A stretch of 64,000 bases of DNA from an uncultured Flavobacteriales bacterium. GTDB lineage: Bacteria > Bacteroidota > Bacteroidia > Flavobacteriales > Crocinitomicaceae. The position numbers were made by a program, and so were the translations under genes. The notes beneath the pieces are model-generated. The model was given only the letters and a program-made list of their open reading frames with translations, was not told the DNA's origin and did no database searches. The stretch's first letter is position 1. Each line of letters starts with the position of its first letter. The stretch spans positions 224,282 to 288,281 of the forward strand of contig CAMLRS010000004.1 of the NCBI GenBank assembly GCA_946482515.1, given 5' to 3'. Below, piece by piece: positions 1 to 64,000 of this stretch.

Positions 1-1
1 T

Positions 2-1783
2 GTTTCCTTCAGCTTTGTGGAAGCCGGAACTGCTTCAGCCATTACAACAGATGTTACCTGCGGCAATGCAGACGGAACGGCTACTGTAACGTTCGTTAAC
101 GGAACTTCTTCTGACATTACGTTCGAATGGAGCACCGGTGAAACGGGTGCCACTATTGGAAACCTTGCAGCAGGCGCTTATTATTACGGCGTTACCGATG
201 AGTACGGCTGCCACACAACCGGTTTTGCAAGCGTTGAAGCAACGGGACTGGATGTTACCGTAACACCTACTCCAATGACCTGTGCCGGTGCCAACGACGC
301 TTCCCTGGAAGTAAACGTGAGCGGCGCAGCAGATTATTCCGTATTGTGGTCGAACGGTTATTCCACTGATCTCATCTCCAACCTTGCTGCGGGCACTTAT
401 GAAGTAACCGTAACTACACCGGGCTGTCAGGCCGTTTACTCGTACCAGGTTGCCGATGTTGCTCCTATTACAGCTACCCTTACAGCTGCGGTAGAGCCAG
501 GCTGCGGACTCAGTAATGGTGTCGTGAACGGAACATACAGCGGTGGAACCGGTGGCTATACCTATGACTGGATCGGTCAGGGACAAACGACCGCCAACCT
601 CACAGGTGTTCCATATGGCTACTACGAAGTAGCTGTTTCAGACGCCAGCGGTTGCGCAGATACGTTCGGTATTCATCTGAACAACTTCGGCGCGGTTAAC
701 ATTGCCGACAGCATCATTCCGACAGCCTGCGAACAGGAGAACGGTGCCATTCTCACTACACTGACAGCGCATCCGAGCGGCAACCCGCCAAGCAGCATCA
801 ACTGGTCAAATGGCAACCCATTTGAAGATAACTTCAACCTGGCGGCAGGTTTCTATACGATTACAGTGGCTTCACTGCCGGTTATTGGTACAGAATATTG
901 CTATGCCTCTAAAACCATGGCTGTAGGCGTTCGGGCGCCACTTCGCCAGGAAATCTGTCTCGTGACCGTCGACACGGCGACTTCCACGAACCTGGTGGTG
1001 TGGGAAAAACTCGAATCCGATGTGCACCATTACAACATCTACCGCGAGAACGCCGTAGCCGGTATGTACATGCTGATTGACACCGTGATGTACGATAGCG
1101 AGTCGCTTTTCAACGACGTTGTGGCCTCACCAGCTGATCGCTCCTGGCGTTACAAGATCAGCGCCGTGAACGAATGCGGTATCGAAAGCCCGATTTCTGC
1201 ACCACACAAAACCGTTCACCTCAATTCCATTCAAGAAGTTGGGGGCAGCATGGATATTTACTGGGATGATTACGAAGGACTCACGGCTCCGGAATACGTG
1301 ATATGGCGCCATACAGATGCAACTGGCTGGGAACCGCTTCCCACAACTGTTCCGTTTGGTACTTCTTACTTCAACGACGTTCCTCCTGCAGGTTCAACCG
1401 GTTTGGATTATTTTGTGGAGCTGGTACCGGCATTCACTTGTATAGCTGAAAAAGCACAAGACTTCAACTCTTCCCGTTCGAACAAAGACAGAGCGCAGTT
1501 CAATGCAGGTGAAGGAACCGGTGATTCCAACAATGGTATCCACGAGCAATCGGGCGGTCAGGTTGATGTTTATCCGAATCCGTTCGAAGAAGTGCTGCAC
1601 ATTTCCATTACGAATGCGACAGCTGATGTAACGATCTTCCTGTACAGCATCGATGGTCATCTGATCACGAGCGTGACCTTGTCGAACGGCATTCACCAGC
1701 TGGATCTCCGCAACCTTGGTGCAGGTGTGTATTTCATCCGCGCAGGAGAGACACAACAACTACAACGATTTATCAAGCAGTAA
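2..1783 (+). CDS. SprB-repeat cell-surface protein with T9SS type A sorting domain (5' end outside window)
   Basis: The frame is open to the left edge, so only the C-terminal 593 residues are visible and the true start lies outside. The visible part begins with several SprB-like modules (pattern: T-C-x-G-x-x-D-G-x-A, then W-S-N/T-G, then L-x-A-G-x-Y-x-V-x-V-T-D-x-x-G-C). From about residue 317 a fibronectin-III-like segment begins (EICLVTVDTATSTNLVVWEK). A T9SS type A sorting domain closes the protein from about residue 520 (VYPNPFEE, then GVYFIRAGE, ending in a basic tail). Such proteins are exported by the Sec system, cross the outer membrane through the type IX system and end up on the surface or secreted. 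Roles in gliding or adhesion are known for SprB-like proteins, but no specific role can be read here. It is the first of three tandem paralogs. Confidence 0.88.
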   Translation, partial: VSFSFVEAGTASAITTDVTCGNADGTATVTFVNGTSSDITFEWSTGETGATIGNLAAGAYYYGVTDEYGCHTTGFASVEATGLDVTVTPTPMTCAGANDASLEVNVSGAADYSVLWSNGYSTDLISNLAAGTYEVTVTTPGCQAVYSYQVADVAPITATLTAAVEPGCGLSNGVVNGTYSGGTGGYTYDWIGQGQTTANLTGVPYGYYEVAVSDASGCADTFGIHLNNFGAVNIADSIIPTACEQENGAILTTLTAHPSGNPPSSINWSNGNPFEDNFNLAAGFYTITVASLPVIGTEYCYASKTMAVGVRAPLRQEICLVTVDTATSTNLVVWEKLESDVHHYNIYRENAVAGMYMLIDTVMYDSESLFNDVVASPADRSWRYKISAVNECGIESPISAPHKTVHLNSIQEVGGSMDIYWDDYEGLTAPEYVIWRHTDATGWEPLPTTVPFGTSYFNDVPPAGSTGLDYFVELVPAFTCIAEKAQDFNSSRSNKDRAQFNAGEGTGDSNNGIHEQSGGQVDVYPNPFEEVLHISITNATADVTIFLYSIDGHLITSVTLSNGIHQLDLRNLGAGVYFIRAGETQQLQRFIKQ

Positions 1784-1812
1784 TAACGCTTTTACAACAA
1801 GTCTATCGATTT

Positions 1813-1841
1813 GAAGGTGTGCTCATTGTGGGCGCACCTTC
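1813..1841 (+). terminator. Possible stem-loop after the first SprB-like gene
   Basis: A 10-bp stem with one G-T pair (GAAGGTGTGC against GCGCACCTTC) lies 30 bases after the stop codon. There is no T-run after it, so intrinsic termination is uncertain. Confidence 0.35.
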
Positions 1842-1982
1842 GCATTTCAGGGGCTTTGTTCAAAAAAACAGCCGGTCAAATCAAGTGTGTTTAACTTCCA
1901 ACAATCACTACTATAAACTTCGTTGATACTTGTGCGAAACTTCGGTTTTGAGCTACTTTCGCAGCCGCAATTTTTTTGTGCA

Positions 1983-4900
1983 ATGAGGTTTCTCCCGCTC
2001 CTCTTTCTCTTTTTCCTCCCACACACCTTCTTTGCCCAGTGGAAGCCCGTTGGTGCTGCATCCGGATTTCCCGCAAACGAAGCTGCCATTGAGATCACTC
2101 CGGGCGGACAATTGTATCTTGCCAGTATCAATCCCAACAACAACAAGCGCTTCAACGTTCGAAAATGGGTGAACAACACCTGGGAGATCATCGGAATACC
2201 CGATTTTGGGAATGGCGGTTATTTCAGTTTGCAGCTGGTTACGGTGGGTGAAAACACGGTTTATGTGGCTGCGAAAAGGCTCAATGGCAACAACCAGCTC
2301 ATCGAAGTTTACAAATACACTCCCGAAACCAACGGCTGGACTGCGCTCACATTCGGAGAGCCCCTCCAGACCAATCACACCTACGATTTCAGCTTACAGG
2401 TAACGCCGGCCGACGAGCCCATTCTGACCTTTTACAATCAGAGCAACGCATTCGATCAGTTCTCGGTTGTTGTGGTGAATCTTTTTAATGGCCAGCAATT
2501 GCTGAGCTACACACCTGCCCTACTGACGGGCGTCGGAAATGCCTTGAGCAGCCAGGTCACATCGGCTACGGATATTACCGTGGTTTTGGAACAAAATGCG
2601 CTGCTCGAGCTCACCAGCAGTCTTCCATTGCTGCGCTACAACGGGACGAGCTGGACCAACTACCAGGCTGCGGCAGACAACGCCCTTTCACTTAAAACGG
2701 CCAAAAGCGGCGAGCTGCTCTCTACCATCTGGCTCACCGATAACTTTACCCCTGAGCTGAAATTCCGCACCATGAACGGAACAACACTCGGGCAGGTGCT
2801 CGTCATTCCACAGGAAACCGGATCGGGCAGTATTGCCGGTTACGATCTCGATATGCAGGGCAGCACGGCCTTTTTATTCTACCGAAACGACGCCACCTGC
2901 TTTTTCTCGCAGATCGCTTCACCTATGTCGCCGGCCGTGACCACCATCAGCTCGGGAACATCACTCGCACCGGGAACGGCTACTTCCCTTTCAACCGACA
3001 CACACAACGATATCCACGTTATTGCTTATGTGGAAAATAATCGCTGCTACGTCAAAGAATACGACCGGCCGGCTGAGATCAGCAGCTCCGGATCATATAG
3101 CCTGTGCGAAGGAGCGGCCTTCAACAATCATGGAAATCCGGCGCTTCACTCTACGGATCCGAATTTCGATCACAGCAACATCAGCATGACCTGCGCATCG
3201 CAGAACACCAGCGTATTGCCGCAATCAGCTGTTTCGGTTTCCGGCGATGGGTTGAGCTGGAACCTGAACATCGGTACAACGAATAACATCCCGGCAACGA
3301 CGATTGTCGACCTGCAATGGACGCTGCACGAAAACGGCGTTCCGATCGGCACCAGGCTTACTCCGGTAAGCATTTACAGCAATCCCAACATTCAGATCAG
3401 CTTCGCCGACACGGATTTCTGCGAAAACGAGAACAGCCTGCTGCTGGCAGGAAAAGCAACCCCTTATGGTGGAAACTGGAGCGGAACTGGTGTAACGGGA
3501 AACAGCTTCCAGCCGAACGCTTTCGATCCGGCGCCGAGCACGCTGTCGTACCTGTACTACACCCGCACCAATTCCTATGGCTGCACCTCTTCCGACAGCG
3601 TACTGGTTACAATACATCAATCACCCGAGCTGACCATTAGTGCTACGCCAGCCGATTGCGGCGCTTCCAACGGAACGGCAGCTGTTTCGATCACAGGCGG
3701 AATTCCGTCTTACACCACGTATTGGTCAAACGGAACCTTCGCTACCAGCATCAACGAGCTCGCACCGGGAAATTACCAGGTGTATGTAACCGACGAACAG
3801 GGCTGCTCTTCCAAAAGCATCGCTTCAGTAGCAACCAACACCTTCACACTGAACAGCGCTGTTACGAACGTGAGCTGCACGAACGGGACCAACGGAGCCA
3901 TCGATCTGGTTGTGACGGAAGGAACAGCACCGTTTACTTACAGCTGGTCGAACGGAGCGGAAACCCAGGACCTTTCCGGCCTCGTTGCGGGTTCTTACGA
4001 AGTAACCGTGAACGATGCCGAAGGCTGCACTTCTTCAGCAAATTTCACCATAGCAGAACCCGAAGCGCTGGCCTTTTCCACGGAATTTTCCCTTCCGGCG
4101 TGTGGCGAAAATGACGGAAGCGTTTCCCTCGAAGTAACCGGCGGCACATCCCCTAACGCTTACGAATGGCGAGACGAAAACAATCAGTCGGTAGGTGAAA
4201 ACGCTATTCTTTCGGGAATTCCGGCCGGTTTTTACACTTGTCACATCACCGACCAAGCCGGTTGTACAGCCTCCTACCCGGTTGCCGTTTCCAATCAAAA
4301 CGCCCCTGAAGTAGTGATCCATGCGGTAACTTCTTCCTCATGCGACAACGATGGCAGCATCCAGCTTACGGATGTTTCCGGTCTGGTAACAGCATTTGCC
4401 TGGAGCAATGGCGCCACGGGCAGTCAGGTCAACGGCCTTGCCCCGGGATTGTATACGGTTAAAGCTTCCGACGCCAACGATTGTGCGACCATTCTGAGCG
4501 CGACAGTCGTTCCGATCATGCCGGAAACGCCTCTTATCTGCTTCGTGACCGTAGACACGCTCACCAATACGAATCTCGTAGTCTGGGAAAAACCGGTAAC
4601 AACGGCCATTGATCATTTCAACATCTATCGCGAAAGCTCGAATCATTACCAGCTTGTTGGCAGCGTAGATTATGACGATGAAGCCATTTTCAACGACCTG
4701 GCTGTTTCAGCCGGAACCCATTCGCGCCGCTACCGGATCACAGCCGTGAACACCTGCGATATCGAATCGGAGCAGAGCATGCCGCACAAAAGCATGCATT
4801 TGAACGCAAGCAATGGCCTGGGTGATAACGTCAACCTTTCCTGGAATGGCTACGAAGGCCTGAGCTATTCCGGATTCATCGTGCGCCGCCACACAGACCT

Positions 4901-5324
4901 CGATGGATGGCAAACGCTCGAGGTTATGCCGACCAACCTGTACACCTATACGGACCAGCCGCCAACGCGGGACGGGCTGGCCTACGTCATCGCTATCGAA
5001 TTGCCGGAAGCGTGTGGAGACCAACCATTTTCGTTCTCCAATAAAGATCAACACCTGGCCACGGTTTTATCGACCGACGAGCTATCAGACGATGAGCTGC
5101 GCGTATTTCCGAATCCTTCAACCGGAGCTATCCAGGTAGAAAATACCGGAAACGAATCGCTTGAAGCAGCTGTTTACGATGCTTTCGGAAGGGAAGTCGC
5201 TTCCTTTTCCGCAGCACCGGGCAGGACGCAAACCGATCTCAGCACCCTTTCCGACGGTCTTTATCAGCTTGTCTTCACGACCGGAAACCAAAGCACCGTG
5301 CGAAAACTCGTTATCCGTCATTAA
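1983..5324 (+). CDS. Giant secreted SprB-repeat protein with T9SS type A sorting domain
   Basis: The product has 1113 residues. I chose the ATG at 1983 because it gives a clean Sec signal peptide (MRFLPLLFLFFLPHTFFAQ); the 20 upstream in-frame codons do not. Residues ~20-365 repeat 'vrkWvnnTWe.iG'-like segments and look like a beta-propeller. At ~370-540 there is an Ig-like region with the LCEGAAFNN motif. SprB-type modules follow at ~549-845, an Fn3-like segment at ~849-1010 (FVTVDTLTNTNLVVWEK), and a T9SS type A domain from ~1039 (LRVFPNPSTGAI) to the end. The architecture is that of a surface protein exported by type IX secretion. The substrate or partner is unknown. A degenerate -7 element (TACTTTCG) lies about 25 bases upstream of the ATG. 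It matches the next gene over its whole length, so the two arose by tandem duplication. Confidence 0.9.
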   Translation: MRFLPLLFLFFLPHTFFAQWKPVGAASGFPANEAAIEITPGGQLYLASINPNNNKRFNVRKWVNNTWEIIGIPDFGNGGYFSLQLVTVGENTVYVAAKRLNGNNQLIEVYKYTPETNGWTALTFGEPLQTNHTYDFSLQVTPADEPILTFYNQSNAFDQFSVVVVNLFNGQQLLSYTPALLTGVGNALSSQVTSATDITVVLEQNALLELTSSLPLLRYNGTSWTNYQAAADNALSLKTAKSGELLSTIWLTDNFTPELKFRTMNGTTLGQVLVIPQETGSGSIAGYDLDMQGSTAFLFYRNDATCFFSQIASPMSPAVTTISSGTSLAPGTATSLSTDTHNDIHVIAYVENNRCYVKEYDRPAEISSSGSYSLCEGAAFNNHGNPALHSTDPNFDHSNISMTCASQNTSVLPQSAVSVSGDGLSWNLNIGTTNNIPATTIVDLQWTLHENGVPIGTRLTPVSIYSNPNIQISFADTDFCENENSLLLAGKATPYGGNWSGTGVTGNSFQPNAFDPAPSTLSYLYYTRTNSYGCTSSDSVLVTIHQSPELTISATPADCGASNGTAAVSITGGIPSYTTYWSNGTFATSINELAPGNYQVYVTDEQGCSSKSIASVATNTFTLNSAVTNVSCTNGTNGAIDLVVTEGTAPFTYSWSNGAETQDLSGLVAGSYEVTVNDAEGCTSSANFTIAEPEALAFSTEFSLPACGENDGSVSLEVTGGTSPNAYEWRDENNQSVGENAILSGIPAGFYTCHITDQAGCTASYPVAVSNQNAPEVVIHAVTSSSCDNDGSIQLTDVSGLVTAFAWSNGATGSQVNGLAPGLYTVKASDANDCATILSATVVPIMPETPLICFVTVDTLTNTNLVVWEKPVTTAIDHFNIYRESSNHYQLVGSVDYDDEAIFNDLAVSAGTHSRRYRITAVNTCDIESEQSMPHKSMHLNASNGLGDNVNLSWNGYEGLSYSGFIVRRHTDLDGWQTLEVMPTNLYTYTDQPPTRDGLAYVIAIELPEACGDQPFSFSNKDQHLATVLSTDELSDDELRVFPNPSTGAIQVENTGNESLEAAVYDAFGREVASFSAAPGRTQTDLSTLSDGLYQLVFTTGNQSTVRKLVIRH

Positions 5325-5488
5325 AACGACCATTCATGCAAACCTTCACAGCCCGACGTCAGCGAAAGGCATTTCCGACACGTCCCAAACTCAATTCCCC
5401 CAAACACACATACAAACCCTCCAAGGATCACTTTAGTTTGGTGCAGTATGTTGTTTTTCTTTACTTTGCGGGGTTCAAATTTCGCTAC

Positions 5489-8400
5489 ATGAAACAATTT
5501 GTACTACTTTTTTCATTCTTCCTGGCTACCGCTACTGCTTACTCCCAAGGAAACTGGAATTTTGTCGGCACTGCATCGGGCTTCGACGCAGCTGAAGTCG
5601 ACCTGGAGATCACTCCCAACGGTCAATTGTATATGGCCTGCACCAATCCTGCCAACCAGGGCCGTGTAACGGTTCGCAAATGGGTCAACAATACCTGGCA
5701 GCTTATCGGACCGGCAAGCTTCGGACCGAACAACGGCTTTGACATTCAGATCATTTCTGCCGGAGAAGAAACGCCGGTCGTATCGATGAAACACTTTCAA
5801 CTCATTGGCACAGTCAACTACGAGTTTATCGGCGTTTACCGCTGGAACGGCACTGCCTGGGCGGCGCTCAGCATGGGTGGCTACCCGCATACTTACCATA
5901 GCAAAGGCTATTCCATCGCATCCAACTCGGCCGGAACGGTTTTCCTGAGCTATTACAATCGTGACTACCAGACACACGATGAAGGAATGATCACCGTAAA
6001 CATGTCTACCTCTCAGCAGCTCGGCCCTGTAATGAGCGACTGGCAAGACGATGTTTACAGCGTAAGCTCTTATGCCGTGGCCGGAAACGATGTGCGTACT
6101 GTTGTGAATGAGCTCGCTGATATGGACTACGCTTCCGATCTGCGGATCTACAATACCCCGGCAAATGACTGGTACACCAACAGCGTAAACTTCAACTGGG
6201 GCGATCAGGCTTACAACATGAAGCTGAAGCCGGGTTATAACAATACAACGCATTGCGTGATGTGGAAAAGCGACACACCACTGCTGAAATATGCTTTTAT
6301 CAATGGCGGGACTTCTTACCCGATCACCATCGCGAATTCCTCTTCAGTAACCGATTTTGATTTTGATACCGGCAACGGCGCTGTGGCATTCTACCGCAAC
6401 GGTTCCACCTGCTATTACAAGACCATTACGATGTCGGCAACACCGGCAGAGGCTACGCTGACTACCGGCACAGCCCTCGCTCCTGCAGATGCGAGCTCAC
6501 TGGCAACCGAAACTTATTATGGAACACATGTGATCGCCTACGTAAGCGCCGGAAAGTGCTACGTGAAAGAATACGATGTTGAAGCCAATCTCGAAGACTA
6601 CGACATCCTGAATATGTGCGAAGGAACTTCCTTCAACAACAGTGGTGATTATGTCGTCTACTGTCTCGATCCGAACTACGATCATTCGAATATGACGATG
6701 ACCTGTACTTCACAGAACACAGCCGTTATCCCGCAATCCGGCATTTCCGTTACCGGCGGTGGCTTATACTGGGGTGTGAATATCACCGGCACCAACGATG
6801 TTGCTTCCACAACCGTGGTAGATCTTCTTTGGAGACTGTATGAAAACGGGATTGAGGTGAGCAGCATGAGTACCCCGGTTACGATTTACGCCAACCCGAG
6901 CATTGCTTTTAACTTACCAACGACCGATTTCTGTGAAAACCATTCGCAATTGTCGCTGATCGGCAAGGCAACTCCTCCGGGCGGAACCTGGAGCGGTACG
7001 GGTGTAAATGGAAACTATTTTCATCCGACGGCTTTCAACCCGAATCCGGCGCAGAACACTTACCTCGTTTACAGCAAAACATCACCACAAGGCTGTACAG
7101 CAAAAGACAGTATCCTGGTAACGATCAACCAAACACCGGATCTGACAGTGGACATCGATGATGCCGACTGCGGCGAGGCCAACGGCGGCGCTTCCGTAAC
7201 GATCAGCGGTGGAGCTTCACCTTACGTTACGTACTGGTCCAACGGATCAACCTTTACTTCGGTTGATGACCTTTCGCCAGGCCAATACTTTGTAAACGTA
7301 ACCGACAACAACGGCTGTTCGGCAACAGGAGCTGCGATGATCGGATCCGACGGTATTACACTCTCCGGAACAACCACCAACGTGAACTGTAACGGCGAAA
7401 CAACAGGTGCCATTAACCTCAACGTTATCGGAACCGGACCATTCACCTTTAACTGGTCGAACGGTGCCACCACAGAAGACGTGAGCTCATTGCCTGCAGG
7501 ACCGTACGAAGTAGAAGTATCGGATAACAGCGGCTGCGTTTCCACGGCCAGCTTCACCGTATTCGAACCGGCCGGACTGAACCTGTCTAACGTAACATTG
7601 GTCAACCCTTCCTGTGAAGACACTGACGGAAGCATTACCGTTAGCTACACAGGCGGCTCTGGACCGTTTACCTACAGCTGGCTCGACGGCAACGGCGATC
7701 CTATCGGCAGCAATTCGGCTACGCTGAGCGCTGTAGGAGCTGGTTTTTACACCAGCCAGGTAACGGACGACAACGGTTGTACAGCTTCCTTCCCGGTATT
7801 GCTTTCCAATAGCAACGGGCCGGTAGTCGTGATCGATACGATCGTTCCTTCTTCCTGCATAGGTGACGGATACATCGAGCTGCTCGACGCTTTCGGCGAT
7901 GTACAGGAATATGCCTGGAGCACCGGCGAAACAACACAGGGTATTTACAACCTCGAGCCGGGCACCTACATGGCCATTGCAACCGGCAGCAACGGCTGTT
8001 CGACTGTGCTGAGCGCCACAGTTGAGCCAACACAACCCGAAGCAGTGGAAATCTGCCTCGTAACGGTTGATACGCTCACCAACACGAACCTCGTGGTGTG
8101 GGAAAAACCATTGACGAACGCCATTGATCATTTCAACATCTACCGCGAGACTTCGCAGGCAGGTTTGTACCAGCTGGCAGGAAGCGTGGATTACGACGAC
8201 GAATCGCTCTACAATGACCTGGTAGCTTCGCCTTCCGTTCGTTCCTGGCGTTATAAGATCTCGGCTGTTGACGGCTGTGGCGTTGAATCCGAGCTGAGCG
8301 AACACCACAAGACCATTCACCTTGTAATCAACCTCGGACTGGACGACAACATCAACCTTTCCTGGGATACTTACGAAGGATTCCCTTTCCCTGAATTTGT

Positions 8401-8869
8401 GCTCCGTCGTCATGTGAATGGCGGAGGCTGGCAGACCATTCAGACCATGCCAACAACGCTCTTTACGTATACCGATACACCTCCTACAACGGATGGACTG
8501 GTGTACCTCGTAACGATCAGCCCGCCGCTGATCTGTTCAACGAGCAAATCCCTGGCGCAGGACTTCAACAGCTCGCGTTCCAACAAGGATAACCGTTTAT
8601 CCATGGGTCTGAACTCACTGAACGAATTGCTCGCCATCGGTATGCAGATCTTCCCGAATCCTTCCAACGGAACGGTAACGATCCAAAACAAAGCCGGTGT
8701 AACAGTTGATGTGAACATCTACGACGCCTCAGGCCGACTGCTCAAAACGTTCACAGCAGCTTCGGGCAGCACACAGGCCGACCTCAGCGAGCTGGCTACC
8801 GGTATTTACCAGGTAGTGTTCTCGAGCGGAAACGCTTCAACGACGCAAAAGCTGACGATACAGCATTAA
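5489..8869 (+). CDS. Giant secreted SprB-repeat protein with T9SS type A sorting domain (paralog of the preceding gene)
   Basis: The product has 1126 residues. The ATG at 5489 starts a signal peptide (MKQFVLLFSFFLATATAYSQ); an in-frame extension back to 5336 has no signal-like character and would nearly abut the previous gene. Domain order copies that of the upstream paralog: propeller-like N-terminus (~20-370), Ig-like segment with NMCEGTSFNN (~373-545), SprB-type modules (~549-850), Fn3-like segment (EICLVTVDTLTNTNLVVWEK, ~854), and a T9SS type A domain from ~1051 (MQIFPNPSNG). The linker before the sorting domain carries AQDFNSSRSNKD, identical to the linker of the first gene in the window. 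A terminator follows at 8889. The product is predicted to be displayed on the cell surface or secreted; its ligand is unknown. Confidence 0.9.
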   Translation: MKQFVLLFSFFLATATAYSQGNWNFVGTASGFDAAEVDLEITPNGQLYMACTNPANQGRVTVRKWVNNTWQLIGPASFGPNNGFDIQIISAGEETPVVSMKHFQLIGTVNYEFIGVYRWNGTAWAALSMGGYPHTYHSKGYSIASNSAGTVFLSYYNRDYQTHDEGMITVNMSTSQQLGPVMSDWQDDVYSVSSYAVAGNDVRTVVNELADMDYASDLRIYNTPANDWYTNSVNFNWGDQAYNMKLKPGYNNTTHCVMWKSDTPLLKYAFINGGTSYPITIANSSSVTDFDFDTGNGAVAFYRNGSTCYYKTITMSATPAEATLTTGTALAPADASSLATETYYGTHVIAYVSAGKCYVKEYDVEANLEDYDILNMCEGTSFNNSGDYVVYCLDPNYDHSNMTMTCTSQNTAVIPQSGISVTGGGLYWGVNITGTNDVASTTVVDLLWRLYENGIEVSSMSTPVTIYANPSIAFNLPTTDFCENHSQLSLIGKATPPGGTWSGTGVNGNYFHPTAFNPNPAQNTYLVYSKTSPQGCTAKDSILVTINQTPDLTVDIDDADCGEANGGASVTISGGASPYVTYWSNGSTFTSVDDLSPGQYFVNVTDNNGCSATGAAMIGSDGITLSGTTTNVNCNGETTGAINLNVIGTGPFTFNWSNGATTEDVSSLPAGPYEVEVSDNSGCVSTASFTVFEPAGLNLSNVTLVNPSCEDTDGSITVSYTGGSGPFTYSWLDGNGDPIGSNSATLSAVGAGFYTSQVTDDNGCTASFPVLLSNSNGPVVVIDTIVPSSCIGDGYIELLDAFGDVQEYAWSTGETTQGIYNLEPGTYMAIATGSNGCSTVLSATVEPTQPEAVEICLVTVDTLTNTNLVVWEKPLTNAIDHFNIYRETSQAGLYQLAGSVDYDDESLYNDLVASPSVRSWRYKISAVDGCGVESELSEHHKTIHLVINLGLDDNINLSWDTYEGFPFPEFVLRRHVNGGGWQTIQTMPTTLFTYTDTPPTTDGLVYLVTISPPLICSTSKSLAQDFNSSRSNKDNRLSMGLNSLNELLAIGMQIFPNPSNGTVTIQNKAGVTVDVNIYDASGRLLKTFTAASGSTQADLSELATGIYQVVFSSGNASTTQKLTIQH

Positions 8870-8888
8870 GCATAAACTGAACAAACAA

Positions 8889-8924
8889 AAAGAGCCTGTC
8901 CCCGATTCTGGAGACAGGCTCTTT
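8889..8924. terminator. Bidirectional intrinsic terminator between convergent genes
   Basis: A perfect 12-bp stem (AAAGAGCCTGTC, 8889-8900, with GACAGGCTCTTT, 8913-8924) encloses a 12-base loop. Short A and T runs flank both arms, so it can serve the plus-strand SprB-like gene and the minus-strand gene that ends at 8983. Confidence 0.85.
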
Positions 8925-8982
8925 CATTTCCGGTAAAATCTCACCAATAAAGATCATGCAGATTGCCTGATCCGGTGATTCG

Positions 8983-9921
8983 TTAGATCTTGATGATTTT
9001 GTTGCTCGTCAGGTAATTACCACCTGCGTCATAGGCTTTCAGGTAGTAAACGCCCGGATTCAATTCCCGGATATCCAGCGTTGCTTCCGGGTTTTGTTGC
9101 GGGAATCGTTTAGCGATTTGTCCATCCGAAGAAAACACAACAAAATCTACTTTTTCATGCTTGGCCGAAAATCGGGTCGTAATAGTAGCTGAAGCCGGAT
9201 TCGGCAAACAATAGCTCATTTCTGTGCTTTCTTCCTGAACGCTTAACGGAGGTGTGATTTGAATTAAAATGTCATCGAACATCAATCCTTCCTTGTTCGT
9301 TTGATTGCCATCACTTGTAAACGAAAAACGCCATAAAATGGTCGTTCCCGCAGGGATTGCCAGATAGACTCCAAGGTCCGCTAAATCAACGGAACGGTAG
9401 ATCCAGCCATCGGAATTTCCGGACAATACCGGTGGTACAGGACCGTTGGAATCCGCTACATCCCAATTTAAATAGGAGTTATAAGCCGGGTCATTCAGTA
9501 AATTAATCCACGTTGTTCCATTATCAGGCGAAAATTCAATGGAGCCATAATCCGTTAACGTGTCGGAATTGACCTGGTAAGCAAAACTAAGATCGAATGT
9601 TGCCCAATGGACCGAATTGGATGGCTCAACAGTCGTCCATGAAATGACAAAGGAGGAGGTGTTATTAATCGGGTAAGAGTTGACAGAATCCGTCATAATA
9701 GCCCGGGCAGAATTGAATCCGGAGATAAAGCTCGCTTTTTGCGGACTGCAGATTTGCCAAACATTGCCAGGGGTATTTTCAATCGTCAGTACGGGTTCCG
9801 GCACCCCCATCACATAACCTGCACAATTGATGTTTGGCTCAAAGCAATAGCTATAAATGGTTTGGCTTTTCAGCGAAAAACTGAAAAACAGCAGGATACC
9901 GACTAGTAAGATTGTTTTCAT
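8983..9921 (-). CDS. Secreted protein with T9SS type A sorting domain
   Basis: The product has 312 residues and starts with a signal peptide (MKTILLVGILLFFSFSLKSQ). Residues ~20-230 look like a beta-rich, jelly-roll type domain: it mentions no catalytic motif, but has a choice-of-anchor-like pattern (FSLSFA-type strands, SIEFSPDNGTTWINL, GWIYRSVDLADL, GTTILWRFSFTSDGNQTNKEGLMFDDI). The C-terminal ~75 residues form a T9SS type A sorting domain (YCLPNPASATITTRF, then LNPGVYYLKAYDAGG, ending KIIKI). The protein is therefore predicted to be exported through the type IX system. The gene stands alone and converges on the SprB-like cluster, sharing the terminator at 8889. The export prediction is firm; the function is unknown. 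Confidence 0.82.
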   Translation of the reverse strand: MKTILLVGILLFFSFSLKSQTIYSYCFEPNINCAGYVMGVPEPVLTIENTPGNVWQICSPQKASFISGFNSARAIMTDSVNSYPINNTSSFVISWTTVEPSNSVHWATFDLSFAYQVNSDTLTDYGSIEFSPDNGTTWINLLNDPAYNSYLNWDVADSNGPVPPVLSGNSDGWIYRSVDLADLGVYLAIPAGTTILWRFSFTSDGNQTNKEGLMFDDILIQITPPLSVQEESTEMSYCLPNPASATITTRFSAKHEKVDFVVFSSDGQIAKRFPQQNPEATLDIRELNPGVYYLKAYDAGGNYLTSNKIIKI

Positions 9922-10092
9922 AGGTGGATTATTTAAGTTAATACTACCCCCACGATGAGCTTTAAACCGAATGGTTGTAGCTTACCCGGGTTAATTTTCC
10001 TGCTTTTCCATAATATGTCTGCCATTTTCGGCTCGTGAAATAACCGCTTATTGCCTTCCATAACAGATCTTTTTCACACAAAACCGTGTCAA

Positions 10093-10100
10093 TAAGTTTG
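10093..10100 (+). promoter_or_regulatory. -7 promoter element TAAGTTTG ahead of the PhoH gene
   Basis: An exact match to the Bacteroidota -7 consensus TAnnTTTG lies 60 bases upstream of the ATG at 10160. I see no clear -33 TTG. The rest of the 238-base divergent gap (9922-10159) shows nothing else I can name. Confidence 0.5.
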
Positions 10101-10159
10101 GCACCTTTTTTCGCTTACAGAAATGCTATTTAAGTACTTTAAACCAAACTCTTTCTCAT

Positions 10160-11485
10160 ATGGCGAAAAAACAAAAACTATTCGTGCTGGACACTTCCGT
10201 ATTACTGCACGACCATGACGCGATCATGCATTTCGAACGACACGACGTTGCCATTCCCATCACTGTACTGGAAGAGCTCGACAAATTCAAGATCGGTAAC
10301 GACACCAAAAACTTCAGCGCCCGTGAAGTGATCCGCTTCATCGACCGGCTTTCCGCTCACGGCGGCTTGCAGAATTGGATATCCCTGGGCTCCGGAATGG
10401 GCTCGTTCAAAGTGCTGCTCGGCCAGGAGCCGAAAACGCTGGATGCCGAAAAAACCTACGGTTCAGGGAAAAACGATCACAAGATCATCAATGCGACACT
10501 TGCGGTAAAAGAATCCGAGCCTAAAAAAGAGGTGGTGCTCATCACCAAAGACATCAACCTGCGCATCAAAGCCAAAGCGCTCGGCATTCTTTCGGAAGAT
10601 TACGAAACCGGGAAAGTCGACCAGCGTGAGCTGCAGACTTCCAGCACCACGACCATCGAACACATCGACAGCGATGTCATCAAGCACCTCTTCCTGAAAG
10701 GAACGATCGAAGAAGCTGGCATCCTGGGCGATCTGAAAGTGGCCAACGGGTTCTATATCCTCAAAAACGGCAAAAGCTCGTCTTTGACGTACTTTGACCC
10801 GTTGACGGACACGCTGAACCGCGTCGAAAAGGAATACACATCCGGGATCAAGCCGAAAAACGCCGAACAGGCTTTCGCGATCAATGCTTTGATGAATAAC
10901 AACATCAAGCTGGTGGCGCTCCAGGGCGTTGCCGGAACCGGTAAAACACTGCTGGCGCTCGCTGCCGCGCTCGAACAGCAGAAGATTTTCCAGCAGATCA
11001 TCCTTGCCCGTCCGCTCGTGCCGCTTTCCAATAAAGATATCGGTTACCTGCCCGGCGACGCGAAAGACAAGATCAGTCCGTATATGGAGCCACTCTGGGA
11101 CAACCTGAAATTCATCAAATCCCAGTTCGGCGAGAACGAAAAGAAACACAAGGCCATCGTTGAAATGGAAGAAAGCGGCCGCATCCTCATCACGCCGCTC
11201 GCTTTCATCCGCGGACGCAGTCTTTCCAACATCCTGTTCATCGTAGACGAAGCACAGAACCTCACGCCGCACGAAGTGAAAACCATCATCACACGCGCCG
11301 GCGAAGGCACCAAGATCGTGTTCACCGGCGACGTTCACCAGATCGATACGCCTTACCTCGACGAAAACAGTAACGGACTGGCCTACCTCATCGACCGTTT
11401 GAAAGGGCAGCCGCTGTTTTCACACGTGCGCCTCGAAAAAGGCGAGCGCTCCGAGCTGGCAAACCTGGCCAACGAGCTCCTGTAA
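10160..11485 (+). CDS. PIN domain-PhoH family ATPase (PhoH2-like)
   Basis: The product has 441 residues. The N-terminal ~150 residues are a PIN-type nuclease domain: it opens with the typical strand and first acidic residue ([13 protein letters not shown]), followed by [11 protein letters not shown] and [18 protein letters not shown]. The C-terminal half is a PhoH P-loop ATPase with Walker A at 256-263 (GVAGTGKT), a second conserved segment ([20 protein letters not shown]), and Walker B near D363 (FIVDEAQN). A GDVHQID motif follows. PIN-PhoH proteins are described as RNA helicase/ribonucleases of RNA metabolism. It is cytoplasmic, with no signal peptide. It is preceded by a good -7 element and appears monocistronic; the next gene has its own promoter. 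Family assignment is firm; the physiological substrate is not known from sequence. Confidence 0.92.
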
Positions 11486-11571
11486 ACAATCATTTAAACC
11501 ATTCGGCCTGTTGATTAAACTATCAGCAGGCCGTTCACATAAATTTCGGTCAGAAACTGATCGCAATCGCT

Positions 11572-11579
11572 TATTTTTG
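11572..11579 (+). promoter_or_regulatory. -7 promoter element TATTTTTG ahead of the prolyl oligopeptidase gene
   Basis: An exact TAnnTTTG match lies ~37-44 bases before the chosen start codon. Transcription would begin near 11586. That rules out in-frame starts farther upstream (such as 11511) and supports the ATG at 11616 or 11610. Confidence 0.55.
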
Positions 11580-11615
11580 ACATCCGTACCTCAAGTCTCA
11601 TTATTCCTGATGTCC

Positions 11616-13742
11616 ATGAAAAAAGCATTATCCATCGTTTTACTTGCCGGAAGCAGTGCCGCTTTCGGTCAGCAACCCCCGAAAATGAAACCCATTCAAT
11701 ACCCTGAAACCCAAAAAGGAACCGTTAAAGACACCTATTTCGGTCAAGATGTGAACGATCCTTACCGCTGGCTCGAAGACGACCGCTCCGATGCCACGGC
11801 AGAATGGGTGAAAGCCGAGAACGGCGTTACATACGGCTACCTCGACCAGATTCCCTACCGCGATGCCATCCGTGCCCGCATGGAAAAGATCTGGAACTAC
11901 GAGCGCATTTCCGCACCGTTCAAAGAAGGCAAGTACACGTATTATTACAAAAACAACGGCTTGCAGAACCAGTCGGTAATGTACCGCAAGGACGAAAACG
12001 GCAAGGAAGAGATCTTCCTCGATCCGAACACATTCTCTGCTGATGGATCGACTTCCCTTGGTAGTGTCGACTTTTCCCGCGATGGCTCCAAAGTAGCTTA
12101 CTCCATTTCCGAAGGCGGCAGCGACTGGCGCAAGGTTATCGTGATGGACGCCGCTTCAAAGAAAGTACTCGAAGACACGCTCGTCGACGTTAAATTCAGC
12201 GGGATTTCCTGGCTGGGCAACGACGGTTTCTACTATTCCAGCTACGACAAGCCGGAAGGAAGCGAATTATCGGCCAAAACAGACCAGCACAAGCTGTACT
12301 ACCACCGCGTGGGCACCAAGCAGAAGACAGATAAAGTCATTTTCGGGCTCGATCAAAAGCGCCGTTATGTGGGCGGAAGCGTTACCGAAGACGATCGCTA
12401 CCTCGTGATCACAGCCGCAAATTCCACTTCCGGGAACGAGCTGTACATCATCGACCTGAACAGCAAGAAAGCCGTATTGGTGAACGCTATAGACAATTTC
12501 GATACCGACAGCTATGTTATCGACAACGTGGGCAGCAAGCTGTATATCTACACGAACCTCAATGCTCCGAACGGACGCGTGGTGACCGTAGATGCAGCCA
12601 ATCCCGGGCCCACGAACTGGAAAACCTTTATTCCGGAAACCGAGCAGGTGCTGACACCTTCGACCGGCGGCGGTTATTTCTTCGCCAATTACATGAAAGA
12701 CGCCGTTTCACTGGTGAAACAATACGATTACGAAGGCAAATTCATCCGCGACATCGAGCTTCCGGGATTGGGAACGGCCAGCGGATTAGGCGGTAAGCGC
12801 AAGGAAATGCTGCTGTACTATGCCTTTACGAATTACACCACGCCGGGAACGATTTACAGCTACAACCCTGAGTACGGAACATCGGCAGTTTACCAGCGTC
12901 CGAAAGTGGATTTCGACAGCGATGCGTATGAATCCCGCCAGGTGTTCTTTACATCGAGAGACGGCACCAAAGTTCCGATGATCATCACCTACAAAAAAGG
13001 CCTGAAGCTCGACGGCAAGAACCCGACCATTCTTTACGGTTATGGCGGCTTCAACGTGAGCCTCACACCTGCGTTCAGCATTTCGAATGCCGTTTGGCTG
13101 GAACAAGGTGGCGTATACGCTGTTCCAAACCTTCGCGGTGGTGGCGAATACGGAAAAAGCTGGCACGATGCAGGAACGAAATTGCAGAAGCAGAATGTAT
13201 TCGACGACTTCATCGCCGCTGCTGAATACCTCATCGCACAGGGCTATACGTCTCCGGAATTCCTCGCCATCCGCGGTGGATCCAATGGCGGCTTGCTCGT
13301 AGGTGCAACCATGACACAGCGTCCGGAGCTGTTCAAAGTAGCACTTCCGGCAGTGGGCGTGCTCGACATGCTGCGCTACCACACCTTTACGGCTGGTGCG
13401 GGCTGGGCTTACGATTACGGAACGGCCGAAGAAAGCGCCGAAATGTTCACCTACCTGAAAGGTTATTCACCGGTACACAATGTTAAAAAAGGAGTGAACT
13501 ATCCCGCTACGATGATCACAACCGGCGACCACGACGACCGTGTTGTTCCTGCACACAGCTTCAAGTTCGCTGCCGAATTGCAGGACAAGCAAAGCGGTCC
13601 AAATCCGGTACTCATCCGCATCGATGTCAATGCAGGACACGGAGCCGGAAAATCCATCAGTCAAACGATACAGGAAAGCACCGATATCCAGGCATTCACC
13701 TTGTGGAATATGGGATTCGGCGAGCTGCCGCGGAAATGGTAA
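11616..13742 (+). CDS. Prolyl oligopeptidase (peptidase family S9A), exported
   Basis: The product has 708 residues from the ATG at 11616; an ATG two codons upstream (11610) is equally possible. A signal peptide is clear ([19 protein letters not shown]), so it acts in the periplasm or beyond. An N-terminal beta-propeller ([18 protein letters not shown] at its start) is followed by the alpha/beta-hydrolase domain. Catalytic residues are visible: Ser556 in GGSNGG, Asp640/641 in GDHDDRVVP, and His675 in NAGHGAGKS, matching the spacing of the porcine enzyme triad. The family cleaves short peptides after proline. The length is usual for the family (~700). The gene is alone on its strand and converges with a lipoprotein operon, with an inverted repeat between them. 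A serine protease of this class is certain; strict prolyl specificity is inferred. Confidence 0.94.
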
Positions 13743-13750
13743 GCCCGCTA

Positions 13751-13844
13751 ATTATGAATTATAAATGATCAATTATCAAGGCTGTTTCCTACAATCGTTG
13801 CATTGGGACAGCCTTGATAATTCATAATTGAACATTTATAATTA
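13751..13844. repeat. AT-rich inverted repeat, probable bidirectional terminator
   Basis: Inner arms of 15 bases pair perfectly (AATTATCAAGGCTGT, 13772-13786, with its complement at 13809-13823). Outer AT-rich arms (13751-13771 and 13824-13844) extend the hairpin imperfectly. It sits between convergent genes. The 20-mer AATTATGAATTATAAATGAT at 13751-13770 recurs exactly on the other strand at 43057-43076, so this is a dispersed element as well as a terminator. Confidence 0.75.
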
Positions 13845-14417
13845 CTTCGTGCGCTCGTACGTCGCGACTTTCTTCAACGCTTCAGAACGGAATAGTTTCT
13901 CCCATTCAGCTTCTGTAGGATAGTATTTGATAAACACAATGCCCTGTTCGGTGTCTTCGGTTTCGTAGCGTTCCACGTATTGCTTGGCACTTTCGTCAAA
14001 ACCGTAGATTTCGAGCTTGTTTTTCGAAGGCTGGCGCAACACGAAACAGATCCAGATACCATCACCGGCTACGTTGAACACGTAATCCTTCTGCATTTTG
14101 CGCAGCTCCACCGAATCTTTCGTCAACGTCAGCGACGCCGGATTATCGGGTGAAAGCGCGGTCATTTCGTAGGTAATCGTGGTTTTGTCGAACGAGATTT
14201 TGTCCACGTAAAAATGCTCGCTCAGCTCTATCGACACCCAATTCCCGGAAAACGATTTGGGAAAGGTTTTCTCCAATTTGCTTTTAGGCGGCTGTGCGCG
14301 ATCAAAAGCTGCCGCCGTACACGATTGGAGTACCAACAGGGCGAAAAGGCCGCAAACGGCATAAAACAGTCCTTTTTTCGGCACACGCTGGTTTGATGGG
14401 GAAACGATCGTATTCAT
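13842..14417 (-). CDS. Hypothetical lipoprotein, third gene of an envelope operon
   Basis: The product has 191 residues. The N-terminus has a basic stretch, a hydrophobic helix and a lipobox-like cysteine (FALLVLQSCTAAAF), so I predict a lipoprotein; the n-region is longer than usual, and a later start cannot be excluded. The mature part has no motif I recognise: it is beta-rich, with segments like GNWVSIELSEHFYVDKISF and DYVFNVAGDGIWICFVL that recall lipocalin-like or small lipoprotein folds. Only 9 bases separate it from the upstream gene, and both follow the gene starting at 17757, so the three are likely cotranscribed. The final codons run into the inverted repeat at 13751-13844. No function can be assigned. 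Confidence 0.7.
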   Translation of the reverse strand: MNTIVSPSNQRVPKKGLFYAVCGLFALLVLQSCTAAAFDRAQPPKSKLEKTFPKSFSGNWVSIELSEHFYVDKISFDKTTITYEMTALSPDNPASLTLTKDSVELRKMQKDYVFNVAGDGIWICFVLRQPSKNKLEIYGFDESAKQYVERYETEDTEQGIVFIKYYPTEAEWEKLFRSEALKKVATYERTK

Positions 14418-14426
14418 TCCTGAAAA

Positions 14427-16646
14427 TTACCACCAATTTTTTGCATCATCGTACACATGCGCGTTTTCAGGCCAGGCTTTTTTGCGGGTATAGGAACAAT
14501 TCGATGCGCGGTAAAACGACGTGTTCTGCATGCCTTCGAATTCGCCCGACAAGCGCTCGTATTCCGTTTTATCGTTCATCATCATCGCCAGGTAAGCCAG
14601 CATGTAAATGATTTCCGCTTTTTCCTCGGCTGTTGGGTTCGATGCCAGGGCTTTCGTATAATAGCTCTTGGAGCGGTTCCACAGGAACACATCAAATTGG
14701 TGCTGCTGATCCGAAGGGTAAAGTGATGCATAATAGTGGGCCAGCTCGTAATTCTCTCCATCCGAAGACGTGTTGTAGAACGCCGCGCCCAGCTGCATCC
14801 AGTTGCGAACGGTTTTGTGCTTTTTATTCAGCATATCGAGGATGCGCTTGTATTCACCGCCTTTGTATTCTGCATACTGCTCTTTCGTACCCGCCACCGG
14901 TTCGCCGGCGCGGTAATACGGCTGCACCAGCACAAAGCAGTTGTGGGTTTCCTGCGGACGGTAAATTTCCAGCTCGTCTATGCTGTTCATCGTTCGATAA
15001 GCATTCGCCACATCGCCTTTGCGGAAATAGATCCGCGCCATGCAGATCTTCACATCGTTGTCGGTCTCGAACGGAATGCAGAAGAATTGTTCCAGGCGGT
15101 TGCGCTTCGGACTGTTGAACACCTCGATCCAATTCTGGCAGATCTCAACGGAATTGTGTTCGTCGAGGTAATGCTGGATCGTTTCGTAGCCATAAGGACC
15201 AAAAACCTCGTTGGCGTAGTAGCTCGAAAAGGCTGTCAGGTGTTTCAAACCGGCCCGTTCCAGCTGCCGGGAAAACAGGTCGAAGAAGGATTTGGTCATC
15301 TGGTCGGCGAAAAACACGTTCTTCCGATGAGAAACCAATGAATACAGGCGGTTGCCGATGTCATCCTGGACGCTTTTCTTGTGCAAATTCTCCGACGACG
15401 CAATCACGCAAAGCTCCAGCAGCTCTTTCTGGAATACGATTTTCTGATCAGTCGATTTGATCTTCTTCAACAACTGTCGCGCACGGGCATAATCGCGTGA
15501 AAGAATGGCCGCCTGTGCTTCGATCAGCTCCAGGAAAGGAATGTTGCGATTGACTTGGCGCAGCTGGCGCACGATGCTGTAAAAACGCTGCACATTGCTA
15601 TTCAGCTGTTGCTCGCGCACATCACGGTTCTCGTCGAAATACCATTCAAAGTAATAACCGTAATGGGCGTAGTAAATGTTTCCCGTTTCGCTGTCGAGCT
15701 TGTTGGCTTCACGCGCGAGCAGCAATCCCAGTCGCGGGTGTTGCGGAAAATTCCCGGCTATGTACGCCAGGCTTTCCAGGTTCTCCGAAAAGTTCGTGAG
15801 CTGCTGCATCACCAGCAGGTCGGCCCGCTCGGATTCGTTTTGTGCCAAAGCCAGCTGCTGATCGAAATTGCGGGTCGTATAAAACTGGCGCGAAACAGCC
15901 AGCTTGTTGGAAGAATGCGAGAACACCAGCGCATGGATGTAATTCGCCGAATCGACTTCTTTTTTCTGTTCCAGCACCATCGAGTAATAATGCGTGGCCC
16001 ACCAGTCGAGCGGATTGCTACGCTTTTGCAGACCGAAATGCGCCTGGTAGTATTTGTAGAAACGCTTGTGGTCGGTGGAATAATACGAAAGGCGGATCAG
16101 CTGGAAGGCGTATTTCCGTTTCCAGAAAGCGGTGCGCGCTTTGGCGATGAGCTTCTCACCTTCCTGCAACAAGCCCGGCAATGCTTTCAATCGTTTCACA
16201 AAGGCTTTTTCGTCCCAGAAATCCGTAAACATCACGTTGCGCTCGCATTTCTTCGCAAACGCCAGGAATTCGCGCAGCTCTTTGTTGCTTTTGATCTCTT
16301 TCTGAAACACATGGACCGCCAGCGCCGAATCGCTCAGCTGACCGAAGAAGTAATCGTTGATCTCGTTCACGGAAGCCTTCAGCTTCAGCTCTTTTTTCCA
16401 TTCGGCGGCCAGCTGCCATTCATCGTGACCCTGCGATGCCACCGGATCAACGAGGTAACTGTTGTAGGAAAAGTAGACCGGTCGGGCCTGCTTGGCGCTG
16501 TAAATATCCGGGTTGAGCAGGATAAACGAATAGCTCGGCCAGCCATCGGCACACGCCAATGCTTTCCCGCTGATCAAAACCGCGATAAGGAACTTAGAAA
16601 GTCCGGAAAAGCTTCGCCACATAGTTCTTGTTTTTAAGGTATTCAT
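14427..16646 (-). CDS. Large hypothetical exported protein, second gene of an envelope operon
   Basis: The product has 739 residues. The start at 16646 overlaps the upstream gene by 53 bases; a start at the internal ATG (16622) gives a neater signal peptide (FLIAVLISGKALA) and a shorter overlap. After the predicted cleavage site comes CADGWPSYSFILLNPDIYS. The rest is helical with many Tyr, Arg and Leu residues and repeated pairs such as YYKYYQAHFGL, AEWYFD-like segments and ALASNPTAEEKAEIIYMLAYLAMMMND, which suggests TPR-like or solenoid repeats; I cannot fix repeat borders by eye. No catalytic motif is seen. Tight linkage and overlap with the upstream lipoprotein gene point to translational coupling and a shared role in the cell envelope. 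Function unknown. Confidence 0.78.
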   Translation of the reverse strand: MNTLKTRTMWRSFSGLSKFLIAVLISGKALACADGWPSYSFILLNPDIYSAKQARPVYFSYNSYLVDPVASQGHDEWQLAAEWKKELKLKASVNEINDYFFGQLSDSALAVHVFQKEIKSNKELREFLAFAKKCERNVMFTDFWDEKAFVKRLKALPGLLQEGEKLIAKARTAFWKRKYAFQLIRLSYYSTDHKRFYKYYQAHFGLQKRSNPLDWWATHYYSMVLEQKKEVDSANYIHALVFSHSSNKLAVSRQFYTTRNFDQQLALAQNESERADLLVMQQLTNFSENLESLAYIAGNFPQHPRLGLLLAREANKLDSETGNIYYAHYGYYFEWYFDENRDVREQQLNSNVQRFYSIVRQLRQVNRNIPFLELIEAQAAILSRDYARARQLLKKIKSTDQKIVFQKELLELCVIASSENLHKKSVQDDIGNRLYSLVSHRKNVFFADQMTKSFFDLFSRQLERAGLKHLTAFSSYYANEVFGPYGYETIQHYLDEHNSVEICQNWIEVFNSPKRNRLEQFFCIPFETDNDVKICMARIYFRKGDVANAYRTMNSIDELEIYRPQETHNCFVLVQPYYRAGEPVAGTKEQYAEYKGGEYKRILDMLNKKHKTVRNWMQLGAAFYNTSSDGENYELAHYYASLYPSDQQHQFDVFLWNRSKSYYTKALASNPTAEEKAEIIYMLAYLAMMMNDKTEYERLSGEFEGMQNTSFYRASNCSYTRKKAWPENAHVYDDAKNWW

Positions 16647-17757
16647 TAGCGTCGAAATGGTACAGCACCACGCGGGCCGAAGGGTTTTTGTTCATCTTTT
16701 TCAGGAGCTGCGCCAGCTCAAGCACGTCGGCCTTGTTGGGTTCTTCGATGCGGAGAATGGTCCCGGGTGTTACAACTTCATTATCGAAGTAAACAGGATC
16801 TTCGAAATTGTCATTGACCTCATATTCCCGGATTCCTTTCGTCGTGTCCAAATGCACTAAATCAAGTCTGCGTGAGTCGATGCTGTATTCAACATCTTCT
16901 TGTGAAAGCTTTGCCAACCGCTCGTTCTGATAAACCGCCACCCAGGAAAACAGCGGCAAGGCGTAATCGAGCGGCAGCGGATAATCGATCGATCCCGCAA
17001 GGTATTTTTTGGCTTCTTCCAGGTCGAAAATGGAATTCTGGTTGCCGCGGTGGTGCACATCACTGATATTGTAGCACATCAGCATGCCGCGGTCGACCGG
17101 AGGAACGCCCATTTCTTTCTGGTATTTGTAGGGATACAAACGAATCGTACAGGAAAGATCCTGTTTCGGGAAGCGCTTTTTGCAGGCTTCCAGGAAATGG
17201 AAATACTTCGCCCGGGTACGCGGTGTCCAGTCGCAGTCGATTTGCAGCTCCGAAAATTGCTGCATGGCTTTATTTACCAGCTGATCGATATCCAGTTTCG
17301 GGCGCTGCGTGGTATCGAAATCTATCTGGTTTTCCGGTGTATAATCCGTCCAGTAATAATCGGATTGCGCGTGTGCCTGCGCATAGAAATACATGCGCAT
17401 GCGGTGGTAAACTTTATCGGCCAGGTCGACACTCAATGAATCGTTGAGCTGCAGGAACACTTCGTTGGAAATGTAGATCACCGGAATGAACTTGCGCGGC
17501 TTCGACAAATCGGGATAGTAAGCCGCATACAGATCGTTGGTTGGTGCCACGCGAAAGCCGTCCCATTCGAGATCGAACAGACGGTGGTACACCACGTCGG
17601 ATTTGGATTGCGTCAGGAGCGAATCGCTGCGTTCGTCGAAGGTGGATTTCCAGAAATAGAAACCGTGAGAGATCTTTTGCTCTTCCTTGTCCGATGAAGA
17701 ACAGGAAACAAGTGCAAATAGCGTAAAAATGAACAGGGAGAATCCGGTGATTCGCAT
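16594..17757 (-). CDS. Hypothetical lipoprotein with glycosidase-like fold signature, first gene of an envelope operon
   Basis: The product has 387 residues with a clear lipoprotein signal (MRITGFSLFIFTLFALVSC). The body contains strands and loops that resemble a TIM-barrel protein: RKFIPVIYISNEVFLQL, then QIDCDWTPRTRAKYFHFLEAC, LSCTIRLYPYKY, GVPPVDRGMLMCYNISDV and LPLDYALPLFSWVAVY. The order (D-W after a strand, then a strand with MLMCYN) is what glycoside-hydrolase-like barrels show, but I see no diagnostic acid pair, so an enzymatic role is a guess. A good promoter lies at 17772-17800. The 3' end overlaps the next gene. Function unknown; the lipoprotein call is firm. Confidence 0.78.
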   Translation of the reverse strand: MRITGFSLFIFTLFALVSCSSSDKEEQKISHGFYFWKSTFDERSDSLLTQSKSDVVYHRLFDLEWDGFRVAPTNDLYAAYYPDLSKPRKFIPVIYISNEVFLQLNDSLSVDLADKVYHRMRMYFYAQAHAQSDYYWTDYTPENQIDFDTTQRPKLDIDQLVNKAMQQFSELQIDCDWTPRTRAKYFHFLEACKKRFPKQDLSCTIRLYPYKYQKEMGVPPVDRGMLMCYNISDVHHRGNQNSIFDLEEAKKYLAGSIDYPLPLDYALPLFSWVAVYQNERLAKLSQEDVEYSIDSRRLDLVHLDTTKGIREYEVNDNFEDPVYFDNEVVTPGTILRIEEPNKADVLELAQLLKKMNKNPSARVVLYHFDANEYLKNKNYVAKLFRTF

Positions 17758-17771
17758 GTAAGGTGTTTTTA

Positions 17772-17800
17772 CAAAGCTATACAGGAAAGTGATTGTTCAA
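17772..17800 (-). promoter_or_regulatory. Promoter of the three-gene envelope operon
   Basis: On the minus strand TTG is followed by 18 bases and then TAGCTTTG, matching the Bacteroidota consensus TTG-N17-23-TAnnTTTG. The start codon at 17757 lies 14 bases downstream of the -7 element, leaving a very short leader. Confidence 0.65.
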
Positions 17801-17921
17801 TGGGCTGATTCACAGAGATACGAATACAGGGATGTGGATAATCCGGAAAGTGCTTGGAAGGCTAATTCATAGCCCGTTTCGTGATTATTCAGGCGAAACC
17901 TCTGATTTCATTGACTTCCCC

Positions 17922-17939
17922 GTAATATTGCGAAATTAC
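17922..17939 (+). repeat. ATTGCGRRATTAC-family repeat, short form, copy A
   Basis: The sequence GTAATATTGCGAAATTAC is a degenerate palindrome (7 of 9 pairs). It is identical to the copy at 27859 and lies in the 214-base gap between a lipoprotein operon and a secreted-protein gene. Confidence 0.75.
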
Positions 17940-17971
17940 CGGTATCCCGGTTAAGGTTGAATTCCTATCGC

Positions 17972-18592
17972 TTAGTGCTCACGGGAAACCTTCACCACTC
18001 CATTTTTATCGATGTGCAGCAGGATCGGCTCGCCAAAGAAAATCCACGGTTTAGAGAACAACGTTTTCACATTTTCCTCTACGGTTTCTTTTCCGGATAC
18101 CGGACGAATGCTCAGCCCGTAAATGTTTGGTGTCAGGGCACTTTTGGAGGTTTGGGAAATGGAAAAGGCTTTCGTTTTCTTGGGCACTACCCGACCGTCT
18201 TCCCAAGTGCCAACATAGAGTGCCCGGTTGTAATCCGAATGAACGATGATGGAATCATACGTGCGCTCGTCGTCCACAAAAGGGTCGAAATAGCTGCAAC
18301 AAGTGTTGTAGACGAATTCTATGCTCTTTCCTTCGGGAATGAAACAGTAGATGGTATCCCAATCGCGATCGGGCATTGCCTGGAAGAAAATCGTATCGAT
18401 GCTACCGGAAGGAACAACTTCTATGCTGTCATGAAAGCCAAATGTACGCGAGTCGTTGATTCGCCACAAAAATCCGGCATAATAGGCTGAGTCTTCGTGT
18501 TCCAGGTAGCGTTCCGAGCCCACAAACCAGGATGTCTGCGCCGACAAATTCGTGCAGATGACTAAGAAAACGAATGCTAAAATCCCTTTCAT
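17972..18592 (-). CDS. Hypothetical secreted protein downstream of metG
   Basis: The product has 206 residues with a signal peptide (MKGILAFVFLVICTNLSAQ). The mature protein is beta-rich, with a CC pair in YNTCCSYFDPFVDDERTYD. I recognise no family or motif. Only 22 bases separate it from the end of metG on the same strand, so it may be read through from the metG promoter, although a functional link is unlikely. Codon use looks like that of its neighbours. Function unknown. Confidence 0.68.
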   Translation of the reverse strand: MKGILAFVFLVICTNLSAQTSWFVGSERYLEHEDSAYYAGFLWRINDSRTFGFHDSIEVVPSGSIDTIFFQAMPDRDWDTIYCFIPEGKSIEFVYNTCCSYFDPFVDDERTYDSIIVHSDYNRALYVGTWEDGRVVPKKTKAFSISQTSKSALTPNIYGLSIRPVSGKETVEENVKTLFSKPWIFFGEPILLHIDKNGVVKVSREH

Positions 18593-18614
18593 TCATCAAA
18601 AATCCAACATCCTC

Positions 18615-20666
18615 TTAACGGATTTCCCCGCCCGCTTCAAATCCTTTTTCCGGGATCATAAAGCTGAGCTTGCCTTCCGCGTCTTCGGCCATCAGGATCA
18701 TACCCTGTGATTCCACTCCACGGATCTTGCGCGGCGCCAGGTTCAGCAGCACGGCAACCGTTTTTCCAATCACTTCTTCCGGTGCGTAATGCTCGGCAAT
18801 GCCGGAAACAATGGTGCGTTTATCGATGCCGGTATCAACCGTCAATTGCAGCAATTTATCGGCTTTCGGAACGCGGATCGCTTCGGTGATGGTTCCGAGT
18901 CGGATGTCCATTTTACCGAAATCTTCGAATGCAATGGATTCTTTTTGCGGAACGCCCGCAGGAGCCGGTTGTGAAGCGTGCAGGAATGCTACTTCGTTGT
19001 CTACGAATGCGTCGTCGATTTTCTGGAAGAGGATTTCCGGCTGATTGATCGTATGGCCGGCAGTCACGAGCAGGTTGCCACAGGTTGCCCAGTCCGCTTC
19101 CGGAATGTTCATGAATGAGCGGATTTTCGCCGCTGTTGCCGGCAGGAACGGATCGAGCACCAAGCCAAGGTTGGCCGTGATCTGCAAGGCCACGTGCATG
19201 ATCGTTTCCACGCGCGCCGGATCGGTTTTCACCAGTTTCCACGGCTCGTTATCGGCCAGGTATTTGTTCCCGATGCGTGCCAGCTGCATCGCCTCCGACT
19301 GCGCATCACGCAATTTGTATTGGTAAACCGCATCGGCAATGCGACCCGGAATGGCTTTCATTTCATCCAGAACGGCCTGATCGGCTGCTGTCAGCTCGCC
19401 ACAAGCCGGAACTTTTCCTTCGTAGTATTTGTGTGTCAGTACCAACGCGCGGTTGACGAAATTCCCAAGGATATCCGCCAGCTCGTTGTTCACGCGTGCC
19501 TGGTATTCTTTCCACGTGAATTCGCTGTCTTTCGTTTCCGGCGCGATGCAGGTCAGCGTGTACTTCAGCTCGTCGATTTTTTCCGGGTAACGCTCCAGGT
19601 ATTCGTGCAGCCACACCGCCCAGTTGCGGGAAGTGGAGAATTTATCGCCTTCGAGGTTCAGGAACTCGTAAGCCGGTACGTTGTCGGGCAGAATGAAGCC
19701 GCCGTGATCTTTCAGGAGAATAGGGAAAATAATGGCGTGGAACACGATGTTGTCCTTGCCGATGAAATGCACCAGCTTGCGGTCCTGATCACACCAGTAG
19801 TCTTTCCAGTCTTTGCCGTTGTCGAGCGCCCATTGCTTGGTAGCCGAGATGTAGCCGATCGGTGCGTCGAGCCACACGTAGAGCACTTTTCCATCGGCGC
19901 CTTCGAGTGGAACGGGAACGCCCCAGTCGAGGTCGCGCGTCATCGCTCTTGCATGCAAACCGCTGTCGATCCACGACATACACTGACCGATTACCTGGTT
20001 GCGCCACGCTTTCGGATCGTGCTGTTGTACACCGTCGAGGATGCCTTCCTTGATCCACGGACGCAGCCATTCTTCGTGACGGTCCATTGGTAAAAACCAG
20101 TGGGAAGTAGATTTCAGTACTGGCGTTTTACCACTCAATGTCGAGATCGGGTTTTTCAGCTCTGTCGGACTCAGATCCGAGCCGCATTTTTCACACTGAT
20201 CGCCATAAGCATTCGGGTTCTGGCATTTCGGACATTCGCCCGTGATGTAGCGATCGGCCAGGAATTGCTGGAATTCCTCGTCGAAATATTGTTCGGTTGT
20301 TTCTCGCGTGAATTTCCCTTTCGATTCCAGCACTTTGAAGAAATCCTGCGCTGTTTCGTGGTGGATTTTCGACGACGTGCGGTGGTAGATATCGAATGAA
20401 ATATTGAACTGGCGGAAGGAATCGCCAATGATCTTATCGTACTTGTCAACAATCTCCTGCGGCGTAATGCCCTCTTTCTTGGCCCGCAGCGTAATGGCCG
20501 CACCGTGCTCATCGGAGCCGCAGATAAACACCACATCGTGGCCCATTTTTCGCAAAAATCGAACGAAAATATCGGCAGGAAGGTACACACCGGCTACGTG
20601 GCCAAGGTGTAACGGTCCGTTTGCATAAGGAAGGGCGGCAGTGACAGTGTATCTGGCTTTACTCAT
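18615..20666 (-). CDS. metG: Methionine--tRNA ligase
   Basis: The product has 683 residues. The enzyme charges tRNA-Met with methionine in the cytoplasm. Class I motifs are seen: HLGH at 20-23 (HIGH box) and KFSTS at 342-346 (KMSKS box). A zinc knuckle is present with Cys145, 148, 158 and 161 (CPKC...CEKC). The C-terminus holds a tRNA-binding OB-fold domain (FGKMDIRLGTITEAIRV, then VSGIAEHY and NLAPRKIRGVESQGM), as in dimeric bacterial MetRS. Length fits the long form of the family (~680). The promoter at 20689-20722 lies just upstream. The small secreted-protein gene at 17972 follows. Confidence 0.98.
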   Translation of the reverse strand: MSKARYTVTAALPYANGPLHLGHVAGVYLPADIFVRFLRKMGHDVVFICGSDEHGAAITLRAKKEGITPQEIVDKYDKIIGDSFRQFNISFDIYHRTSSKIHHETAQDFFKVLESKGKFTRETTEQYFDEEFQQFLADRYITGECPKCQNPNAYGDQCEKCGSDLSPTELKNPISTLSGKTPVLKSTSHWFLPMDRHEEWLRPWIKEGILDGVQQHDPKAWRNQVIGQCMSWIDSGLHARAMTRDLDWGVPVPLEGADGKVLYVWLDAPIGYISATKQWALDNGKDWKDYWCDQDRKLVHFIGKDNIVFHAIIFPILLKDHGGFILPDNVPAYEFLNLEGDKFSTSRNWAVWLHEYLERYPEKIDELKYTLTCIAPETKDSEFTWKEYQARVNNELADILGNFVNRALVLTHKYYEGKVPACGELTAADQAVLDEMKAIPGRIADAVYQYKLRDAQSEAMQLARIGNKYLADNEPWKLVKTDPARVETIMHVALQITANLGLVLDPFLPATAAKIRSFMNIPEADWATCGNLLVTAGHTINQPEILFQKIDDAFVDNEVAFLHASQPAPAGVPQKESIAFEDFGKMDIRLGTITEAIRVPKADKLLQLTVDTGIDKRTIVSGIAEHYAPEEVIGKTVAVLLNLAPRKIRGVESQGMILMAEDAEGKLSFMIPEKGFEAGGEIR

Positions 20667-20688
20667 AGATGCAGAAAAATTGTAAGAG

Positions 20689-20722
20689 CAAAAGTAGCAG
20701 GAAAAGAATTCTTAAATGGCAA
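20689..20722 (-). promoter_or_regulatory. metG promoter
   Basis: On the minus strand a perfect -7 element (TACTTTTG, 20696-20689) is preceded at a spacing of 23 bases by TTG (20722-20720), at the upper limit of the consensus spacing. It lies 22 bases before the metG start codon. Confidence 0.6.
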
Positions 20723-20733
20723 TTGGAAAGATT

Positions 20734-20757
20734 TATGACAATCTGTATGACAATCTG
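20734..20757 (+). repeat. Perfect tandem duplication of a 12-mer
   Basis: TATGACAATCTG occurs twice head to tail in the short gap between metG and the next gene. It looks like a slippage duplication; no function is evident. Confidence 0.7.
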
Positions 20758-20769
20758 TCCTACCTGTCG

Positions 20770-21747
20770 CTAGCCGTAATTTTCATTTTCAAACAGGTTA
20801 AAATCGGTGATTTGATCATCTAAGTAATTCAGCGTGTTTTCCGAAAAATATTTCACGAACTCAGCACGCACTTTAGGCTTGATGTTCCGATGAATCTTTG
20901 GTGACATGCCCCAGTTTTCTATTTTCGAAGCAAAGAGGTTCGTTAATTTTAATTCCAGATCTTTCATGTTCAACCCGTCCCAGGAACGGATATAATTCCC
21001 GATTGTCGGTTTGTTATAGTTTTTGTGGAATCCAACAATGATCATCAGCTGTTCGTCACGGGGAACCACATGAATGAAGATGTATTTCAACGGAATTTCC
21101 TCGAAAGGAGTTGACAATGATTCATAAGGGCTGTATACGGCCGATCCGTATACTTTTATCATCGGGTAGCTGAAGACGCTGAATTCAAACATATCCTGCG
21201 GTTCGGCCAATTCAGATTCGAACAATTGTTGATAAAGCGCCAGGTCCTGCAAACCTCTTTTACAGGAAACTATAAAATCGCGCATCCTGTCTTCCATCAG
21301 GAGACCTTGCAGGGTTTTTGAGCTCAGTAGTTTTGTATAAAACTCAATAACCATTTCCTTTTTCCGGGCCTCGGCACAAACCACCCTATAGCTCAGCAGC
21401 AACTGGTTTTTATACGACTCCAGGTTGATCGGGAATGTTTCAACAGGCTTGAAAATTTCCCCGTCGTGTTTATCGCAGAACAATTTCATCGAAAGCGCCT
21501 GGTTGATGTGCATATGCTCGAAAATGGCCGGCGGGGCCTTTTGATCCCATTTAAAAACATCCGCCATTCTCACTTCAACCACAAGACCATTCTGTGCTAT
21601 GGTCGTCAGAATACCATTTTTCTGAAGCAGATGTGAATTGATTGCATCCTGATCACAAGAATCCTGTATGCACTTCCACTTTTTGTTTTTTACTTTCTTG
21701 AAAATCTCCGAATAGACCCTTTTGAATTCGAGCTCCTGCTTATCCAT
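20770..21747 (-). CDS. Hypothetical protein with putative N-terminal zinc-binding (HNH/treble-clef-like) motif
   Basis: The product has 325 residues from the ATG at 21747; an upstream in-frame ATG at 21780 would add MNRFRFGKTIH, which looks non-native. The N-terminus has WKCIQDSCDQDAINSHLLQKN, and about 60 residues later FCDKHDGEIFKPVE. The spacing Cys-x4-Cys, Ser-His, then Cys-x2-His-Asp could bind zinc and recalls HNH-like or treble-clef domains. The remainder is helical and then beta-rich (FIHVVPRDEQLMIIVGFHKNYN) without known motifs. There is no signal peptide, so it should be cytoplasmic. It is a single gene between metG and xseA, transcribed away from xseA. A nuclease or defence role is possible but unproven. 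Confidence 0.72.
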   Translation of the reverse strand: MDKQELEFKRVYSEIFKKVKNKKWKCIQDSCDQDAINSHLLQKNGILTTIAQNGLVVEVRMADVFKWDQKAPPAIFEHMHINQALSMKLFCDKHDGEIFKPVETFPINLESYKNQLLLSYRVVCAEARKKEMVIEFYTKLLSSKTLQGLLMEDRMRDFIVSCKRGLQDLALYQQLFESELAEPQDMFEFSVFSYPMIKVYGSAVYSPYESLSTPFEEIPLKYIFIHVVPRDEQLMIIVGFHKNYNKPTIGNYIRSWDGLNMKDLELKLTNLFASKIENWGMSPKIHRNIKPKVRAEFVKYFSENTLNYLDDQITDFNLFENENYG

Positions 21748-21881
21748 ATGAATAGTTTTTCCGAACCTAAATCTATTCAATAATCTTCAGTCGACAGGAG
21801 TCCAACCTAAACCGATATCCCTGAAATCCTGCCGTCATGATGTCCTGAAATCTTAACGTCAAAAAAGCTAACTTTATCCTG

Positions 21882-23366
21882 ATGCAAGCGCCTCCCGAAC
21901 ATTTCACCCTCAAGCAAGTTGCCGATTCGATCCGCAAAACGATCGAGCAGCGCTACAATCGCCTGTATTGGGTAACGGCGGAAATGCACAAGCTCAACGA
22001 AACGCGCAAAGGGCATTGTTACCCGGAATTGGTGCAGAAAGAAGACGGACAGATCGTGGTCGAAATGCGCGGAACGATCTGGAAAACCAACTTCGATCGC
22101 ATCCGCAACCGTTTTATGGAAGTGGTGAAAGAACCACTGCGCGACGGACTGGAGCTCTTGTTCCAGGTGCGCATCGTTTACCATCCGATTTACAACCTTG
22201 GACTGGAAATCGTCGACATCGATCCGAATTATGCCTTGGGTGCTTTGCAGCGCGAGCGACAGGAAACACTCGAAAAGCTCAACCGGGAAGGCATCCTGAA
22301 TGCCAATCAGCAGCTGCAAATGGCACTCGTTCCCAAACGACTGGCCATCATTTCGCAATCGGGCAGCAAAGGCTATTCCGACTTTCAGCTCCTGCTCAAC
22401 GGTCACCCGAAAAAGTACCGATTCGATACCTTTCTGTTTGAAGCTACGTTGCAGGGCGATGCGGCCATCGAGTCTATTTCCGCACAATTAAAGCGAATCG
22501 AGCGGATAAAACATCATTTTGACGCTGTGTTGATCGTCCGCGGCGGTGGTGGCGAAATCGGCATGCATTGCTACAACAACTACGAGCTGGCCAAAGCCAT
22601 TGCCACATTTCCGCTTCCGGTGCTCACGGGAATCGGCCACTCCACCAACATGACGGTCTGCGAAATGGTGGCTTACAACAACGGGATTACGCCATCCGAT
22701 CTGGCCTACTATTTCCTGCGGATTTTCGAAGAGCTCGACGAACCATTGGATCAGGCTTTGCTGCAATTGCCCGGTCTTGCAAAACAACTGGTGCAGCAGT
22801 GGAACAATCAGCTCAACCAGGAACTGAAGCTCTTTCAATCGGAAACGAAACGTCATTTGCAGGAACAAAAAGCGGAAAACACTGCCATTGTGAAAGATTT
22901 TCAGCGCGTGGTGCGATTCGGTATCCAGGAACAAGCCAATCAGCTCAATCAAAATCGCATGTTGCTGAAGCCGCTTTCCGAGCGCTACCTGCAACGCATA
23001 AATACACAGCTGGAGCAAAGTCTGTCATTGGCCGCTATTCATACCCGCAACACTTTGCAGCACGAAGACCGCTCACTGGAAAACCACCGGCAGCAGCTCA
23101 TCCGGCAAAGCCCGAAGATTGTGGAAACAGCAAGCAAACAGCTCGAAACCATCAGCCGGCAATTGCAGCTCGTCGATCCTATCCACGTTTTGCGACGCGG
23201 TTATTCCATTGTAACCAACCAGAAAGGCGTGCTTTCAGCCGGTAACATTCCCGAAAAAGGTGAAGAAATTCGCATTATTCAAGCGGAAATGACGGTAATC
23301 GCAGACGTTAAACAGGTAAATCCTCCCCCTGTATCCCCCTCCAAAGGGGGAGGCAAGAAAGAATAA
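21882..23366 (+). CDS. xseA: Exodeoxyribonuclease VII large subunit
   Basis: The product has 494 residues. With XseB it forms the nuclease that degrades single-stranded DNA from both ends into oligonucleotides. An OB-fold N-terminus (LKQVADSIRKTIEQRYNRLYWVTAEM) is followed by the catalytic domain with VPKRLAIISQSGSKGYSDF, DAVLIVRGGGGEIGMHCYNN and TGIGHSTNMTVCEMVAYN. A long coiled-coil region follows (~270-440), then the conserved end HVLRRGYSIVTNQKG. The last ~15 codons are encoded by a C-rich/G-rich intergenic-type repeat (23322-23353), giving a Pro/Gly tail (NPPPVSPSKGGGKKE) unlike the rest. xseB begins 16 bases after the stop. Function is firm; the tail is an oddity. Confidence 0.97.
   Translation: MQAPPEHFTLKQVADSIRKTIEQRYNRLYWVTAEMHKLNETRKGHCYPELVQKEDGQIVVEMRGTIWKTNFDRIRNRFMEVVKEPLRDGLELLFQVRIVYHPIYNLGLEIVDIDPNYALGALQRERQETLEKLNREGILNANQQLQMALVPKRLAIISQSGSKGYSDFQLLLNGHPKKYRFDTFLFEATLQGDAAIESISAQLKRIERIKHHFDAVLIVRGGGGEIGMHCYNNYELAKAIATFPLPVLTGIGHSTNMTVCEMVAYNNGITPSDLAYYFLRIFEELDEPLDQALLQLPGLAKQLVQQWNNQLNQELKLFQSETKRHLQEQKAENTAIVKDFQRVVRFGIQEQANQLNQNRMLLKPLSERYLQRINTQLEQSLSLAAIHTRNTLQHEDRSLENHRQQLIRQSPKIVETASKQLETISRQLQLVDPIHVLRRGYSIVTNQKGVLSAGNIPEKGEEIRIIQAEMTVIADVKQVNPPPVSPSKGGGKKE
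23322..23353 (+). repeat. C-rich/G-rich hairpin repeat, single unit, inside the 3' end of xseA
   Basis: A single unit of a family also seen at 42255, 44981 and 46503. CCCCCT, then CC, AAA and GGGGG form a hairpin (CCCCCTCCAAAGGGGG). Here it is read in frame as part of xseA. Confidence 0.8.
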
Positions 23367-23382
23367 TTATATTTTCGCTGAT

Positions 23383-23577
23383 ATGACATACGAAGCCGCA
23401 TACAACGAACTCCAGGAAATCATCGCTGACATCGAAGCAGGTGAAATTTCCGTCGACAGCCTGTCGGAAAAAGTAAAACGCGCTGCCGAATTAATCGCTT
23501 TCTGCAAGGAAAAGCTCACTTCCACTGAAAACGATGTGCAGAAAATCCTCGACGATCTCGCCTCGAAAAACGAATAA
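23383..23577 (+). CDS. xseB: Exodeoxyribonuclease VII small subunit
   Basis: The product has 64 residues, the usual size for XseB. It has the typical helical pattern of the family (MTYEAAYNELQEIIADIEAG, then SVDSLSEKVKRAAELIAFCKEKL). It lies 16 bases after xseA on the same strand and encodes the partner subunit of the same enzyme. Several XseB chains bind the coiled-coil arm of XseA. The start at 23383 is the only ATG that gives the full N-terminal motif. Confidence 0.94.
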   Translation: MTYEAAYNELQEIIADIEAGEISVDSLSEKVKRAAELIAFCKEKLTSTENDVQKILDDLASKNE

Positions 23578-23643
23578 GCTGCACCGATTGCGTAAAAAAG
23601 CATCCGTGCAGAACAACGGAAGACCGTGAATAAAGACATCCCC

Positions 23644-23670
23644 GTCCTCCGCAGCGGATTGCGGGATTAC
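23644..23670 (+). repeat. ATTGCGRRATTAC-family repeat, long form, copy G
   Basis: A 27-base unit starting GTCCTCCGCAGCGG and ending ATTGCGGGATTAC, in the xseB-feoA gap. It has the same length and end as the copies at 26121 and 31241. The 209-base gap holds this repeat and the feoA promoter. Confidence 0.75.
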
Positions 23671-23760
23671 AGGATCATTGATTTTACGAGTGTTTTCTGA
23701 CTAAACCACCCCTTCCACAATTACCGTTTTCGCGGTAGTGGAAATCCCTTTCAAATCGAC

Positions 23761-23768
23761 TACTTTTG
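23761..23768 (+). promoter_or_regulatory. -7 promoter element TACTTTTG ahead of feoA
   Basis: An exact TAnnTTTG match lies 18 bases before the feoA ATG. No clear TTG at the -33 position. A small hairpin (TACCG/CGGTA, 23722-23737) lies upstream and could be an operator, but I see no Fur-box-like 19-bp palindrome. Confidence 0.5.
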
Positions 23769-23786
23769 CAGGGTTTTAATTTCAGC

Positions 23787-24014
23787 ATGAAAAACCTGGC
23801 ACAAGTGCCCCTCCAATCCGTCGTTACCATTTCGGAAATCTCTCCCGGCGATCTTCGTCCGAAGCTCCTCGAAATGGGACTGTATGCCGGCAAAACCGTC
23901 AAGGTGCTGTTCAAGGCGCCATTCGGTGATCCCATTGCCGTGGATGTGGGTGGTTATGTGCTTTCCATGCGGCTCGAAGAAGCTGCGCTCGTGCTCATTG
24001 AAGAAAGCCGTTAA
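23787..24014 (+). CDS. feoA: Ferrous iron transport protein A
   Basis: The product has 75 residues, an SH3-like small cytoplasmic protein that supports FeoB. The ATG at 23787 is chosen over the upstream TTG (23766) because the latter overlaps the promoter. Sequence features match the family: LQSVVTISEISPGDLRPKLLEMGLYAGKTVKVL and PFGDPIAVDVGGYVLSMRLEEA. It is followed after 6 bases by feoB, and a small Cys-rich partner gene completes the operon. Iron-responsive control is likely by analogy but not visible in the sequence. Confidence 0.94.
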   Translation: MKNLAQVPLQSVVTISEISPGDLRPKLLEMGLYAGKTVKVLFKAPFGDPIAVDVGGYVLSMRLEEAALVLIEESR

Positions 24015-24020
24015 CCGCCG

Positions 24021-25976
24021 ATGAACCAGTTTGCACTTTTCGGGAATCCAAACACGGGAAAAAGCTCGCTCTTTAACCGATTGACCGGTTTACGCCAGCA
24101 CGTGGGTAACTTTCCGGGTGTTACCGTCGATAAATTCACCGGCGACATAACTGTTCAGGGCGAGACCGTTCGCCTGATCGATTTCCCCGGAACCTACAGC
24201 ATTTATCCACGTTCGAAAGACGAGCAGGTGGTTTACGATGTGATCAGCAACCCGCAGCACAAGGATTATCCGCAGGGCGCGATCGTTGTAACCGATGCAT
24301 CCAACCTCGAGCGGAACCTGCTGCTGTTTACGCAGATCTACGATACCGGACTGCCCACCATTCTGGTGCTGAACATGACGGACCTCGCAGCCCGCAACGG
24401 GTTGATCATCGACATAGAGCCTTTGCAAAACGCTTTTCCGAATGCCATTATCGTGCGCAGCAATGCCCGCATCGGAACCGGAAAAGACGCTATTATTGAA
24501 GCCATTGCGCAGTTGCGTGAGAAACAACCCACGCCGGCAACAGCACCTTTCATCGCACTTGACGATAAAACAGCGCAGGAAGCCGATACCAACAGCCGTT
24601 TCGAGCGGATCCGCGCCATTGTAGCCGCAGCTGTGAGCCACAAAGAGCCGGATGCAAGCGCTGCTTTTTCTTCCAGAATCGATCGCTGGCTTGTTCACCC
24701 TGTTTTTGGCTATCTCTTCTTTTTCGCGCTGTTGCTGATCATTTTCCAGGCGGTTTTCTGGCTGGCCTCTTACCCGATGGACCTCATCGATTCGGGGTTT
24801 GCTTCACTGAACGACTGGATCAGCTCTTCCCTTCCCGAAGGCTTACTCACCGATTTGCTCACCGAAGGCATCATTGCCGGAATCGGCGGCGTAGTGATTT
24901 TCGTTCCGCAGATCGCCCTGTTGTTCTTCCTGTTGTCCATCCTCGAAGAAACCGGCTACATGGCGCGCGTGGTGTTTATCATGGACAAGCTCATGCGACC
25001 GTTCGGGCTGAACGGAAAAAGCGTTGTTCCACTCATTTCCAGCGCTGCCTGTGCCATTCCCGGCATTATGGCTACGCGGACGATTCATTCCTGGAATGAG
25101 CGTCTCACAACCATTCTCGTTGCTCCGCTGATGAGCTGCAGTGCCCGCATCCCGGTTTATACCTTGCTGATCGCCCTCGTTATTCCCGAAAAAACGGTGT
25201 TGGGCTTCCTGAATCTCCAGGGACTGATCCTGTTTGGCATGTACGCGCTCGGACTTATCATGGCTTTGCTGGTGGCTTTGGTGATCAAGCAATTCTTCCG
25301 TAAGAGCAAGGAGCGCAGTATTTTCCTGCTCGAGCTGCCTTCCTACAAGTCGCCGCGCTGGGGCAATGTAGGCATCGAAGTCTGGCAAAAAGCGAAAATC
25401 TTCGTTCTGGATGCCGGAAAGATCATCCTGGCGATTTCCATTTTGCTATGGGCCGGAACGACATTCGGTCCGGGCGATAACATGGAACGTGCGGCAGCGG
25501 CCATTGAAAAACCCTCGGCTACGAACACGATCTCGGAAGACACCTACAGTGAGCGCGTTGCGGCCGCCAAGCTCGAAAATTCCTACATCGGCATCATGGG
25601 CAAAGGCATTGAGCCAGTCATCCAACCGCTGGGCTACGACTGGAAGATCGGTATTGCGCTCATTACCTCGTTTGCAGCACGCGAAGTGTTCGTGGGCTCG
25701 CTGGCCACCATTTACAGCGTCCACCAGGAAGACGACGATCCACAGCCGCTGCTCGAGCGTCTACGCGACGAAAAACATGCCAATGGCGCGCCGGTTTATT
25801 CACTTGCAACGGGCTGTTCACTGCTCGTGTTTTATGCCTTCGCAATGCAATGCATGGCCACGCTCGCCATTGTGAAACGCGAGACCAAATCGTGGAAATG
25901 GCCGCTCGTTCAGCTAGGTTATATGGGCTTTTTGGCGTACATTGGAGCATTCATTACGTATCAAATCCTGAGCTGA
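24021..25976 (+). CDS. feoB: Ferrous iron transporter FeoB (GTPase-permease)
   Basis: The product has 651 residues. It imports Fe2+ across the inner membrane. The N-terminal G domain shows G1 at 8-15 (GNPNTGKS), DFPGTYS for G3 and NMTD for G4. The C-terminal part has about eight or more membrane helices, including the two Gate segments (FVPQIALLFFLLSILEETGYMARVVFIMDK and CAIPGIMATRTI), then GKIILAISILLWAGTTFG and FAAREVFVGSLATIYSV. It is somewhat shorter than E. coli FeoB but of the usual Bacteroidota size. It overlaps the next gene by one base (TGATG). Confidence 0.97.
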   Translation: MNQFALFGNPNTGKSSLFNRLTGLRQHVGNFPGVTVDKFTGDITVQGETVRLIDFPGTYSIYPRSKDEQVVYDVISNPQHKDYPQGAIVVTDASNLERNLLLFTQIYDTGLPTILVLNMTDLAARNGLIIDIEPLQNAFPNAIIVRSNARIGTGKDAIIEAIAQLREKQPTPATAPFIALDDKTAQEADTNSRFERIRAIVAAAVSHKEPDASAAFSSRIDRWLVHPVFGYLFFFALLLIIFQAVFWLASYPMDLIDSGFASLNDWISSSLPEGLLTDLLTEGIIAGIGGVVIFVPQIALLFFLLSILEETGYMARVVFIMDKLMRPFGLNGKSVVPLISSAACAIPGIMATRTIHSWNERLTTILVAPLMSCSARIPVYTLLIALVIPEKTVLGFLNLQGLILFGMYALGLIMALLVALVIKQFFRKSKERSIFLLELPSYKSPRWGNVGIEVWQKAKIFVLDAGKIILAISILLWAGTTFGPGDNMERAAAAIEKPSATNTISEDTYSERVAAAKLENSYIGIMGKGIEPVIQPLGYDWKIGIALITSFAAREVFVGSLATIYSVHQEDDDPQPLLERLRDEKHANGAPVYSLATGCSLLVFYAFAMQCMATLAIVKRETKSWKWPLVQLGYMGFLAYIGAFITYQILS

Positions 25977-26110
25977 TGCAAACCGTTCTGGTCATTCTTC
26001 TCATCACTGGCGCTGTTGCCTATCTTGGGCTGCGCTTCTACCGCTCCTGGGCTGGAAAGAAACAGCAGGGGTGTGAGAAATGCGGAACCCCCGATAATTC
26101 AGCAAAATAG
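25976..26110 (+). CDS. FeoB-associated Cys-rich membrane protein
   Basis: The product has 44 residues. The start codon overlaps the feoB stop by one base (TGATG), so translation is coupled. One membrane helix fills the N-terminus (TVLVILLITGAVAYLGLRFY), followed by a short basic and Cys-x2-Cys tail (GCEKCGTPDNSAK). This layout fits the small FeoB-associated Cys-rich proteins found after feoB in many bacteria. A stabilising or metal-sensing role is assumed from the family, not shown. Its length and placement make this call better than an accidental ORF. Confidence 0.85.
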   Translation: MQTVLVILLITGAVAYLGLRFYRSWAGKKQQGCEKCGTPDNSAK

Positions 26111-26120
26111 CTCCTTTCCC

Positions 26121-26147
26121 GTCCGCGGCGGCGGATTGCGGGATTAC
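26121..26147 (+). repeat. ATTGCGRRATTAC-family repeat, long form, copy F
   Basis: A 27-base unit (GTCCGCGGCGGCGG, then ATTGCGGGATTAC) just after the feo operon, before katA. Confidence 0.75.
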
Positions 26148-26247
26148 TGGAAAACACCATAAGCAAAATCTATAGATGTATAGGAATTATTGATTTTACC
26201 TATCATTGTTTTGGCGTTCCTTTGCTCTAACCCTTAACACGAGCAAC

Positions 26248-27756
26248 ATGGAAAACAACAAGGAACGCAACAAAAAGCTCACAACCGCGAGCGGAAAACC
26301 TTATTTCGAAAACGAAGACAGTCAGACAGTTGGTCCACGCGGGCCCGTGTTGCTTCAGGATTTCGTGCTCCACGAAAAAATGGCGCATTTCAACCGCGAG
26401 CGGATTCCTGAGCGCGTCGTTCATGCAAAAGGAACGGGTGCTTACGGAACATTCACTGTTACCAACGATATTACCGCTTATACCAAGGCCAAATTGTTCA
26501 GCAAAGTGGGTAATCAATGCCGTTTGCTGATCCGTTTTTCGACCGTTGGCGGCGAAAAAGGCAGCGCCGATTCGGAGCGTGATCCACGTGGATTTGCCAT
26601 CAAATTCTACACGGAAGACGGCAATTGGGATCTCGTTGGCAACAACACACCGGTGTTCTTTGTCAAAGACCCGAAAAAATTCGGTGATTTCATCCACACC
26701 CAAAAGCGCGACCCGCGTACCAACCTGAAAAGCCCGACGATGATGTGGGATTTCTGGTCACAGAACCCTGAAAGCCTCCACCAGGTACTGATCCTGATGA
26801 GCGACCGGGGAACGCCGTTCAGCTACCGTCATATGCACGGCTTCGGCAGCCACACGTTTTCGATGATCAACAAAGAGAACCAGCTGGTGTACGTGAAATT
26901 TCATTTCAAGACTCAGCAAGGCATTCAGAACTTTACAGGTCCGGAGGCCGACAAGATGCGCGCCGTAGATATGGACCAGGCGCAACGCGATCTTGTGGAA
27001 GCCATCGACCGGAAAGAGTTCCCAAAATGGAGCCTGAAAATCCAGGTGATGACACCGGAAGAAGCCCAGCAATTCCGCTTCAATCCATTCGATCTCACGA
27101 AAATCTGGCCACATGCCGAATTCCCGCTGATCGATGTCGGCACCATGGAGCTGAACGAAATTCCGTCGAATTATTTTGCTGAAGTGGAACAAGCTGCCTT
27201 CGCACCGGCGCACGTGGTTGACGGTATCAGCTACTCGCCCGATAAAATGCTCCAGGGACGATTGCTTTCCTACCCGGATGCACACCGCTACCGCTTAGGT
27301 GTTAATTACGAGCAGATTCCCGTGAACAAATGCCCATACCTCGTAAGCAATTACGAACGTGATGGTGCGATGCGTGTCGACGGCAATGGTGGCAGCAGTC
27401 CAAACTACTTCCCGAACAGCTTCGACGACATTTACGCAGACGAAAATTACAAGCAACCATCGGAGCACCTGCACGCAGCTGTAGCTGACTGGTACGACCG
27501 CAATGCACCGGGCGAAGACGATCATTACACCCAACCAGGCTGGTTGTATACCAAAGCGTTGAACGACGAAGGCCGCAAGAACCTGGTGGCGAATATTGTT
27601 TCAGCTATGAGCGGTATCTCCGGCCCGAAACGCGATTTGATCATCAACCGCCAGCTATGCCACTTTTTCCGCGCCAACGTAGAACTCGGAATGGGTGTCG
27701 CCGCCGGATTGGGCATTCAGATCGATCCGAAATTATTGCAGCAATCCGTTCACTAG
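26248..27756 (+). CDS. katA: Catalase (monofunctional, haem)
   Basis: The product has 502 residues from the ATG at 26248. It converts hydrogen peroxide to water and oxygen in the cytoplasm. Active-site features: His59 in RVVHAKG, Asn132 in GNNTPVFFVKD, and the proximal haem ligand Tyr342 in RLLSYPDAHRYRLG. The full family core (GPRGPVLLQDFVLHEKMAHF to the C-terminal NIVSAMSGIS) is present, so it is a small-subunit catalase. A weak -7-like element (TATCATTG) lies 40 bases upstream, and a strong terminator follows. The gene is monocistronic. Peroxide control is likely but I see no operator. Confidence 0.97.
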   Translation: MENNKERNKKLTTASGKPYFENEDSQTVGPRGPVLLQDFVLHEKMAHFNRERIPERVVHAKGTGAYGTFTVTNDITAYTKAKLFSKVGNQCRLLIRFSTVGGEKGSADSERDPRGFAIKFYTEDGNWDLVGNNTPVFFVKDPKKFGDFIHTQKRDPRTNLKSPTMMWDFWSQNPESLHQVLILMSDRGTPFSYRHMHGFGSHTFSMINKENQLVYVKFHFKTQQGIQNFTGPEADKMRAVDMDQAQRDLVEAIDRKEFPKWSLKIQVMTPEEAQQFRFNPFDLTKIWPHAEFPLIDVGTMELNEIPSNYFAEVEQAAFAPAHVVDGISYSPDKMLQGRLLSYPDAHRYRLGVNYEQIPVNKCPYLVSNYERDGAMRVDGNGGSSPNYFPNSFDDIYADENYKQPSEHLHAAVADWYDRNAPGEDDHYTQPGWLYTKALNDEGRKNLVANIVSAMSGISGPKRDLIINRQLCHFFRANVELGMGVAAGLGIQIDPKLLQQSVH

Positions 27757-27776
27757 TAACGCTGTTTTGAGTACAG

Positions 27777-27809
27777 AAAATCGCGGGTGGTATGCCCGCG
27801 ATTTTTTTT
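27777..27809 (+). terminator. Intrinsic terminator of katA
   Basis: An 11-bp stem (AAAATCGCGGG with CCCGCGATTTT) and a 7-base loop are followed by a T-run. Confidence 0.92.
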
Positions 27810-27858
27810 GAAATCACCGGCCAATCCTAAAATAAATCGTTGATTATCAATCATCCAC

Positions 27859-27876
27859 GTAATATTGCGAAATTAC
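27859..27876 (+). repeat. ATTGCGRRATTAC-family repeat, short form, copy B
   Basis: Identical over 18 bases to the copy at 17922. It lies between the katA terminator and lemA. Confidence 0.75.
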
Positions 27877-27960
27877 CAAAAAATCAAGGAGGCCGATAGT
27901 GAACGACTGTTCGGAATGTCTTTCCGGAAAATAAGTACCTTTCGTTCCAAATAACGATTC

Positions 27961-28506
27961 ATGTCGCTTGGAATTTACCTGTTGATCGGCGTACTGATCC
28001 TGCTGATCCTCCCTCCTATTCTGTTGTACAACTCGCTGATCGGCGCCCGGAACCTCGTGCAAACGGCTTATAGCGATATCGATGTGCACCTCACCAAACG
28101 TTTCACGCTTGTACCGAACCTGGTTGTTTTGACCCGCAATTACGCCGGCCACGAAAGCCAGACGCTGCTCGACATCGTTGAAAAGCGGTCGGAGAAGCTG
28201 AATGTCGAACAAACGGCCCAGCTTGATCAGCAGCTCACCGGCTCGTTGCAGCAAATCCGCGTTATAGTCGAAAACTATCCCGAGCTGAAGGCCGATAGTC
28301 TGTTTAACCAGCTGATGAAAGATCTCGGTATGATCGAAGACGATCTGCTGTTCGCCAGACGCTTTTACAATGGTGCTGTTCGTACACTCAACACCAAAAT
28401 CCAGTCCTTCCCTTCGAACCTCGTGGCGTCGGCTTTCGGTTTCAAAACTCAGCCGTTTTACCAGGTAAACGACCCTGAAGAACGCAACATTCCTGTTACT
28501 CATTAA
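27961..28506 (+). CDS. LemA family protein
   Basis: The product has 181 residues. An N-terminal membrane helix (LGIYLLIGVLILLILPPILLYNSLI) is followed by the LemA helical domain (GARNLVQTAYSDIDVHLTKRFTLVPNLVVLTRNYAGHE, then QLTGSLQQIRVIVENYPELKADSLFNQLMKDL). Most of it faces the periplasm or cytoplasm (N-out topology in studied members). Its biochemical role is unknown. A gene for a DUF2207 protein follows after 10 bases, a pairing repeatedly seen in bacteria, which suggests they act together in the envelope. Confidence 0.93.
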   Translation: MSLGIYLLIGVLILLILPPILLYNSLIGARNLVQTAYSDIDVHLTKRFTLVPNLVVLTRNYAGHESQTLLDIVEKRSEKLNVEQTAQLDQQLTGSLQQIRVIVENYPELKADSLFNQLMKDLGMIEDDLLFARRFYNGAVRTLNTKIQSFPSNLVASAFGFKTQPFYQVNDPEERNIPVTH

Positions 28507-28516
28507 TTGTGCTGCT

Positions 28517-30280
28517 ATGTCCTTCCTTCTACGTTTTCCCCTGATTTGCTTCCTGTTCTGCCTCACCCTTCCAACGCAGGCGCAGGAACACGCCAACCCG
28601 GAATTTGTCGACGGCGAAACCGAGCACATCCTGCACTTTCATTCCGACATCCGTGTGCAGCGCGACCGCTCTGTGCTGATTACCGAACACATTCGTGTTG
28701 TGGCGAAAGGCGATGCCATTCAACGGGGAATTTTCCGCGACATTCCGACCGAATACTACTACCGGGGAAGCCTTTATGTTGTTGGTTTCGAGCTGTTGTC
28801 TGTCAAGCGCGAAGGGCAGCCTGAACCGTTTCACGTGGAAAATCAGGCTAACGGCATTCGTATTTACTGCGGTGAAGAAAGCGTTTTCCTGACGCCCGAT
28901 GTCTACAACTACGAGCTCACCTACCGGATGGACGATGTGCTCGGCATCTTTCCGAAGCACGATGAGCTTTACTGGAACATCAATGGGAACGGCTGGGCAT
29001 TGTCCATCGACTCGCTTACGGCCGACATTCATTTGCCAGAAAAAGCACCTGTCGGGAAATTCACTGGCTACACAGGTGGATTTGGCGAAGATGGCAAAGA
29101 TTTCAGCACCGAAATTATTCCGGGTGGGATCCGCTATACCGCTACCCGAACACTGGGGCCGGGCGAAAACCTGACTGTTGTAGTGGGCTGGGACAAGAAT
29201 CACATTCTCTACCCTACTACGATGGAAAAGATCATGACCTGGCTGAAAATCTACGGATTGTGGCTCTTGGCCGCGCTCAGCATCGTGGGAACGTTCCTGT
29301 ACAACTTCATTGCCTGGTGGCGCTTTGGCCGAGATCCGAAACCGGGAACCATTATGCCCATCTATCGAGCTCCCGAAGGACTTTCGCCGGCAGAATGCGC
29401 TTACATTCACAACCATGGAAAACCGGGCGACACACTGTTTGCAGCAACCTTGATCAGCCTGGCGACACAAAAATACCTGACGATAGAAGCCGAAGAAAAA
29501 GGACGAATCTTCAAAGTGCGCGAATTTACCATCAAGCGGAACCACCTCGAAACCAATCCTTCCAACCCTATAGAGCAGCAGTTTCTCGACAAGCTCTTCG
29601 CAACATCGGATTCCATTACGATCAAAAGAAAACAATACAACTCGAACCTGAGTGAATGCCAGGACGCTCTGAACGAAGCAGTCGAAGCAACACACGGCTC
29701 GCGCTACTTTACGCGCAACACACAATTAAAGGCCCGTCAGTACCTGGTTCCGATCCTTTCGATGATTCTCGGTGTTGTGCTCTATTCCTTATTCGGCGGA
29801 GCTTTGCTGGCTATTTTTGTAGGATTCGTCCCGGCCATCATTATCAACATCGTTTTCACGAAGCTCTACGAGCAGCCTACAAAAGAAGGCCGACGGCTGA
29901 TGGACCAGATCGAAGGCTTTATCCTGTATATGAATTACGCCGATAAAGAGCGTTTACGACTGCTAAATCCACCGGATATGACCTTCGAGCACTTCGAGGA
30001 AAACCTGCCGTATGCGATCGCATTGGGTGTAGCCGAAAACTGGGCCGAGCAATTCGAACCGGCCGAGCTGGAACGCATGATCGCGCGCCCACACAACTGG
30101 TACACAGGTGTCGGAATTATGAGTTTGCACCACCTGGCGTTCTCGGATCTTTCTACAACGATTTCATCTGCATCTACTCCACCTTCGACTTCTTCCTCGG
30201 GCTTTTCGGGTGGCGGATTTTCAGGTGGTGGTGGTTTCTCCGGTGGCGGCGGAGGTGGCGGTGGCGGCGGTGGATGGTAA
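28517..30280 (+). CDS. DUF2207 family membrane protein with glycine-rich C-terminus
   Basis: The product has 587 residues. A signal peptide (MSFLLRFPLICFLFCLTLPTQAQ) is followed by the periplasmic DUF2207 domain (~40-220; HSDIRVQRDRSVLITEHIRV, GIFRDIPTEYY, TYRMDDVLGIFPKHDELYWNING). A membrane helix sits near 240, a cytoplasmic region follows (APEGLSPAECAYI, ATLISLATQKYLTIE), then two close helices near 410-450, and the chain ends with a long Gly/Ser stretch (GGGFSGGGG and a final W). The glycine tail is typical of these proteins. It is the second gene of the lemA pair. Function unknown. Confidence 0.9.
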   Translation: MSFLLRFPLICFLFCLTLPTQAQEHANPEFVDGETEHILHFHSDIRVQRDRSVLITEHIRVVAKGDAIQRGIFRDIPTEYYYRGSLYVVGFELLSVKREGQPEPFHVENQANGIRIYCGEESVFLTPDVYNYELTYRMDDVLGIFPKHDELYWNINGNGWALSIDSLTADIHLPEKAPVGKFTGYTGGFGEDGKDFSTEIIPGGIRYTATRTLGPGENLTVVVGWDKNHILYPTTMEKIMTWLKIYGLWLLAALSIVGTFLYNFIAWWRFGRDPKPGTIMPIYRAPEGLSPAECAYIHNHGKPGDTLFAATLISLATQKYLTIEAEEKGRIFKVREFTIKRNHLETNPSNPIEQQFLDKLFATSDSITIKRKQYNSNLSECQDALNEAVEATHGSRYFTRNTQLKARQYLVPILSMILGVVLYSLFGGALLAIFVGFVPAIIINIVFTKLYEQPTKEGRRLMDQIEGFILYMNYADKERLRLLNPPDMTFEHFEENLPYAIALGVAENWAEQFEPAELERMIARPHNWYTGVGIMSLHHLAFSDLSTTISSASTPPSTSSSGFSGGGFSGGGGFSGGGGGGGGGGGW

Positions 30281-30294
30281 GCTGCTGATTGCTG

Positions 30295-30687
30295 TTATTC
30301 CGAATCATCCTCTTCGAGCCATTCGAAAAAGGAATCCATGTCATCACGGTCTTTTCGCGACGGTCGACCGGTTCCGTATTCACGGTAAACGTTTTGCGCT
30401 TCCCGGTACGTTTTGAATTTTTCAAGCTCTTGTGGATCGGTCACATCAATCAGGTAATCTGCCACGAGCTTGGCGCCAATGCGACGATCGAGCAGGTCTT
30501 TGATCTTATAACTAAACGTGGCATTATTCCGGATAATGGAAATCGTATCGCCCACTTTGACTTCCTTGGATGGTTTGGCCGCCATGCCGTTCAGGCGCAC
30601 CCTCCCTTTCTGAACCAGCTCTGTAGCCAATGTACGCGTCTTCGCCAATCGAACGAACCACACGAATTTATCCAGCCGAAAGCTCAT
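30295..30687 (-). CDS. S4-domain RNA-binding protein (Hsp15-like)
   Basis: The product has 130 residues. The S4 RNA-binding domain is at the N-terminus (RLDKFVWFVRLAKTRTLATELVQKGRVRLNG, then VKVGDTISI). This resembles Hsp15, which in E. coli binds stalled 50S subunits that carry peptidyl-tRNA. The C-terminal tail is acidic (DMDSFFEWLEEDDSE). Its start codon lies inside the previous gene (20-base overlap), so the two genes are cotranscribed. Domain call firm; the ribosome-rescue role is inferred from the family. Confidence 0.9.
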   Translation of the reverse strand: MSFRLDKFVWFVRLAKTRTLATELVQKGRVRLNGMAAKPSKEVKVGDTISIIRNNATFSYKIKDLLDRRIGAKLVADYLIDVTDPQELEKFKTYREAQNVYREYGTGRPSRKDRDDMDSFFEWLEEDDSE

Positions 30688-31021
30688 GTTGCAATTTTTT
30701 AGGCAGTGATTGAACTATCAAATCGTAAGAATTTACGATCATCTTCCTGATCTCATCAGAAGAAAGCTCACCGTTAAGCAAAACGGTGTTCCAGTGCTTC
30801 TTGCTCATATGATAGCCCGGCTGTACCGAAGCATACCGCTCGCGCAGCTCTATCGCTTCTTCCGGATCACACTTTAGATTAATGCTGTCGGGTGTTTCGA
30901 CATCGATCAGGGCATACATTTTTCCCATAACCTTGAAGACCAGTGTGCGCTGATCAAACGGGAAATGTTCAGTCGTTCCTTTGAGCGAAAGACAGTACGA
31001 AAGGATTTCATCGAGATGCAT
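30668..31021 (-). CDS. MmcQ/YjbR family DNA-binding protein
   Basis: The product has 117 residues, the usual size of the YjbR (CyaY-like fold) family. Family features: EHFPFDQRTLVFKVMGKMYALID, NLKCDPEEAIELRERYASVQPGYHMSKKHWNTV and ELSSDEIRKMIVNSYDLIV. The E. coli member has been described as DNA-binding in structural work; the cellular role is unknown. It is first in a two-gene unit with the S4-domain gene, which it overlaps by 20 bases. Confidence 0.88.
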   Translation of the reverse strand: MHLDEILSYCLSLKGTTEHFPFDQRTLVFKVMGKMYALIDVETPDSINLKCDPEEAIELRERYASVQPGYHMSKKHWNTVLLNGELSSDEIRKMIVNSYDLIVQSLPKKLQHELSAG

Positions 31022-31062
31022 GAGCTAAAAATACGCAATCCGGAAGAAAACAATCCCGTCCC

Positions 31063-31080
31063 GTAATATCGCGAAATTAC
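31063..31080 (+). repeat. ATTGCGRRATTAC-family repeat, short form, copy C
   Basis: GTAATATCGCGAAATTAC, one base different from copies A and B. It is the first of three copies in the 322-base non-coding stretch 31022-31343; between them nothing else is recognisable except the promoter at 31274. Confidence 0.7.
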
Positions 31081-31151
31081 TTTTTGCTCGAAAATCGGCC
31101 GGATAAGCAATAGACGTGCAAGATCACGCTTTCTTCAAAAGTTCTTACCAA

Positions 31152-31169
31152 GTAATATTGCGGGATTAC
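31152..31169 (+). repeat. ATTGCGRRATTAC-family repeat, short form, copy D
   Basis: GTAATATTGCGGGATTAC, with GG in place of AA as in the long-form copies at 23644 and 26121. This links the short and long forms into one family. Confidence 0.7.
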
Positions 31170-31240
31170 TTTGAGAAAATGGAGCTGATAATATGAACCA
31201 ATACTGCTAAATCAGGACTTCCCGAAATATCTTAACGCCC

Positions 31241-31267
31241 GTCCGCCGCGGCGGATTGCGAAATCAC
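31241..31267 (+). repeat. ATTGCGRRATTAC-family repeat, long form, copy E
   Basis: A 27-base unit (GTCCGCCGCGGCGG, then ATTGCGAAATCAC). It ends 6 bases before the -7 element of the regulator gene at 31344. Confidence 0.7.
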
Positions 31268-31273
31268 TGATTG

Positions 31274-31281
31274 TATTTTTG
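31274..31281 (+). promoter_or_regulatory. -7 promoter element TATTTTTG ahead of the ArsR-like gene
   Basis: Exact TAnnTTTG match. A TTG at 31256-31258 lies 15 bases upstream, slightly short of the usual 17-23, and is part of the repeat at 31241. Confidence 0.45.
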
Positions 31282-31324
31282 ACCCAAATTAGTTGGCAGT
31301 AAATCAACTTTTTGCCTATCTTAA

Positions 31325-31345
31325 ATAGAAAATCGTTTTTTCTAT
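31325..31345 (+). promoter_or_regulatory. Inverted repeat over the start codon, possible operator
   Basis: ATAGAAAA and TTTTCTAT are perfect 8-base inverted arms around TCGTT. The right arm ends in the first two bases of the ATG at 31344. A second pair (AGTTG at 31291 and CAACT at 31305) lies upstream. Both could be sites for autoregulation of the ArsR-like protein. Confidence 0.45.
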
Positions 31346-31646
31346 GGGCTCATCAAAGCTACATCAATACACTAACCAACAATTGCACATCGCCCGTATT
31401 TCCAGAGCAATTGGTCATCCCGCACGTGTAACCATTATTCAATACCTGGTAGATCATCATTGCGGAACGAATGTCGATTTCATGGGAGCTACGAAACTGT
31501 GTGATGCAACAGTTTCTCAACACCTTACGCAGCTGAAAGTTGCCGGATTGCTCAGCGAAACGTTCATCGGAAAACAACATTACTATCTGCTCAATCCGTC
31601 TGCCTCTACCCGAATCAACAGTATCCAGCACCTAATCGATCGCTAA
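31344..31646 (+). CDS. ArsR-type winged-helix transcriptional regulator
   Basis: The product has 100 residues, within the usual range for ArsR/SmtB-like regulators. The wHTH is clear: ARISRAIGHPARVTIIQYLVDH, then the recognition helix CDATVSQHLTQLKVAGLLSETFIGKQHYYLLN (beta wing). No metal-binding ELCVCDL motif is present, so it need not sense metals; one Cys at 'HHCGTN' and one at 'KLCDAT' are the only candidates. It is monocistronic with its own -7 element and a palindrome over the start codon. The target genes are unknown. The adjacent ispG gene has its own promoter. Confidence 0.85.
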   Translation: MGSSKLHQYTNQQLHIARISRAIGHPARVTIIQYLVDHHCGTNVDFMGATKLCDATVSQHLTQLKVAGLLSETFIGKQHYYLLNPSASTRINSIQHLIDR

Positions 31647-31673
31647 GTTTCCCGCAAACAGCTGGCGTTTATG

Positions 31674-31681
31674 TAATTTTG
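31674..31681 (+). promoter_or_regulatory. -7 promoter element TAATTTTG ahead of ispG
   Basis: Exact TAnnTTTG match, 18 bases before the ispG ATG. It excludes the upstream alternative start at 31679. Confidence 0.5.
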
Positions 31682-31699
31682 TACTGTCTATCCCGTTTT

Positions 31700-33616
31700 A
31701 TGAGCACATTTCAGTTTTGCAACAATCTTTTCAGCCGTGAACGATTCGAAACGCGTGAAGTACGCGTCGGATCGGTGGTCATTGGTGGGAAACAGCCCAT
31801 TCGTGTGCAATCCATGACGACCACCGATACCATGGATACAGCTGCATCGGTGGAACAATCCATCCGGATGATCGAAGCGGGATGTGAGCTGGTTCGATTG
31901 ACTGCTCCAAGCAAGAAAGACGCAGAGAACCTGGGTGTGATCAAGCAGGAGCTGGTGAAGCGCGGCTACAACACACCTTTGGTCGCGGATATCCATTTTA
32001 CGCCAAATGCAGCTGAAGTTGCTGCTCGATTGATTGAAAAAGTACGCGTGAATCCGGGCAACTACGCCGACAAAAAGAAATTCGAAGAGCACGATTACGA
32101 CGATGACAGCTACGCAGCCGAGTTGCGCCGGATCGAAGAGAAATTCACGCCGCTTGTTCTGTTGTGTAAAGCTGAAGGAACGGCCATGCGCATCGGAACC
32201 AACCACGGATCGCTTTCAGATCGCATTTTAAGCCGTTTTGGCGACACGCCGGAAGGCATGGTGGCCTCCGCCATGGAATTCATCGATATCTGCCGTAAAA
32301 ACGATTACCACGACCTCGTGATCTCCATGAAGGCCAGCAATACGATCGTTATGGTGCAGGCCTACCGCTTGCTGGTAGCTACTATGCGATCGCAGGGAAT
32401 GAATTATCCCCTGCACCTGGGTGTGACCGAAGCCGGCGATGGCGAAGACGGACGCATCAAGTCGGCGGTAGGGATCGGGGCTTTGCTGGAAGATGGAATC
32501 GGCGATACGATTCGCGTTTCACTTACGGAAGATCCCGAATTTGAAATTCCCGTTGCACAGAAACTGGTTGGCAAGTTTTCCAATATTGATAAAAACGCAT
32601 ATGAAAACAATAGTTCAACTAATAAAATAGATTATTTTCATTACAATCGAAGACCCACACATGCCGTACAAATCATTGGCGGAAAGCAGCACCCAGTTGT
32701 GGTCGCAGATTTATCTAAAAAGGAACACATTACACCTACTAATTTGTTCGGTTTTGGGTACAATTATTCTGTACAGCTCGACAAATGGAACCTGAACGAT
32801 CTGGCCGCTGATGTGCTTTATCTTGGTGTCAATTCATTGGACTTCGAAGTGCCTGGAACCCTGCGGCTTTTGCAGGATTTCACCATATGGAAACAGCAGC
32901 CAAATAAGCAAATCATTCCGTTATGTACAATTGAAGAAGCGGCCACAGTAGCTGAAGATCAAACTGTTTTCATTGCTATCAACCTGGATCAGGCGTATGA
33001 CCTGAAAGCCATTCGCAAGTCCAATGCTGTGTTGGTGATTCAAACGCAGCAGCAACAGAAAACACAATTAATTCGCAAGTTTCAATACGAATTAGCGGAA
33101 TACGGAATCGATTTACCCGTTATTCTGCGATTTCACTATGAGATGAACGAGGTTGAAAGCGTGCAGCTCTATGCCGGAAGCGATGCAGGGATCCACTTCA
33201 TCGATGGATTTGGTGACGGTATCTGGATCACTGCTCCGATCCCCAATGCAACGATTAATTCACTGGCATTTGGAATTCTCCAGGCAACACGCACCCGTAT
33301 TTCCAAAACAGAATACATTTCCTGTCCATCCTGCGGACGAACCCTTTTTGATCTCCAGGAAACGACAGCCAAGATTCGTGCAAAAACTTCTCATCTCAAA
33401 GGAATCAAAATTGGTATCATGGGTTGCATCGTAAACGGTCCGGGCGAAATGGCCGACGCCGATTATGGATACGTTGGAACCGGCCCTGGAAAAATTCACC
33501 TCTACAAGGAAAAAGAAATCGTCCGGAAAAATGTTTCGGAAGATGAGGCTGTCGACGCCCTGATCGAGCTCATCAAAGAATACGGAGACTGGATCGAGCC
33601 TCAAAAAGAAAATTGA
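31700..33616 (+). CDS. ispG: 4-hydroxy-3-methylbut-2-en-1-yl diphosphate synthase, long Bacteroidota form
   Basis: The product has 638 residues; E. coli IspG has ~370. It makes HMBPP from MEcPP in the MEP isoprenoid pathway. The N-terminal TIM barrel is seen (RVGSVVIGGKQPIRVQSMTTTDT, LVADIHFTPNAA, RVNPGNYAD). The C-terminal [4Fe-4S] domain has Cys542 and Cys545 (SCPSCGRTLFDL) and Cys576 (MGCIVNGPGEMADADYGYVG). Between them lies an extra domain (~300-500) as in plant and Bacteroidota enzymes. The gene has its own promoter and is monocistronic. Confidence 0.96.
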   Translation: MSTFQFCNNLFSRERFETREVRVGSVVIGGKQPIRVQSMTTTDTMDTAASVEQSIRMIEAGCELVRLTAPSKKDAENLGVIKQELVKRGYNTPLVADIHFTPNAAEVAARLIEKVRVNPGNYADKKKFEEHDYDDDSYAAELRRIEEKFTPLVLLCKAEGTAMRIGTNHGSLSDRILSRFGDTPEGMVASAMEFIDICRKNDYHDLVISMKASNTIVMVQAYRLLVATMRSQGMNYPLHLGVTEAGDGEDGRIKSAVGIGALLEDGIGDTIRVSLTEDPEFEIPVAQKLVGKFSNIDKNAYENNSSTNKIDYFHYNRRPTHAVQIIGGKQHPVVVADLSKKEHITPTNLFGFGYNYSVQLDKWNLNDLAADVLYLGVNSLDFEVPGTLRLLQDFTIWKQQPNKQIIPLCTIEEAATVAEDQTVFIAINLDQAYDLKAIRKSNAVLVIQTQQQQKTQLIRKFQYELAEYGIDLPVILRFHYEMNEVESVQLYAGSDAGIHFIDGFGDGIWITAPIPNATINSLAFGILQATRTRISKTEYISCPSCGRTLFDLQETTAKIRAKTSHLKGIKIGIMGCIVNGPGEMADADYGYVGTGPGKIHLYKEKEIVRKNVSEDEAVDALIELIKEYGDWIEPQKEN

Positions 33617-33821
33617 GCCACCTCTCTTGCGAAAGCCTGTTTTTGTTGAAAATTTCACTTGCACCATTGCACGATCGGCAATCGGGTGGTATAAATCCCT
33701 TTCGGGAACGAAAAAACGCGCTTAAAAGGGCTAAAAACAGCTCTTAGGCCTTTAAAAAGGACGTTTAGAACCCATTTCGCTCCGGAAAATCAATAAAAAG
33801 TCAGATTAGGAGAAATCCTTC

Positions 33822-33848
33822 GTCAAGCGCCGCGGGTTTCGGATTTAC
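33822..33848 (+). repeat. Diverged ATTGCGRRATTAC-family repeat, copy H
   Basis: A 27-base stretch from GTCAAGCGCCGCGG to TTTCGGATTTAC. Its length and borders match the long form, but the core is diverged, so membership is tentative. It lies in the 286-base ispG-mnmG gap. Confidence 0.45.
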
Positions 33849-33884
33849 TAAAATGGAATCAACGAAAATGAGTTTGATCAAAAG

Positions 33885-33900
33885 TGTTTCACGTGGAACC
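33885..33900. promoter_or_regulatory. parS-like site 1
   Basis: TGTTTCACGTGGAACC, 16 bases, close to the canonical ParB site TGTTTCACGTGAAACA. It lies 3 bases past the mnmG stop codon. Two more copies lie upstream of mnmG. Confidence 0.75.
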
Positions 33901-33902
33901 GA

Positions 33903-35774
33903 TCAACGACCGAGATGAATCAACAAAATGGAAATATCACTTGGTGAAACACCACTTAATCGGGAAGCCTGTCCGATAGTTACCGGACGGATCTTTGTCA
34001 TCTTCTCCCGAGCCTCAATACTTAGGCTGGAAATCTTCCAGTAATCAACATCGGCTGGAATAGCCAGCTCTTCCAAACGGGCTAATTTCAAAGCCACTTC
34101 TTCTTCACGAGCAATGTAGCCTTCATACTTCAATAAGATCTCGGCCTGTTCAACAGCTTCAGCGTGTTCTTCGTTTAATTGCTCAGCCAGTTGTTTTACC
34201 GATTCGCTCATGGCTAATACATGGTCCATGGTAATATGTGGTCGTGCAATAACGGAAGCCAGTTTGACCTGCTGCGTTAGTGGAGAACTACCCACTTCGT
34301 TCAAAACCGGATTGGCGAGTTCAGGTGTCACACCTTCTTTACGCAATGCCGAAATCAATTCATTTGCTGCACGCACCTTCGTGTTCACTCTTTCCAGTGC
34401 TAAAGCATCCTGCATACCGAGCTCATAAGCTAAAGGTGTCAAACGAATATCAGCATTGTCCTGGCGAAGCAGAATGCGGTATTCCGCACGGCTCGTAAAC
34501 ATTCGATAAGGTTCCTGCGTTCCCTTAGTGATCAGATCGTCGATCAGGACACCAATATAAGCATCACTGCGACGGAGAATGAACGGCTCCTTATTGTTCA
34601 CTTTCAGGTGCGCATTGATTCCAGCCATCAGTCCCTGGCAAGCTGCTTCTTCATAACCGGTCGTACCATTGATCTGGCCAGCGAAAAACAAACCTTCCAC
34701 CAGCTTGGTCTCCAACGTGTGCTTTAGTTGAGTAGGAGGGAAGTAGTCATATTCGATGGCATAACCCGGACGGAACATTTTTGCCTGCTCAAAACCAGGA
34801 ATCGTACGCAATGCTTTCTGCTGGACTTCCTCCGGAAGGGAAGTTGAAAAGCCGTTCACATAAATTTCAACCGTATTCCAGCCCTCCGGTTCTACGAAAA
34901 TCTGATGTCTATCACGTTCAGCAAAACGGTTGATCTTATCCTCGATGCTAGGGCAGTAACGCGGACCTGTACTTTTAATCGCACCATTGAACATTGGTGA
35001 GCGGTCGAAACCTTCGCGCAGGTATTCATGGGTAATATCATTTGTATAGGTGATATGACATGGTCGCTGTTCAGCTAGAGGCTTTGTATCGCCAAAAGAA
35101 AACTTCGAAGGGTTCTCATCGCCATCCTGGACTTCCATTTTGGAATAGTCCAACGAACGACCATCGATGCGGGGTGGTGTTCCGGTTTTCATTCGGCCGG
35201 CTTCAAAACCGTAACCAACTAAATCTTCCGTGATACCGAAAGCAGCTTTCTCACCAACACGGCCACCTCCGAATTGTTTTTCACCCAAATGGATCAAACC
35301 ATTCAAAAACGTTCCATTGGTCAACACCACCGATTTACCATAAATAGGCAACCCGATTCCTGTTTTCACACCAAGCACACGATTGTTTTCAATGATCAGA
35401 CCGTTGCACATATCCTGCCAAAAGTCCACATACGGATTCCGCTCGAGCAGCAAACGCCATTCTTCTGCAAAACGCATTCTGTCATTCTGGGTGCGGGGAG
35501 ACCACATGGCCGGGCCTTTCGATCGGTTCAGCATCCGGAATTGGATTGCACTCAAATCGGAAACGATTCCACTTCCGCCGCCGAGCGCATCGATCTCGCG
35601 AACGATCTGACCTTTTGCCACACCACCCATGGCAGGGTTGCAGCTCATCTGTGCAATGGTATTCATATTCATGGTCACCAGCAGAACGCTGCTACCCATT
35701 TTAGCTGCCGCATTCGCCGCTTCACAGCCGGCATGGCCGGCACCAACCACAATCACATCGTATTCCTTCAGCAT
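33903..35774 (-). CDS. mnmG: tRNA uridine 5-carboxymethylaminomethyl modification enzyme MnmG (GidA)
   Basis: The product has 623 residues, normal for the family. With MnmE it adds a carboxymethylaminomethyl group to wobble U34 of several tRNAs. The FAD-binding motif opens the protein ([23 protein letters not shown]), followed by [33 protein letters not shown] and the C-terminal helical domain ([29 protein letters not shown]). The ATG at 35774 is preferred over two GTG codons just upstream. It is last of a minus-strand operon after ybeY, and is bracketed by three parS-like palindromes. mnmG lies near the replication origin in many bacteria. Confidence 0.97.
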
Positions 35775-35783
35775 CACCACGTA

Positions 35784-35799
35784 TGTTTCACGTGGAACA
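35784..35799. promoter_or_regulatory. parS-like site 2
   Basis: TGTTTCACGTGGAACA, the best of the three. It lies between ybeY and mnmG, 10 bases upstream of the mnmG start codon, so it occupies the ribosome-binding region. Confidence 0.78.
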
Positions 35800-35817
35800 A
35801 AGTTACGGCGAAGAAAA

Positions 35818-36258
35818 CTACGATTTCAAATGTTTCACGTGGAACGTTCGGCGCTCAAGCATTTCATCCTCCTTCGAGCGCATGATTTGCTCATCTGATT
35901 CGGACTTATCCTTGTAGCCACACAGGTGGAGGAGACCATGAACACAAACGCGATGAAGCTCATCCTGGAATGAAAGACTCATTTCATTCGCATTGTCACG
36001 AACACGATCAACGCTGATAAAAAGATCTCCACTCACAACGGTTTCAACGGAATAATCAAAGGTGATGATGTCTGTGTAATAGTCGTGGTCGAGGTGCTCC
36101 CGATTCATTTCCAAAAGGTATTCATCGGAACAAAAGATCAGGCTCAGATCACCCAGCTCACGTGATTCGAGCACAGCAACATCCGAAAACCAGGCAAACA
36201 AAAATTCCGGAGTCACCTCCGGAATCTCATTGATATCTTCAAAATGCAGCTCTACCAT
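35818..36258 (-). CDS. ybeY: Endoribonuclease YbeY (16S rRNA maturation)
   Basis: The product has 146 residues from the ATG at 36258. It is a zinc metalloenzyme for 16S rRNA 3'-end processing and ribosome quality control. Family motifs: [20 protein letters not shown] and [11 protein letters not shown]. In E. coli the zinc ligands are HGxLHLxGYDH; here the third His is replaced by Asp (GYKD), as I recall from other Bacteroidota. The ATG overlaps the stop of the preceding ATPase gene (TGATG). The last codons (TFHVKH) are spelled by parS-like site 3. It precedes mnmG in the operon. Confidence 0.93.
35831..35846. promoter_or_regulatory. parS-like site 3
   Basis: TGTTTCACGTGGAACG lies within the last codons of ybeY. 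Three copies within 2 kb are far above chance for a 15-base core. Confidence 0.76.
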
Positions 36259-36671
36259 CACTTATTAAAACAAACGGTAACACAATTACCTTGCTCGTTG
36301 AACTCCACCTCGTCGGCGAGATGACGCATCAGGTAGATGCCGCGTCCGTTTTCCTTTTCAAGATTCTCAGGAGCAGTAGGGTCGGGGAGGTTCGTCGGAT
36401 CGAACCCAGGTCCGGCATCACGAATACTGAAGCAAAAAGCCGCAGGCTCGTCATACACTTCCACATTGACTTCAGCAAAGTTCTTCATTTTGTTCCCGTG
36501 GATGATGGCATTGTTCACCGCTTCTGTAACAGCGATCAACACATTCCCATAAACATCTTCGTGTACACCAACCGACTGACAAATCTTGTCGATCAGTGAC
36601 TCAACTACAGGCAAGTTTTCCAACTCTGAATAAATGGTTAACGAATCAATCAGTGTGTAACCTTCCTTCAT
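36258..36671 (-). CDS. HATPase-domain protein (RsbW/SpoIIAB-like anti-sigma-type kinase)
   Basis: The product has 137 residues. It has the HATPase_c (GHKL) fold found in anti-sigma serine kinases: N box (VTEAVNNAIIHGNK), G1 (IRDAGPGFDPTNLPD) and G2 (GRGIYLMRHLADEVEF). In the family this domain phosphorylates an anti-anti-sigma protein or binds a sigma factor. No STAS-domain partner gene is in the window, so the partner is unknown. It follows the DUF4175 gene by 23 bases and overlaps ybeY (TGATG); the four genes form one operon. Confidence 0.86.
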   Translation of the reverse strand: MKEGYTLIDSLTIYSELENLPVVESLIDKICQSVGVHEDVYGNVLIAVTEAVNNAIIHGNKMKNFAEVNVEVYDEPAAFCFSIRDAGPGFDPTNLPDPTAPENLEKENGRGIYLMRHLADEVEFNEQGNCVTVCFNK

Positions 36672-36694
36672 TTTATGAACACCATTAATAAATA

Positions 36695-39600
36695 CTACTG
36701 TGTCCGGTTGAAGTATTCTCCTGCTTTATCCTTGTAGTACTTCGACAACATAGGATCTACAGCGCGAAGAATCTCGACTTGACCCAGCTTTTGTCGGTTG
36801 TACTCATCAAATCGAATAAGGTTACCATAATTCTTATCTTTTCCACTTTCAGATTCTCTTTTTTCCTCGAATCCGCGCTCCCTCAAAGCTTTCTCGCTTT
36901 CCAGCAAGCGTGTTAAAATGTCCTGCTGACGACGAAGCATCTCTGGACTGAAGTTTTTATTGATCAGGTCTTTTTCCTGTTGTTCGAGCTCTTTGATGAG
37001 CGGGTTCAGCGCATTTCCTTTGCCCTGACCTTCCTTGTTCATTTCATTACGCAGCTGCTCCAGACGCTGACGAATAGCCGTTTGTTGAGCCGCCATCTTC
37101 GCGATTTCCTTGTTGCCAAGACCCTGCATTCCTTGTCCTCCTTGACCCTGGCCAGGTTTATCACCCGGTTGCTTGCCACCCGGATTCGGGCCTTTTTTCA
37201 TTTGCTCGAGCTGCTGCTTCAGCATTTCCTTCATGTCCTGTGGCGACATTTCTCCACCAGGTTTTGGTTGTCCCTGACCACTGCCTCCCGGATTATTGCA
37301 AGAGCCATTTCCAGGCTGTTGCGCCTGTGCTTGCTGCTGCATACTTTGAAGGCTTTCATTCAACAGCAACGCCAGATTGTTGTAGCTAGTCATGACCAAT
37401 TGCTGGTGCTGGCCAAGCTGACGGCGCTCGTGCTCATCGATCTCGTCGACAATCATTCCGAAATTGGCGTTGATTTCCTTCAGCTCTTTATCGATAAACG
37501 TAGCAATCTTCGGCTGACGTTTAGCCAATGCAAGCAAGCTGTCCTCAACCACTTTTGTGTCGTCTATAATACCACGTTGTTTGCGCCCTAAACGACGGTA
37601 AGCCGGGTCCGTGTCTTTCACTTTCACGAAGGATTGCAGGTTTTCTTCCTGGCTAAAGCTTAATGACATCAGGTTCTCCAACAGCAGGCGAAGCAAGCCC
37701 ATATCTTCAGCATTCTGCTTTTGATTGGATTCTTGCTGCTGACTGTTTAGCTGCTCGGAAAGCTGCTTCATTTCATCGGCTGCCTGTTGTTGCTTTTCGC
37801 CGGCTTTACTCTTCTTACCTTTTTCCAATTGTTCGGAAGACTCACCCAGTTTCTGGTCGATCGATTCCTGCTGCTCTTTGAAATCATCCAGCTCCATCGG
37901 TCGCTCCAACTCTTCATTCAGCTTCTTCAACTCATTCAGATCTTCCTTGATTTCATCGAATTTCTTATCGATTTCCTTCTGTTGCTCCTTGGCTTTCTCT
38001 TCAGAAACCTGGTTCTTTTCAATATCCTTTTTCAGCTCTTCCTGCTCCTTGGCAAGCTCCTGCAACTCTTTTTCGATATCGTCGATCTTCTCGTTTACCT
38101 GCAAGCGTTTCAGGGATTCCAGCGTACGGTCGAGCTGCTGTTTCATTTCTTCTGTCGATTGATCGAGCTTTTCCGACTCTTCTTTCAGCTGATTCTGTTC
38201 GTTCTTACGCAACAATTCTTCGAGGTCTTCCAGCAGCTTCTTCAGCTCATCATCCATGACCTCTTTCATCAATTCTTCGATCAGCTCCTGTTGCTTGAGC
38301 AGCTCTTCGTCCATCTCTGAAAGCTGATTCTTTTCCTCTGTACTTTCCTGCAGCTTCTCCTGGATGGCTTCCATTTCCTGCTGCAGCTGTAGTTGTTCCT
38401 GCTGCAATTGCTGGATCTGTTCTAGGGTTTTGAAATCAGCTTTAGACTGGCTGTTCATCGATTTCTGCAAACGATCCACATCACGCTGGAACTTTTCTGC
38501 CTTGCGCAACATATCCTGTAACGCATTCTGAACGTCTTTCTGCACTTCATCGCGCTTCTCGTTCAGGTCCTGGAGCGTTGGCAATTCGTAAACAAAAGCC
38601 TGTGATCTGGTCACCTTGCTACCATTCACACCATCGTTGTCTGAAACCGTGAAGTAGTAAGAAATCTTGTCTTCCACATCCAGCTGCTCGCGACTGAAAT
38701 CGACCGTAAATACAAACTTGTCTGATGTGCCCGAAACGCTCTGCACACTCAAACTCTGACGGCGTTCCTTACCTTCTTTACTCTTAATAACGTAATGGAA
38801 TTTAAGGCTGGTCAAGCCATAATCATCGGAAACCATTCCTTCGAATGAGCGCACAGAAGCACGCAGACTATCTACTGCTTCGTTGACGAAAATCGTCGGG
38901 AAAGCGTCTTTAATGATCTTCAATTGCACAGAAGCCGTATCCGCTTTGGAAGTCACGGCATTCTTCATCACAAAACGCAGCTGTCCGGAAGACCGGTATT
39001 TCGCGCTGAACTCGGCCTGATCGGAAGGGAAGAAGCGGGTAGAATCGTTCCATAAGACCGCAATGCTTTTTACATTCCGCGCCGCCAGCGTCCAATTTAC
39101 CTGTGTGCCTTCCGGCAGATCCAGATCGGCGATATTGGAAACAATCTCGTCTTTCTTACCCAGGTATTTCGGATAATGCAATTCAGCCACGAGCTTTCCC
39201 AGCGACGATTTACCGATCACATTGATATGGAAATTATCTGAACGAATGTCTTCTGCTTCGAAATGAAAATCCGTAGAAGCTTTCATATTCTCGAAGGTAA
39301 AAGCCACCCGGTTTTTCCGCGTTTTCTTCATCAGGAAACGACCGCGATCGGAAACGATATAGGTGTTTTCCGGAATGTATTTACCGGTAATTTCTGCTTC
39401 AATGGTCACCGATTCACCTTCATCAATAGCGCCTGTATTGGAAACAACACGGAACGAAAACGGGGCCGGCTGAGCCAGCTCGTAGTTCATCACACTGGAA
39501 GAACCATCGACGAGCCAGGAAGGAACAAATACGCCAACAGCCAGGAAAGCCAATGCAACAGGGATCACATACTTCAGGTAACGTTTCGATTCCTGGTAGC

Positions 39601-40045
39601 GAACAGCATCAACAAATGCAACGGCCGAAAGCTCATTCGATCGCTGGGCCACACTTGCACGAAGCAGCTCGTAGCTACGATCATCCGGGTTGTTGACTTC
39701 ATTCAATTGAAGAGTATTCAACAAACGGTCGGAAACATTTGGAAAGAACGAACCGATAATGCTGGCAGCCTGTTTGCGGTCGATCCGCTTGCCAAAAGCA
39801 TACAGGTTCAATAACGGCTTGATGAAATAGCGACCGAGGATAAAACCATTCCCAAGGATGAAAACGATCAGCAGCACCAATCGGACGGTAGAAGAAAAAC
39901 GACCAAAGTATTCCAGGCCACTTACCAGCAACCAGGACGCGAGAAGAAAGCCGGTGAATACCAGCACTCCCTTAAGCATTTCATTCTTGTAATACTTCCG
40001 AATGAATGCATCAATCTGCTCTATTAAGCGATCGAAAGCTGACAT
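36695..40045 (-). CDS. DUF4175 family membrane protein with long coiled coil
   Basis: The product has 1116 residues. Three membrane helices lie near the N-terminus (~25-45, ~50-72, ~150-170: VIPVALAFLAVGVFVPSWL). A beta-rich periplasmic-type region follows (~185-480), ending with VYELPTLQDLNE. A very long Glu/Gln/Lys-rich coiled coil spans ~485-780, then a Gln/Pro/Gly-rich linker ~905-980 and a helical C-terminus. DUF4175 proteins are common in Bacteroidota next to mnmG and ybeY; their function is unknown. It is the first gene of the operon. Confidence 0.9.
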   Translation of the reverse strand: MSAFDRLIEQIDAFIRKYYKNEMLKGVLVFTGFLLASWLLVSGLEYFGRFSSTVRLVLLIVFILGNGFILGRYFIKPLLNLYAFGKRIDRKQAASIIGSFFPNVSDRLLNTLQLNEVNNPDDRSYELLRASVAQRSNELSAVAFVDAVRYQESKRYLKYVIPVALAFLAVGVFVPSWLVDGSSSVMNYELAQPAPFSFRVVSNTGAIDEGESVTIEAEITGKYIPENTYIVSDRGRFLMKKTRKNRVAFTFENMKASTDFHFEAEDIRSDNFHINVIGKSSLGKLVAELHYPKYLGKKDEIVSNIADLDLPEGTQVNWTLAARNVKSIAVLWNDSTRFFPSDQAEFSAKYRSSGQLRFVMKNAVTSKADTASVQLKIIKDAFPTIFVNEAVDSLRASVRSFEGMVSDDYGLTSLKFHYVIKSKEGKERRQSLSVQSVSGTSDKFVFTVDFSREQLDVEDKISYYFTVSDNDGVNGSKVTRSQAFVYELPTLQDLNEKRDEVQKDVQNALQDMLRKAEKFQRDVDRLQKSMNSQSKADFKTLEQIQQLQQEQLQLQQEMEAIQEKLQESTEEKNQLSEMDEELLKQQELIEELMKEVMDDELKKLLEDLEELLRKNEQNQLKEESEKLDQSTEEMKQQLDRTLESLKRLQVNEKIDDIEKELQELAKEQEELKKDIEKNQVSEEKAKEQQKEIDKKFDEIKEDLNELKKLNEELERPMELDDFKEQQESIDQKLGESSEQLEKGKKSKAGEKQQQAADEMKQLSEQLNSQQQESNQKQNAEDMGLLRLLLENLMSLSFSQEENLQSFVKVKDTDPAYRRLGRKQRGIIDDTKVVEDSLLALAKRQPKIATFIDKELKEINANFGMIVDEIDEHERRQLGQHQQLVMTSYNNLALLLNESLQSMQQQAQAQQPGNGSCNNPGGSGQGQPKPGGEMSPQDMKEMLKQQLEQMKKGPNPGGKQPGDKPGQGQGGQGMQGLGNKEIAKMAAQQTAIRQRLEQLRNEMNKEGQGKGNALNPLIKELEQQEKDLINKNFSPEMLRRQQDILTRLLESEKALRERGFEEKRESESGKDKNYGNLIRFDEYNRQKLGQVEILRAVDPMLSKYYKDKAGEYFNRTQ

Positions 40046-40159
40046 AGGCGTTACTCTTTAAAACCAACAACTTACTAAGTTACGACAGATCGTTCAAATG
40101 ATTCGCATCAAAACCGGCTATCCGTACACTTTTCCCTTTAAAACGCTCAATTATATCGT

Positions 40160-40167
40160 TATTTTTG
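40160..40167 (+). promoter_or_regulatory. -7 promoter element TATTTTTG ahead of gltX
   Basis: Exact TAnnTTTG match, 22 bases before the gltX start. Confidence 0.5.
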
Positions 40168-40189
40168 CCCCTGTAAACTGAAAAAAGAA

Positions 40190-41701
40190 ATGAGCTCAAA
40201 CGGAATCCGCGTACGTTTTGCACCATCACCAACAGGCCCGCTGCATATGGGCGGTGTGCGCACAGCGTTGTACAATTACCTGTTCGCTAAGAAGAACAAC
40301 GGAACATTCATTATTCGTATCGAAGATACTGACCAGACACGTTTCGTTCCGGGTGCACAGGAGTACATCATGGATGCACTGAACTGGTGCGGTATCATTC
40401 CGGACGAAGGTCCCGGAGTCGGTGGCAACTACGGTCCTTATATCCAAAGTGAGCGCAAGGAAATGTATCGTCCGTATGCGGAAGAGCTGGTGAAAAACGA
40501 CAAAGCTTATTACGCTTTCGATACACCGGAAGAGCTGGATGCCGTTCGCGAGCAAGCCAAACAAATGGGTATGCCTAACTGGCAATACAACAGCGTAACG
40601 CGCTCATCCCTGAAAAACTCGCTGACGCTTTCAGCCGATGAAGTTCAACGTCGACTGGATGCCGGCGAGCAATACGTGATCCGTATGAAAATGCCGCGCA
40701 ACCACGATGTGCGTTTCGAAGACCAGATCCGTGGATGGGTAGTGGTAAATACCAACAACCTCGACGATAAAGTATTGTTCAAAAGCGATGGTATGCCAAC
40801 GTATCACCTGGCCAATATCGTCGATGATCATACCATGGAGATCACCCACGTGATCCGTGGAGAAGAGTGGTTGCCATCTGCGCCACTGCACGTATTACTC
40901 TACGAAGCATTCGGATGGGAAGCGCCGAAATTTGCGCATTTGCCATTGTTGTTGCGTCCTGATGGAAACGGTAAGCTTTCAAAACGCGATGGCGACCGTC
41001 TCGGTTTCCCGGTTTTCCCAACCAACTGGACAACCGCTGAAGGCGAACTTTATTCCGGATACCGCGAGAACGGTTACTTCCACGGAGCGTTTATCAACAT
41101 GCTTGCTTTCCTTGGCTGGAACCCAGGTACGCCACAAGAGATTTTCTCAATGCCTGAGCTGATCGAAGCGTTCTCACTGGAGCGTGTAGGAAAGGCCGGA
41201 GCCAAGTTCGATCCGGACAAAACGAAGTGGTTCCAGCAGCAATATTTAAAAGCCACTCCGGATGCAGAATTGGCTCAAATTCTTAAAAAACAATTCAATC
41301 TTGCGGAAAACGATGAAAAACTCATTGCTTTCTGTCATTTGATGAAAGAGCGCGCCACCTTCGTGAAAGACATGATGACAGAAGGTGCTTACCTGTTTCA
41401 GCAACCGGAAGCTTACGATGAGCAAACTGTTTCGAAGAAGTGGAAAGCGGATTCGGCTGCACTGATGACGGAGTGGAAATCACGACTGGAAGCCATCGCT
41501 GATTTTAAGCCTGAAGCAATCGAAGCAGCGTTCAAATCGTTCCTGGAAGAAAAGCAACTGGGAATCGGAGCTGTATTGCCGTTATTCCGTTTATTGCTCA
41601 CAGGTGCCGGCACAGGACCAAGCATGTTCGAGATCTCTGCTTTCCTCGGCAAAGCTGAATCGCTGAATCGTATGGAAGCAGGATTGGCTAAATTGCAGTA
41701 A
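40190..41701 (+). CDS. gltX: Glutamate--tRNA ligase
   Basis: The product has 503 residues. It attaches glutamate to tRNA-Glu. Class I signatures: the HIGH-like motif HMGG at 19-22 in PSPTGPLHMGGVRTALYN, RIEDTDQTR, and KLSKR at 262-266 (KMSKS-like). The C-terminal anticodon-binding region is helical. Length fits the non-discriminating/discriminating bacterial range. Its TAA stop overlaps the folB ATG by one base (TAATG), so the two are cotranscribed. Whether it also charges tRNA-Gln cannot be read here. Confidence 0.97.
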   Translation: MSSNGIRVRFAPSPTGPLHMGGVRTALYNYLFAKKNNGTFIIRIEDTDQTRFVPGAQEYIMDALNWCGIIPDEGPGVGGNYGPYIQSERKEMYRPYAEELVKNDKAYYAFDTPEELDAVREQAKQMGMPNWQYNSVTRSSLKNSLTLSADEVQRRLDAGEQYVIRMKMPRNHDVRFEDQIRGWVVVNTNNLDDKVLFKSDGMPTYHLANIVDDHTMEITHVIRGEEWLPSAPLHVLLYEAFGWEAPKFAHLPLLLRPDGNGKLSKRDGDRLGFPVFPTNWTTAEGELYSGYRENGYFHGAFINMLAFLGWNPGTPQEIFSMPELIEAFSLERVGKAGAKFDPDKTKWFQQQYLKATPDAELAQILKKQFNLAENDEKLIAFCHLMKERATFVKDMMTEGAYLFQQPEAYDEQTVSKKWKADSAALMTEWKSRLEAIADFKPEAIEAAFKSFLEEKQLGIGAVLPLFRLLLTGAGTGPSMFEISAFLGKAESLNRMEAGLAKLQ

Positions 41702-42063
41702 TGAAACACATCATTGAAGTCAACGGAATAAAGCTCTATGCATTCCACGGCTGCCTGGAAGAGGAAGCCCGGATAGGAGGGAACTATACCGTTGACGTAG
41801 CGCTGAAAACCGATTTTTCGCAAGCTGCGCAAACGGATGAGCTTTCACAAACGATCAGTTATGTGGATATCAACCGGATTGTGGCAGAAGAAATGGCCAT
41901 TCGATCGAAGCTGATCGAGCATGTAGGTCAACGGATCGTGCAACGCATTCTGAATGAAACACAACACCTGGAAGCTGTTCGTGTTAAAGTGGTGAAGATC
42001 TGTCCTCCTATTAATGGGGATGTTGAAAACACCGCTATAATTATCGAAGAGGGCTCTTGGTAA
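41701..42063 (+). CDS. folB: Dihydroneopterin aldolase
   Basis: The product has 120 residues, the usual size. It converts dihydroneopterin to 6-hydroxymethyl-dihydropterin in folate synthesis. Family pattern: IEVNGIKLYAFHGCLEEEARIGGNYTVDVAL and YVDINRIVAEEM. The active-site Glu and Lys are in the expected positions (E in 'GCLEEE', K in 'KVVKICPPI'). It is coupled to gltX by a one-base overlap (TAATG). Confidence 0.93.
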   Translation: MKHIIEVNGIKLYAFHGCLEEEARIGGNYTVDVALKTDFSQAAQTDELSQTISYVDINRIVAEEMAIRSKLIEHVGQRIVQRILNETQHLEAVRVKVVKICPPINGDVENTAIIIEEGSW

Positions 42064-42075
42064 GAGAATAATTAT

Positions 42076-42083
42076 TATTTTTG
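42076..42083 (+). promoter_or_regulatory. -7 promoter element TATTTTTG ahead of tRNA-Cys
   Basis: Exact TAnnTTTG match; TTG at 42057 lies 16 bases upstream. The tRNA begins 45 bases after the -7 element, so a 5' leader of about 35-40 bases would be removed. Confidence 0.5.
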
Positions 42084-42128
42084 TCGCCCGCTCGAATAGT
42101 TTATTTCGGTAGACTCATTCACAAAAAT

Positions 42129-42199
42129 GGTCTCGTGGCCGAGCGGCTAGGCAGAGGTCTGCAAAACCTCGTACAGCGGTTCGAATCCGCTCGAGACCT
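42129..42199 (+). tRNA. tRNA-Cys (anticodon GCA)
   Basis: Acceptor arms GGTCTCG (42129-42135) and CGAGACC (42192-42198) pair fully, followed by a T discriminator. The anticodon stem GAGGT/ACCTC encloses the loop CTGCAAA with anticodon GCA (reads UGC/UGU, Cys). The T arm contains GGTTCGAATCC. The 3' CCA is not encoded, so it must be added after transcription. It has its own promoter and terminator. Confidence 0.95.
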
Positions 42200-42201
42200 C
42201 G

Positions 42202-42233
42202 AAAACCCGTTGGAAACAGCGGGTTTTTTCTTT
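42202..42233 (+). terminator. Terminator of tRNA-Cys
   Basis: An 8-bp stem (AAAACCCG with CGGGTTTT) is followed by more T residues. Confidence 0.8.
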
Positions 42234-42254
42234 TACAAACTTTCTGTTCCAATT

Positions 42255-42330
42255 GCCACCCCCTTTAATTCCCCCTCAAGGGGGAAGTCGATTCTACCTC
42301 CTCCCTTGAGGGAGGAATGAGGAGGGTGGC
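42255..42330 (+). repeat. C-rich/G-rich hairpin repeat, two units as inverted pair
   Basis: Unit 1 (GCCACCCCCTTTAATT, then CCCCCTCAAGGGGG) is followed by a 9-base spacer and unit 2 in reverse orientation, ending GGAGGGTGGC. The outer ends GCCACCC and GGGTGGC are complementary, so the whole element can fold into one long hairpin with two small ones. It lies downstream of tRNA-Cys at the end of the L,D-transpeptidase gene. Confidence 0.82.
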
Positions 42331-42340
42331 TAGACTTCTA

Positions 42341-43003
42341 TCAATAATAGATCTCCATCAAGACCGGTTTCGACGAAGCATCGATGTACTTTTCCAATAC
42401 CGGGAAAAAGCCTTCTGAAACCATTGCGCAACCAAGACTGTTGCAGATAGGATAGGTTTGTTCTTCATCCGGGACACAGCTGTAACGGTGTAACACTACT
42501 GCTCTGGCCAGTGCTTTGCTGTTGGTTGGATCGAGTCCGTGAAGCTTGAACGACCTGCCGAAATTCCCGATGTAAGCCGCGCCGATTTTGTATGTGCCCA
42601 GGGAAGTCATATAGGAATTAGGCGTGTTGCTGAACTGCAAACTGTCGGTTCCTTCGATTTCCGAACCGGAACCGTGTGCTACCATAGCACGGGCCATAAT
42701 GGAATCATTTTGCAGATTCACCACGAACAAACGGTAATACTTCGACGGAATCCGCATGTCGATCAGAACCGCTACTTTGCTGCTGTAAATACTTTTCTGA
42801 CGGATAAATGTTTTGAGCTGTTTGAGCTGTGCTGGCAACGTAGTCGTCAAACGTGTTGAATCGTAATCCGATTGGAGGGAATCTTCGGCAGCCGGCAATT
42901 CAACTAACTCGTTTCCAAAGTTTTTCGAAGAGGCAGAAGCCGAGCATTGCATCAACAAGAGGATGGTAGCGAAAACGGCGGCAGCAAGTTGAACGTATTT
43001 CAT
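42341..43003 (-). CDS. Murein L,D-transpeptidase-family lipoprotein (YkuD_2-like)
   Basis: The product has 220 residues from the ATG at 43003, which gives a lipoprotein signal (MKYVQLAAAVFATILLLMQC). An upstream in-frame start (43036) lacks a signal. The C-terminal half matches the murein L,D-transpeptidase catalytic domain family: RLFVVNLQNDSIMARAMVAHGSG, GRSFKLHGLDPTNS, ARAVVLHRYSCVP and the Cys motif NSLGCAMVSEG. The His and Cys form the expected transpeptidase pair. The predicted role is peptidoglycan remodelling or related acyl transfer at the envelope; actual substrate unproven. It lies after the LytTR gene with an inverted repeat in the gap. Confidence 0.85.
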   Translation of the reverse strand: MKYVQLAAAVFATILLLMQCSASASSKNFGNELVELPAAEDSLQSDYDSTRLTTTLPAQLKQLKTFIRQKSIYSSKVAVLIDMRIPSKYYRLFVVNLQNDSIMARAMVAHGSGSEIEGTDSLQFSNTPNSYMTSLGTYKIGAAYIGNFGRSFKLHGLDPTNSKALARAVVLHRYSCVPDEEQTYPICNSLGCAMVSEGFFPVLEKYIDASSKPVLMEIYY

Positions 43004-43005
43004 GG

Positions 43006-43077
43006 AATTATCAATTGAGCAATTATGAATTATCAAGGGTTATCCCTTCATAACTAATCATTTATAATTCATAATTA
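43006..43077. repeat. AT-rich inverted repeat with 20-mer shared with 13.75 kb
   Basis: The core hairpin AAGGG-TTAT-CCCTT is flanked by AT-rich arms that partly mirror each other. The 20 bases at 43057-43076 are the exact complement of AATTATGAATTATAAATGAT at 13751. It lies between the LytTR gene and the L,D-transpeptidase gene, on the strand of both, so it may attenuate readthrough. Confidence 0.7.
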
Positions 43078-43085
43078 TGCTGGCG

Positions 43086-43847
43086 TTACAGCATTTTGAT
43101 GCGATTGGTCAGCTCATCGCGGTAAGAACCTCCGATTGGAATGAGCTTGCGATCATTTTCCAGCTGCAGGTTCGGAAAGTCGATCGAAGAGATCTTGTCC
43201 ATGCGCACAATGAACGAACGGTGAACGCGGATGAATTGTTCGGCACCGAGCTTCGACTCGATATCCTTCATCGTGGAATGGATCGTATAACGTGTGTCGT
43301 TGGTGTTGATAACCACATAATCTTTCAGCGCTTCGATGAAGAAAATATCGGTCATGTTGAGCTTCACCAGCTTGCTGTTCGACTTCACGAAAATGAAATC
43401 GTGCTGTGTTTCACGCTCTTTGTTTTCCACCAGGGAATACAACATATCGCGCTCGCGCTCCACTTCCTGTTCCTTTTTGTGCTTGTAAAGCGCCATCTCG
43501 ATGGATGTGTGCAGATCGATCTCCTTGAACGGCTTCAGGATGTATCCGTAAGGCTCCGTTACCTTGGCCTTGGAAAGCGTCGCTTCGTCGGCATAAGCGG
43601 TGAGATAAATGACCGGAATGGCATAATCGGAGCGAACGATTTCAGCTGTCTGGATTCCATTCATTTCGCCTTTCAGCATGATGTCCATCAGCACGATGTC
43701 GGGCTGCTCGACAGCGAGGATTTCCAATGCTTTTTCTCCGGAAGGGGCTGCTCCTATGACATTGTAACCCAGCTTTTTCAAACTCGATTGTATATCTTTT
43801 GAAACGATGAATTCGTCTTCGACAACCAATACATTGGCCTTTATCAT
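43086..43847 (-). CDS. LytTR-family response regulator
   Basis: The product has 253 residues. A receiver domain fills residues ~1-120 with Asp55 in VLMD as the phospho-acceptor, plus the acidic pair E10/D11 and the conserved Lys in YILKPF. A LytTR DNA-binding domain follows (~150-250: IFFIEALKDYVVINTND, then QFIRVHRSFIVRMDKI). No histidine kinase gene lies nearby, so it is an orphan here. Such regulators bind direct repeats near promoters; targets are unknown. It directly borders the candidate replication origin. Confidence 0.94.
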   Translation of the reverse strand: MIKANVLVVEDEFIVSKDIQSSLKKLGYNVIGAAPSGEKALEILAVEQPDIVLMDIMLKGEMNGIQTAEIVRSDYAIPVIYLTAYADEATLSKAKVTEPYGYILKPFKEIDLHTSIEMALYKHKKEQEVERERDMLYSLVENKERETQHDFIFVKSNSKLVKLNMTDIFFIEALKDYVVINTNDTRYTIHSTMKDIESKLGAEQFIRVHRSFIVRMDKISSIDFPNLQLENDRKLIPIGGSYRDELTNRIKML

Positions 43848-44025
43848 AGGGTACGCTTTCGTTTGTCAAAGGTAGGAAAAAAACGGTCTTTCCTACGCGT
43901 CAATTTTCAGTGCATAGTGCTCACACTTCAAACGAAAGTACAACCTGCTTTTCATTTTCGCAAGGATCAGCGGATTTCAACCTTTTGCTAATAAGAAATA
44001 ATAAAGAAATTAATTTTAAAAAATT

Positions 44026-44053
44026 TTACTATTACTATTAAGGGTGTTCATAC
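44026..44053 (-). other. DnaA-trio-like array next to a degenerate DnaA box
   Basis: Read on the minus strand: GTATGAACA (degenerate box, 6 of 9 matches), CCCT, then TAATAGTAATAGTAA, five TA(A/G) triplets, followed by the AT block. This is the arrangement reported for basal unwinding systems (box, short GC spacer, trios of the form TA[G/A]). The match is good by eye but short and AT-rich, so chance is possible. Confidence 0.45.
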
Positions 44054-44111
44054 GTGTACAAAACATCCCCAAAATCCTTGGACAAACGAGTTATCCGGGT
44101 TTGAGGGCTAC

Positions 44112-44120
44112 TTATCAACA
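44112..44120 (+). promoter_or_regulatory. DnaA box with one mismatch
   Basis: TTATCAACA; one difference from TTATCCACA. Confidence 0.5.
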
Positions 44121-44164
44121 GCATTAAAAACCGAAGACGCCTGATTTAAAGGACCATTAAACGG

Positions 44165-44173
44165 TTATCCACA
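44165..44173 (+). promoter_or_regulatory. Perfect DnaA box
   Basis: TTATCCACA in the gene-free region. Confidence 0.7.
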
Positions 44174-44193
44174 GTCTTGTTAATTCGGTGTTA

Positions 44194-44202
44194 TGTGGAT
44201 AA
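44194..44202 (-). promoter_or_regulatory. Perfect DnaA box, reverse strand
   Basis: TGTGGATAA, the complement of TTATCCACA, 20 bases after the previous box. Confidence 0.7.
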
Positions 44203-44454
44203 AAAGAAGCACTAAAAGCACGTTAACAAATCTTAAAACCTGTGGGAAAGTCACCGGTAAAAACAGCAAACTTTCCATTGTCAATCCAATAATTAGAACA
44301 TATATAACGGAATATCGGATTCTGCAAGCTTTACTTATAAGTACTTCTCAACGCTTATTGACAATTAAAGCATTCAATGCGTGTATAAGTGTCCGGAACC
44401 GATAACTGATTATCAGTCGATTGAGACGGCGACTTTTGAAGTGATGTGCATATC

Positions 44455-44485
44455 TTGGTGGTTTTGTTGATAAGCGATACCTTTG
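44455..44485 (+). promoter_or_regulatory. rpiB promoter
   Basis: TTG (44455-44457), a 20-base spacer and TACCTTTG (44478-44485) fit the Bacteroidota consensus exactly. The ATG at 44504 is 18 bases downstream. A DnaA-box-like site sits in the spacer. Confidence 0.72.
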
Positions 44486-44503
44486 AAAGAAAAACGTCAA
44501 AAC

Positions 44504-44944
44504 ATGTCGAAAACGATTCCTATCGGGGCGGATCACGCCGGTTTCCAGTTGAAAGCTGTAGTTATTGAACACCTGAAATCGCTCGGGTATGAACCACACG
44601 ATTACGGTTGCTATTCGGAAGACAGCATCGACTATGCCGATTTCGGTCACCCGGTTGCCACGCATGTTGAAACACATCCCGGAACGCTGGGTATTGTAAT
44701 CTGCGGCAGCGGCAACGGCATCAACATGACGGTGAACAAACACCAGGGCGTTCGCGGCGCTTTGTGCTGGAATCGCGAAATTGCTGTTCTGGCGCGTGAG
44801 CACAACGACGCTAACATCCTCACTTTGCCAGCCCGTTTTGTGACCGAAGAGCAGGCGCTCGAAATGGTTACGGCATTTTTCGGAACGGCTTTCGAAGGCG
44901 GTCGTCACCAGCGCCGCGTTGAAAAAATTCCGGTTGGTTGTTAA
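44504..44944 (+). CDS. rpiB: Ribose-5-phosphate isomerase B
   Basis: The product has 146 residues, the usual size. It interconverts ribose-5-phosphate and ribulose-5-phosphate in the pentose phosphate pathway. Motifs: IGADHAGFQLK at the N-terminus (His in DHAG), GCYSEDSIDYADFGHPVA, and GIVICGSGNGINM with the catalytic Cys. The ATG at 44504 is chosen because the alternative at 44483 overlaps the promoter. A C-rich/G-rich repeat unit follows the gene. Confidence 0.95.
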   Translation: MSKTIPIGADHAGFQLKAVVIEHLKSLGYEPHDYGCYSEDSIDYADFGHPVATHVETHPGTLGIVICGSGNGINMTVNKHQGVRGALCWNREIAVLAREHNDANILTLPARFVTEEQALEMVTAFFGTAFEGGRHQRRVEKIPVGC

Positions 44945-44980
44945 TTCACCCGCTGCTTTTGAAAAAGACTAAAGTTTAAT

Positions 44981-45011
44981 CCTCCCCCTTAATCCTCCTC
45001 CAAAGGGGGAG
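44981..45011 (+). repeat. C-rich/G-rich hairpin repeat, single unit
   Basis: CCTCCCCCTTAATCC, then CCTCCAAAGGGGG. It ends 21 bases before the start of the M28 peptidase gene, that is, in its leader. Confidence 0.8.
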
Positions 45012-45031
45012 AAAGATACACTCCTTTATAT

Positions 45032-46489
45032 ATGTCCAAAAAACTACTCGCTGCAGCGTTGCTGATCGCCACCGGCGTTTCGGCACAGAAAAAAGACCTT
45101 ATTGCCGAATACAGTAAGTACATCGACACGGCAGACCTGCGGAAACATTTGACCGTGCTGGCCAGCGACGAATACGAAGGAAGGGAAACGGGCAAAAAAG
45201 GCCAGCAGCTCGCGGCGGCTTATATTCAGCAGTCGTTCAAAGAAGACGGTTGTTCGAAAGCGCCGGGCATGAGCAGCTACGAACAGTTTTTCGAGGTGGT
45301 TGAAACCACACCGGGCGGCGAGCTGAACTTCGGAACCAAATCCCTGGTGTTTAAAACCGACTATGTATACTTCGGTGCCAAGCAGCAGGTAAAATTCGAG
45401 AACCTCGAAATCCACACGCTGGAAGATTACGAGCGTTTTACCATTGAAAACGGTGTGCTCATCCATCCGATTGCCGGCATGGATATCCGCGCCGAGCTGG
45501 ACAAATTGCGCCGCATCGGTAAAAATGCAAAAGCCATTATCCTCGTTACACCGAATTACGAAAGCCTGTACGAATACCTGGAGCATTATGCCACTTCCAA
45601 ATCCATGCGACTGAAGACCGACAAGCCTTCTACCGAGCAACCGATTTTTGTGGTCCGCGCCGGCGCGTTGGACGGTGCGTTGAAAAAACCGTTCCGCTAC
45701 CTCCAGGGTTCCGGAAAAAAGAAAGTCAAAAAGAAAGCGACGATTGTGAACAGCTTTTCCGGCTGGATCAACAAAGACGAACAGGTACTGACCAGCTCCA
45801 ACGTTCTGGGTTATATTCCGGGAAGCGATCCTATCCTGGCGAAGGAAATCATTGTGATCACGGCGCACTACGACCACATTGGAATCGACAACGGCGTTGT
45901 GTTCAACGGTGCCGATGACGACGGAACAGGTACGGTGGCATTGCTGGAAATCGCCGAAGCATTTATGAAAGCCCGCAGGGAAGGAAACGGTCCGCGGAGA
46001 TCAATCCTGATCATGACTGTTTCAGGTGAAGAAAAAGGATTGCTGGGCTCCAGCTATTATGTCGATCATCCGGTTATTCCACTGGAAAATACCATCGCCG
46101 ACCTGAACATCGACATGATCGGCCGCAACGATATTGCGCACGAAAACAGCAACGATTACATCTACATCATTGGATCGAACATGATCAGTACCGATCTGCA
46201 CAACGCCAATGAGAAAGCCAATCAAACCTATACGCAGCTCCTGCTCGATTACAAATTCAACAGCAAAAACGACCCGAATCAGTTCTATTACCGCTCAGAC
46301 CATTATAATTTTGCGAAAAACGGCATTCCGAGCATTTTCTACTTCAGCGGGATCCATGAAGATTACCACCAGGCGACAGACGATATCGAGAAGATTATTT
46401 TCTCCAAAGTAGAGCGCGTTGCGAGACTCGTTTTTGCTACGGCGTGGAGTTTGGCGAATGAGACGAATCGTCCGAGACCGGATTATTGA
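45032..46489 (+). CDS. Exported M28-family zinc aminopeptidase
   Basis: The product has 485 residues. A signal peptide is clear (MSKKLLAAALLIATGVSAQ). The C-terminal half is a family M28 metallopeptidase: zinc ligands in TAHYDHIG (His279, Asp281), the second metal Asp in FNGADDDGTGTVALLEIAEAF, the general-base Glu and ligand Glu in VSGEEKGLLGSSYYVDHP, Asp in DMIGRND, and the last His in GIHEDYHQATDD. The ~150-residue segment before it carries a PA-like insert (LIHPIAGMDIRAELDKLRRIGKNAKAIILV). It should release N-terminal residues from peptides outside the cytoplasm; the specificity is unknown. A repeat in its leader may affect expression. Confidence 0.9.
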   Translation: MSKKLLAAALLIATGVSAQKKDLIAEYSKYIDTADLRKHLTVLASDEYEGRETGKKGQQLAAAYIQQSFKEDGCSKAPGMSSYEQFFEVVETTPGGELNFGTKSLVFKTDYVYFGAKQQVKFENLEIHTLEDYERFTIENGVLIHPIAGMDIRAELDKLRRIGKNAKAIILVTPNYESLYEYLEHYATSKSMRLKTDKPSTEQPIFVVRAGALDGALKKPFRYLQGSGKKKVKKKATIVNSFSGWINKDEQVLTSSNVLGYIPGSDPILAKEIIVITAHYDHIGIDNGVVFNGADDDGTGTVALLEIAEAFMKARREGNGPRRSILIMTVSGEEKGLLGSSYYVDHPVIPLENTIADLNIDMIGRNDIAHENSNDYIYIIGSNMISTDLHNANEKANQTYTQLLLDYKFNSKNDPNQFYYRSDHYNFAKNGIPSIFYFSGIHEDYHQATDDIEKIIFSKVERVARLVFATAWSLANETNRPRPDY

Positions 46490-46502
46490 TGTTGGATTGT
46501 TT

Positions 46503-46585
46503 CCTCCCTTGAGGGAGGATTAAGGAGGGTGGCTACACACGATTCGATTTTGCCACCCCTCTCGGTCTCCCCTCAAGGGGAGAAG
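46503..46585. repeat. C-rich/G-rich hairpin repeat, two units in opposite order to the copy at 42255
   Basis: The reverse-oriented unit (CCTCCCTTGAGGGAGG, then GGAGGGTGGC) comes first and the forward-oriented unit (GCCACCCCT, then CTCCCCTCAAGGGGAG) second. It lies between the convergent M28 and TlpA-like genes and may act as a bidirectional terminator. Confidence 0.8.
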
Positions 46586-46590
46586 TTAAT

Positions 46591-47811
46591 TCACTCAGCC
46601 AGTAGTGCCTCAATCAGCGCCTTGGTTTTTTCCACGTATTCGGTGTAGTAAGTGCCGGTTCCCGGTCCGTTGAAGCCCGTGTGAATGCGTTTCACCAATC
46701 CGTCTTTTCCAATGAAAATGGTGGTGGGAAATGAGATCACTTCGTTCAGCATAGAGAACTGTTCGGAAGCCAGGGCTTTATTCGCCTTTCCACCTACAAG
46801 AAACGTGAAGTCGAGATCGTGGCGGTTCTTCAGCCGAAGGATTTTTGCCGCCTGTTCTTCGAAGGTATCGGCTGCTTCGTAACCGATGGAAATGATCTCC
46901 AGTCCTTTGTCGTGGTATTGACTGTAAAGCTCCTTGTAGTATTTCGTTTCGTCGAGGCAGTTCGGGCACCAGGTTCCCATGATCTGGATGATCACTACCT
47001 TATTAAAGACATCCGGATTGGGAAAGGTGTAGCTGTTGCCCTGGATATCTTTCAGTGTAAAGCTCACCCGGCTGTTATCGGTTTTGAGCTGCGTGAGTGA
47101 ATCCGGATCGTGGAGCTGGAAAGCGTCGTTCCGGTTCGAAACCCAATTGGTCTGGTAATGATTGCCGCTGTAGAACGTTCCCTGAATAGCAGAGCCGGAA
47201 ACGGATCCCGTAATTAAAAAGGCGTGCGACCCGTCGAAGCAGGAAAGGTAGAAGGTGCTTTTTTCCACGGTTCCTTCCAGGAAGCGGTAATCGCCGGTCT
47301 CGGTGAGAAAGGTTCCGGTTACGCGGTTATTTTCCTGGTGAAAAATCCCTACGGCGGGTTCCTGGTCATCGGTTCCCGGGCTGAACCACGTTTCCCAGTT
47401 GCCGGAAAGGTTTACATCCGGAACAACGGTAAGGGCTTCAGGCTTTTTGGCGATAGCCGCTTCGAATGGAACGCGGTAATTGCCGGCTTTATTGAAATTG
47501 ACCCAATAACCTTTGATGAAGCGTTTTTTGCGTGTAACGAAACGCAATTCGGAATCGAAATTCGGAAACGGAACGACCAGCGTATCGCCTTCGCGTTTTT
47601 TTACTTTCAGCTCTATGCGTTCTTCGGCGTTATGGATAACCAGCAAACGTTGTTTATCCTTCTCTTCAACCGTTAACCGAACCGGCAATACGGTAGCCTG
47701 ATTCAGCTGCAATTGGGCAGTATATGTTCCGACTTTAAGCGGGAGTTGTTGCGCTGTGAGTGAGCAGCTGCACAGCAGGGCGGCAACAAAAGCCCTAGGA
47801 GAGAATGTCAT
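46591..47811 (-). CDS. Exported TlpA-like thioredoxin-fold protein
   Basis: The product has 406 residues with a signal peptide (MTFSPRAFVAALLCSCSLTAQ). The N-terminal ~240 residues form a beta-rich domain with no recognised family (a repeated KVGTYTAQLQL / TGTFLTETGDYRFLEG pattern). The C-terminal part is a TlpA/ResA-like redoxin: VFNKVVIIQIMGTWCPNCLDETKYYKELYSQY with the CPNC pair at Cys282/Cys285, then GLEIISIGYEAADTFEEQ and ISFPTTIFIGKDGLVKRIHTGF. It should act as a thiol-disulfide oxidoreductase outside the cytoplasm. Other partners are not in the window. Confidence 0.88.
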   Translation of the reverse strand: MTFSPRAFVAALLCSCSLTAQQLPLKVGTYTAQLQLNQATVLPVRLTVEEKDKQRLLVIHNAEERIELKVKKREGDTLVVPFPNFDSELRFVTRKKRFIKGYWVNFNKAGNYRVPFEAAIAKKPEALTVVPDVNLSGNWETWFSPGTDDQEPAVGIFHQENNRVTGTFLTETGDYRFLEGTVEKSTFYLSCFDGSHAFLITGSVSGSAIQGTFYSGNHYQTNWVSNRNDAFQLHDPDSLTQLKTDNSRVSFTLKDIQGNSYTFPNPDVFNKVVIIQIMGTWCPNCLDETKYYKELYSQYHDKGLEIISIGYEAADTFEEQAAKILRLKNRHDLDFTFLVGGKANKALASEQFSMLNEVISFPTTIFIGKDGLVKRIHTGFNGPGTGTYYTEYVEKTKALIEALLAE

Positions 47812-47889
47812 AGAGTTCCATCGATTGGAGCGAATTTACCTTTTTTCTTCGTTCGGTGTTTCGCCGGTGCAACCTTTTTCCTAAGTTGC

Positions 47890-48447
47890 ATGTCTAAAGA
47901 ATCAGCAAGTGCTATGGATGACAGAACATTGGTGATGGAATGCGCCAAAGGAAGTTCCCGGGCACAGCGAGCGTTGTTTGATAAATTTGCTCCCAAAATG
48001 CTGTCAGTGTGCATGCGTTACCTCCGGAATATGGAAGAAGCGGAAGACACACTACAGGACGGCTTTGTGAAGATCTTTCAGAAGATCGGTGAGTTCAAGA
48101 TGGAAGGTTCGCTTGAAGGCTGGATCCGGCGCATCATGGTCAATACGGCCCTGGACGTGCTCCGGAAAAACAAAAAGCTGCTCGGCGATACCCAGCTCGA
48201 CGATGTTTCCTATAAGGTAGCATTCGAAGACCACGGGTTTTCGGGCATGGACACCGATCATCTGCTGAAGCTCATCGAGAACCTCCCGGACGGTTACCGG
48301 GTGGTGTTCAACATGTTTGCCATTGAAGGCTACAGTCATAAAGAAATAGCCGACACGCTGGGAGTAACGGAGAATACCTCCAAATCGCAATATTCGCGTG
48401 CACGTGCTTTTTTACGCAACCAACTGGAAAGAATAGAAAGTGATTGA
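47890..48447 (+). CDS. ECF-type RNA polymerase sigma-70 factor
   Basis: The product has 185 residues. Region 2 is present (RALFDKFAPKMLSVCMRYLRNMEEAEDTLQDGFVKIFQKIG) and region 4 at the C-terminus (LPDGYRVVFNMFAIEGYSHKEIADTLGVTENTSKSQYSRARAFLRNQL). The acidic, short linker and lack of region 1 fit the ECF class. The next gene starts inside its last codons (GTG at 48440; overlap 8 bases) and has an anti-sigma-like N-terminus, so the pair is a likely sigma/anti-sigma unit. No promoter with a convincing match to the known autoregulated ECF pattern is seen. Confidence 0.93.
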   Translation: MSKESASAMDDRTLVMECAKGSSRAQRALFDKFAPKMLSVCMRYLRNMEEAEDTLQDGFVKIFQKIGEFKMEGSLEGWIRRIMVNTALDVLRKNKKLLGDTQLDDVSYKVAFEDHGFSGMDTDHLLKLIENLPDGYRVVFNMFAIEGYSHKEIADTLGVTENTSKSQYSRARAFLRNQLERIESD

Positions 48448-49324
48448 AAACGATAACATAAAAGACCTGTTCTCAAAAGGACTCGAGAACCATACTATGC
48501 CGGTACGGCCGGAAGTGTGGAACGGCCTGCAGGCTAAGATGGCTGCTGTGGGCGTTGCTTCCTCGGCGACTGCTGTCAAGGGTCTTTCCGCTCTGGCCAA
48601 ATGGATCATTGGCGGCGCGGCAACTTCGGCTGCCGTTGTTACCACCGTTGTGATCGTCAACAGCCAGGATGTGCAACCGAAGGAGCAGAAAACAACGGCT
48701 TCCGCTTCTACGCACCAGCCGGCTTCTTCAACAGAAACCGTTAACGCAACACAACAGGAGCAACCGGCTTCTTCAACATCCGGCGCACCAATCAGCGAAG
48801 AACACCAACAATCGGTGTTGCCTGGTAACATGGAACCGTCCTCTTCGGAGCCGATTGATTTCGGTCCTTGGCACTTTTCCCCATCGGAAAATGCCGTCGA
48901 TCCGAACAAGCATGTTGAACCGGTAAAAACAGCGCCGGCTCAAACAGCTCCTTCGCAAAGTGAACAGCAAGGTGAAGAACATCCGACAACGAACCCTACA
49001 CAGGCAAAAGATCCGGAAGTAAGGACCCCACAGACGGTTAACGAATCGAAGATCACCAAGATCCCGAACTTCTTCTCGCCCAACAACGACGGCGACAACG
49101 ATCAGTTCTATATTGAATCACAGCATCTGAACGACTTCTCGGTTACCTTCCTCGACGGACAGGGCAACGCCGTGTGGTCGTCGACAGATCCGTCCTTCAG
49201 CTGGGACGGCACTGACCGCAGCGGCGAACCGGTTGCGGCAGGTCGTTACATCTGCATGATCGTTGCCCGCGACACCAAAGGTGAGCTCATCAAAGAATAC
49301 AAATTCATCGAAATCCGACGTTAA
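48440..49324 (+). CDS. Putative anti-sigma membrane protein with T9SS type B-like C-terminal domain
   Basis: The product has 294 residues from the GTG at 48440, which overlaps the sigma factor gene by 8 bases. The first ~45 residues (NIKDLFSKGLENHTMPVRPEVWNGLQAKMAAVG) resemble the cytoplasmic N-terminus of Bacteroidota anti-sigma proteins. A membrane helix follows (~50-72, LAKWIIGGAATSAAVVTTVVIV), then ~130 residues of Ser/Thr/Gln/Pro-rich linker. The final ~90 residues are a CHU_C-type domain (ITKIPNFFSPNNDGDNDQFYIES, then WDGTDRSGEPVAAGRYICMIVARDTKG), as seen at the end of T9SS type B cargo. No signal peptide. The topology puts the C-terminal domain in the periplasm. The function is inferred. 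Confidence 0.78.
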   Translation: MIENDNIKDLFSKGLENHTMPVRPEVWNGLQAKMAAVGVASSATAVKGLSALAKWIIGGAATSAAVVTTVVIVNSQDVQPKEQKTTASASTHQPASSTETVNATQQEQPASSTSGAPISEEHQQSVLPGNMEPSSSEPIDFGPWHFSPSENAVDPNKHVEPVKTAPAQTAPSQSEQQGEEHPTTNPTQAKDPEVRTPQTVNESKITKIPNFFSPNNDGDNDQFYIESQHLNDFSVTFLDGQGNAVWSSTDPSFSWDGTDRSGEPVAAGRYICMIVARDTKGELIKEYKFIEIRR

Positions 49325-49351
49325 AGTCCGGATGGATAGAACGAGTCCCGG

Positions 49352-49381
49352 TCCCGATAACTTCAGGATCGGGATTTTTTG
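49352..49381 (+). terminator. Intrinsic terminator of the sigma/anti-sigma unit
   Basis: A 7-bp stem (TCCCGAT with ATCGGGA) is followed by six T residues. The remaining sequence up to 49527 shows a single DnaA-box-like site with one mismatch (TTATCAACA at 49405), which I do not regard as meaningful. Confidence 0.85.
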
Positions 49382-49527
49382 TTTTGGGCAACACAATTCA
49401 AACGTTATCAACAAAAAGCGAGGTTCTGAAATTGCAGGATCGTAAATAGTTTACGGTGTTCCAGGTCTATTTTCGTCGTATGAAACTTAACAATCAAATT
49501 CCCATTGTTGAAAAAACCAAGGGCAAT

Positions 49528-49562
49528 TTGTTTAAAAACACACAATTAACCATTTACCTTTG
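49528..49562 (+). promoter_or_regulatory. Promoter of the Rhs-like operon
   Basis: TTG (49528-49530), a 24-base spacer, slightly longer than the usual 17-23, and TACCTTTG (49555-49562). It lies 48 bases before the first gene of the operon. Confidence 0.62.
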
Positions 49563-49610
49563 CGCTCATTTCCACCGCCATTTCTACTCGAGCACTTATT
49601 TCAAAACAAT

Positions 49611-50036
49611 ATGAAGGCTAACTTAAATTACCTAAAGCAATCCCTATTGATGCTATCACTGGTGTTGTTCTCAACAACTGGTTACAGCCAGTTGACGAGT
49701 GTTGAAGCAACTATTCATGTAGACACTAACCAGATACAAATCAATGATACACTTTCTGTTCAAGGACTTACATTTTTCGCCACTGTCACTCCCGACGACC
49801 TGGATGACCTGGGAAAGATTTCGGTGATGTTGTATTACAAGATGGATGGATCTGTTGTTTGCGATGAAATTGTCAAAACGAAAGAAGAACTGATTAATGA
49901 AGGTCTGATCGAAGGCAATTCATTCAGGCTGGAATTGTGTCAGTACATCGAAGGTTACGAATATCATCTTGTTTTCTCTCCTGAAACCCAGACGGGAGCT
50001 TTTGTAGAAATACTGGACGTTTACTACCCACTTTAA
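49611..50036 (+). CDS. Small hypothetical secreted protein, first gene of the Rhs-like operon
   Basis: The product has 141 residues from the ATG at 49611; an upstream start at 49560 would overlap the promoter. A signal peptide is clear (MKANLNYLKQSLLMLSLVLFSTTGYSQ). The rest is a small beta-rich domain (TSVEATIHVDTNQIQINDTLSVQ, VTPDDLDDLGKISVMLYYKMDGS) with one Cys pair. I recognise no family. Ten bases separate it from the next gene, so it belongs to the same transcript as the DNRLRE and Rhs-like genes. Confidence 0.72.
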   Translation: MKANLNYLKQSLLMLSLVLFSTTGYSQLTSVEATIHVDTNQIQINDTLSVQGLTFFATVTPDDLDDLGKISVMLYYKMDGSVVCDEIVKTKEELINEGLIEGNSFRLELCQYIEGYEYHLVFSPETQTGAFVEILDVYYPL

Positions 50037-50046
50037 ATCCCTGAAC

Positions 50047-51792
50047 ATGCGGATATTTTCGAAAGCGCTGTTGTCGCTATTGACAGGTTGTTTTGTTACA
50101 ACCATCATTTCAGCACAGATGAATAGTTCATCTGTTATTGCTTCCGATGACCTCACCATTACCTATCCTGGTAACGCTACGGCCAATGGAACAACGATGC
50201 AAACCAATGTAACAACCGCTTCAACGAACTATAAGCGTATCGCCATCAAGTTTGACATAGCTTCATTAAGCATACCTGCAAATGCAGTGGTAACAGGTGC
50301 TACTCTTACCATTACGCCATCTGCTACAGAGAATACCACTTCGATGCTGCTGAAGCGAATTACAACGACAACCTGGACCGAAGCGTCCGGAACCTTGAAT
50401 CCGACCACCACAACGACCAATCAGGTGGCTATTTCAGGAGGATTGCTTTTTGGCAAACGATTGATCGATGTAACCAATCTTGTAAAGGAAATCGTGGCCG
50501 GCACCACCACTAACAACGGGTGGCAGATCAGCTGCAATCCGGAATCGACAACAACAGCAGGTAATACGTACCATTCCCGATCGGCGGCCAACAGCGGGGA
50601 CAGACCACAATTGCTTATCAACTGGTATGTTCCTTACAGCATTACCGGGGCTACAATTAATCATGAAAATTATTCAGGAGCAGCTGACGGATCTGTTGCT
50701 GTAACCTTTTCCGGTGGCTCGGGTAATCCGAATACATCTTACGAATGGCGCAACTCAGCCGGTACATTGATCACATCCGGTAGTGGAACAACTGTTCCTA
50801 CATTAACCGGAAGGACCTATGGCTGGTACGGACTCAAATTAAAAGGTGCCCATGACTCACTTTACACAGCCTTCTTGATAGGAATGGATTGTGAGATCGT
50901 ATCTATTTCTTTTGCGCCCGGTCCGGAATATATCGATGATGCCTATCTCAACTTTATTGCAGGTGTCGGGACACCAAATGATGGCGGAAATGTTATCAAT
51001 CTTGCCAGTCGTTCCTCGGGAATACCAACTTCCAATTCCAGCCTGATCCGTTTCCGTTTGTGGATGGATGCCAATTCCAAACCGTTGCAATCGAATCTCA
51101 CGATGTACGGATCGTCTCATAACTTTGCGAATGGTCCCAACGATGCGGCATTAGTCCAGGTCACCCAGGATTGGCAGGAATATGTTGTTAAGGTTTCTAC
51201 AGCTCCGACAGTGAGTACATCCATACAATCAAATTTACCGGCAACCACCACAAGCAATCAAAACCAGGTGGTTGATTTGAATGCTTTCTGGAATTACTGG
51301 AAAAGCAACAACCTCCTGAATTACGGAATGCGCCTGCAGTCAGTACCAGTATCCTACACGATGAGCCAGCGTTTCCATTCAGGTGATGCGACCACTCCGT
51401 CCAACCGTCCGAAGATCGATTTTATTATTGATGACGCCACGTGTGATCGTACCGTCCATACCTTATTCAAACGCGAATTGGATGCCGGCTATGCTACGAC
51501 TTTCAACGGCAAGCTGAAGTTTTGGTTTGTGGAAGAATACCAGATCGATCCAGGAAAAAAAATCCCGCTTACACTGTATGATGAAAACAACGACATCGTA
51601 GCGGGAATCGATATTAACGGCAGCGCTCTTCCAGGTAAGCCGTTGCTAACGGCCTTTCAGTATACATTCGATGATAACCGCCAGGAATTGAACCTCTCGT
51701 CTCTTTCGCTGACAGCCGGCAAATACTACATTTTGCAGCTTACCCGCAGTACGGGAGAAAAAGAATACATCAAATTTATTTACACCAACTAA
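50047..51792 (+). CDS. DNRLRE-domain secreted protein
   Basis: The product has 581 residues with a signal peptide (MRIFSKALLSLLTGCFVTTIISAQ). A DNRLRE-type domain fills ~35-190 (SDDLTITYPGN, YKRIAIKFDIASLS, LTNLVKEIVAG, NNGWQISCNPESTTT, NTYHSRSAANSGDRPQLLINW). A second similar domain covers ~290-480 (EYIDDAYLNFIAGVGTPNDGGN, SSLIRFRLWMD, VTQDWQEYVVKV, RFHSGDATTPSNRPKIDF). DNRLRE domains belong to the carbohydrate-binding-like, cell-surface class. The ~90-residue C-terminus (TLYDENNDIVAGIDING, then LSLTAGKYYILQLTRSTGEKEYIKF) is beta-rich and resembles, but is not clearly, a T9SS domain. It stands just before the giant Rhs-like gene and may be a surface partner. Confidence 0.82.
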   Translation: MRIFSKALLSLLTGCFVTTIISAQMNSSSVIASDDLTITYPGNATANGTTMQTNVTTASTNYKRIAIKFDIASLSIPANAVVTGATLTITPSATENTTSMLLKRITTTTWTEASGTLNPTTTTTNQVAISGGLLFGKRLIDVTNLVKEIVAGTTTNNGWQISCNPESTTTAGNTYHSRSAANSGDRPQLLINWYVPYSITGATINHENYSGAADGSVAVTFSGGSGNPNTSYEWRNSAGTLITSGSGTTVPTLTGRTYGWYGLKLKGAHDSLYTAFLIGMDCEIVSISFAPGPEYIDDAYLNFIAGVGTPNDGGNVINLASRSSGIPTSNSSLIRFRLWMDANSKPLQSNLTMYGSSHNFANGPNDAALVQVTQDWQEYVVKVSTAPTVSTSIQSNLPATTTSNQNQVVDLNAFWNYWKSNNLLNYGMRLQSVPVSYTMSQRFHSGDATTPSNRPKIDFIIDDATCDRTVHTLFKRELDAGYATTFNGKLKFWFVEEYQIDPGKKIPLTLYDENNDIVAGIDINGSALPGKPLLTAFQYTFDDNRQELNLSSLSLTAGKYYILQLTRSTGEKEYIKFIYTN

Positions 51793-51803
51793 GCGTAACC
51801 ACC

Positions 51804-54800
51804 ATGAGATTAATGATGCACACAGACAAACCGCTGTTTAAGGCATTGAACGTGACGTTGCTTTACGCCATGTTGCTGAACAGCTTTGCACCGACGGCTT
51901 ATGCTGCAACTGCCACCAATTCCATCTTAGGAGGAGCGAGGGGGAGGATTACTCCGGTTTTTTCCATGCCCTCATCAGTGGAACAACCCATAGCTGTTGA
52001 GCCATTAGCTGATAAGCCAACTGAAAATAGAGCTATCGCCTCCGAACAGCCAACCGATCAGGCTGCTGTTGTAAAAAATCCGGAAGCAGGGATGGTTTCA
52101 TTAGCTGTAACGGCTGGTCCGGGACAGGGAGAAAGCTCCGGATTCTCCTTGGGATCGACAGATAACATGGTGGATAAATTCACCGGTGATTTCAGCTACA
52201 GTATTCCGCTGGCAGATGTGGAAGGCTATCCGATCGTTTTGAATTACAGCTCCAACATAGGCATGAACTCCGAAGCCTCCTGGGTTGGTCTGGGCTGGGA
52301 CCTGAACGTGGGCTCCGTTTCACGCGAAATGCGTGGTTTGCCGGATGAGTTCAACGGTGAGCAGACGATTAACAGGACGTTTAACCAATATAAAGACTCC
52401 ACAAAAGGCTTTAAAGCAGGTGTATTTGCTTCGATTGGTAAAGAGTATAAGAGTGGTTTCAAATATGTTCCGAGTGCACAAATAACAGCGCTGTGGGGCA
52501 AATACAACAACACCTATATAGGTTGGGGCAAAACCTTTGATTTCGGGTTAGGCGCCAGTATTTCTATCGGAGGTAACGATAAAGGCTTGTTTGTGGAGCC
52601 TTCATTTGGGATAGGCTATACTTCCGACTCCAAAAGAGGAATTGGTTTCAACCACAACATGGGAATAAGTGCCGGATTGGAGTCGGCTACCAATAACCGT
52701 GTTTCGACGGGATTCACTTTTGGTCGCAGCTTCAACTCACGGGCCGGCATAACTGCCCGTACTACCGGATTTGACATTTCAGCCGAGTACAATACGCCGG
52801 AAAGCTTTAAAACCCAGGGCAGAGCTTCGGGTGGATATGGTGCCTCTTCAACAGTTACTTATGGAACAGCTACTTCTGTTCCTGCAGTTCGTTTTAACGC
52901 GTATTCAGTGGAGAGAACAACCGGCTTAAGAGGTTACTACGGAGTTAAGAAAGGAGCGTATCAATTCCGGGCGGGTGTCATCACCAATTTCAATAATACA
53001 CTCGAGAATACAACAGCGCTCGGTCCGAATCAGCAGGTAAAGCAACCGGCATTGGGTTATTTCCACAGCGGCAAAAGACAGGCTTATCAAGCAATCGGCT
53101 CGCCAATGGGAATGGTATTACCCCTGATGGACTTTAACCGCAGCAATGACTACGAATTTTCTCAGAACATGGTCAATCTGCCGTTTTCCATTCAGACTTA
53201 TGACATTTTCAGAGCGAACGCAATGGGATTGGGAGCTACCTTCAGGGGAAGACGCCAGGATGTAGGAACCTATTACGATCCGACAACCACCAATCATTCT
53301 GACTTAACCGGTACGAGTACGACAGCAGGGGTTATTACAGAAAAGGTGGGAGTTTCAATCATACCAACTGTTGAGCTTTCCCTTTCCGGTTCGGATGGAA
53401 AAGCAGATGTTACTTCAGGCAATATGACCCTGAGTAGTGGCTCCAACGCGGTGGAATTTGAGCAGGAAGCTGCCGGGAACAACTTTGATGCAAAAGTTTA
53501 TTTCAAAGGTGTGGGTGAGCTTACTCCTGAAAGCATGACCGACTTTGACGCAATGGGTGCTACAGAGCCAACCCGGTTTGAAGTCGCCGAATCCGACGGA
53601 AAGAACGTGTTCCTGACCAGTACCATGTACGGGAAAAACACCTTCTCTTCTGTTATCAACAGCGGAACGATCAACCAGAACCAGGAATTGGTACGGGCGA
53701 CATTTTACGAGCCCTTTACGGCCGAACAATACGCAGCAAAGGAATCGCAATACAAGAGCTACCCTTACAATACGTTTACAGGAATGTCTACTACACCCAT
53801 TAATCGGGTGGGTGTGGGATCATCCAACGAATCCAATGCGGAAAACCATCTCAGTGCCGTCGAGGTTACCAATACCAGCGGAACGCGCTACGTATTCGGC
53901 ATTCCTGCCTACGACCTGCTGAGCTCTCAGACGAGCTTTTGTATCAGCGGTCTGACAGGAAGTAACGGAGTCGTAACATACGGTTCCACAGATAATACCA
54001 TTAATAACAGCAGAGGTTTGTCTCACTACTTCGACCAAACCGATGTTCCGGCCTATCCGCATTCCTTCCTGCTGACGGAAATGCTCAGCTCCGATTACAT
54101 CGACCGAACCAATGACGGTCCTACGCTTGATGATATCGGCAACTTTTACAAATTCAATTATACACGCGTTTACAGTGCCACGAACCCGTATCATTGGAAG
54201 TATCCGATGGGCGCAAACAAAGCTTTGATAAACCAGGGAATGCTGGGAACAGAGCTCGACGACATTGCTCACTACAGCTCCGGAAAAAAAGAAATCTGGT
54301 ACACGCACTCGGTAGAATCGCGCAACATGGTGGCCGAATTTTACCTTTCGGACCGCAAAGATGGCTATGGTGTAGATCCAACAACAGGTGCACTCAACAG
54401 CAGCCTTCCGTTAAAGCAGCTCGACAGCATCCGTGTTTATAACCTGTCGGAGCGGATAGCCAAAGGAGCTAATGCCGTTCCTTTGCAGATCATTGCTTTT
54501 GAATATTCGTATGAGCTTTGCAAGGAATTGCCTTCCAATATTAACGGAACCGGTGCGGCATCCGGAAAGCTGACCCTGAAAAAAATCCGCTCTTATTCCG
54601 GTTCTTCAACCGAAATGGGATTGTATACCTACGAGTTCACTTACGATGCCACTAACAACCCGAACTTCAGCTATAACAACAGCGATGCCTGGGGCAATTA
54701 CAAGCTCTCGGATCCGGCCAGGCCGAATGACTTGTTTCCCTATCCTTCCCAAAACCAAACCGATGCCGATGCTGCCGCAAAAGCCTGGAGGCTGATCAAA

Positions 54801-57800
54801 ATACAGACACCAACCAACGGGGTGCTGGAAATTGAATACGAAGCCGACAGCTATGCGACCGTTCAGGACAAACGGGTGATGAAACATATTGATGTAAAAG
54901 GATTGACCAACCTGGCGGACCTGGAAGAAATCCAGTCCAATACTACCTGGAACGGATCAACCCGTGTCTACACAAGCTTCCACAGTAATTTATCCTCCTA
55001 CAGTATTCCGGACCTGATGCCTTCCGAGTTCTATTTTGCACAGTTTGGCGGTCGACTGGAAAAGAAACAGGTGCCGAACAACGTGATCGTTTTCAAGCTC
55101 GACGGAAAAATCGCGGCACCGGACAAAGTAACGGCGGATTCTGTTCTGAAAGCCGACTATTTTACGGATATGGTTACCAACACCGTTTTAGATGAGCTGC
55201 TGGTAAAACTGCATGTGGATGTAAAAGGTACGATCAAAGAGCTGGTACCGACATTCAGTCGCATTACCAACAAATGGAGCGCCACACCGGTGATCGGCGT
55301 GATGCCGGAAGCTTCTCCGGGCGCTGGTTACGAATACGGCTATGTCGTTGTTGACCCGGCCCTGGTAGAAGAAGAAAGCAATAGTCCACAGGCATTTAAT
55401 AGTTTGCAAAAGTCTGTGCTGGAATTTATACGTCGCAACCTGCCGGATAAGCTTTATGGAACCTGTTCGACCTGTACGGCTAATCCGCTGCTTGATCAGG
55501 CTGTTGCCCTGGATCATGTTGATATCAACAAAGCGATGAATGCATTGGGATGGGGAACTCAGATCATTACCGATTACAGCTCTGTTCGATTATACATCGC
55601 TTCTAACAAAAAATACGGCGGCGGTTCACGGGTGAGCTCGCTGACCTACAAAGACAACTGGCAGGCGATTTCCACGGAATATGACGGTGTTTATACCTGG
55701 CGTTATGAATATCCTTCCCGTGATGCTGCTATGGGCAATGCATCTTTTGAACCGGGCGGCATGATCGATGAATGCCCGCTGTATCGTTGGGATACTTATA
55801 TGAATGTTGTGAAAGGTCTTCCGGATGAGACGAAATTCACACCGACACCCGTTACAGGGCTACTGTTCCCGACACCGGTTGTGGGCTATGAGCGCGTGAA
55901 AGTGAGCATTTCGGGAACGCCGAACCTGGGCTATTCCATCACGGAATTCCACACTTCCAGAACACACCCGGTGATTGAAAATAAGACAGCGATCGACAAA
56001 GCGTCGGAGACCCACCGTCCGAAAAACGTTCTGGCCGGTAAAACAACGGATCGTTACGGATTATCTCAGGGCTTTTTCATTCACACCAACGACTTCCACG
56101 GGAAAGCTCATCAATCGATGATCTACGACGTAGATGAAGCCGAAAACGCCCAGCCAGTGCTGCAATCGCGCTCAACCTACCGTTATGCGGAATCGGATGC
56201 CACCGTTCAGATGGCCGATCGCAAAGGTATTATTACCGATGAGCGGGTTTCCCTTGAATACGATTTGCATGCAGACAGCCGCTACATTGAAAACACGTTT
56301 GATTACATGGATTTAGGGGTCAGTTTCCGCCTTAAATTCATACCAGGGGTACCATTAGTTGTTGTTCCATATATTTTACCAACATTTAGTCTCAGCAGTC
56401 GTACGGAAGCCTTTTATTCCAATGCTTTCGTGAAACATCTGAATACTTCGGCTATCGTAACAGCCATTGAAACCGAAAGCTTCGGATCTGTTAACAGTGC
56501 TGAAAACATCGTTTATGACCGCTTTTCCGGAAACGTGATCCTGAGCAGTCTCCTGGATGAGTACAACGACACCCTGTATTCCCTGAGCTACCCGGCACAC
56601 TGGGGCTACCACGAGCTGCGTGACATTTCCGGGACGAAGACCAATCCGACCGTTTCCGTGACCATTACCTCGGGTATGATTGGATCAGGTACGGGGCCAT
56701 CTCCTTACAATGAGCTTTCACCGGGCGACGAGGTTCGCGTTACAACAATAGGTGGTACACCACCAAAGGTCTGGGTGGCCAAGCGTAATGCCGGCACCCC
56801 CCAGCAAACCCTGTATTTAATGCAAGCGGACGGAACGACTTATACAGGCGCGACAGGCATACACACGATACAGATTCTTTCTACTAACCGTGATAACCGT
56901 CTCAACGAAACCATGCAGTCGCTGGTGACGAAAAAATTACCACTTACAACAACCGGCGCACTTGCCATTCTTCAGGCTCCGACCGAAATTCTTTCCGCCA
57001 GTGCGGTGACCTATCGCGACCGGAATAACTTCAAATGCGGCAATGCTGACCGTGATGACAGCCCGGACAAGGACGGAGAAGTGGCTATCGGACAAACAGT
57101 GAATCCTTACCGATTTGGAGTTCGTGGCGACCTGATCATCGATGCACAATACGCCTGGCAATCAGAGCGGGTGAACAGCAGTCACGCTTATAAAACACGT
57201 TTCGACGGAACGTTTACCGACTACATGCCATTCTACCGCTGGGCAATAGACCTGCATCACCAGCAATGGGTCCGGATTTTCCATACCAGTCATCCAAACT
57301 ATACGGCCCACAATGCTGCCGGCGGCTCTGAATGGCGCAAATTAGGTGAAACGCTCGTTTTCGACCAATTCGGCAAGTTGTTGGAAACCAAAGACCAGAT
57401 CGAGGTCAGATCAGCCGTTCTCTACGGTTACGATCATCTGTTCCGATTGGTGCCGATTGCCCAGGCAGTGAATGCCCGTCAGCAGGAGATCGCCTTCGAC
57501 GGATTCGAAGACTATAGCTACCACAGTAACACGAGCGCAGGAATTACTAATACCGACCCGCACTTTAACTTCAAAGGGGTATCTCATGCAAGTGTTTCGA
57601 CAACGGTTCGTCACAGCGGATTGTATTCCCTTCGTGTAGATCTGTCGGAGACTGCCAGCAGGTCGAAAAATGCTGCCAACTCCTGTGATATTTCGTCCAA
57701 ATCCGACCCGACAGTGAACAGCTTTACGGTCGATTCCTGCAGCTGCATCAAGGATTTCGAGCCGACACCAGGCGATTATGTAATCGGAGCATGGGTTTAC

Positions 57801-58211
57801 AATTTTGATCCCACAGTCGCCTCCAATGGCCAGGTACAGGTTGCTGTAACAGGTCAGCCGACACAAACATTCAGCCCATCCGGTCCGGTGATCGATGGCT
57901 GGCAGCGATTGGAAGGCACCTTTACCGTTACAGCCGGTGCAACCGTAACGGTTTCACTTAAAAATCAGTCGGCGTTGCTTTATGCTTATTTCGACGACCT
58001 GCGCATTCATCCGCTGATAGCGGGAATGACCACAACCGTTTATGATCCCAAAACGCTGCTGCCGCTGGCAACGCACGACGGGTATAATTTCACGACCTTC
58101 TACAATTACGACGAAAACCTGAACCTGGTGCGCATGCGTGTGGAAACCGTCGAAGGCATTAAAACCGTTTCGGAAGCGGAAACGGGAGGTGTAAAACAAC
58201 CTAAACCATAA
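51804..58211 (+). CDS. Giant Rhs/SpvB-like shell protein, N-terminal half type
   Basis: The product has 2135 residues. A long N-terminus (LNVTLLYAMLLNSFAPTAYA) acts as a signal sequence. From ~125 comes a segment typical of toxin-complex/SpvB-like and Bacteroidota Rhs proteins: DKFTGDFSYSIPLADVEGYPIVLNYSS, ASWVGLGWDLNVGSVSREM. Residues ~210-400 are rich in Gly and aromatic residues and could be beta-rich. Near ~1000 lies TNGVLEIEYEADSYATVQDKRVM. At ~1920-2060 there is a galactose-binding-like segment (ASVSTTVRHSGLYSLRVDLSETAS). The last ~30 residues carry a YD-like motif (DGYNFTTFYNYDENLNLVRM). No T9SS domain is seen. It is followed after 11 bases by the Rhs gene, so the two probably form one system. 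Confidence 0.78.
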   Translation: MRLMMHTDKPLFKALNVTLLYAMLLNSFAPTAYAATATNSILGGARGRITPVFSMPSSVEQPIAVEPLADKPTENRAIASEQPTDQAAVVKNPEAGMVSLAVTAGPGQGESSGFSLGSTDNMVDKFTGDFSYSIPLADVEGYPIVLNYSSNIGMNSEASWVGLGWDLNVGSVSREMRGLPDEFNGEQTINRTFNQYKDSTKGFKAGVFASIGKEYKSGFKYVPSAQITALWGKYNNTYIGWGKTFDFGLGASISIGGNDKGLFVEPSFGIGYTSDSKRGIGFNHNMGISAGLESATNNRVSTGFTFGRSFNSRAGITARTTGFDISAEYNTPESFKTQGRASGGYGASSTVTYGTATSVPAVRFNAYSVERTTGLRGYYGVKKGAYQFRAGVITNFNNTLENTTALGPNQQVKQPALGYFHSGKRQAYQAIGSPMGMVLPLMDFNRSNDYEFSQNMVNLPFSIQTYDIFRANAMGLGATFRGRRQDVGTYYDPTTTNHSDLTGTSTTAGVITEKVGVSIIPTVELSLSGSDGKADVTSGNMTLSSGSNAVEFEQEAAGNNFDAKVYFKGVGELTPESMTDFDAMGATEPTRFEVAESDGKNVFLTSTMYGKNTFSSVINSGTINQNQELVRATFYEPFTAEQYAAKESQYKSYPYNTFTGMSTTPINRVGVGSSNESNAENHLSAVEVTNTSGTRYVFGIPAYDLLSSQTSFCISGLTGSNGVVTYGSTDNTINNSRGLSHYFDQTDVPAYPHSFLLTEMLSSDYIDRTNDGPTLDDIGNFYKFNYTRVYSATNPYHWKYPMGANKALINQGMLGTELDDIAHYSSGKKEIWYTHSVESRNMVAEFYLSDRKDGYGVDPTTGALNSSLPLKQLDSIRVYNLSERIAKGANAVPLQIIAFEYSYELCKELPSNINGTGAASGKLTLKKIRSYSGSSTEMGLYTYEFTYDATNNPNFSYNNSDAWGNYKLSDPARPNDLFPYPSQNQTDADAAAKAWRLIKIQTPTNGVLEIEYEADSYATVQDKRVMKHIDVKGLTNLADLEEIQSNTTWNGSTRVYTSFHSNLSSYSIPDLMPSEFYFAQFGGRLEKKQVPNNVIVFKLDGKIAAPDKVTADSVLKADYFTDMVTNTVLDELLVKLHVDVKGTIKELVPTFSRITNKWSATPVIGVMPEASPGAGYEYGYVVVDPALVEEESNSPQAFNSLQKSVLEFIRRNLPDKLYGTCSTCTANPLLDQAVALDHVDINKAMNALGWGTQIITDYSSVRLYIASNKKYGGGSRVSSLTYKDNWQAISTEYDGVYTWRYEYPSRDAAMGNASFEPGGMIDECPLYRWDTYMNVVKGLPDETKFTPTPVTGLLFPTPVVGYERVKVSISGTPNLGYSITEFHTSRTHPVIENKTAIDKASETHRPKNVLAGKTTDRYGLSQGFFIHTNDFHGKAHQSMIYDVDEAENAQPVLQSRSTYRYAESDATVQMADRKGIITDERVSLEYDLHADSRYIENTFDYMDLGVSFRLKFIPGVPLVVVPYILPTFSLSSRTEAFYSNAFVKHLNTSAIVTAIETESFGSVNSAENIVYDRFSGNVILSSLLDEYNDTLYSLSYPAHWGYHELRDISGTKTNPTVSVTITSGMIGSGTGPSPYNELSPGDEVRVTTIGGTPPKVWVAKRNAGTPQQTLYLMQADGTTYTGATGIHTIQILSTNRDNRLNETMQSLVTKKLPLTTTGALAILQAPTEILSASAVTYRDRNNFKCGNADRDDSPDKDGEVAIGQTVNPYRFGVRGDLIIDAQYAWQSERVNSSHAYKTRFDGTFTDYMPFYRWAIDLHHQQWVRIFHTSHPNYTAHNAAGGSEWRKLGETLVFDQFGKLLETKDQIEVRSAVLYGYDHLFRLVPIAQAVNARQQEIAFDGFEDYSYHSNTSAGITNTDPHFNFKGVSHASVSTTVRHSGLYSLRVDLSETASRSKNAANSCDISSKSDPTVNSFTVDSCSCIKDFEPTPGDYVIGAWVYNFDPTVASNGQVQVAVTGQPTQTFSPSGPVIDGWQRLEGTFTVTAGATVTVSLKNQSALLYAYFDDLRIHPLIAGMTTTVYDPKTLLPLATHDGYNFTTFYNYDENLNLVRMRVETVEGIKTVSEAETGGVKQPKP

Positions 58212-58222
58212 TCCTGACAGCC

Positions 58223-61200
58223 ATGAACAAATATATTCTCATTCTTATAGCGGTTCTGACAGGTTTTAACCTGTTTGCAGGAAATGAAGCCTACAGCGTT
58301 CGCCGCGAAGGAACAGCACTGGTCACATCATCGACCGTGCCGTTGTTTTCCATCTACGATGGCCAGTATGCTACCATGCAAACCACGGCCTGGCAGTCGC
58401 AGTTCGTCAATACGAAAGTGAGCAACTTCCTGCGACTGGGGATCAACCCGGACGTAGCGCAAACCAACGTACTGAACGGAAGCATGACCTTCGACCTGAA
58501 GGTCTGGACCTGGGATGCCGTGAACAACGAATTTGATGTTACTACGATCAGCAATATCGTTTTGTCGCTTTATTATGAGCACACCAACCCGACCACGGTG
58601 CTGGTAGACGAAATGAGCACCTACGATTTCAGCGACGCTCACCGGGTAGATGTGTATTTGAAAACCATTACCAACACGTCGGGCTTCAGCATGAGCGAAG
58701 TATTCGTGCAATCGGATATGGTGGTGGAGCGCAATTACCTGCTGGACAACAGTGCGGTAAGCGGATTGGACATTGATGCTGTTTCGGGATCTCCTTTTTA
58801 CGAGTTCCAGTGGAACCCGAAAACCGGCGCCGAATGGTACGAGCTGGAATGGGTGCATGTGCAGGATACGAAATTGAATGGGTCAGCGCAGACCGATCTC
58901 ACAAAGCTGAAATACGATTACTACCTGAATTCCACACGCATTTTGGTAAAAGGAAATGCTTACCGCATACCGGCGATCCTGGATAAAGGCTGGCTGCTGT
59001 TCCGCGTACGGCCGATTGGCTTTATGGGCTCGGCATTAAACATCCGTAAGGAAGGAACCTGGAGCACAACTGCTGAAGCGGGAACGGTGAGCAGTCACAC
59101 GACAGCTTCCAGGTTCCAGATCACTTCGGAATACGATGCGGGCATGAACTGGTCACACCAGGTGGCTTATGGCGATGATGGCGAGCGCTTCGAATCGGTG
59201 GCCTTTGCCGATGGTTTGGGCCGTGCCCGTCAGACCGTGGCACACAACACTGAAACAAAGCAGGCGGTGGTGTCAAACGTCTATTACGATGAATTAGGTC
59301 GCCCGGTGATTGCCGATCTGCCTACGCCTCTGGACGACGATTCCCTGAAACATTATCCGAAATTCAACAAAGCCGACGGCACCACGCAAGCTTTTAGTGT
59401 GGAGCACTTTAACAGCGGAATGTCGGATGACTGCAGCCCGAGCGGTGCAGGATTTTCAACAGCTTCGGGCGCCGGAAAATACTATTCACCGTCCAACCCG
59501 GACCAGGATGGCGAGAACAAGCGCATTCCGGATGCGAAAAAATTCCCGTACAACCGTGTGGTGTATGAGAACGATTTCTCCGGCCGTGTGCAGAAAGTAA
59601 GCGGCTACGGCGATTCGCTGCGAACCGGCAGCGGACGTGAAACGTTCTACTTTTACCCGTCAGCCAACCAGGAAGAGCTCAACCGTCTTTTCGGTGCAGA
59701 AGTGGGCTACGCCAGCCACTACAGCAAAATGGTAACGGTTGATCCCAACGGGCAGATTTACGTTCAGTATGCCGACATGGCGGGCCGTGTGATCGTCACC
59801 TACCTGGCGGGTAACACGCCTGCTTCACTGGACGCGATCGAAGGAAACGGCGGCTCGAGCGTTATTACAGCCATACTGCCGAAAAACAAACAGCACATCG
59901 ACACCATTTCAGGCGCTCCTTCTGCAACATTGACCTATCACGAATTTATCTATGCAGACGGTGCTTATACCTTCAATTATGCCATGACACCGCAGCAGTT
60001 CCGAAACGCCTGTATGGTCGAAAATATTTGCCTGGACTGCGTCTACGATCTCGACTTCCGCATTCTGGATGCCTGCGACGATTCGGTCTACCAGTATACG
60101 GAAACACTGATGGGTTACGATCTCGATAAGGTATGTACGACCAAGGTAGCTGAAACCTATACTTCACCCGCTATTTCCCTGCAAAAAGGCGCTTATACCA
60201 TTGTAAAGACGCTGAGCATCAACCAGGAAAAATTGAAAGAAAACTGGTGCTACTATATTGAGAACAATACCTGCGTAGAACCATTGGCCGATGTTTTCAA
60301 TGACTTGTACGAAGCCGAATCCTTCGACCTCTGCAACGACTCGGTAGACGATGTTGTTGACTTGACCGGCTGCGAAGGCTACCGCGAAGCCATGCTCAAA
60401 GATCTGATACCAGGCGGGCAGTATGCGCAATTTGTGAATACAGGCGGTGTTTATACGGCGTTGCCGAATACTAGCAGCGTACATTCCGTGCTGACAGAAG
60501 ACAACCTGGGAACTAACAAAGACTGGAGAAACCCGACAGGCGGTTATAAAGATGAGAATGGCAATCCGGCCAAAGTGGAAATCAAATTGGTTTCCGTAGG
60601 TGTTTACAACCCGCCCATCCTTCCAGGATCTACGGTAGGCGGCCCGCTGTCCAACGGCAATTACACCGTGGATCCCGAACGCCTGACAAACCTGCACGAT
60701 TTCATTACCCATTTTGAGCCAAGCTGGGCCGAGGCGCTCCTCGAGTTTCACCCGGAACATTGTTTCCTGGTGGAGTGTGAGCAAAACGACTCATCTAATG
60801 ACTATGATTCAACCATGCTGGCCACCTGGACCTTCGATGACGCCTGTACGGCAGGCTATTTCAAGCCGCTGGCAAGTTCAACGGGATTAACCGGCTGTTC
60901 GGCAAGTGCGCTTGATCCGTTCTTCAATACAGGAGGAAACGGCTCAACCCTGAATACGGCCATGAACAACGCCATGAACAATTACCAGAGCTCCGGCCAC
61001 AGCATCTGGAAAATGGCCATTTATGAAGTTTACTGCAATAGTACAGGCGACATTACGACCTGTTTCAACAACTATCGTTACGATACCTGTCTGGCAGATC
61101 TCCTTTGGGTCACTTACCGCGATATGTACCTCGGGCTGAAAAGCAGCTTCGTTTACCAGGCTATGACTACGGCTTGCGACAATTCGCATATCGGTGTAGA

Positions 61201-64000
61201 TGCCGACTGGATCGATTTCGCACCGCGCTGGGGTAATATTTACCAATTCACCGATATCGACACCGATGGCGCCGGACCGGATACCGGAAATACGCTCGAT
61301 CAGGCGTATTTCGACGGGCTTATCCAGGAAAGCTGTGAAACGACCTGCGAAGCCTTTGCCGATGACTGGATTGATCAGCTGGCAGGGTGTAATTTTACAG
61401 GTGTGGATACGGTCGACCTGAAAAATGACCTGATGGCGGTGTGTATGAGCGGATGCGACAGTGAGCATCCGATGGGATCTACAACCGCGCCTCCGGGTTA
61501 CAGTGGTGATCATACTTCCGTTCATGAAGTATTGCTGGATCACTTCGGTTCTGAAAACAATCTGTGTTCCGATCTGCTCATTTCCAATCCGGGACCATAC
61601 CGCAGCAGCGAAGAGCTGGAAAACCTGCTCGACAAATCGCTCGACACCTGTGGCTGCAAGGCCGTACTACAGGCACAATGGGAGGAGCAGAACGACAACC
61701 CGAACGGATGGACGGTCGAACAGATCCTGGCCCTCAATACCGGCGTAACGATGGAAGATGCCCACTACCTGATCTGTGCCTGCGATAAAGCCGTTGCAGG
61801 AGATTACGAGCCAGGTGATGTGACCTGGATATCGGGAGCCAACGAATACCTGGAAAGCACGAAGATTACCATTCCGGCAACACTTGCCTGCTCCGAAGGA
61901 AACGGCTGTACCGATTGTGCTGTCGTCCTGGCATACATGGATACGCTGAACACCCGCTTCGCTGAAGTAACGGATTTCGAAAACGCTGAAAACTACAGCA
62001 CCATCCTCACCAATTACCTCAACAACGAGCTGGGCTTCCACCTGTCCTATTACGATTACACCGATTTTATAGCCAAATGCAGCGCCGATGAGGAAAACCC
62101 ATATTGCACCGTCACACCGGAAGCGAAAGAATGGGCCGCAGTGATGAAGCTCATTGCTTTCCGCGGACAATTGCTCAACGGCTCCGGAAGTGCCGTAGAT
62201 CTGTTGGCACAGAACATCGTATATGCAAACAGCGATTTGCAGCACCAGCTGCCGGGGAACCAGTACTGGTCTTCTCTTGCCGGAGATATACTCACCGTGC
62301 ACATGGGCACAACAGTCGGCAGCGATTGTAGCTTTGAGCTCACATTGCCCGATTCGCTTGGCTTTGAATTTGCCGACATCGTTTCCTTCGGCAACATCGT
62401 GCCACTGACGGGCAATTGCACGGAGAATACGACTTTCAAAATCGGTGTGACCTACCGCGACTGTGGCGAGCTGAGCTACGGCTGGCTCAACGGTACCAGC
62501 GAATGCCTGGAGATCAACAGCTGCGTGTGCGATACGGCCGGCCTGCGCCTTTGCGACGAGCTGCCGGCATTGGAAACCACTTGTTACCAGCCACGTCTCG
62601 ACGAGCTTTACCAGCAGGCCGAGACCAGCTACCTGGAAGCGATCCGCGCCATGTACCTGCCGTTTATAAAAGAATTCAACGCAGCCTGTGCCCAAACCTT
62701 CGATACCGAAGCGTTCAGCTATACCGGCCCGCGCAACACCTATCAGTACACCCTGTTCTATTACGATCAGGCCGGCAACCTCGTAAAAACCGTGGCGCCG
62801 TCGGGTGTAAACCTGTCTTTCAACCCGGTGGATGTGGAAACGGCGCGTGAGAGCGTACAGAGCTCAACCGTATACACCGCTCCTACATCTTTTGGTGCTA
62901 CCAACCCAATGCCGGTACACACCTACGAAACAGTGTATAAATACAACTCCTACGATCAGCTGGTCAATACCACCAACCCGGATCAGCAGGGAGCCACGCG
63001 TTACCTGTATGACCGCTACGGCCGCCTCGTGCTGTCGCAGAACCCGATACAGACCGATGAAAACAAATACAGCTACGTGCTCTACGACGCGCAGGGTCGT
63101 CCAATCGAAAGCGGTCAGATCGACCGGGATGTTCCGCCAGGTGGTGGAGCGGGTTACACGATCGCGGATATCACCGAAACGCAGCTGAAGACCAACGACC
63201 TGGGCACGACCATTAAAAACTGGATCTACAGCGGGGTTCGTACGGAAGTTACCTATACCGTTTACGACAAGCCGCTTTCGGGAACCATTTCCGCCAAATT
63301 TGCGGCCGGCTCGCAGCAAAACCTGCGTTTGCGTGTGGCAACTGTGATGTACTTCAATTCCGTGGGACTTGGTGCAGCTATGCCGACCAGCGGCTATGCC
63401 TCGGCAACGCATTATTCCTATGATCTGCATGGCAACGTGATCGAGACCTTGCAGGATGTTCCGGAATTGGCGCCGGTGCAGCAGGACATCAAATCGACAC
63501 AGTACCAGTTCGAGCTCATCAGCGGCAACGTGGAGAAAGTGGAGTACCAGAAAGGCAAGAACGATCAGACCACGCATAGCTATACGTACGATAAGCTCAA
63601 CCGCCTGGAAGAAGTACATTTCTCCAGCGATGGAGGCGTGCATGTGAACCGCGAGGCGCATTACCGTTACTTCGATTACGGTCCGCTGGCGCGTGTGGAG
63701 ATCGGTCAGCAGAAAGTGCAGGCCAACGATTACAGCTACACGATCAACGGCTGGCTGAAAGGCATGAACAGCAATACACTGGATCCGACCCGCGACGGCG
63801 GTAAGGACGGCTCCACAGGCTATTACAGCGGCAACGCAAGCGCTCACAGGCTCATCGCACGCGATATGAACGGCTATACCCTGGGCTATTTCCGGGGCGA
63901 TTATGCCAGCATCGGTTCTACCAGCTTCGAAGCTGCGGTTGGAACGGGCAACAACATGGCCAACGCGATCAAGCCGCTTTTCAACGGCAATATCGCTCAC
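58223..64000 (+). CDS. Giant Rhs/YD-repeat protein (3' end outside window)
   Basis: The frame is open from the ATG at 58223 to the right edge (1926 residues). It starts with a signal peptide (MNKYILILIAVLTGFNLFAG). YD-type repeats appear at ~350 (VYYDELGRPVIADLP) and again from ~1505 to the end (LFYYDQAGNLVKTVAPSG, YLYDRYGRLVLSQNPIQ, YVLYDAQGRPIESGQIDRD, SYTYDKLNRLEEV, YSYTINGWLKGMN). Between them (~596-1493) lies a region with about 40 cysteines (LACSEGNGCTDC, CQ-type pairs), unusual for an Rhs protein. The last visible residues (GYTLGYFRGDYASIG) are near the typical start of the Rhs core. Any toxin or variable C-terminus would lie outside. It ends a four-gene transcript. Confidence 0.85.
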   Translation, partial: MNKYILILIAVLTGFNLFAGNEAYSVRREGTALVTSSTVPLFSIYDGQYATMQTTAWQSQFVNTKVSNFLRLGINPDVAQTNVLNGSMTFDLKVWTWDAVNNEFDVTTISNIVLSLYYEHTNPTTVLVDEMSTYDFSDAHRVDVYLKTITNTSGFSMSEVFVQSDMVVERNYLLDNSAVSGLDIDAVSGSPFYEFQWNPKTGAEWYELEWVHVQDTKLNGSAQTDLTKLKYDYYLNSTRILVKGNAYRIPAILDKGWLLFRVRPIGFMGSALNIRKEGTWSTTAEAGTVSSHTTASRFQITSEYDAGMNWSHQVAYGDDGERFESVAFADGLGRARQTVAHNTETKQAVVSNVYYDELGRPVIADLPTPLDDDSLKHYPKFNKADGTTQAFSVEHFNSGMSDDCSPSGAGFSTASGAGKYYSPSNPDQDGENKRIPDAKKFPYNRVVYENDFSGRVQKVSGYGDSLRTGSGRETFYFYPSANQEELNRLFGAEVGYASHYSKMVTVDPNGQIYVQYADMAGRVIVTYLAGNTPASLDAIEGNGGSSVITAILPKNKQHIDTISGAPSATLTYHEFIYADGAYTFNYAMTPQQFRNACMVENICLDCVYDLDFRILDACDDSVYQYTETLMGYDLDKVCTTKVAETYTSPAISLQKGAYTIVKTLSINQEKLKENWCYYIENNTCVEPLADVFNDLYEAESFDLCNDSVDDVVDLTGCEGYREAMLKDLIPGGQYAQFVNTGGVYTALPNTSSVHSVLTEDNLGTNKDWRNPTGGYKDENGNPAKVEIKLVSVGVYNPPILPGSTVGGPLSNGNYTVDPERLTNLHDFITHFEPSWAEALLEFHPEHCFLVECEQNDSSNDYDSTMLATWTFDDACTAGYFKPLASSTGLTGCSASALDPFFNTGGNGSTLNTAMNNAMNNYQSSGHSIWKMAIYEVYCNSTGDITTCFNNYRYDTCLADLLWVTYRDMYLGLKSSFVYQAMTTACDNSHIGVDADWIDFAPRWGNIYQFTDIDTDGAGPDTGNTLDQAYFDGLIQESCETTCEAFADDWIDQLAGCNFTGVDTVDLKNDLMAVCMSGCDSEHPMGSTTAPPGYSGDHTSVHEVLLDHFGSENNLCSDLLISNPGPYRSSEELENLLDKSLDTCGCKAVLQAQWEEQNDNPNGWTVEQILALNTGVTMEDAHYLICACDKAVAGDYEPGDVTWISGANEYLESTKITIPATLACSEGNGCTDCAVVLAYMDTLNTRFAEVTDFENAENYSTILTNYLNNELGFHLSYYDYTDFIAKCSADEENPYCTVTPEAKEWAAVMKLIAFRGQLLNGSGSAVDLLAQNIVYANSDLQHQLPGNQYWSSLAGDILTVHMGTTVGSDCSFELTLPDSLGFEFADIVSFGNIVPLTGNCTENTTFKIGVTYRDCGELSYGWLNGTSECLEINSCVCDTAGLRLCDELPALETTCYQPRLDELYQQAETSYLEAIRAMYLPFIKEFNAACAQTFDTEAFSYTGPRNTYQYTLFYYDQAGNLVKTVAPSGVNLSFNPVDVETARESVQSSTVYTAPTSFGATNPMPVHTYETVYKYNSYDQLVNTTNPDQQGATRYLYDRYGRLVLSQNPIQTDENKYSYVLYDAQGRPIESGQIDRDVPPGGGAGYTIADITETQLKTNDLGTTIKNWIYSGVRTEVTYTVYDKPLSGTISAKFAAGSQQNLRLRVATVMYFNSVGLGAAMPTSGYASATHYSYDLHGNVIETLQDVPELAPVQQDIKSTQYQFELISGNVEKVEYQKGKNDQTTHSYTYDKLNRLEEVHFSSDGGVHVNREAHYRYFDYGPLARVEIGQQKVQANDYSYTINGWLKGMNSNTLDPTRDGGKDGSTGYYSGNASAHRLIARDMNGYTLGYFRGDYASIGSTSFEAAVGTGNNMANAIKPLFNGNIAH

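Follow-up and report, generated by a model that had tools for sequence, protein, structure and literature searches.

The analysis of the window, by which we refer to the whole 64,000-base stretch of DNA from an uncultured Flavobacteriales bacterium, reveals a long intergenic gap between the gene of a LytTR-type response regulator (lytTR) and rpiB, in which several DnaA-box-like sequences are arrayed beside a strongly AT-rich block (Table 1). The two flanking genes are transcribed away from the gap, and the divergence of gene strands that the initial annotation had described therefore holds directly at this place; farther out it is only partial, as gltX and folB, to the left, run against it, and so does the redoxin gene to the right. 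Rfam and tRNA scans gave no match inside the gap, the only hit being tRNA-Cys at 42129. At 58.9-60.2 kb, an interval that at first seemed to be a larger gap was discarded, since it falls within a 1926-codon open frame that runs off the window. That frame (58223-64000, + strand, at least 1926 codons) adjoins another very long one (51804-58211, + strand, 2135 codons), for which a Pfam search returned no match. A 1116-residue protein encoded at 36695-40045 on the - strand, also without a Pfam match, stays beside gltX in several relatives.

Table 1. Features of the lytTR-rpiB gap and its surroundings, in window coordinates
Feature	Position	Strand	Remarks
Candidate oriC, whole lytTR-rpiB gap, 656 bases	43848-44503	.	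Box cluster, lowest GC, skew in relatives
AT-rich block, candidate DNA unwinding element	43989-44038	.	GC 0.08, the window's minimum over 50 bases
DnaA-trio-like repeat, TAC TAT TAC TAT TAA	44027-44041	+	Five of five TAN
GGG spacer and weak DnaA-box-like TGTTCATAC (box 44045-44053)	44042-44053	-	3 mismatches to TTATCCACA, counted by eye
DnaA-box-like TTATCAACA	44112-44120	+	About -390 from rpiB
Exact DnaA box TTATCCACA	44165-44173	+	About -339 from rpiB
Exact DnaA box, + strand reads TGTGGATAA	44194-44202	-	About -310 from rpiB
DnaA-box-like TTATTGACA	44355-44363	+	-149 from rpiB
DnaA-box-like TGTTGATAA, of TTATCAACA type	44465-44473	-	-39 from rpiB, within probable rpiB promoter
Probable rpiB promoter, Bacteroidota type: TTGG, 19 bases, TACCTTTG	44455-44485	+	Read from sequence
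rpiB, ribose-5-phosphate isomerase B	44504-44944	+	PF02502
LytTR-type response regulator	43086-43847	-	PF00072 and PF04397
parS-like ParB site, 1 mismatch	33885-33900	+	
mnmG (gidA)	33903-35780	-	Flanked by the three parS-like sites; 8.7 kb from rpiB
parS, perfect match to TGTTNCACGTGNAACA	35784-35799	+	
parS-like ParB site, 1 mismatch	35831-35846	+	

The initial annotation had proposed this gap as a candidate replication origin on the strength of an AT-rich block, two perfect DnaA boxes 20 bases apart on opposite strands and near-matches at 44112 and 44465, all of which were found as described. The 50 bases from 43989 have the lowest GC of the whole window, the runner-up elsewhere reaching 0.18, and this candidate unwinding element lies adjacent to the boxes. 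The clustering of the boxes exceeds chance: four boxes with at most one mismatch fall within 400 bases of the gap, while in 200 dinucleotide shuffles of the window the richest 400 bases held three boxes 4 times, one or two 196 times, and four never. Two exact boxes at most 60 bases apart occurred in none of the 200 shuffles, and the looser pattern TTATNNACA gave five boxes per 400 bases in the gap against a shuffle maximum of three. The gap is the sole 400-base stretch of the window with such a box density. Boxes with at most one mismatch are also numerous across the whole window (22, with 12.3 expected; reached by 0/100 shuffles), and a third exact box stands isolated at 17833-17841 on the - strand. 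The same intergenic gap holds the densest box cluster in the sampled portions of two related genomes, with five per 400 bases in about 1.5 Mb of G072 (next, three) and four per 400 bases in 0.9 Mb of G097 (next, two).

The rightmost box sits between the two halves of the probable rpiB promoter, which was called with what we assume to be the Bacteroidota promoter consensus, and a TA..TTTG-like stretch upstream of rpiB is visible in most of 25 aligned rows. Because of this placement, the predicted binding of DnaA at 44465 may affect the expression of rpiB.

The best seven relatives of the RpiB protein in the genome collection carry the labels Fluviicola (three), Crocinitomicaceae (two), Flavobacteriales (one) and bacterium (one), and it is from these labels that we take the family name Crocinitomicaceae. 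RpiB was also searched against 150 genomes from the G002 family (Fluviicola record L002), of which 134 matched at E ≤1e-30. In the nearest relative, G125 (L086), RpiB is 96% and the response regulator 100% identical. G072 keeps the gene order and strands of the window for 14 of 19 query genes, from the DUF2207 gene via mnmG, gltX and lytTR to rpiB, and the gap between lytTR and rpiB measures about 660 bases in L001, L002, L003 and L005. Relative to the folB-gltX-mnmG block, the lytTR-rpiB-M28-redoxin-sigma block (window 43086-49324) has the reverse orientation in L001-L003, L005 and G097 when set against the window and G072, which amounts to a small inversion at the origin.

Conservation of the boxes was examined in 72 distinct regions of 560 bases upstream of rpiB, drawn from the window, the 20 best RpiB loci, 30 loci of the G002 family and 34 further stretches, after removal of regions that were too short or identical; near-identical ones were retained. 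These regions hold 202 TTATNNACA boxes, whereas 200 shuffles gave 25.4 +/- 5.2 and no more than 41; the best 7-base window of offsets takes in 31 boxes, as opposed to 4 or fewer after shuffling. These numbers are descriptive and carry no probability since the shuffles ignore relatedness. Relative to rpiB, a box is present at -390 +/-4 in 32 regions (the other 40 lack it), at -39 +/-4 in 24, at -336 +/-4 in 19, at -308 +/-4 in 16, and at -323 and at -149 +/-4 in 8 each. Base by base, the boxes of the window are identical to those of G125 at 45/45 positions, against 79% identity over the 611 gap bases outside the boxes; the corresponding figures are 38/45 and 60% for L088 (G072), and 37/45 and 57% for L087. 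Related species thus share the boxes and their location, though not every relative does: over the 680-700 bases before rpiB, loose boxes are absent from L109, L110, L112, L114, L253, L258 and others. A pair pattern, TTATYNACA-N42-47-TTATYNACA, was also tried as an origin marker. Its only match in G072 is the gap (control 0); it is missing from G097 (control 1) and G061 (control 2), and in G009 it matches another place (control 1), outcomes by which it is no general marker.

The position of the gap on the chromosome was investigated by GC skew, the check that the initial annotation had suggested, in relatives that have the same genes next to rpiB. Within the window itself, the skew falls, being mostly negative, to about 40 kb and is then flat, not positive, rightward. 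In G097 (contig of 4,606,342 bases), 40 stretches of 20 kb display a clean two-arm pattern, whose best fit places the origin at 4.04-4.14 Mb and the terminus at 1.75-1.85 Mb. When 4.03-4.15 Mb was tiled, the cumulative curve was lowest at 4.110 Mb and almost equally low at 4.095 Mb; with the start of rpiB at 4,108,850, the sampled minimum is no more than about 15 kb from this gene. In G072 (contig of 4,551,443 bases), 60 stretches, one of them shifted to cover rpiB, give an origin at 4.46-4.52 Mb and a terminus at about 2.2 Mb; this best fit misses rpiB by 105-165 kb, and its 5-95% bootstrap range runs from -515 kb to +438 kb relative to the gene. The tiled curve of G072 drops to about 4.35 Mb, stays flat past the start of the record to about 0.02 Mb and is lowest at about 4.49 Mb, with rpiB (4,355,345) at the left edge of this broad flat minimum; the final drop before the plateau is a single 5-kb bin at 4,345,001. 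Third-position skew in G072 places the origin at 4.24-4.28 Mb for genes on the + strand and at about 0.94-1.0 Mb for those on the - strand, and gene-strand bias, discordant with it, at about 3.6 Mb. In both genomes, none of 5000 permutations of stretch order reaches the observed difference between the two arms. The skew hence backs the gap closely in G097 and only broadly in G072, where rpiB merely borders the minimum.

These results bear on the reading in which the boxes form a DnaA regulatory or titration site, or DnaA-controlled promoters of rpiB and lytTR, with the true origin elsewhere in the region. The datA and DARS loci of E. coli are regulatory or titration sites of this kind. One conserved box does lie within the probable rpiB promoter, and the distance of the best skew fit from rpiB in G072 would agree with such a reading. 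Against it stand the lack of an equal box cluster in the window and in the sampled parts of G072 and G097, the presence of the window's lowest-GC block in the gap itself, and the closeness of the skew minimum to the gap in G097, and we regard it as improbable.

The parS-like cluster that had been placed 8-10 kb to the left of the gap consists of the three sites around mnmG, identified with TGTTNCACGTGNAACA, which we take to be the parS consensus. The proposed survey of further parS copies was carried out in relatives and upheld the association: perfect sites lie 8-12 kb from rpiB in five of six, namely G072 (three sites, 8.1 kb), G061 (11.1 kb), G015 (11.4 kb), G097 (11.6 kb, with a second site 660 kb away) and G002 (two sites, 11.7-11.8 kb), while no perfect parS was found in G009. 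This neighbourhood invites a comparison with Mariniflexile litorale (PMC11278836, main text) and Algorimicrobium (PMC12843772), two Flavobacteriaceae in which Ori-Finder 2022 placed oriC at or next to mnmG, GC skew agreeing; the text of PMC11278836 is at odds with one of its figure legends, in which mnmG is marked as ter. An origin directly beside mnmG would occupy the same broad neighbourhood as the gap, and with 8.7 kb between mnmG and rpiB in the window, skew alone cannot separate the two positions. The boxes speak against mnmG: the window holds no box with at most one mismatch between 29850 and 41090, and the dense cluster sits at rpiB in both G072 and G097. In G097, moreover, mnmG is found on the opposite side of rpiB and the boxes remain with rpiB. 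Unlike in the two published origins, the boxes and AT-rich block here are thus at rpiB, not at mnmG, and an mnmG-side origin appears very unlikely for this organism.

The claim that the origin would not lie beside dnaA was borne out in all four relatives with chromosome-sized contigs. With dnaA taken as the best PF08299 match and distance as the fraction of the contig treated as a circle, the two genes are separated by 0.37-0.42 of the chromosome in the case of rpiB and dnaA: 0.415 in G072 (dnaA at 2,466,446), 0.402 in G097 (1,352,992), 0.38 in G061 (1,189; contig of 4,633,577 bases) and 0.37 in G009 (1,281). A second PF08299 match, below the cut-off, occurs at 3,658,315 of G072. In G072 and G097, the two genomes in which skew was sampled, dnaA is nearer to the skew maximum, or terminus, than to the minimum. 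The DnaA proteins of G125, G072 and G097 carry the segment DHATVLHA, which we presume to be the box reader. An origin beside dnaA, as in many bacteria, is suggested by the G061 and G009 records, which begin close to dnaA, a common convention for genome records, but it can be practically discounted given the remoteness of dnaA from rpiB and from the skew minimum and the finding of only 0 or 1 loose box at each of six dnaA loci of about 3 kb. As these two records start about 1.2 kb before the C-terminal domain of dnaA, their position 1 is not the inferred origin.

From left to right, the gap presents the AT-rich block, the TAN repeat, GGG, the weak box and then the boxes at 44112, 44165, 44194, 44355 and 44465. 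This arrangement recalls the basal unwinding system (BUS), which consists of a DnaA box, a spacer and DnaA-trios according to PMC8287927: the AT-rich block, repeat, GGG and box-like site appear in the expected order and orientation, the latter derived by us from the 3'-GAT-5' description in that source. The pattern of three to eight TAN trios, 2-5 bases and TGTNNAT, which was written post hoc, has one match in the window against a shuffle mean of 0.06. Of the 72 regions, 46 have a looser core, TATTA[AG]N(2-3)TGT[TG]NAT, between -440 and -490 relative to rpiB. Across these 46, the window's included, the four trios outside the core have their middle A, from far to near, at frequencies of 0.04, 0.63, 0.59 and 0.26, the last being the value for the third trio of the repeat; in shifted frames, the corresponding values are 0.63, 0, 0.04 and 0.02, and 0.52, 0.33, 0.17 and 0.28. 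The TAN repeat is thus kept only in part among relatives. The BUS rule, re-coded here as a DnaA box with at most two mismatches no more than 16 bases from at least three NAN trios, gave no candidate at 44027-44053; elsewhere in the gap it gave candidates at 44165 (-) and 44380 (+), whose trios are mostly non-TAN. In contrast to the published system, the adjoining box here has three mismatches, beyond the single-box rule, and the trios are partly kept. Because of the weak box, the failure of the BUS rule and the partial conservation of the outer trios, the reading of 43989-44053 as a putative trio-type unwinding module is held as plausible but unproved.

Taken together, the sequence elements of the gap, which recur in many relatives, and the skew and parS sites observed in relatives support the gap as a replication origin, and we conclude with high confidence that it is the chromosomal oriC of a Fluviicola/Crocinitomicaceae-like bacterium. 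We infer that DnaA binds the gap, that the DNA is unwound there and replication initiated, and that the chromosome of the window acts like those of its relatives. In the mechanism we propose, DnaA would occupy both exact boxes (44165 and 44194) and, cooperatively, the weaker ones at 44112, 44355 and 44465; the complex would reach the weak box at 44045-44053 and run along the TAN repeat at 44027-44041. The AT-rich block would then melt and the helicase would load for two forks, after which the new origins would be handled by ParB bound at the parS sites that surround mnmG, 8-10 kb away.

Several known origins provide points of comparison. The oriC of E. coli has an AT-rich unwinding side, then a box in the TGTGGATAA orientation, and then boxes both ways; the gap follows the same order from the AT-rich side through a TGTGGATAA box to boxes of mixed orientation, but has fewer recognisable boxes and other neighbouring genes. 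An oriC remote from dnaA is already known in Bacteroidetes, where PMC4755523 calls the arrangement common, as the initial annotation had also held for Bacteroidota. The origin of the first Prevotella intermedia chromosome resembles the gap in having multiple DnaA boxes at a GC-skew transition away from dnaA; for the gap, a comparison across relatives has also taken in the rpiB/lytTR neighbours, the parS sites and the box spacing. In Blattabacterium, neither dnaA nor boxes were found (PMC2768785). Searches of a full-text literature with few subscription papers gave no report of an rpiB-side origin or of its box array.

The wider reach of this arrangement was investigated in genomes labelled Flavobacteriaceae, whose 30 distinct regions upstream of rpiB hold 94 boxes against 13.2 (largest 23) after letter shuffling, the best 9-base windows being at -505 (12 boxes) and -60 (10 boxes). 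Same-strand pairs of boxes 54 bases apart occur in 3 of these 30 regions, and L034, L038 and L074 are among the box-enriched loci. The core TATTA[AG]N(2-3)TGT[TG]NAT is absent from these regions except in L063, where it lies at another offset. Perfect parS sites are found 19-40 kb from rpiB in G151-G154, and the distance between dnaA and rpiB, as a fraction of the chromosome, is 0.30 in G151, 0.47 in G152 and 0.20 in G153. The skew of G151, from a noisy sample of 20 stretches of 5 kb, is negative at 0.67-1.06 Mb, mixed at 1.11-1.36 Mb, where rpiB lies (1.135 Mb), and positive at 1.55-2.12 Mb, which is compatible with an origin near rpiB and not decisive. The box enrichment, the parS distances and the remote dnaA make an rpiB-side origin in Flavobacteriaceae plausible rather than shown.

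Such findings lead to a broader proposal, which we offer as speculative and somewhat doubtful: across Flavobacteriales, oriC might be tied to rpiB by a fixed box array with one box in the rpiB promoter, by which initiation would be coupled through DnaA to a gene of the pentose-phosphate pathway, and dnaA might be held near the terminus in Crocinitomicaceae. If true, dnaA would gain in dose towards the end of the cycle, which inverts the classical arrangement. For the organisms studied here, the results supply a testable oriC position in a group of Bacteroidota for which some records merely start near dnaA, and the conserved box array offers a means of seeking the origin in relatives whose genomes are fragmented. 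The distance of about 0.4 of the chromosome between the origin and its initiator gene, dnaA, would make the two separately variable, which bears on the timing of initiation. The feature is an ordinary one, now placeable on the chromosome and open to dissection.
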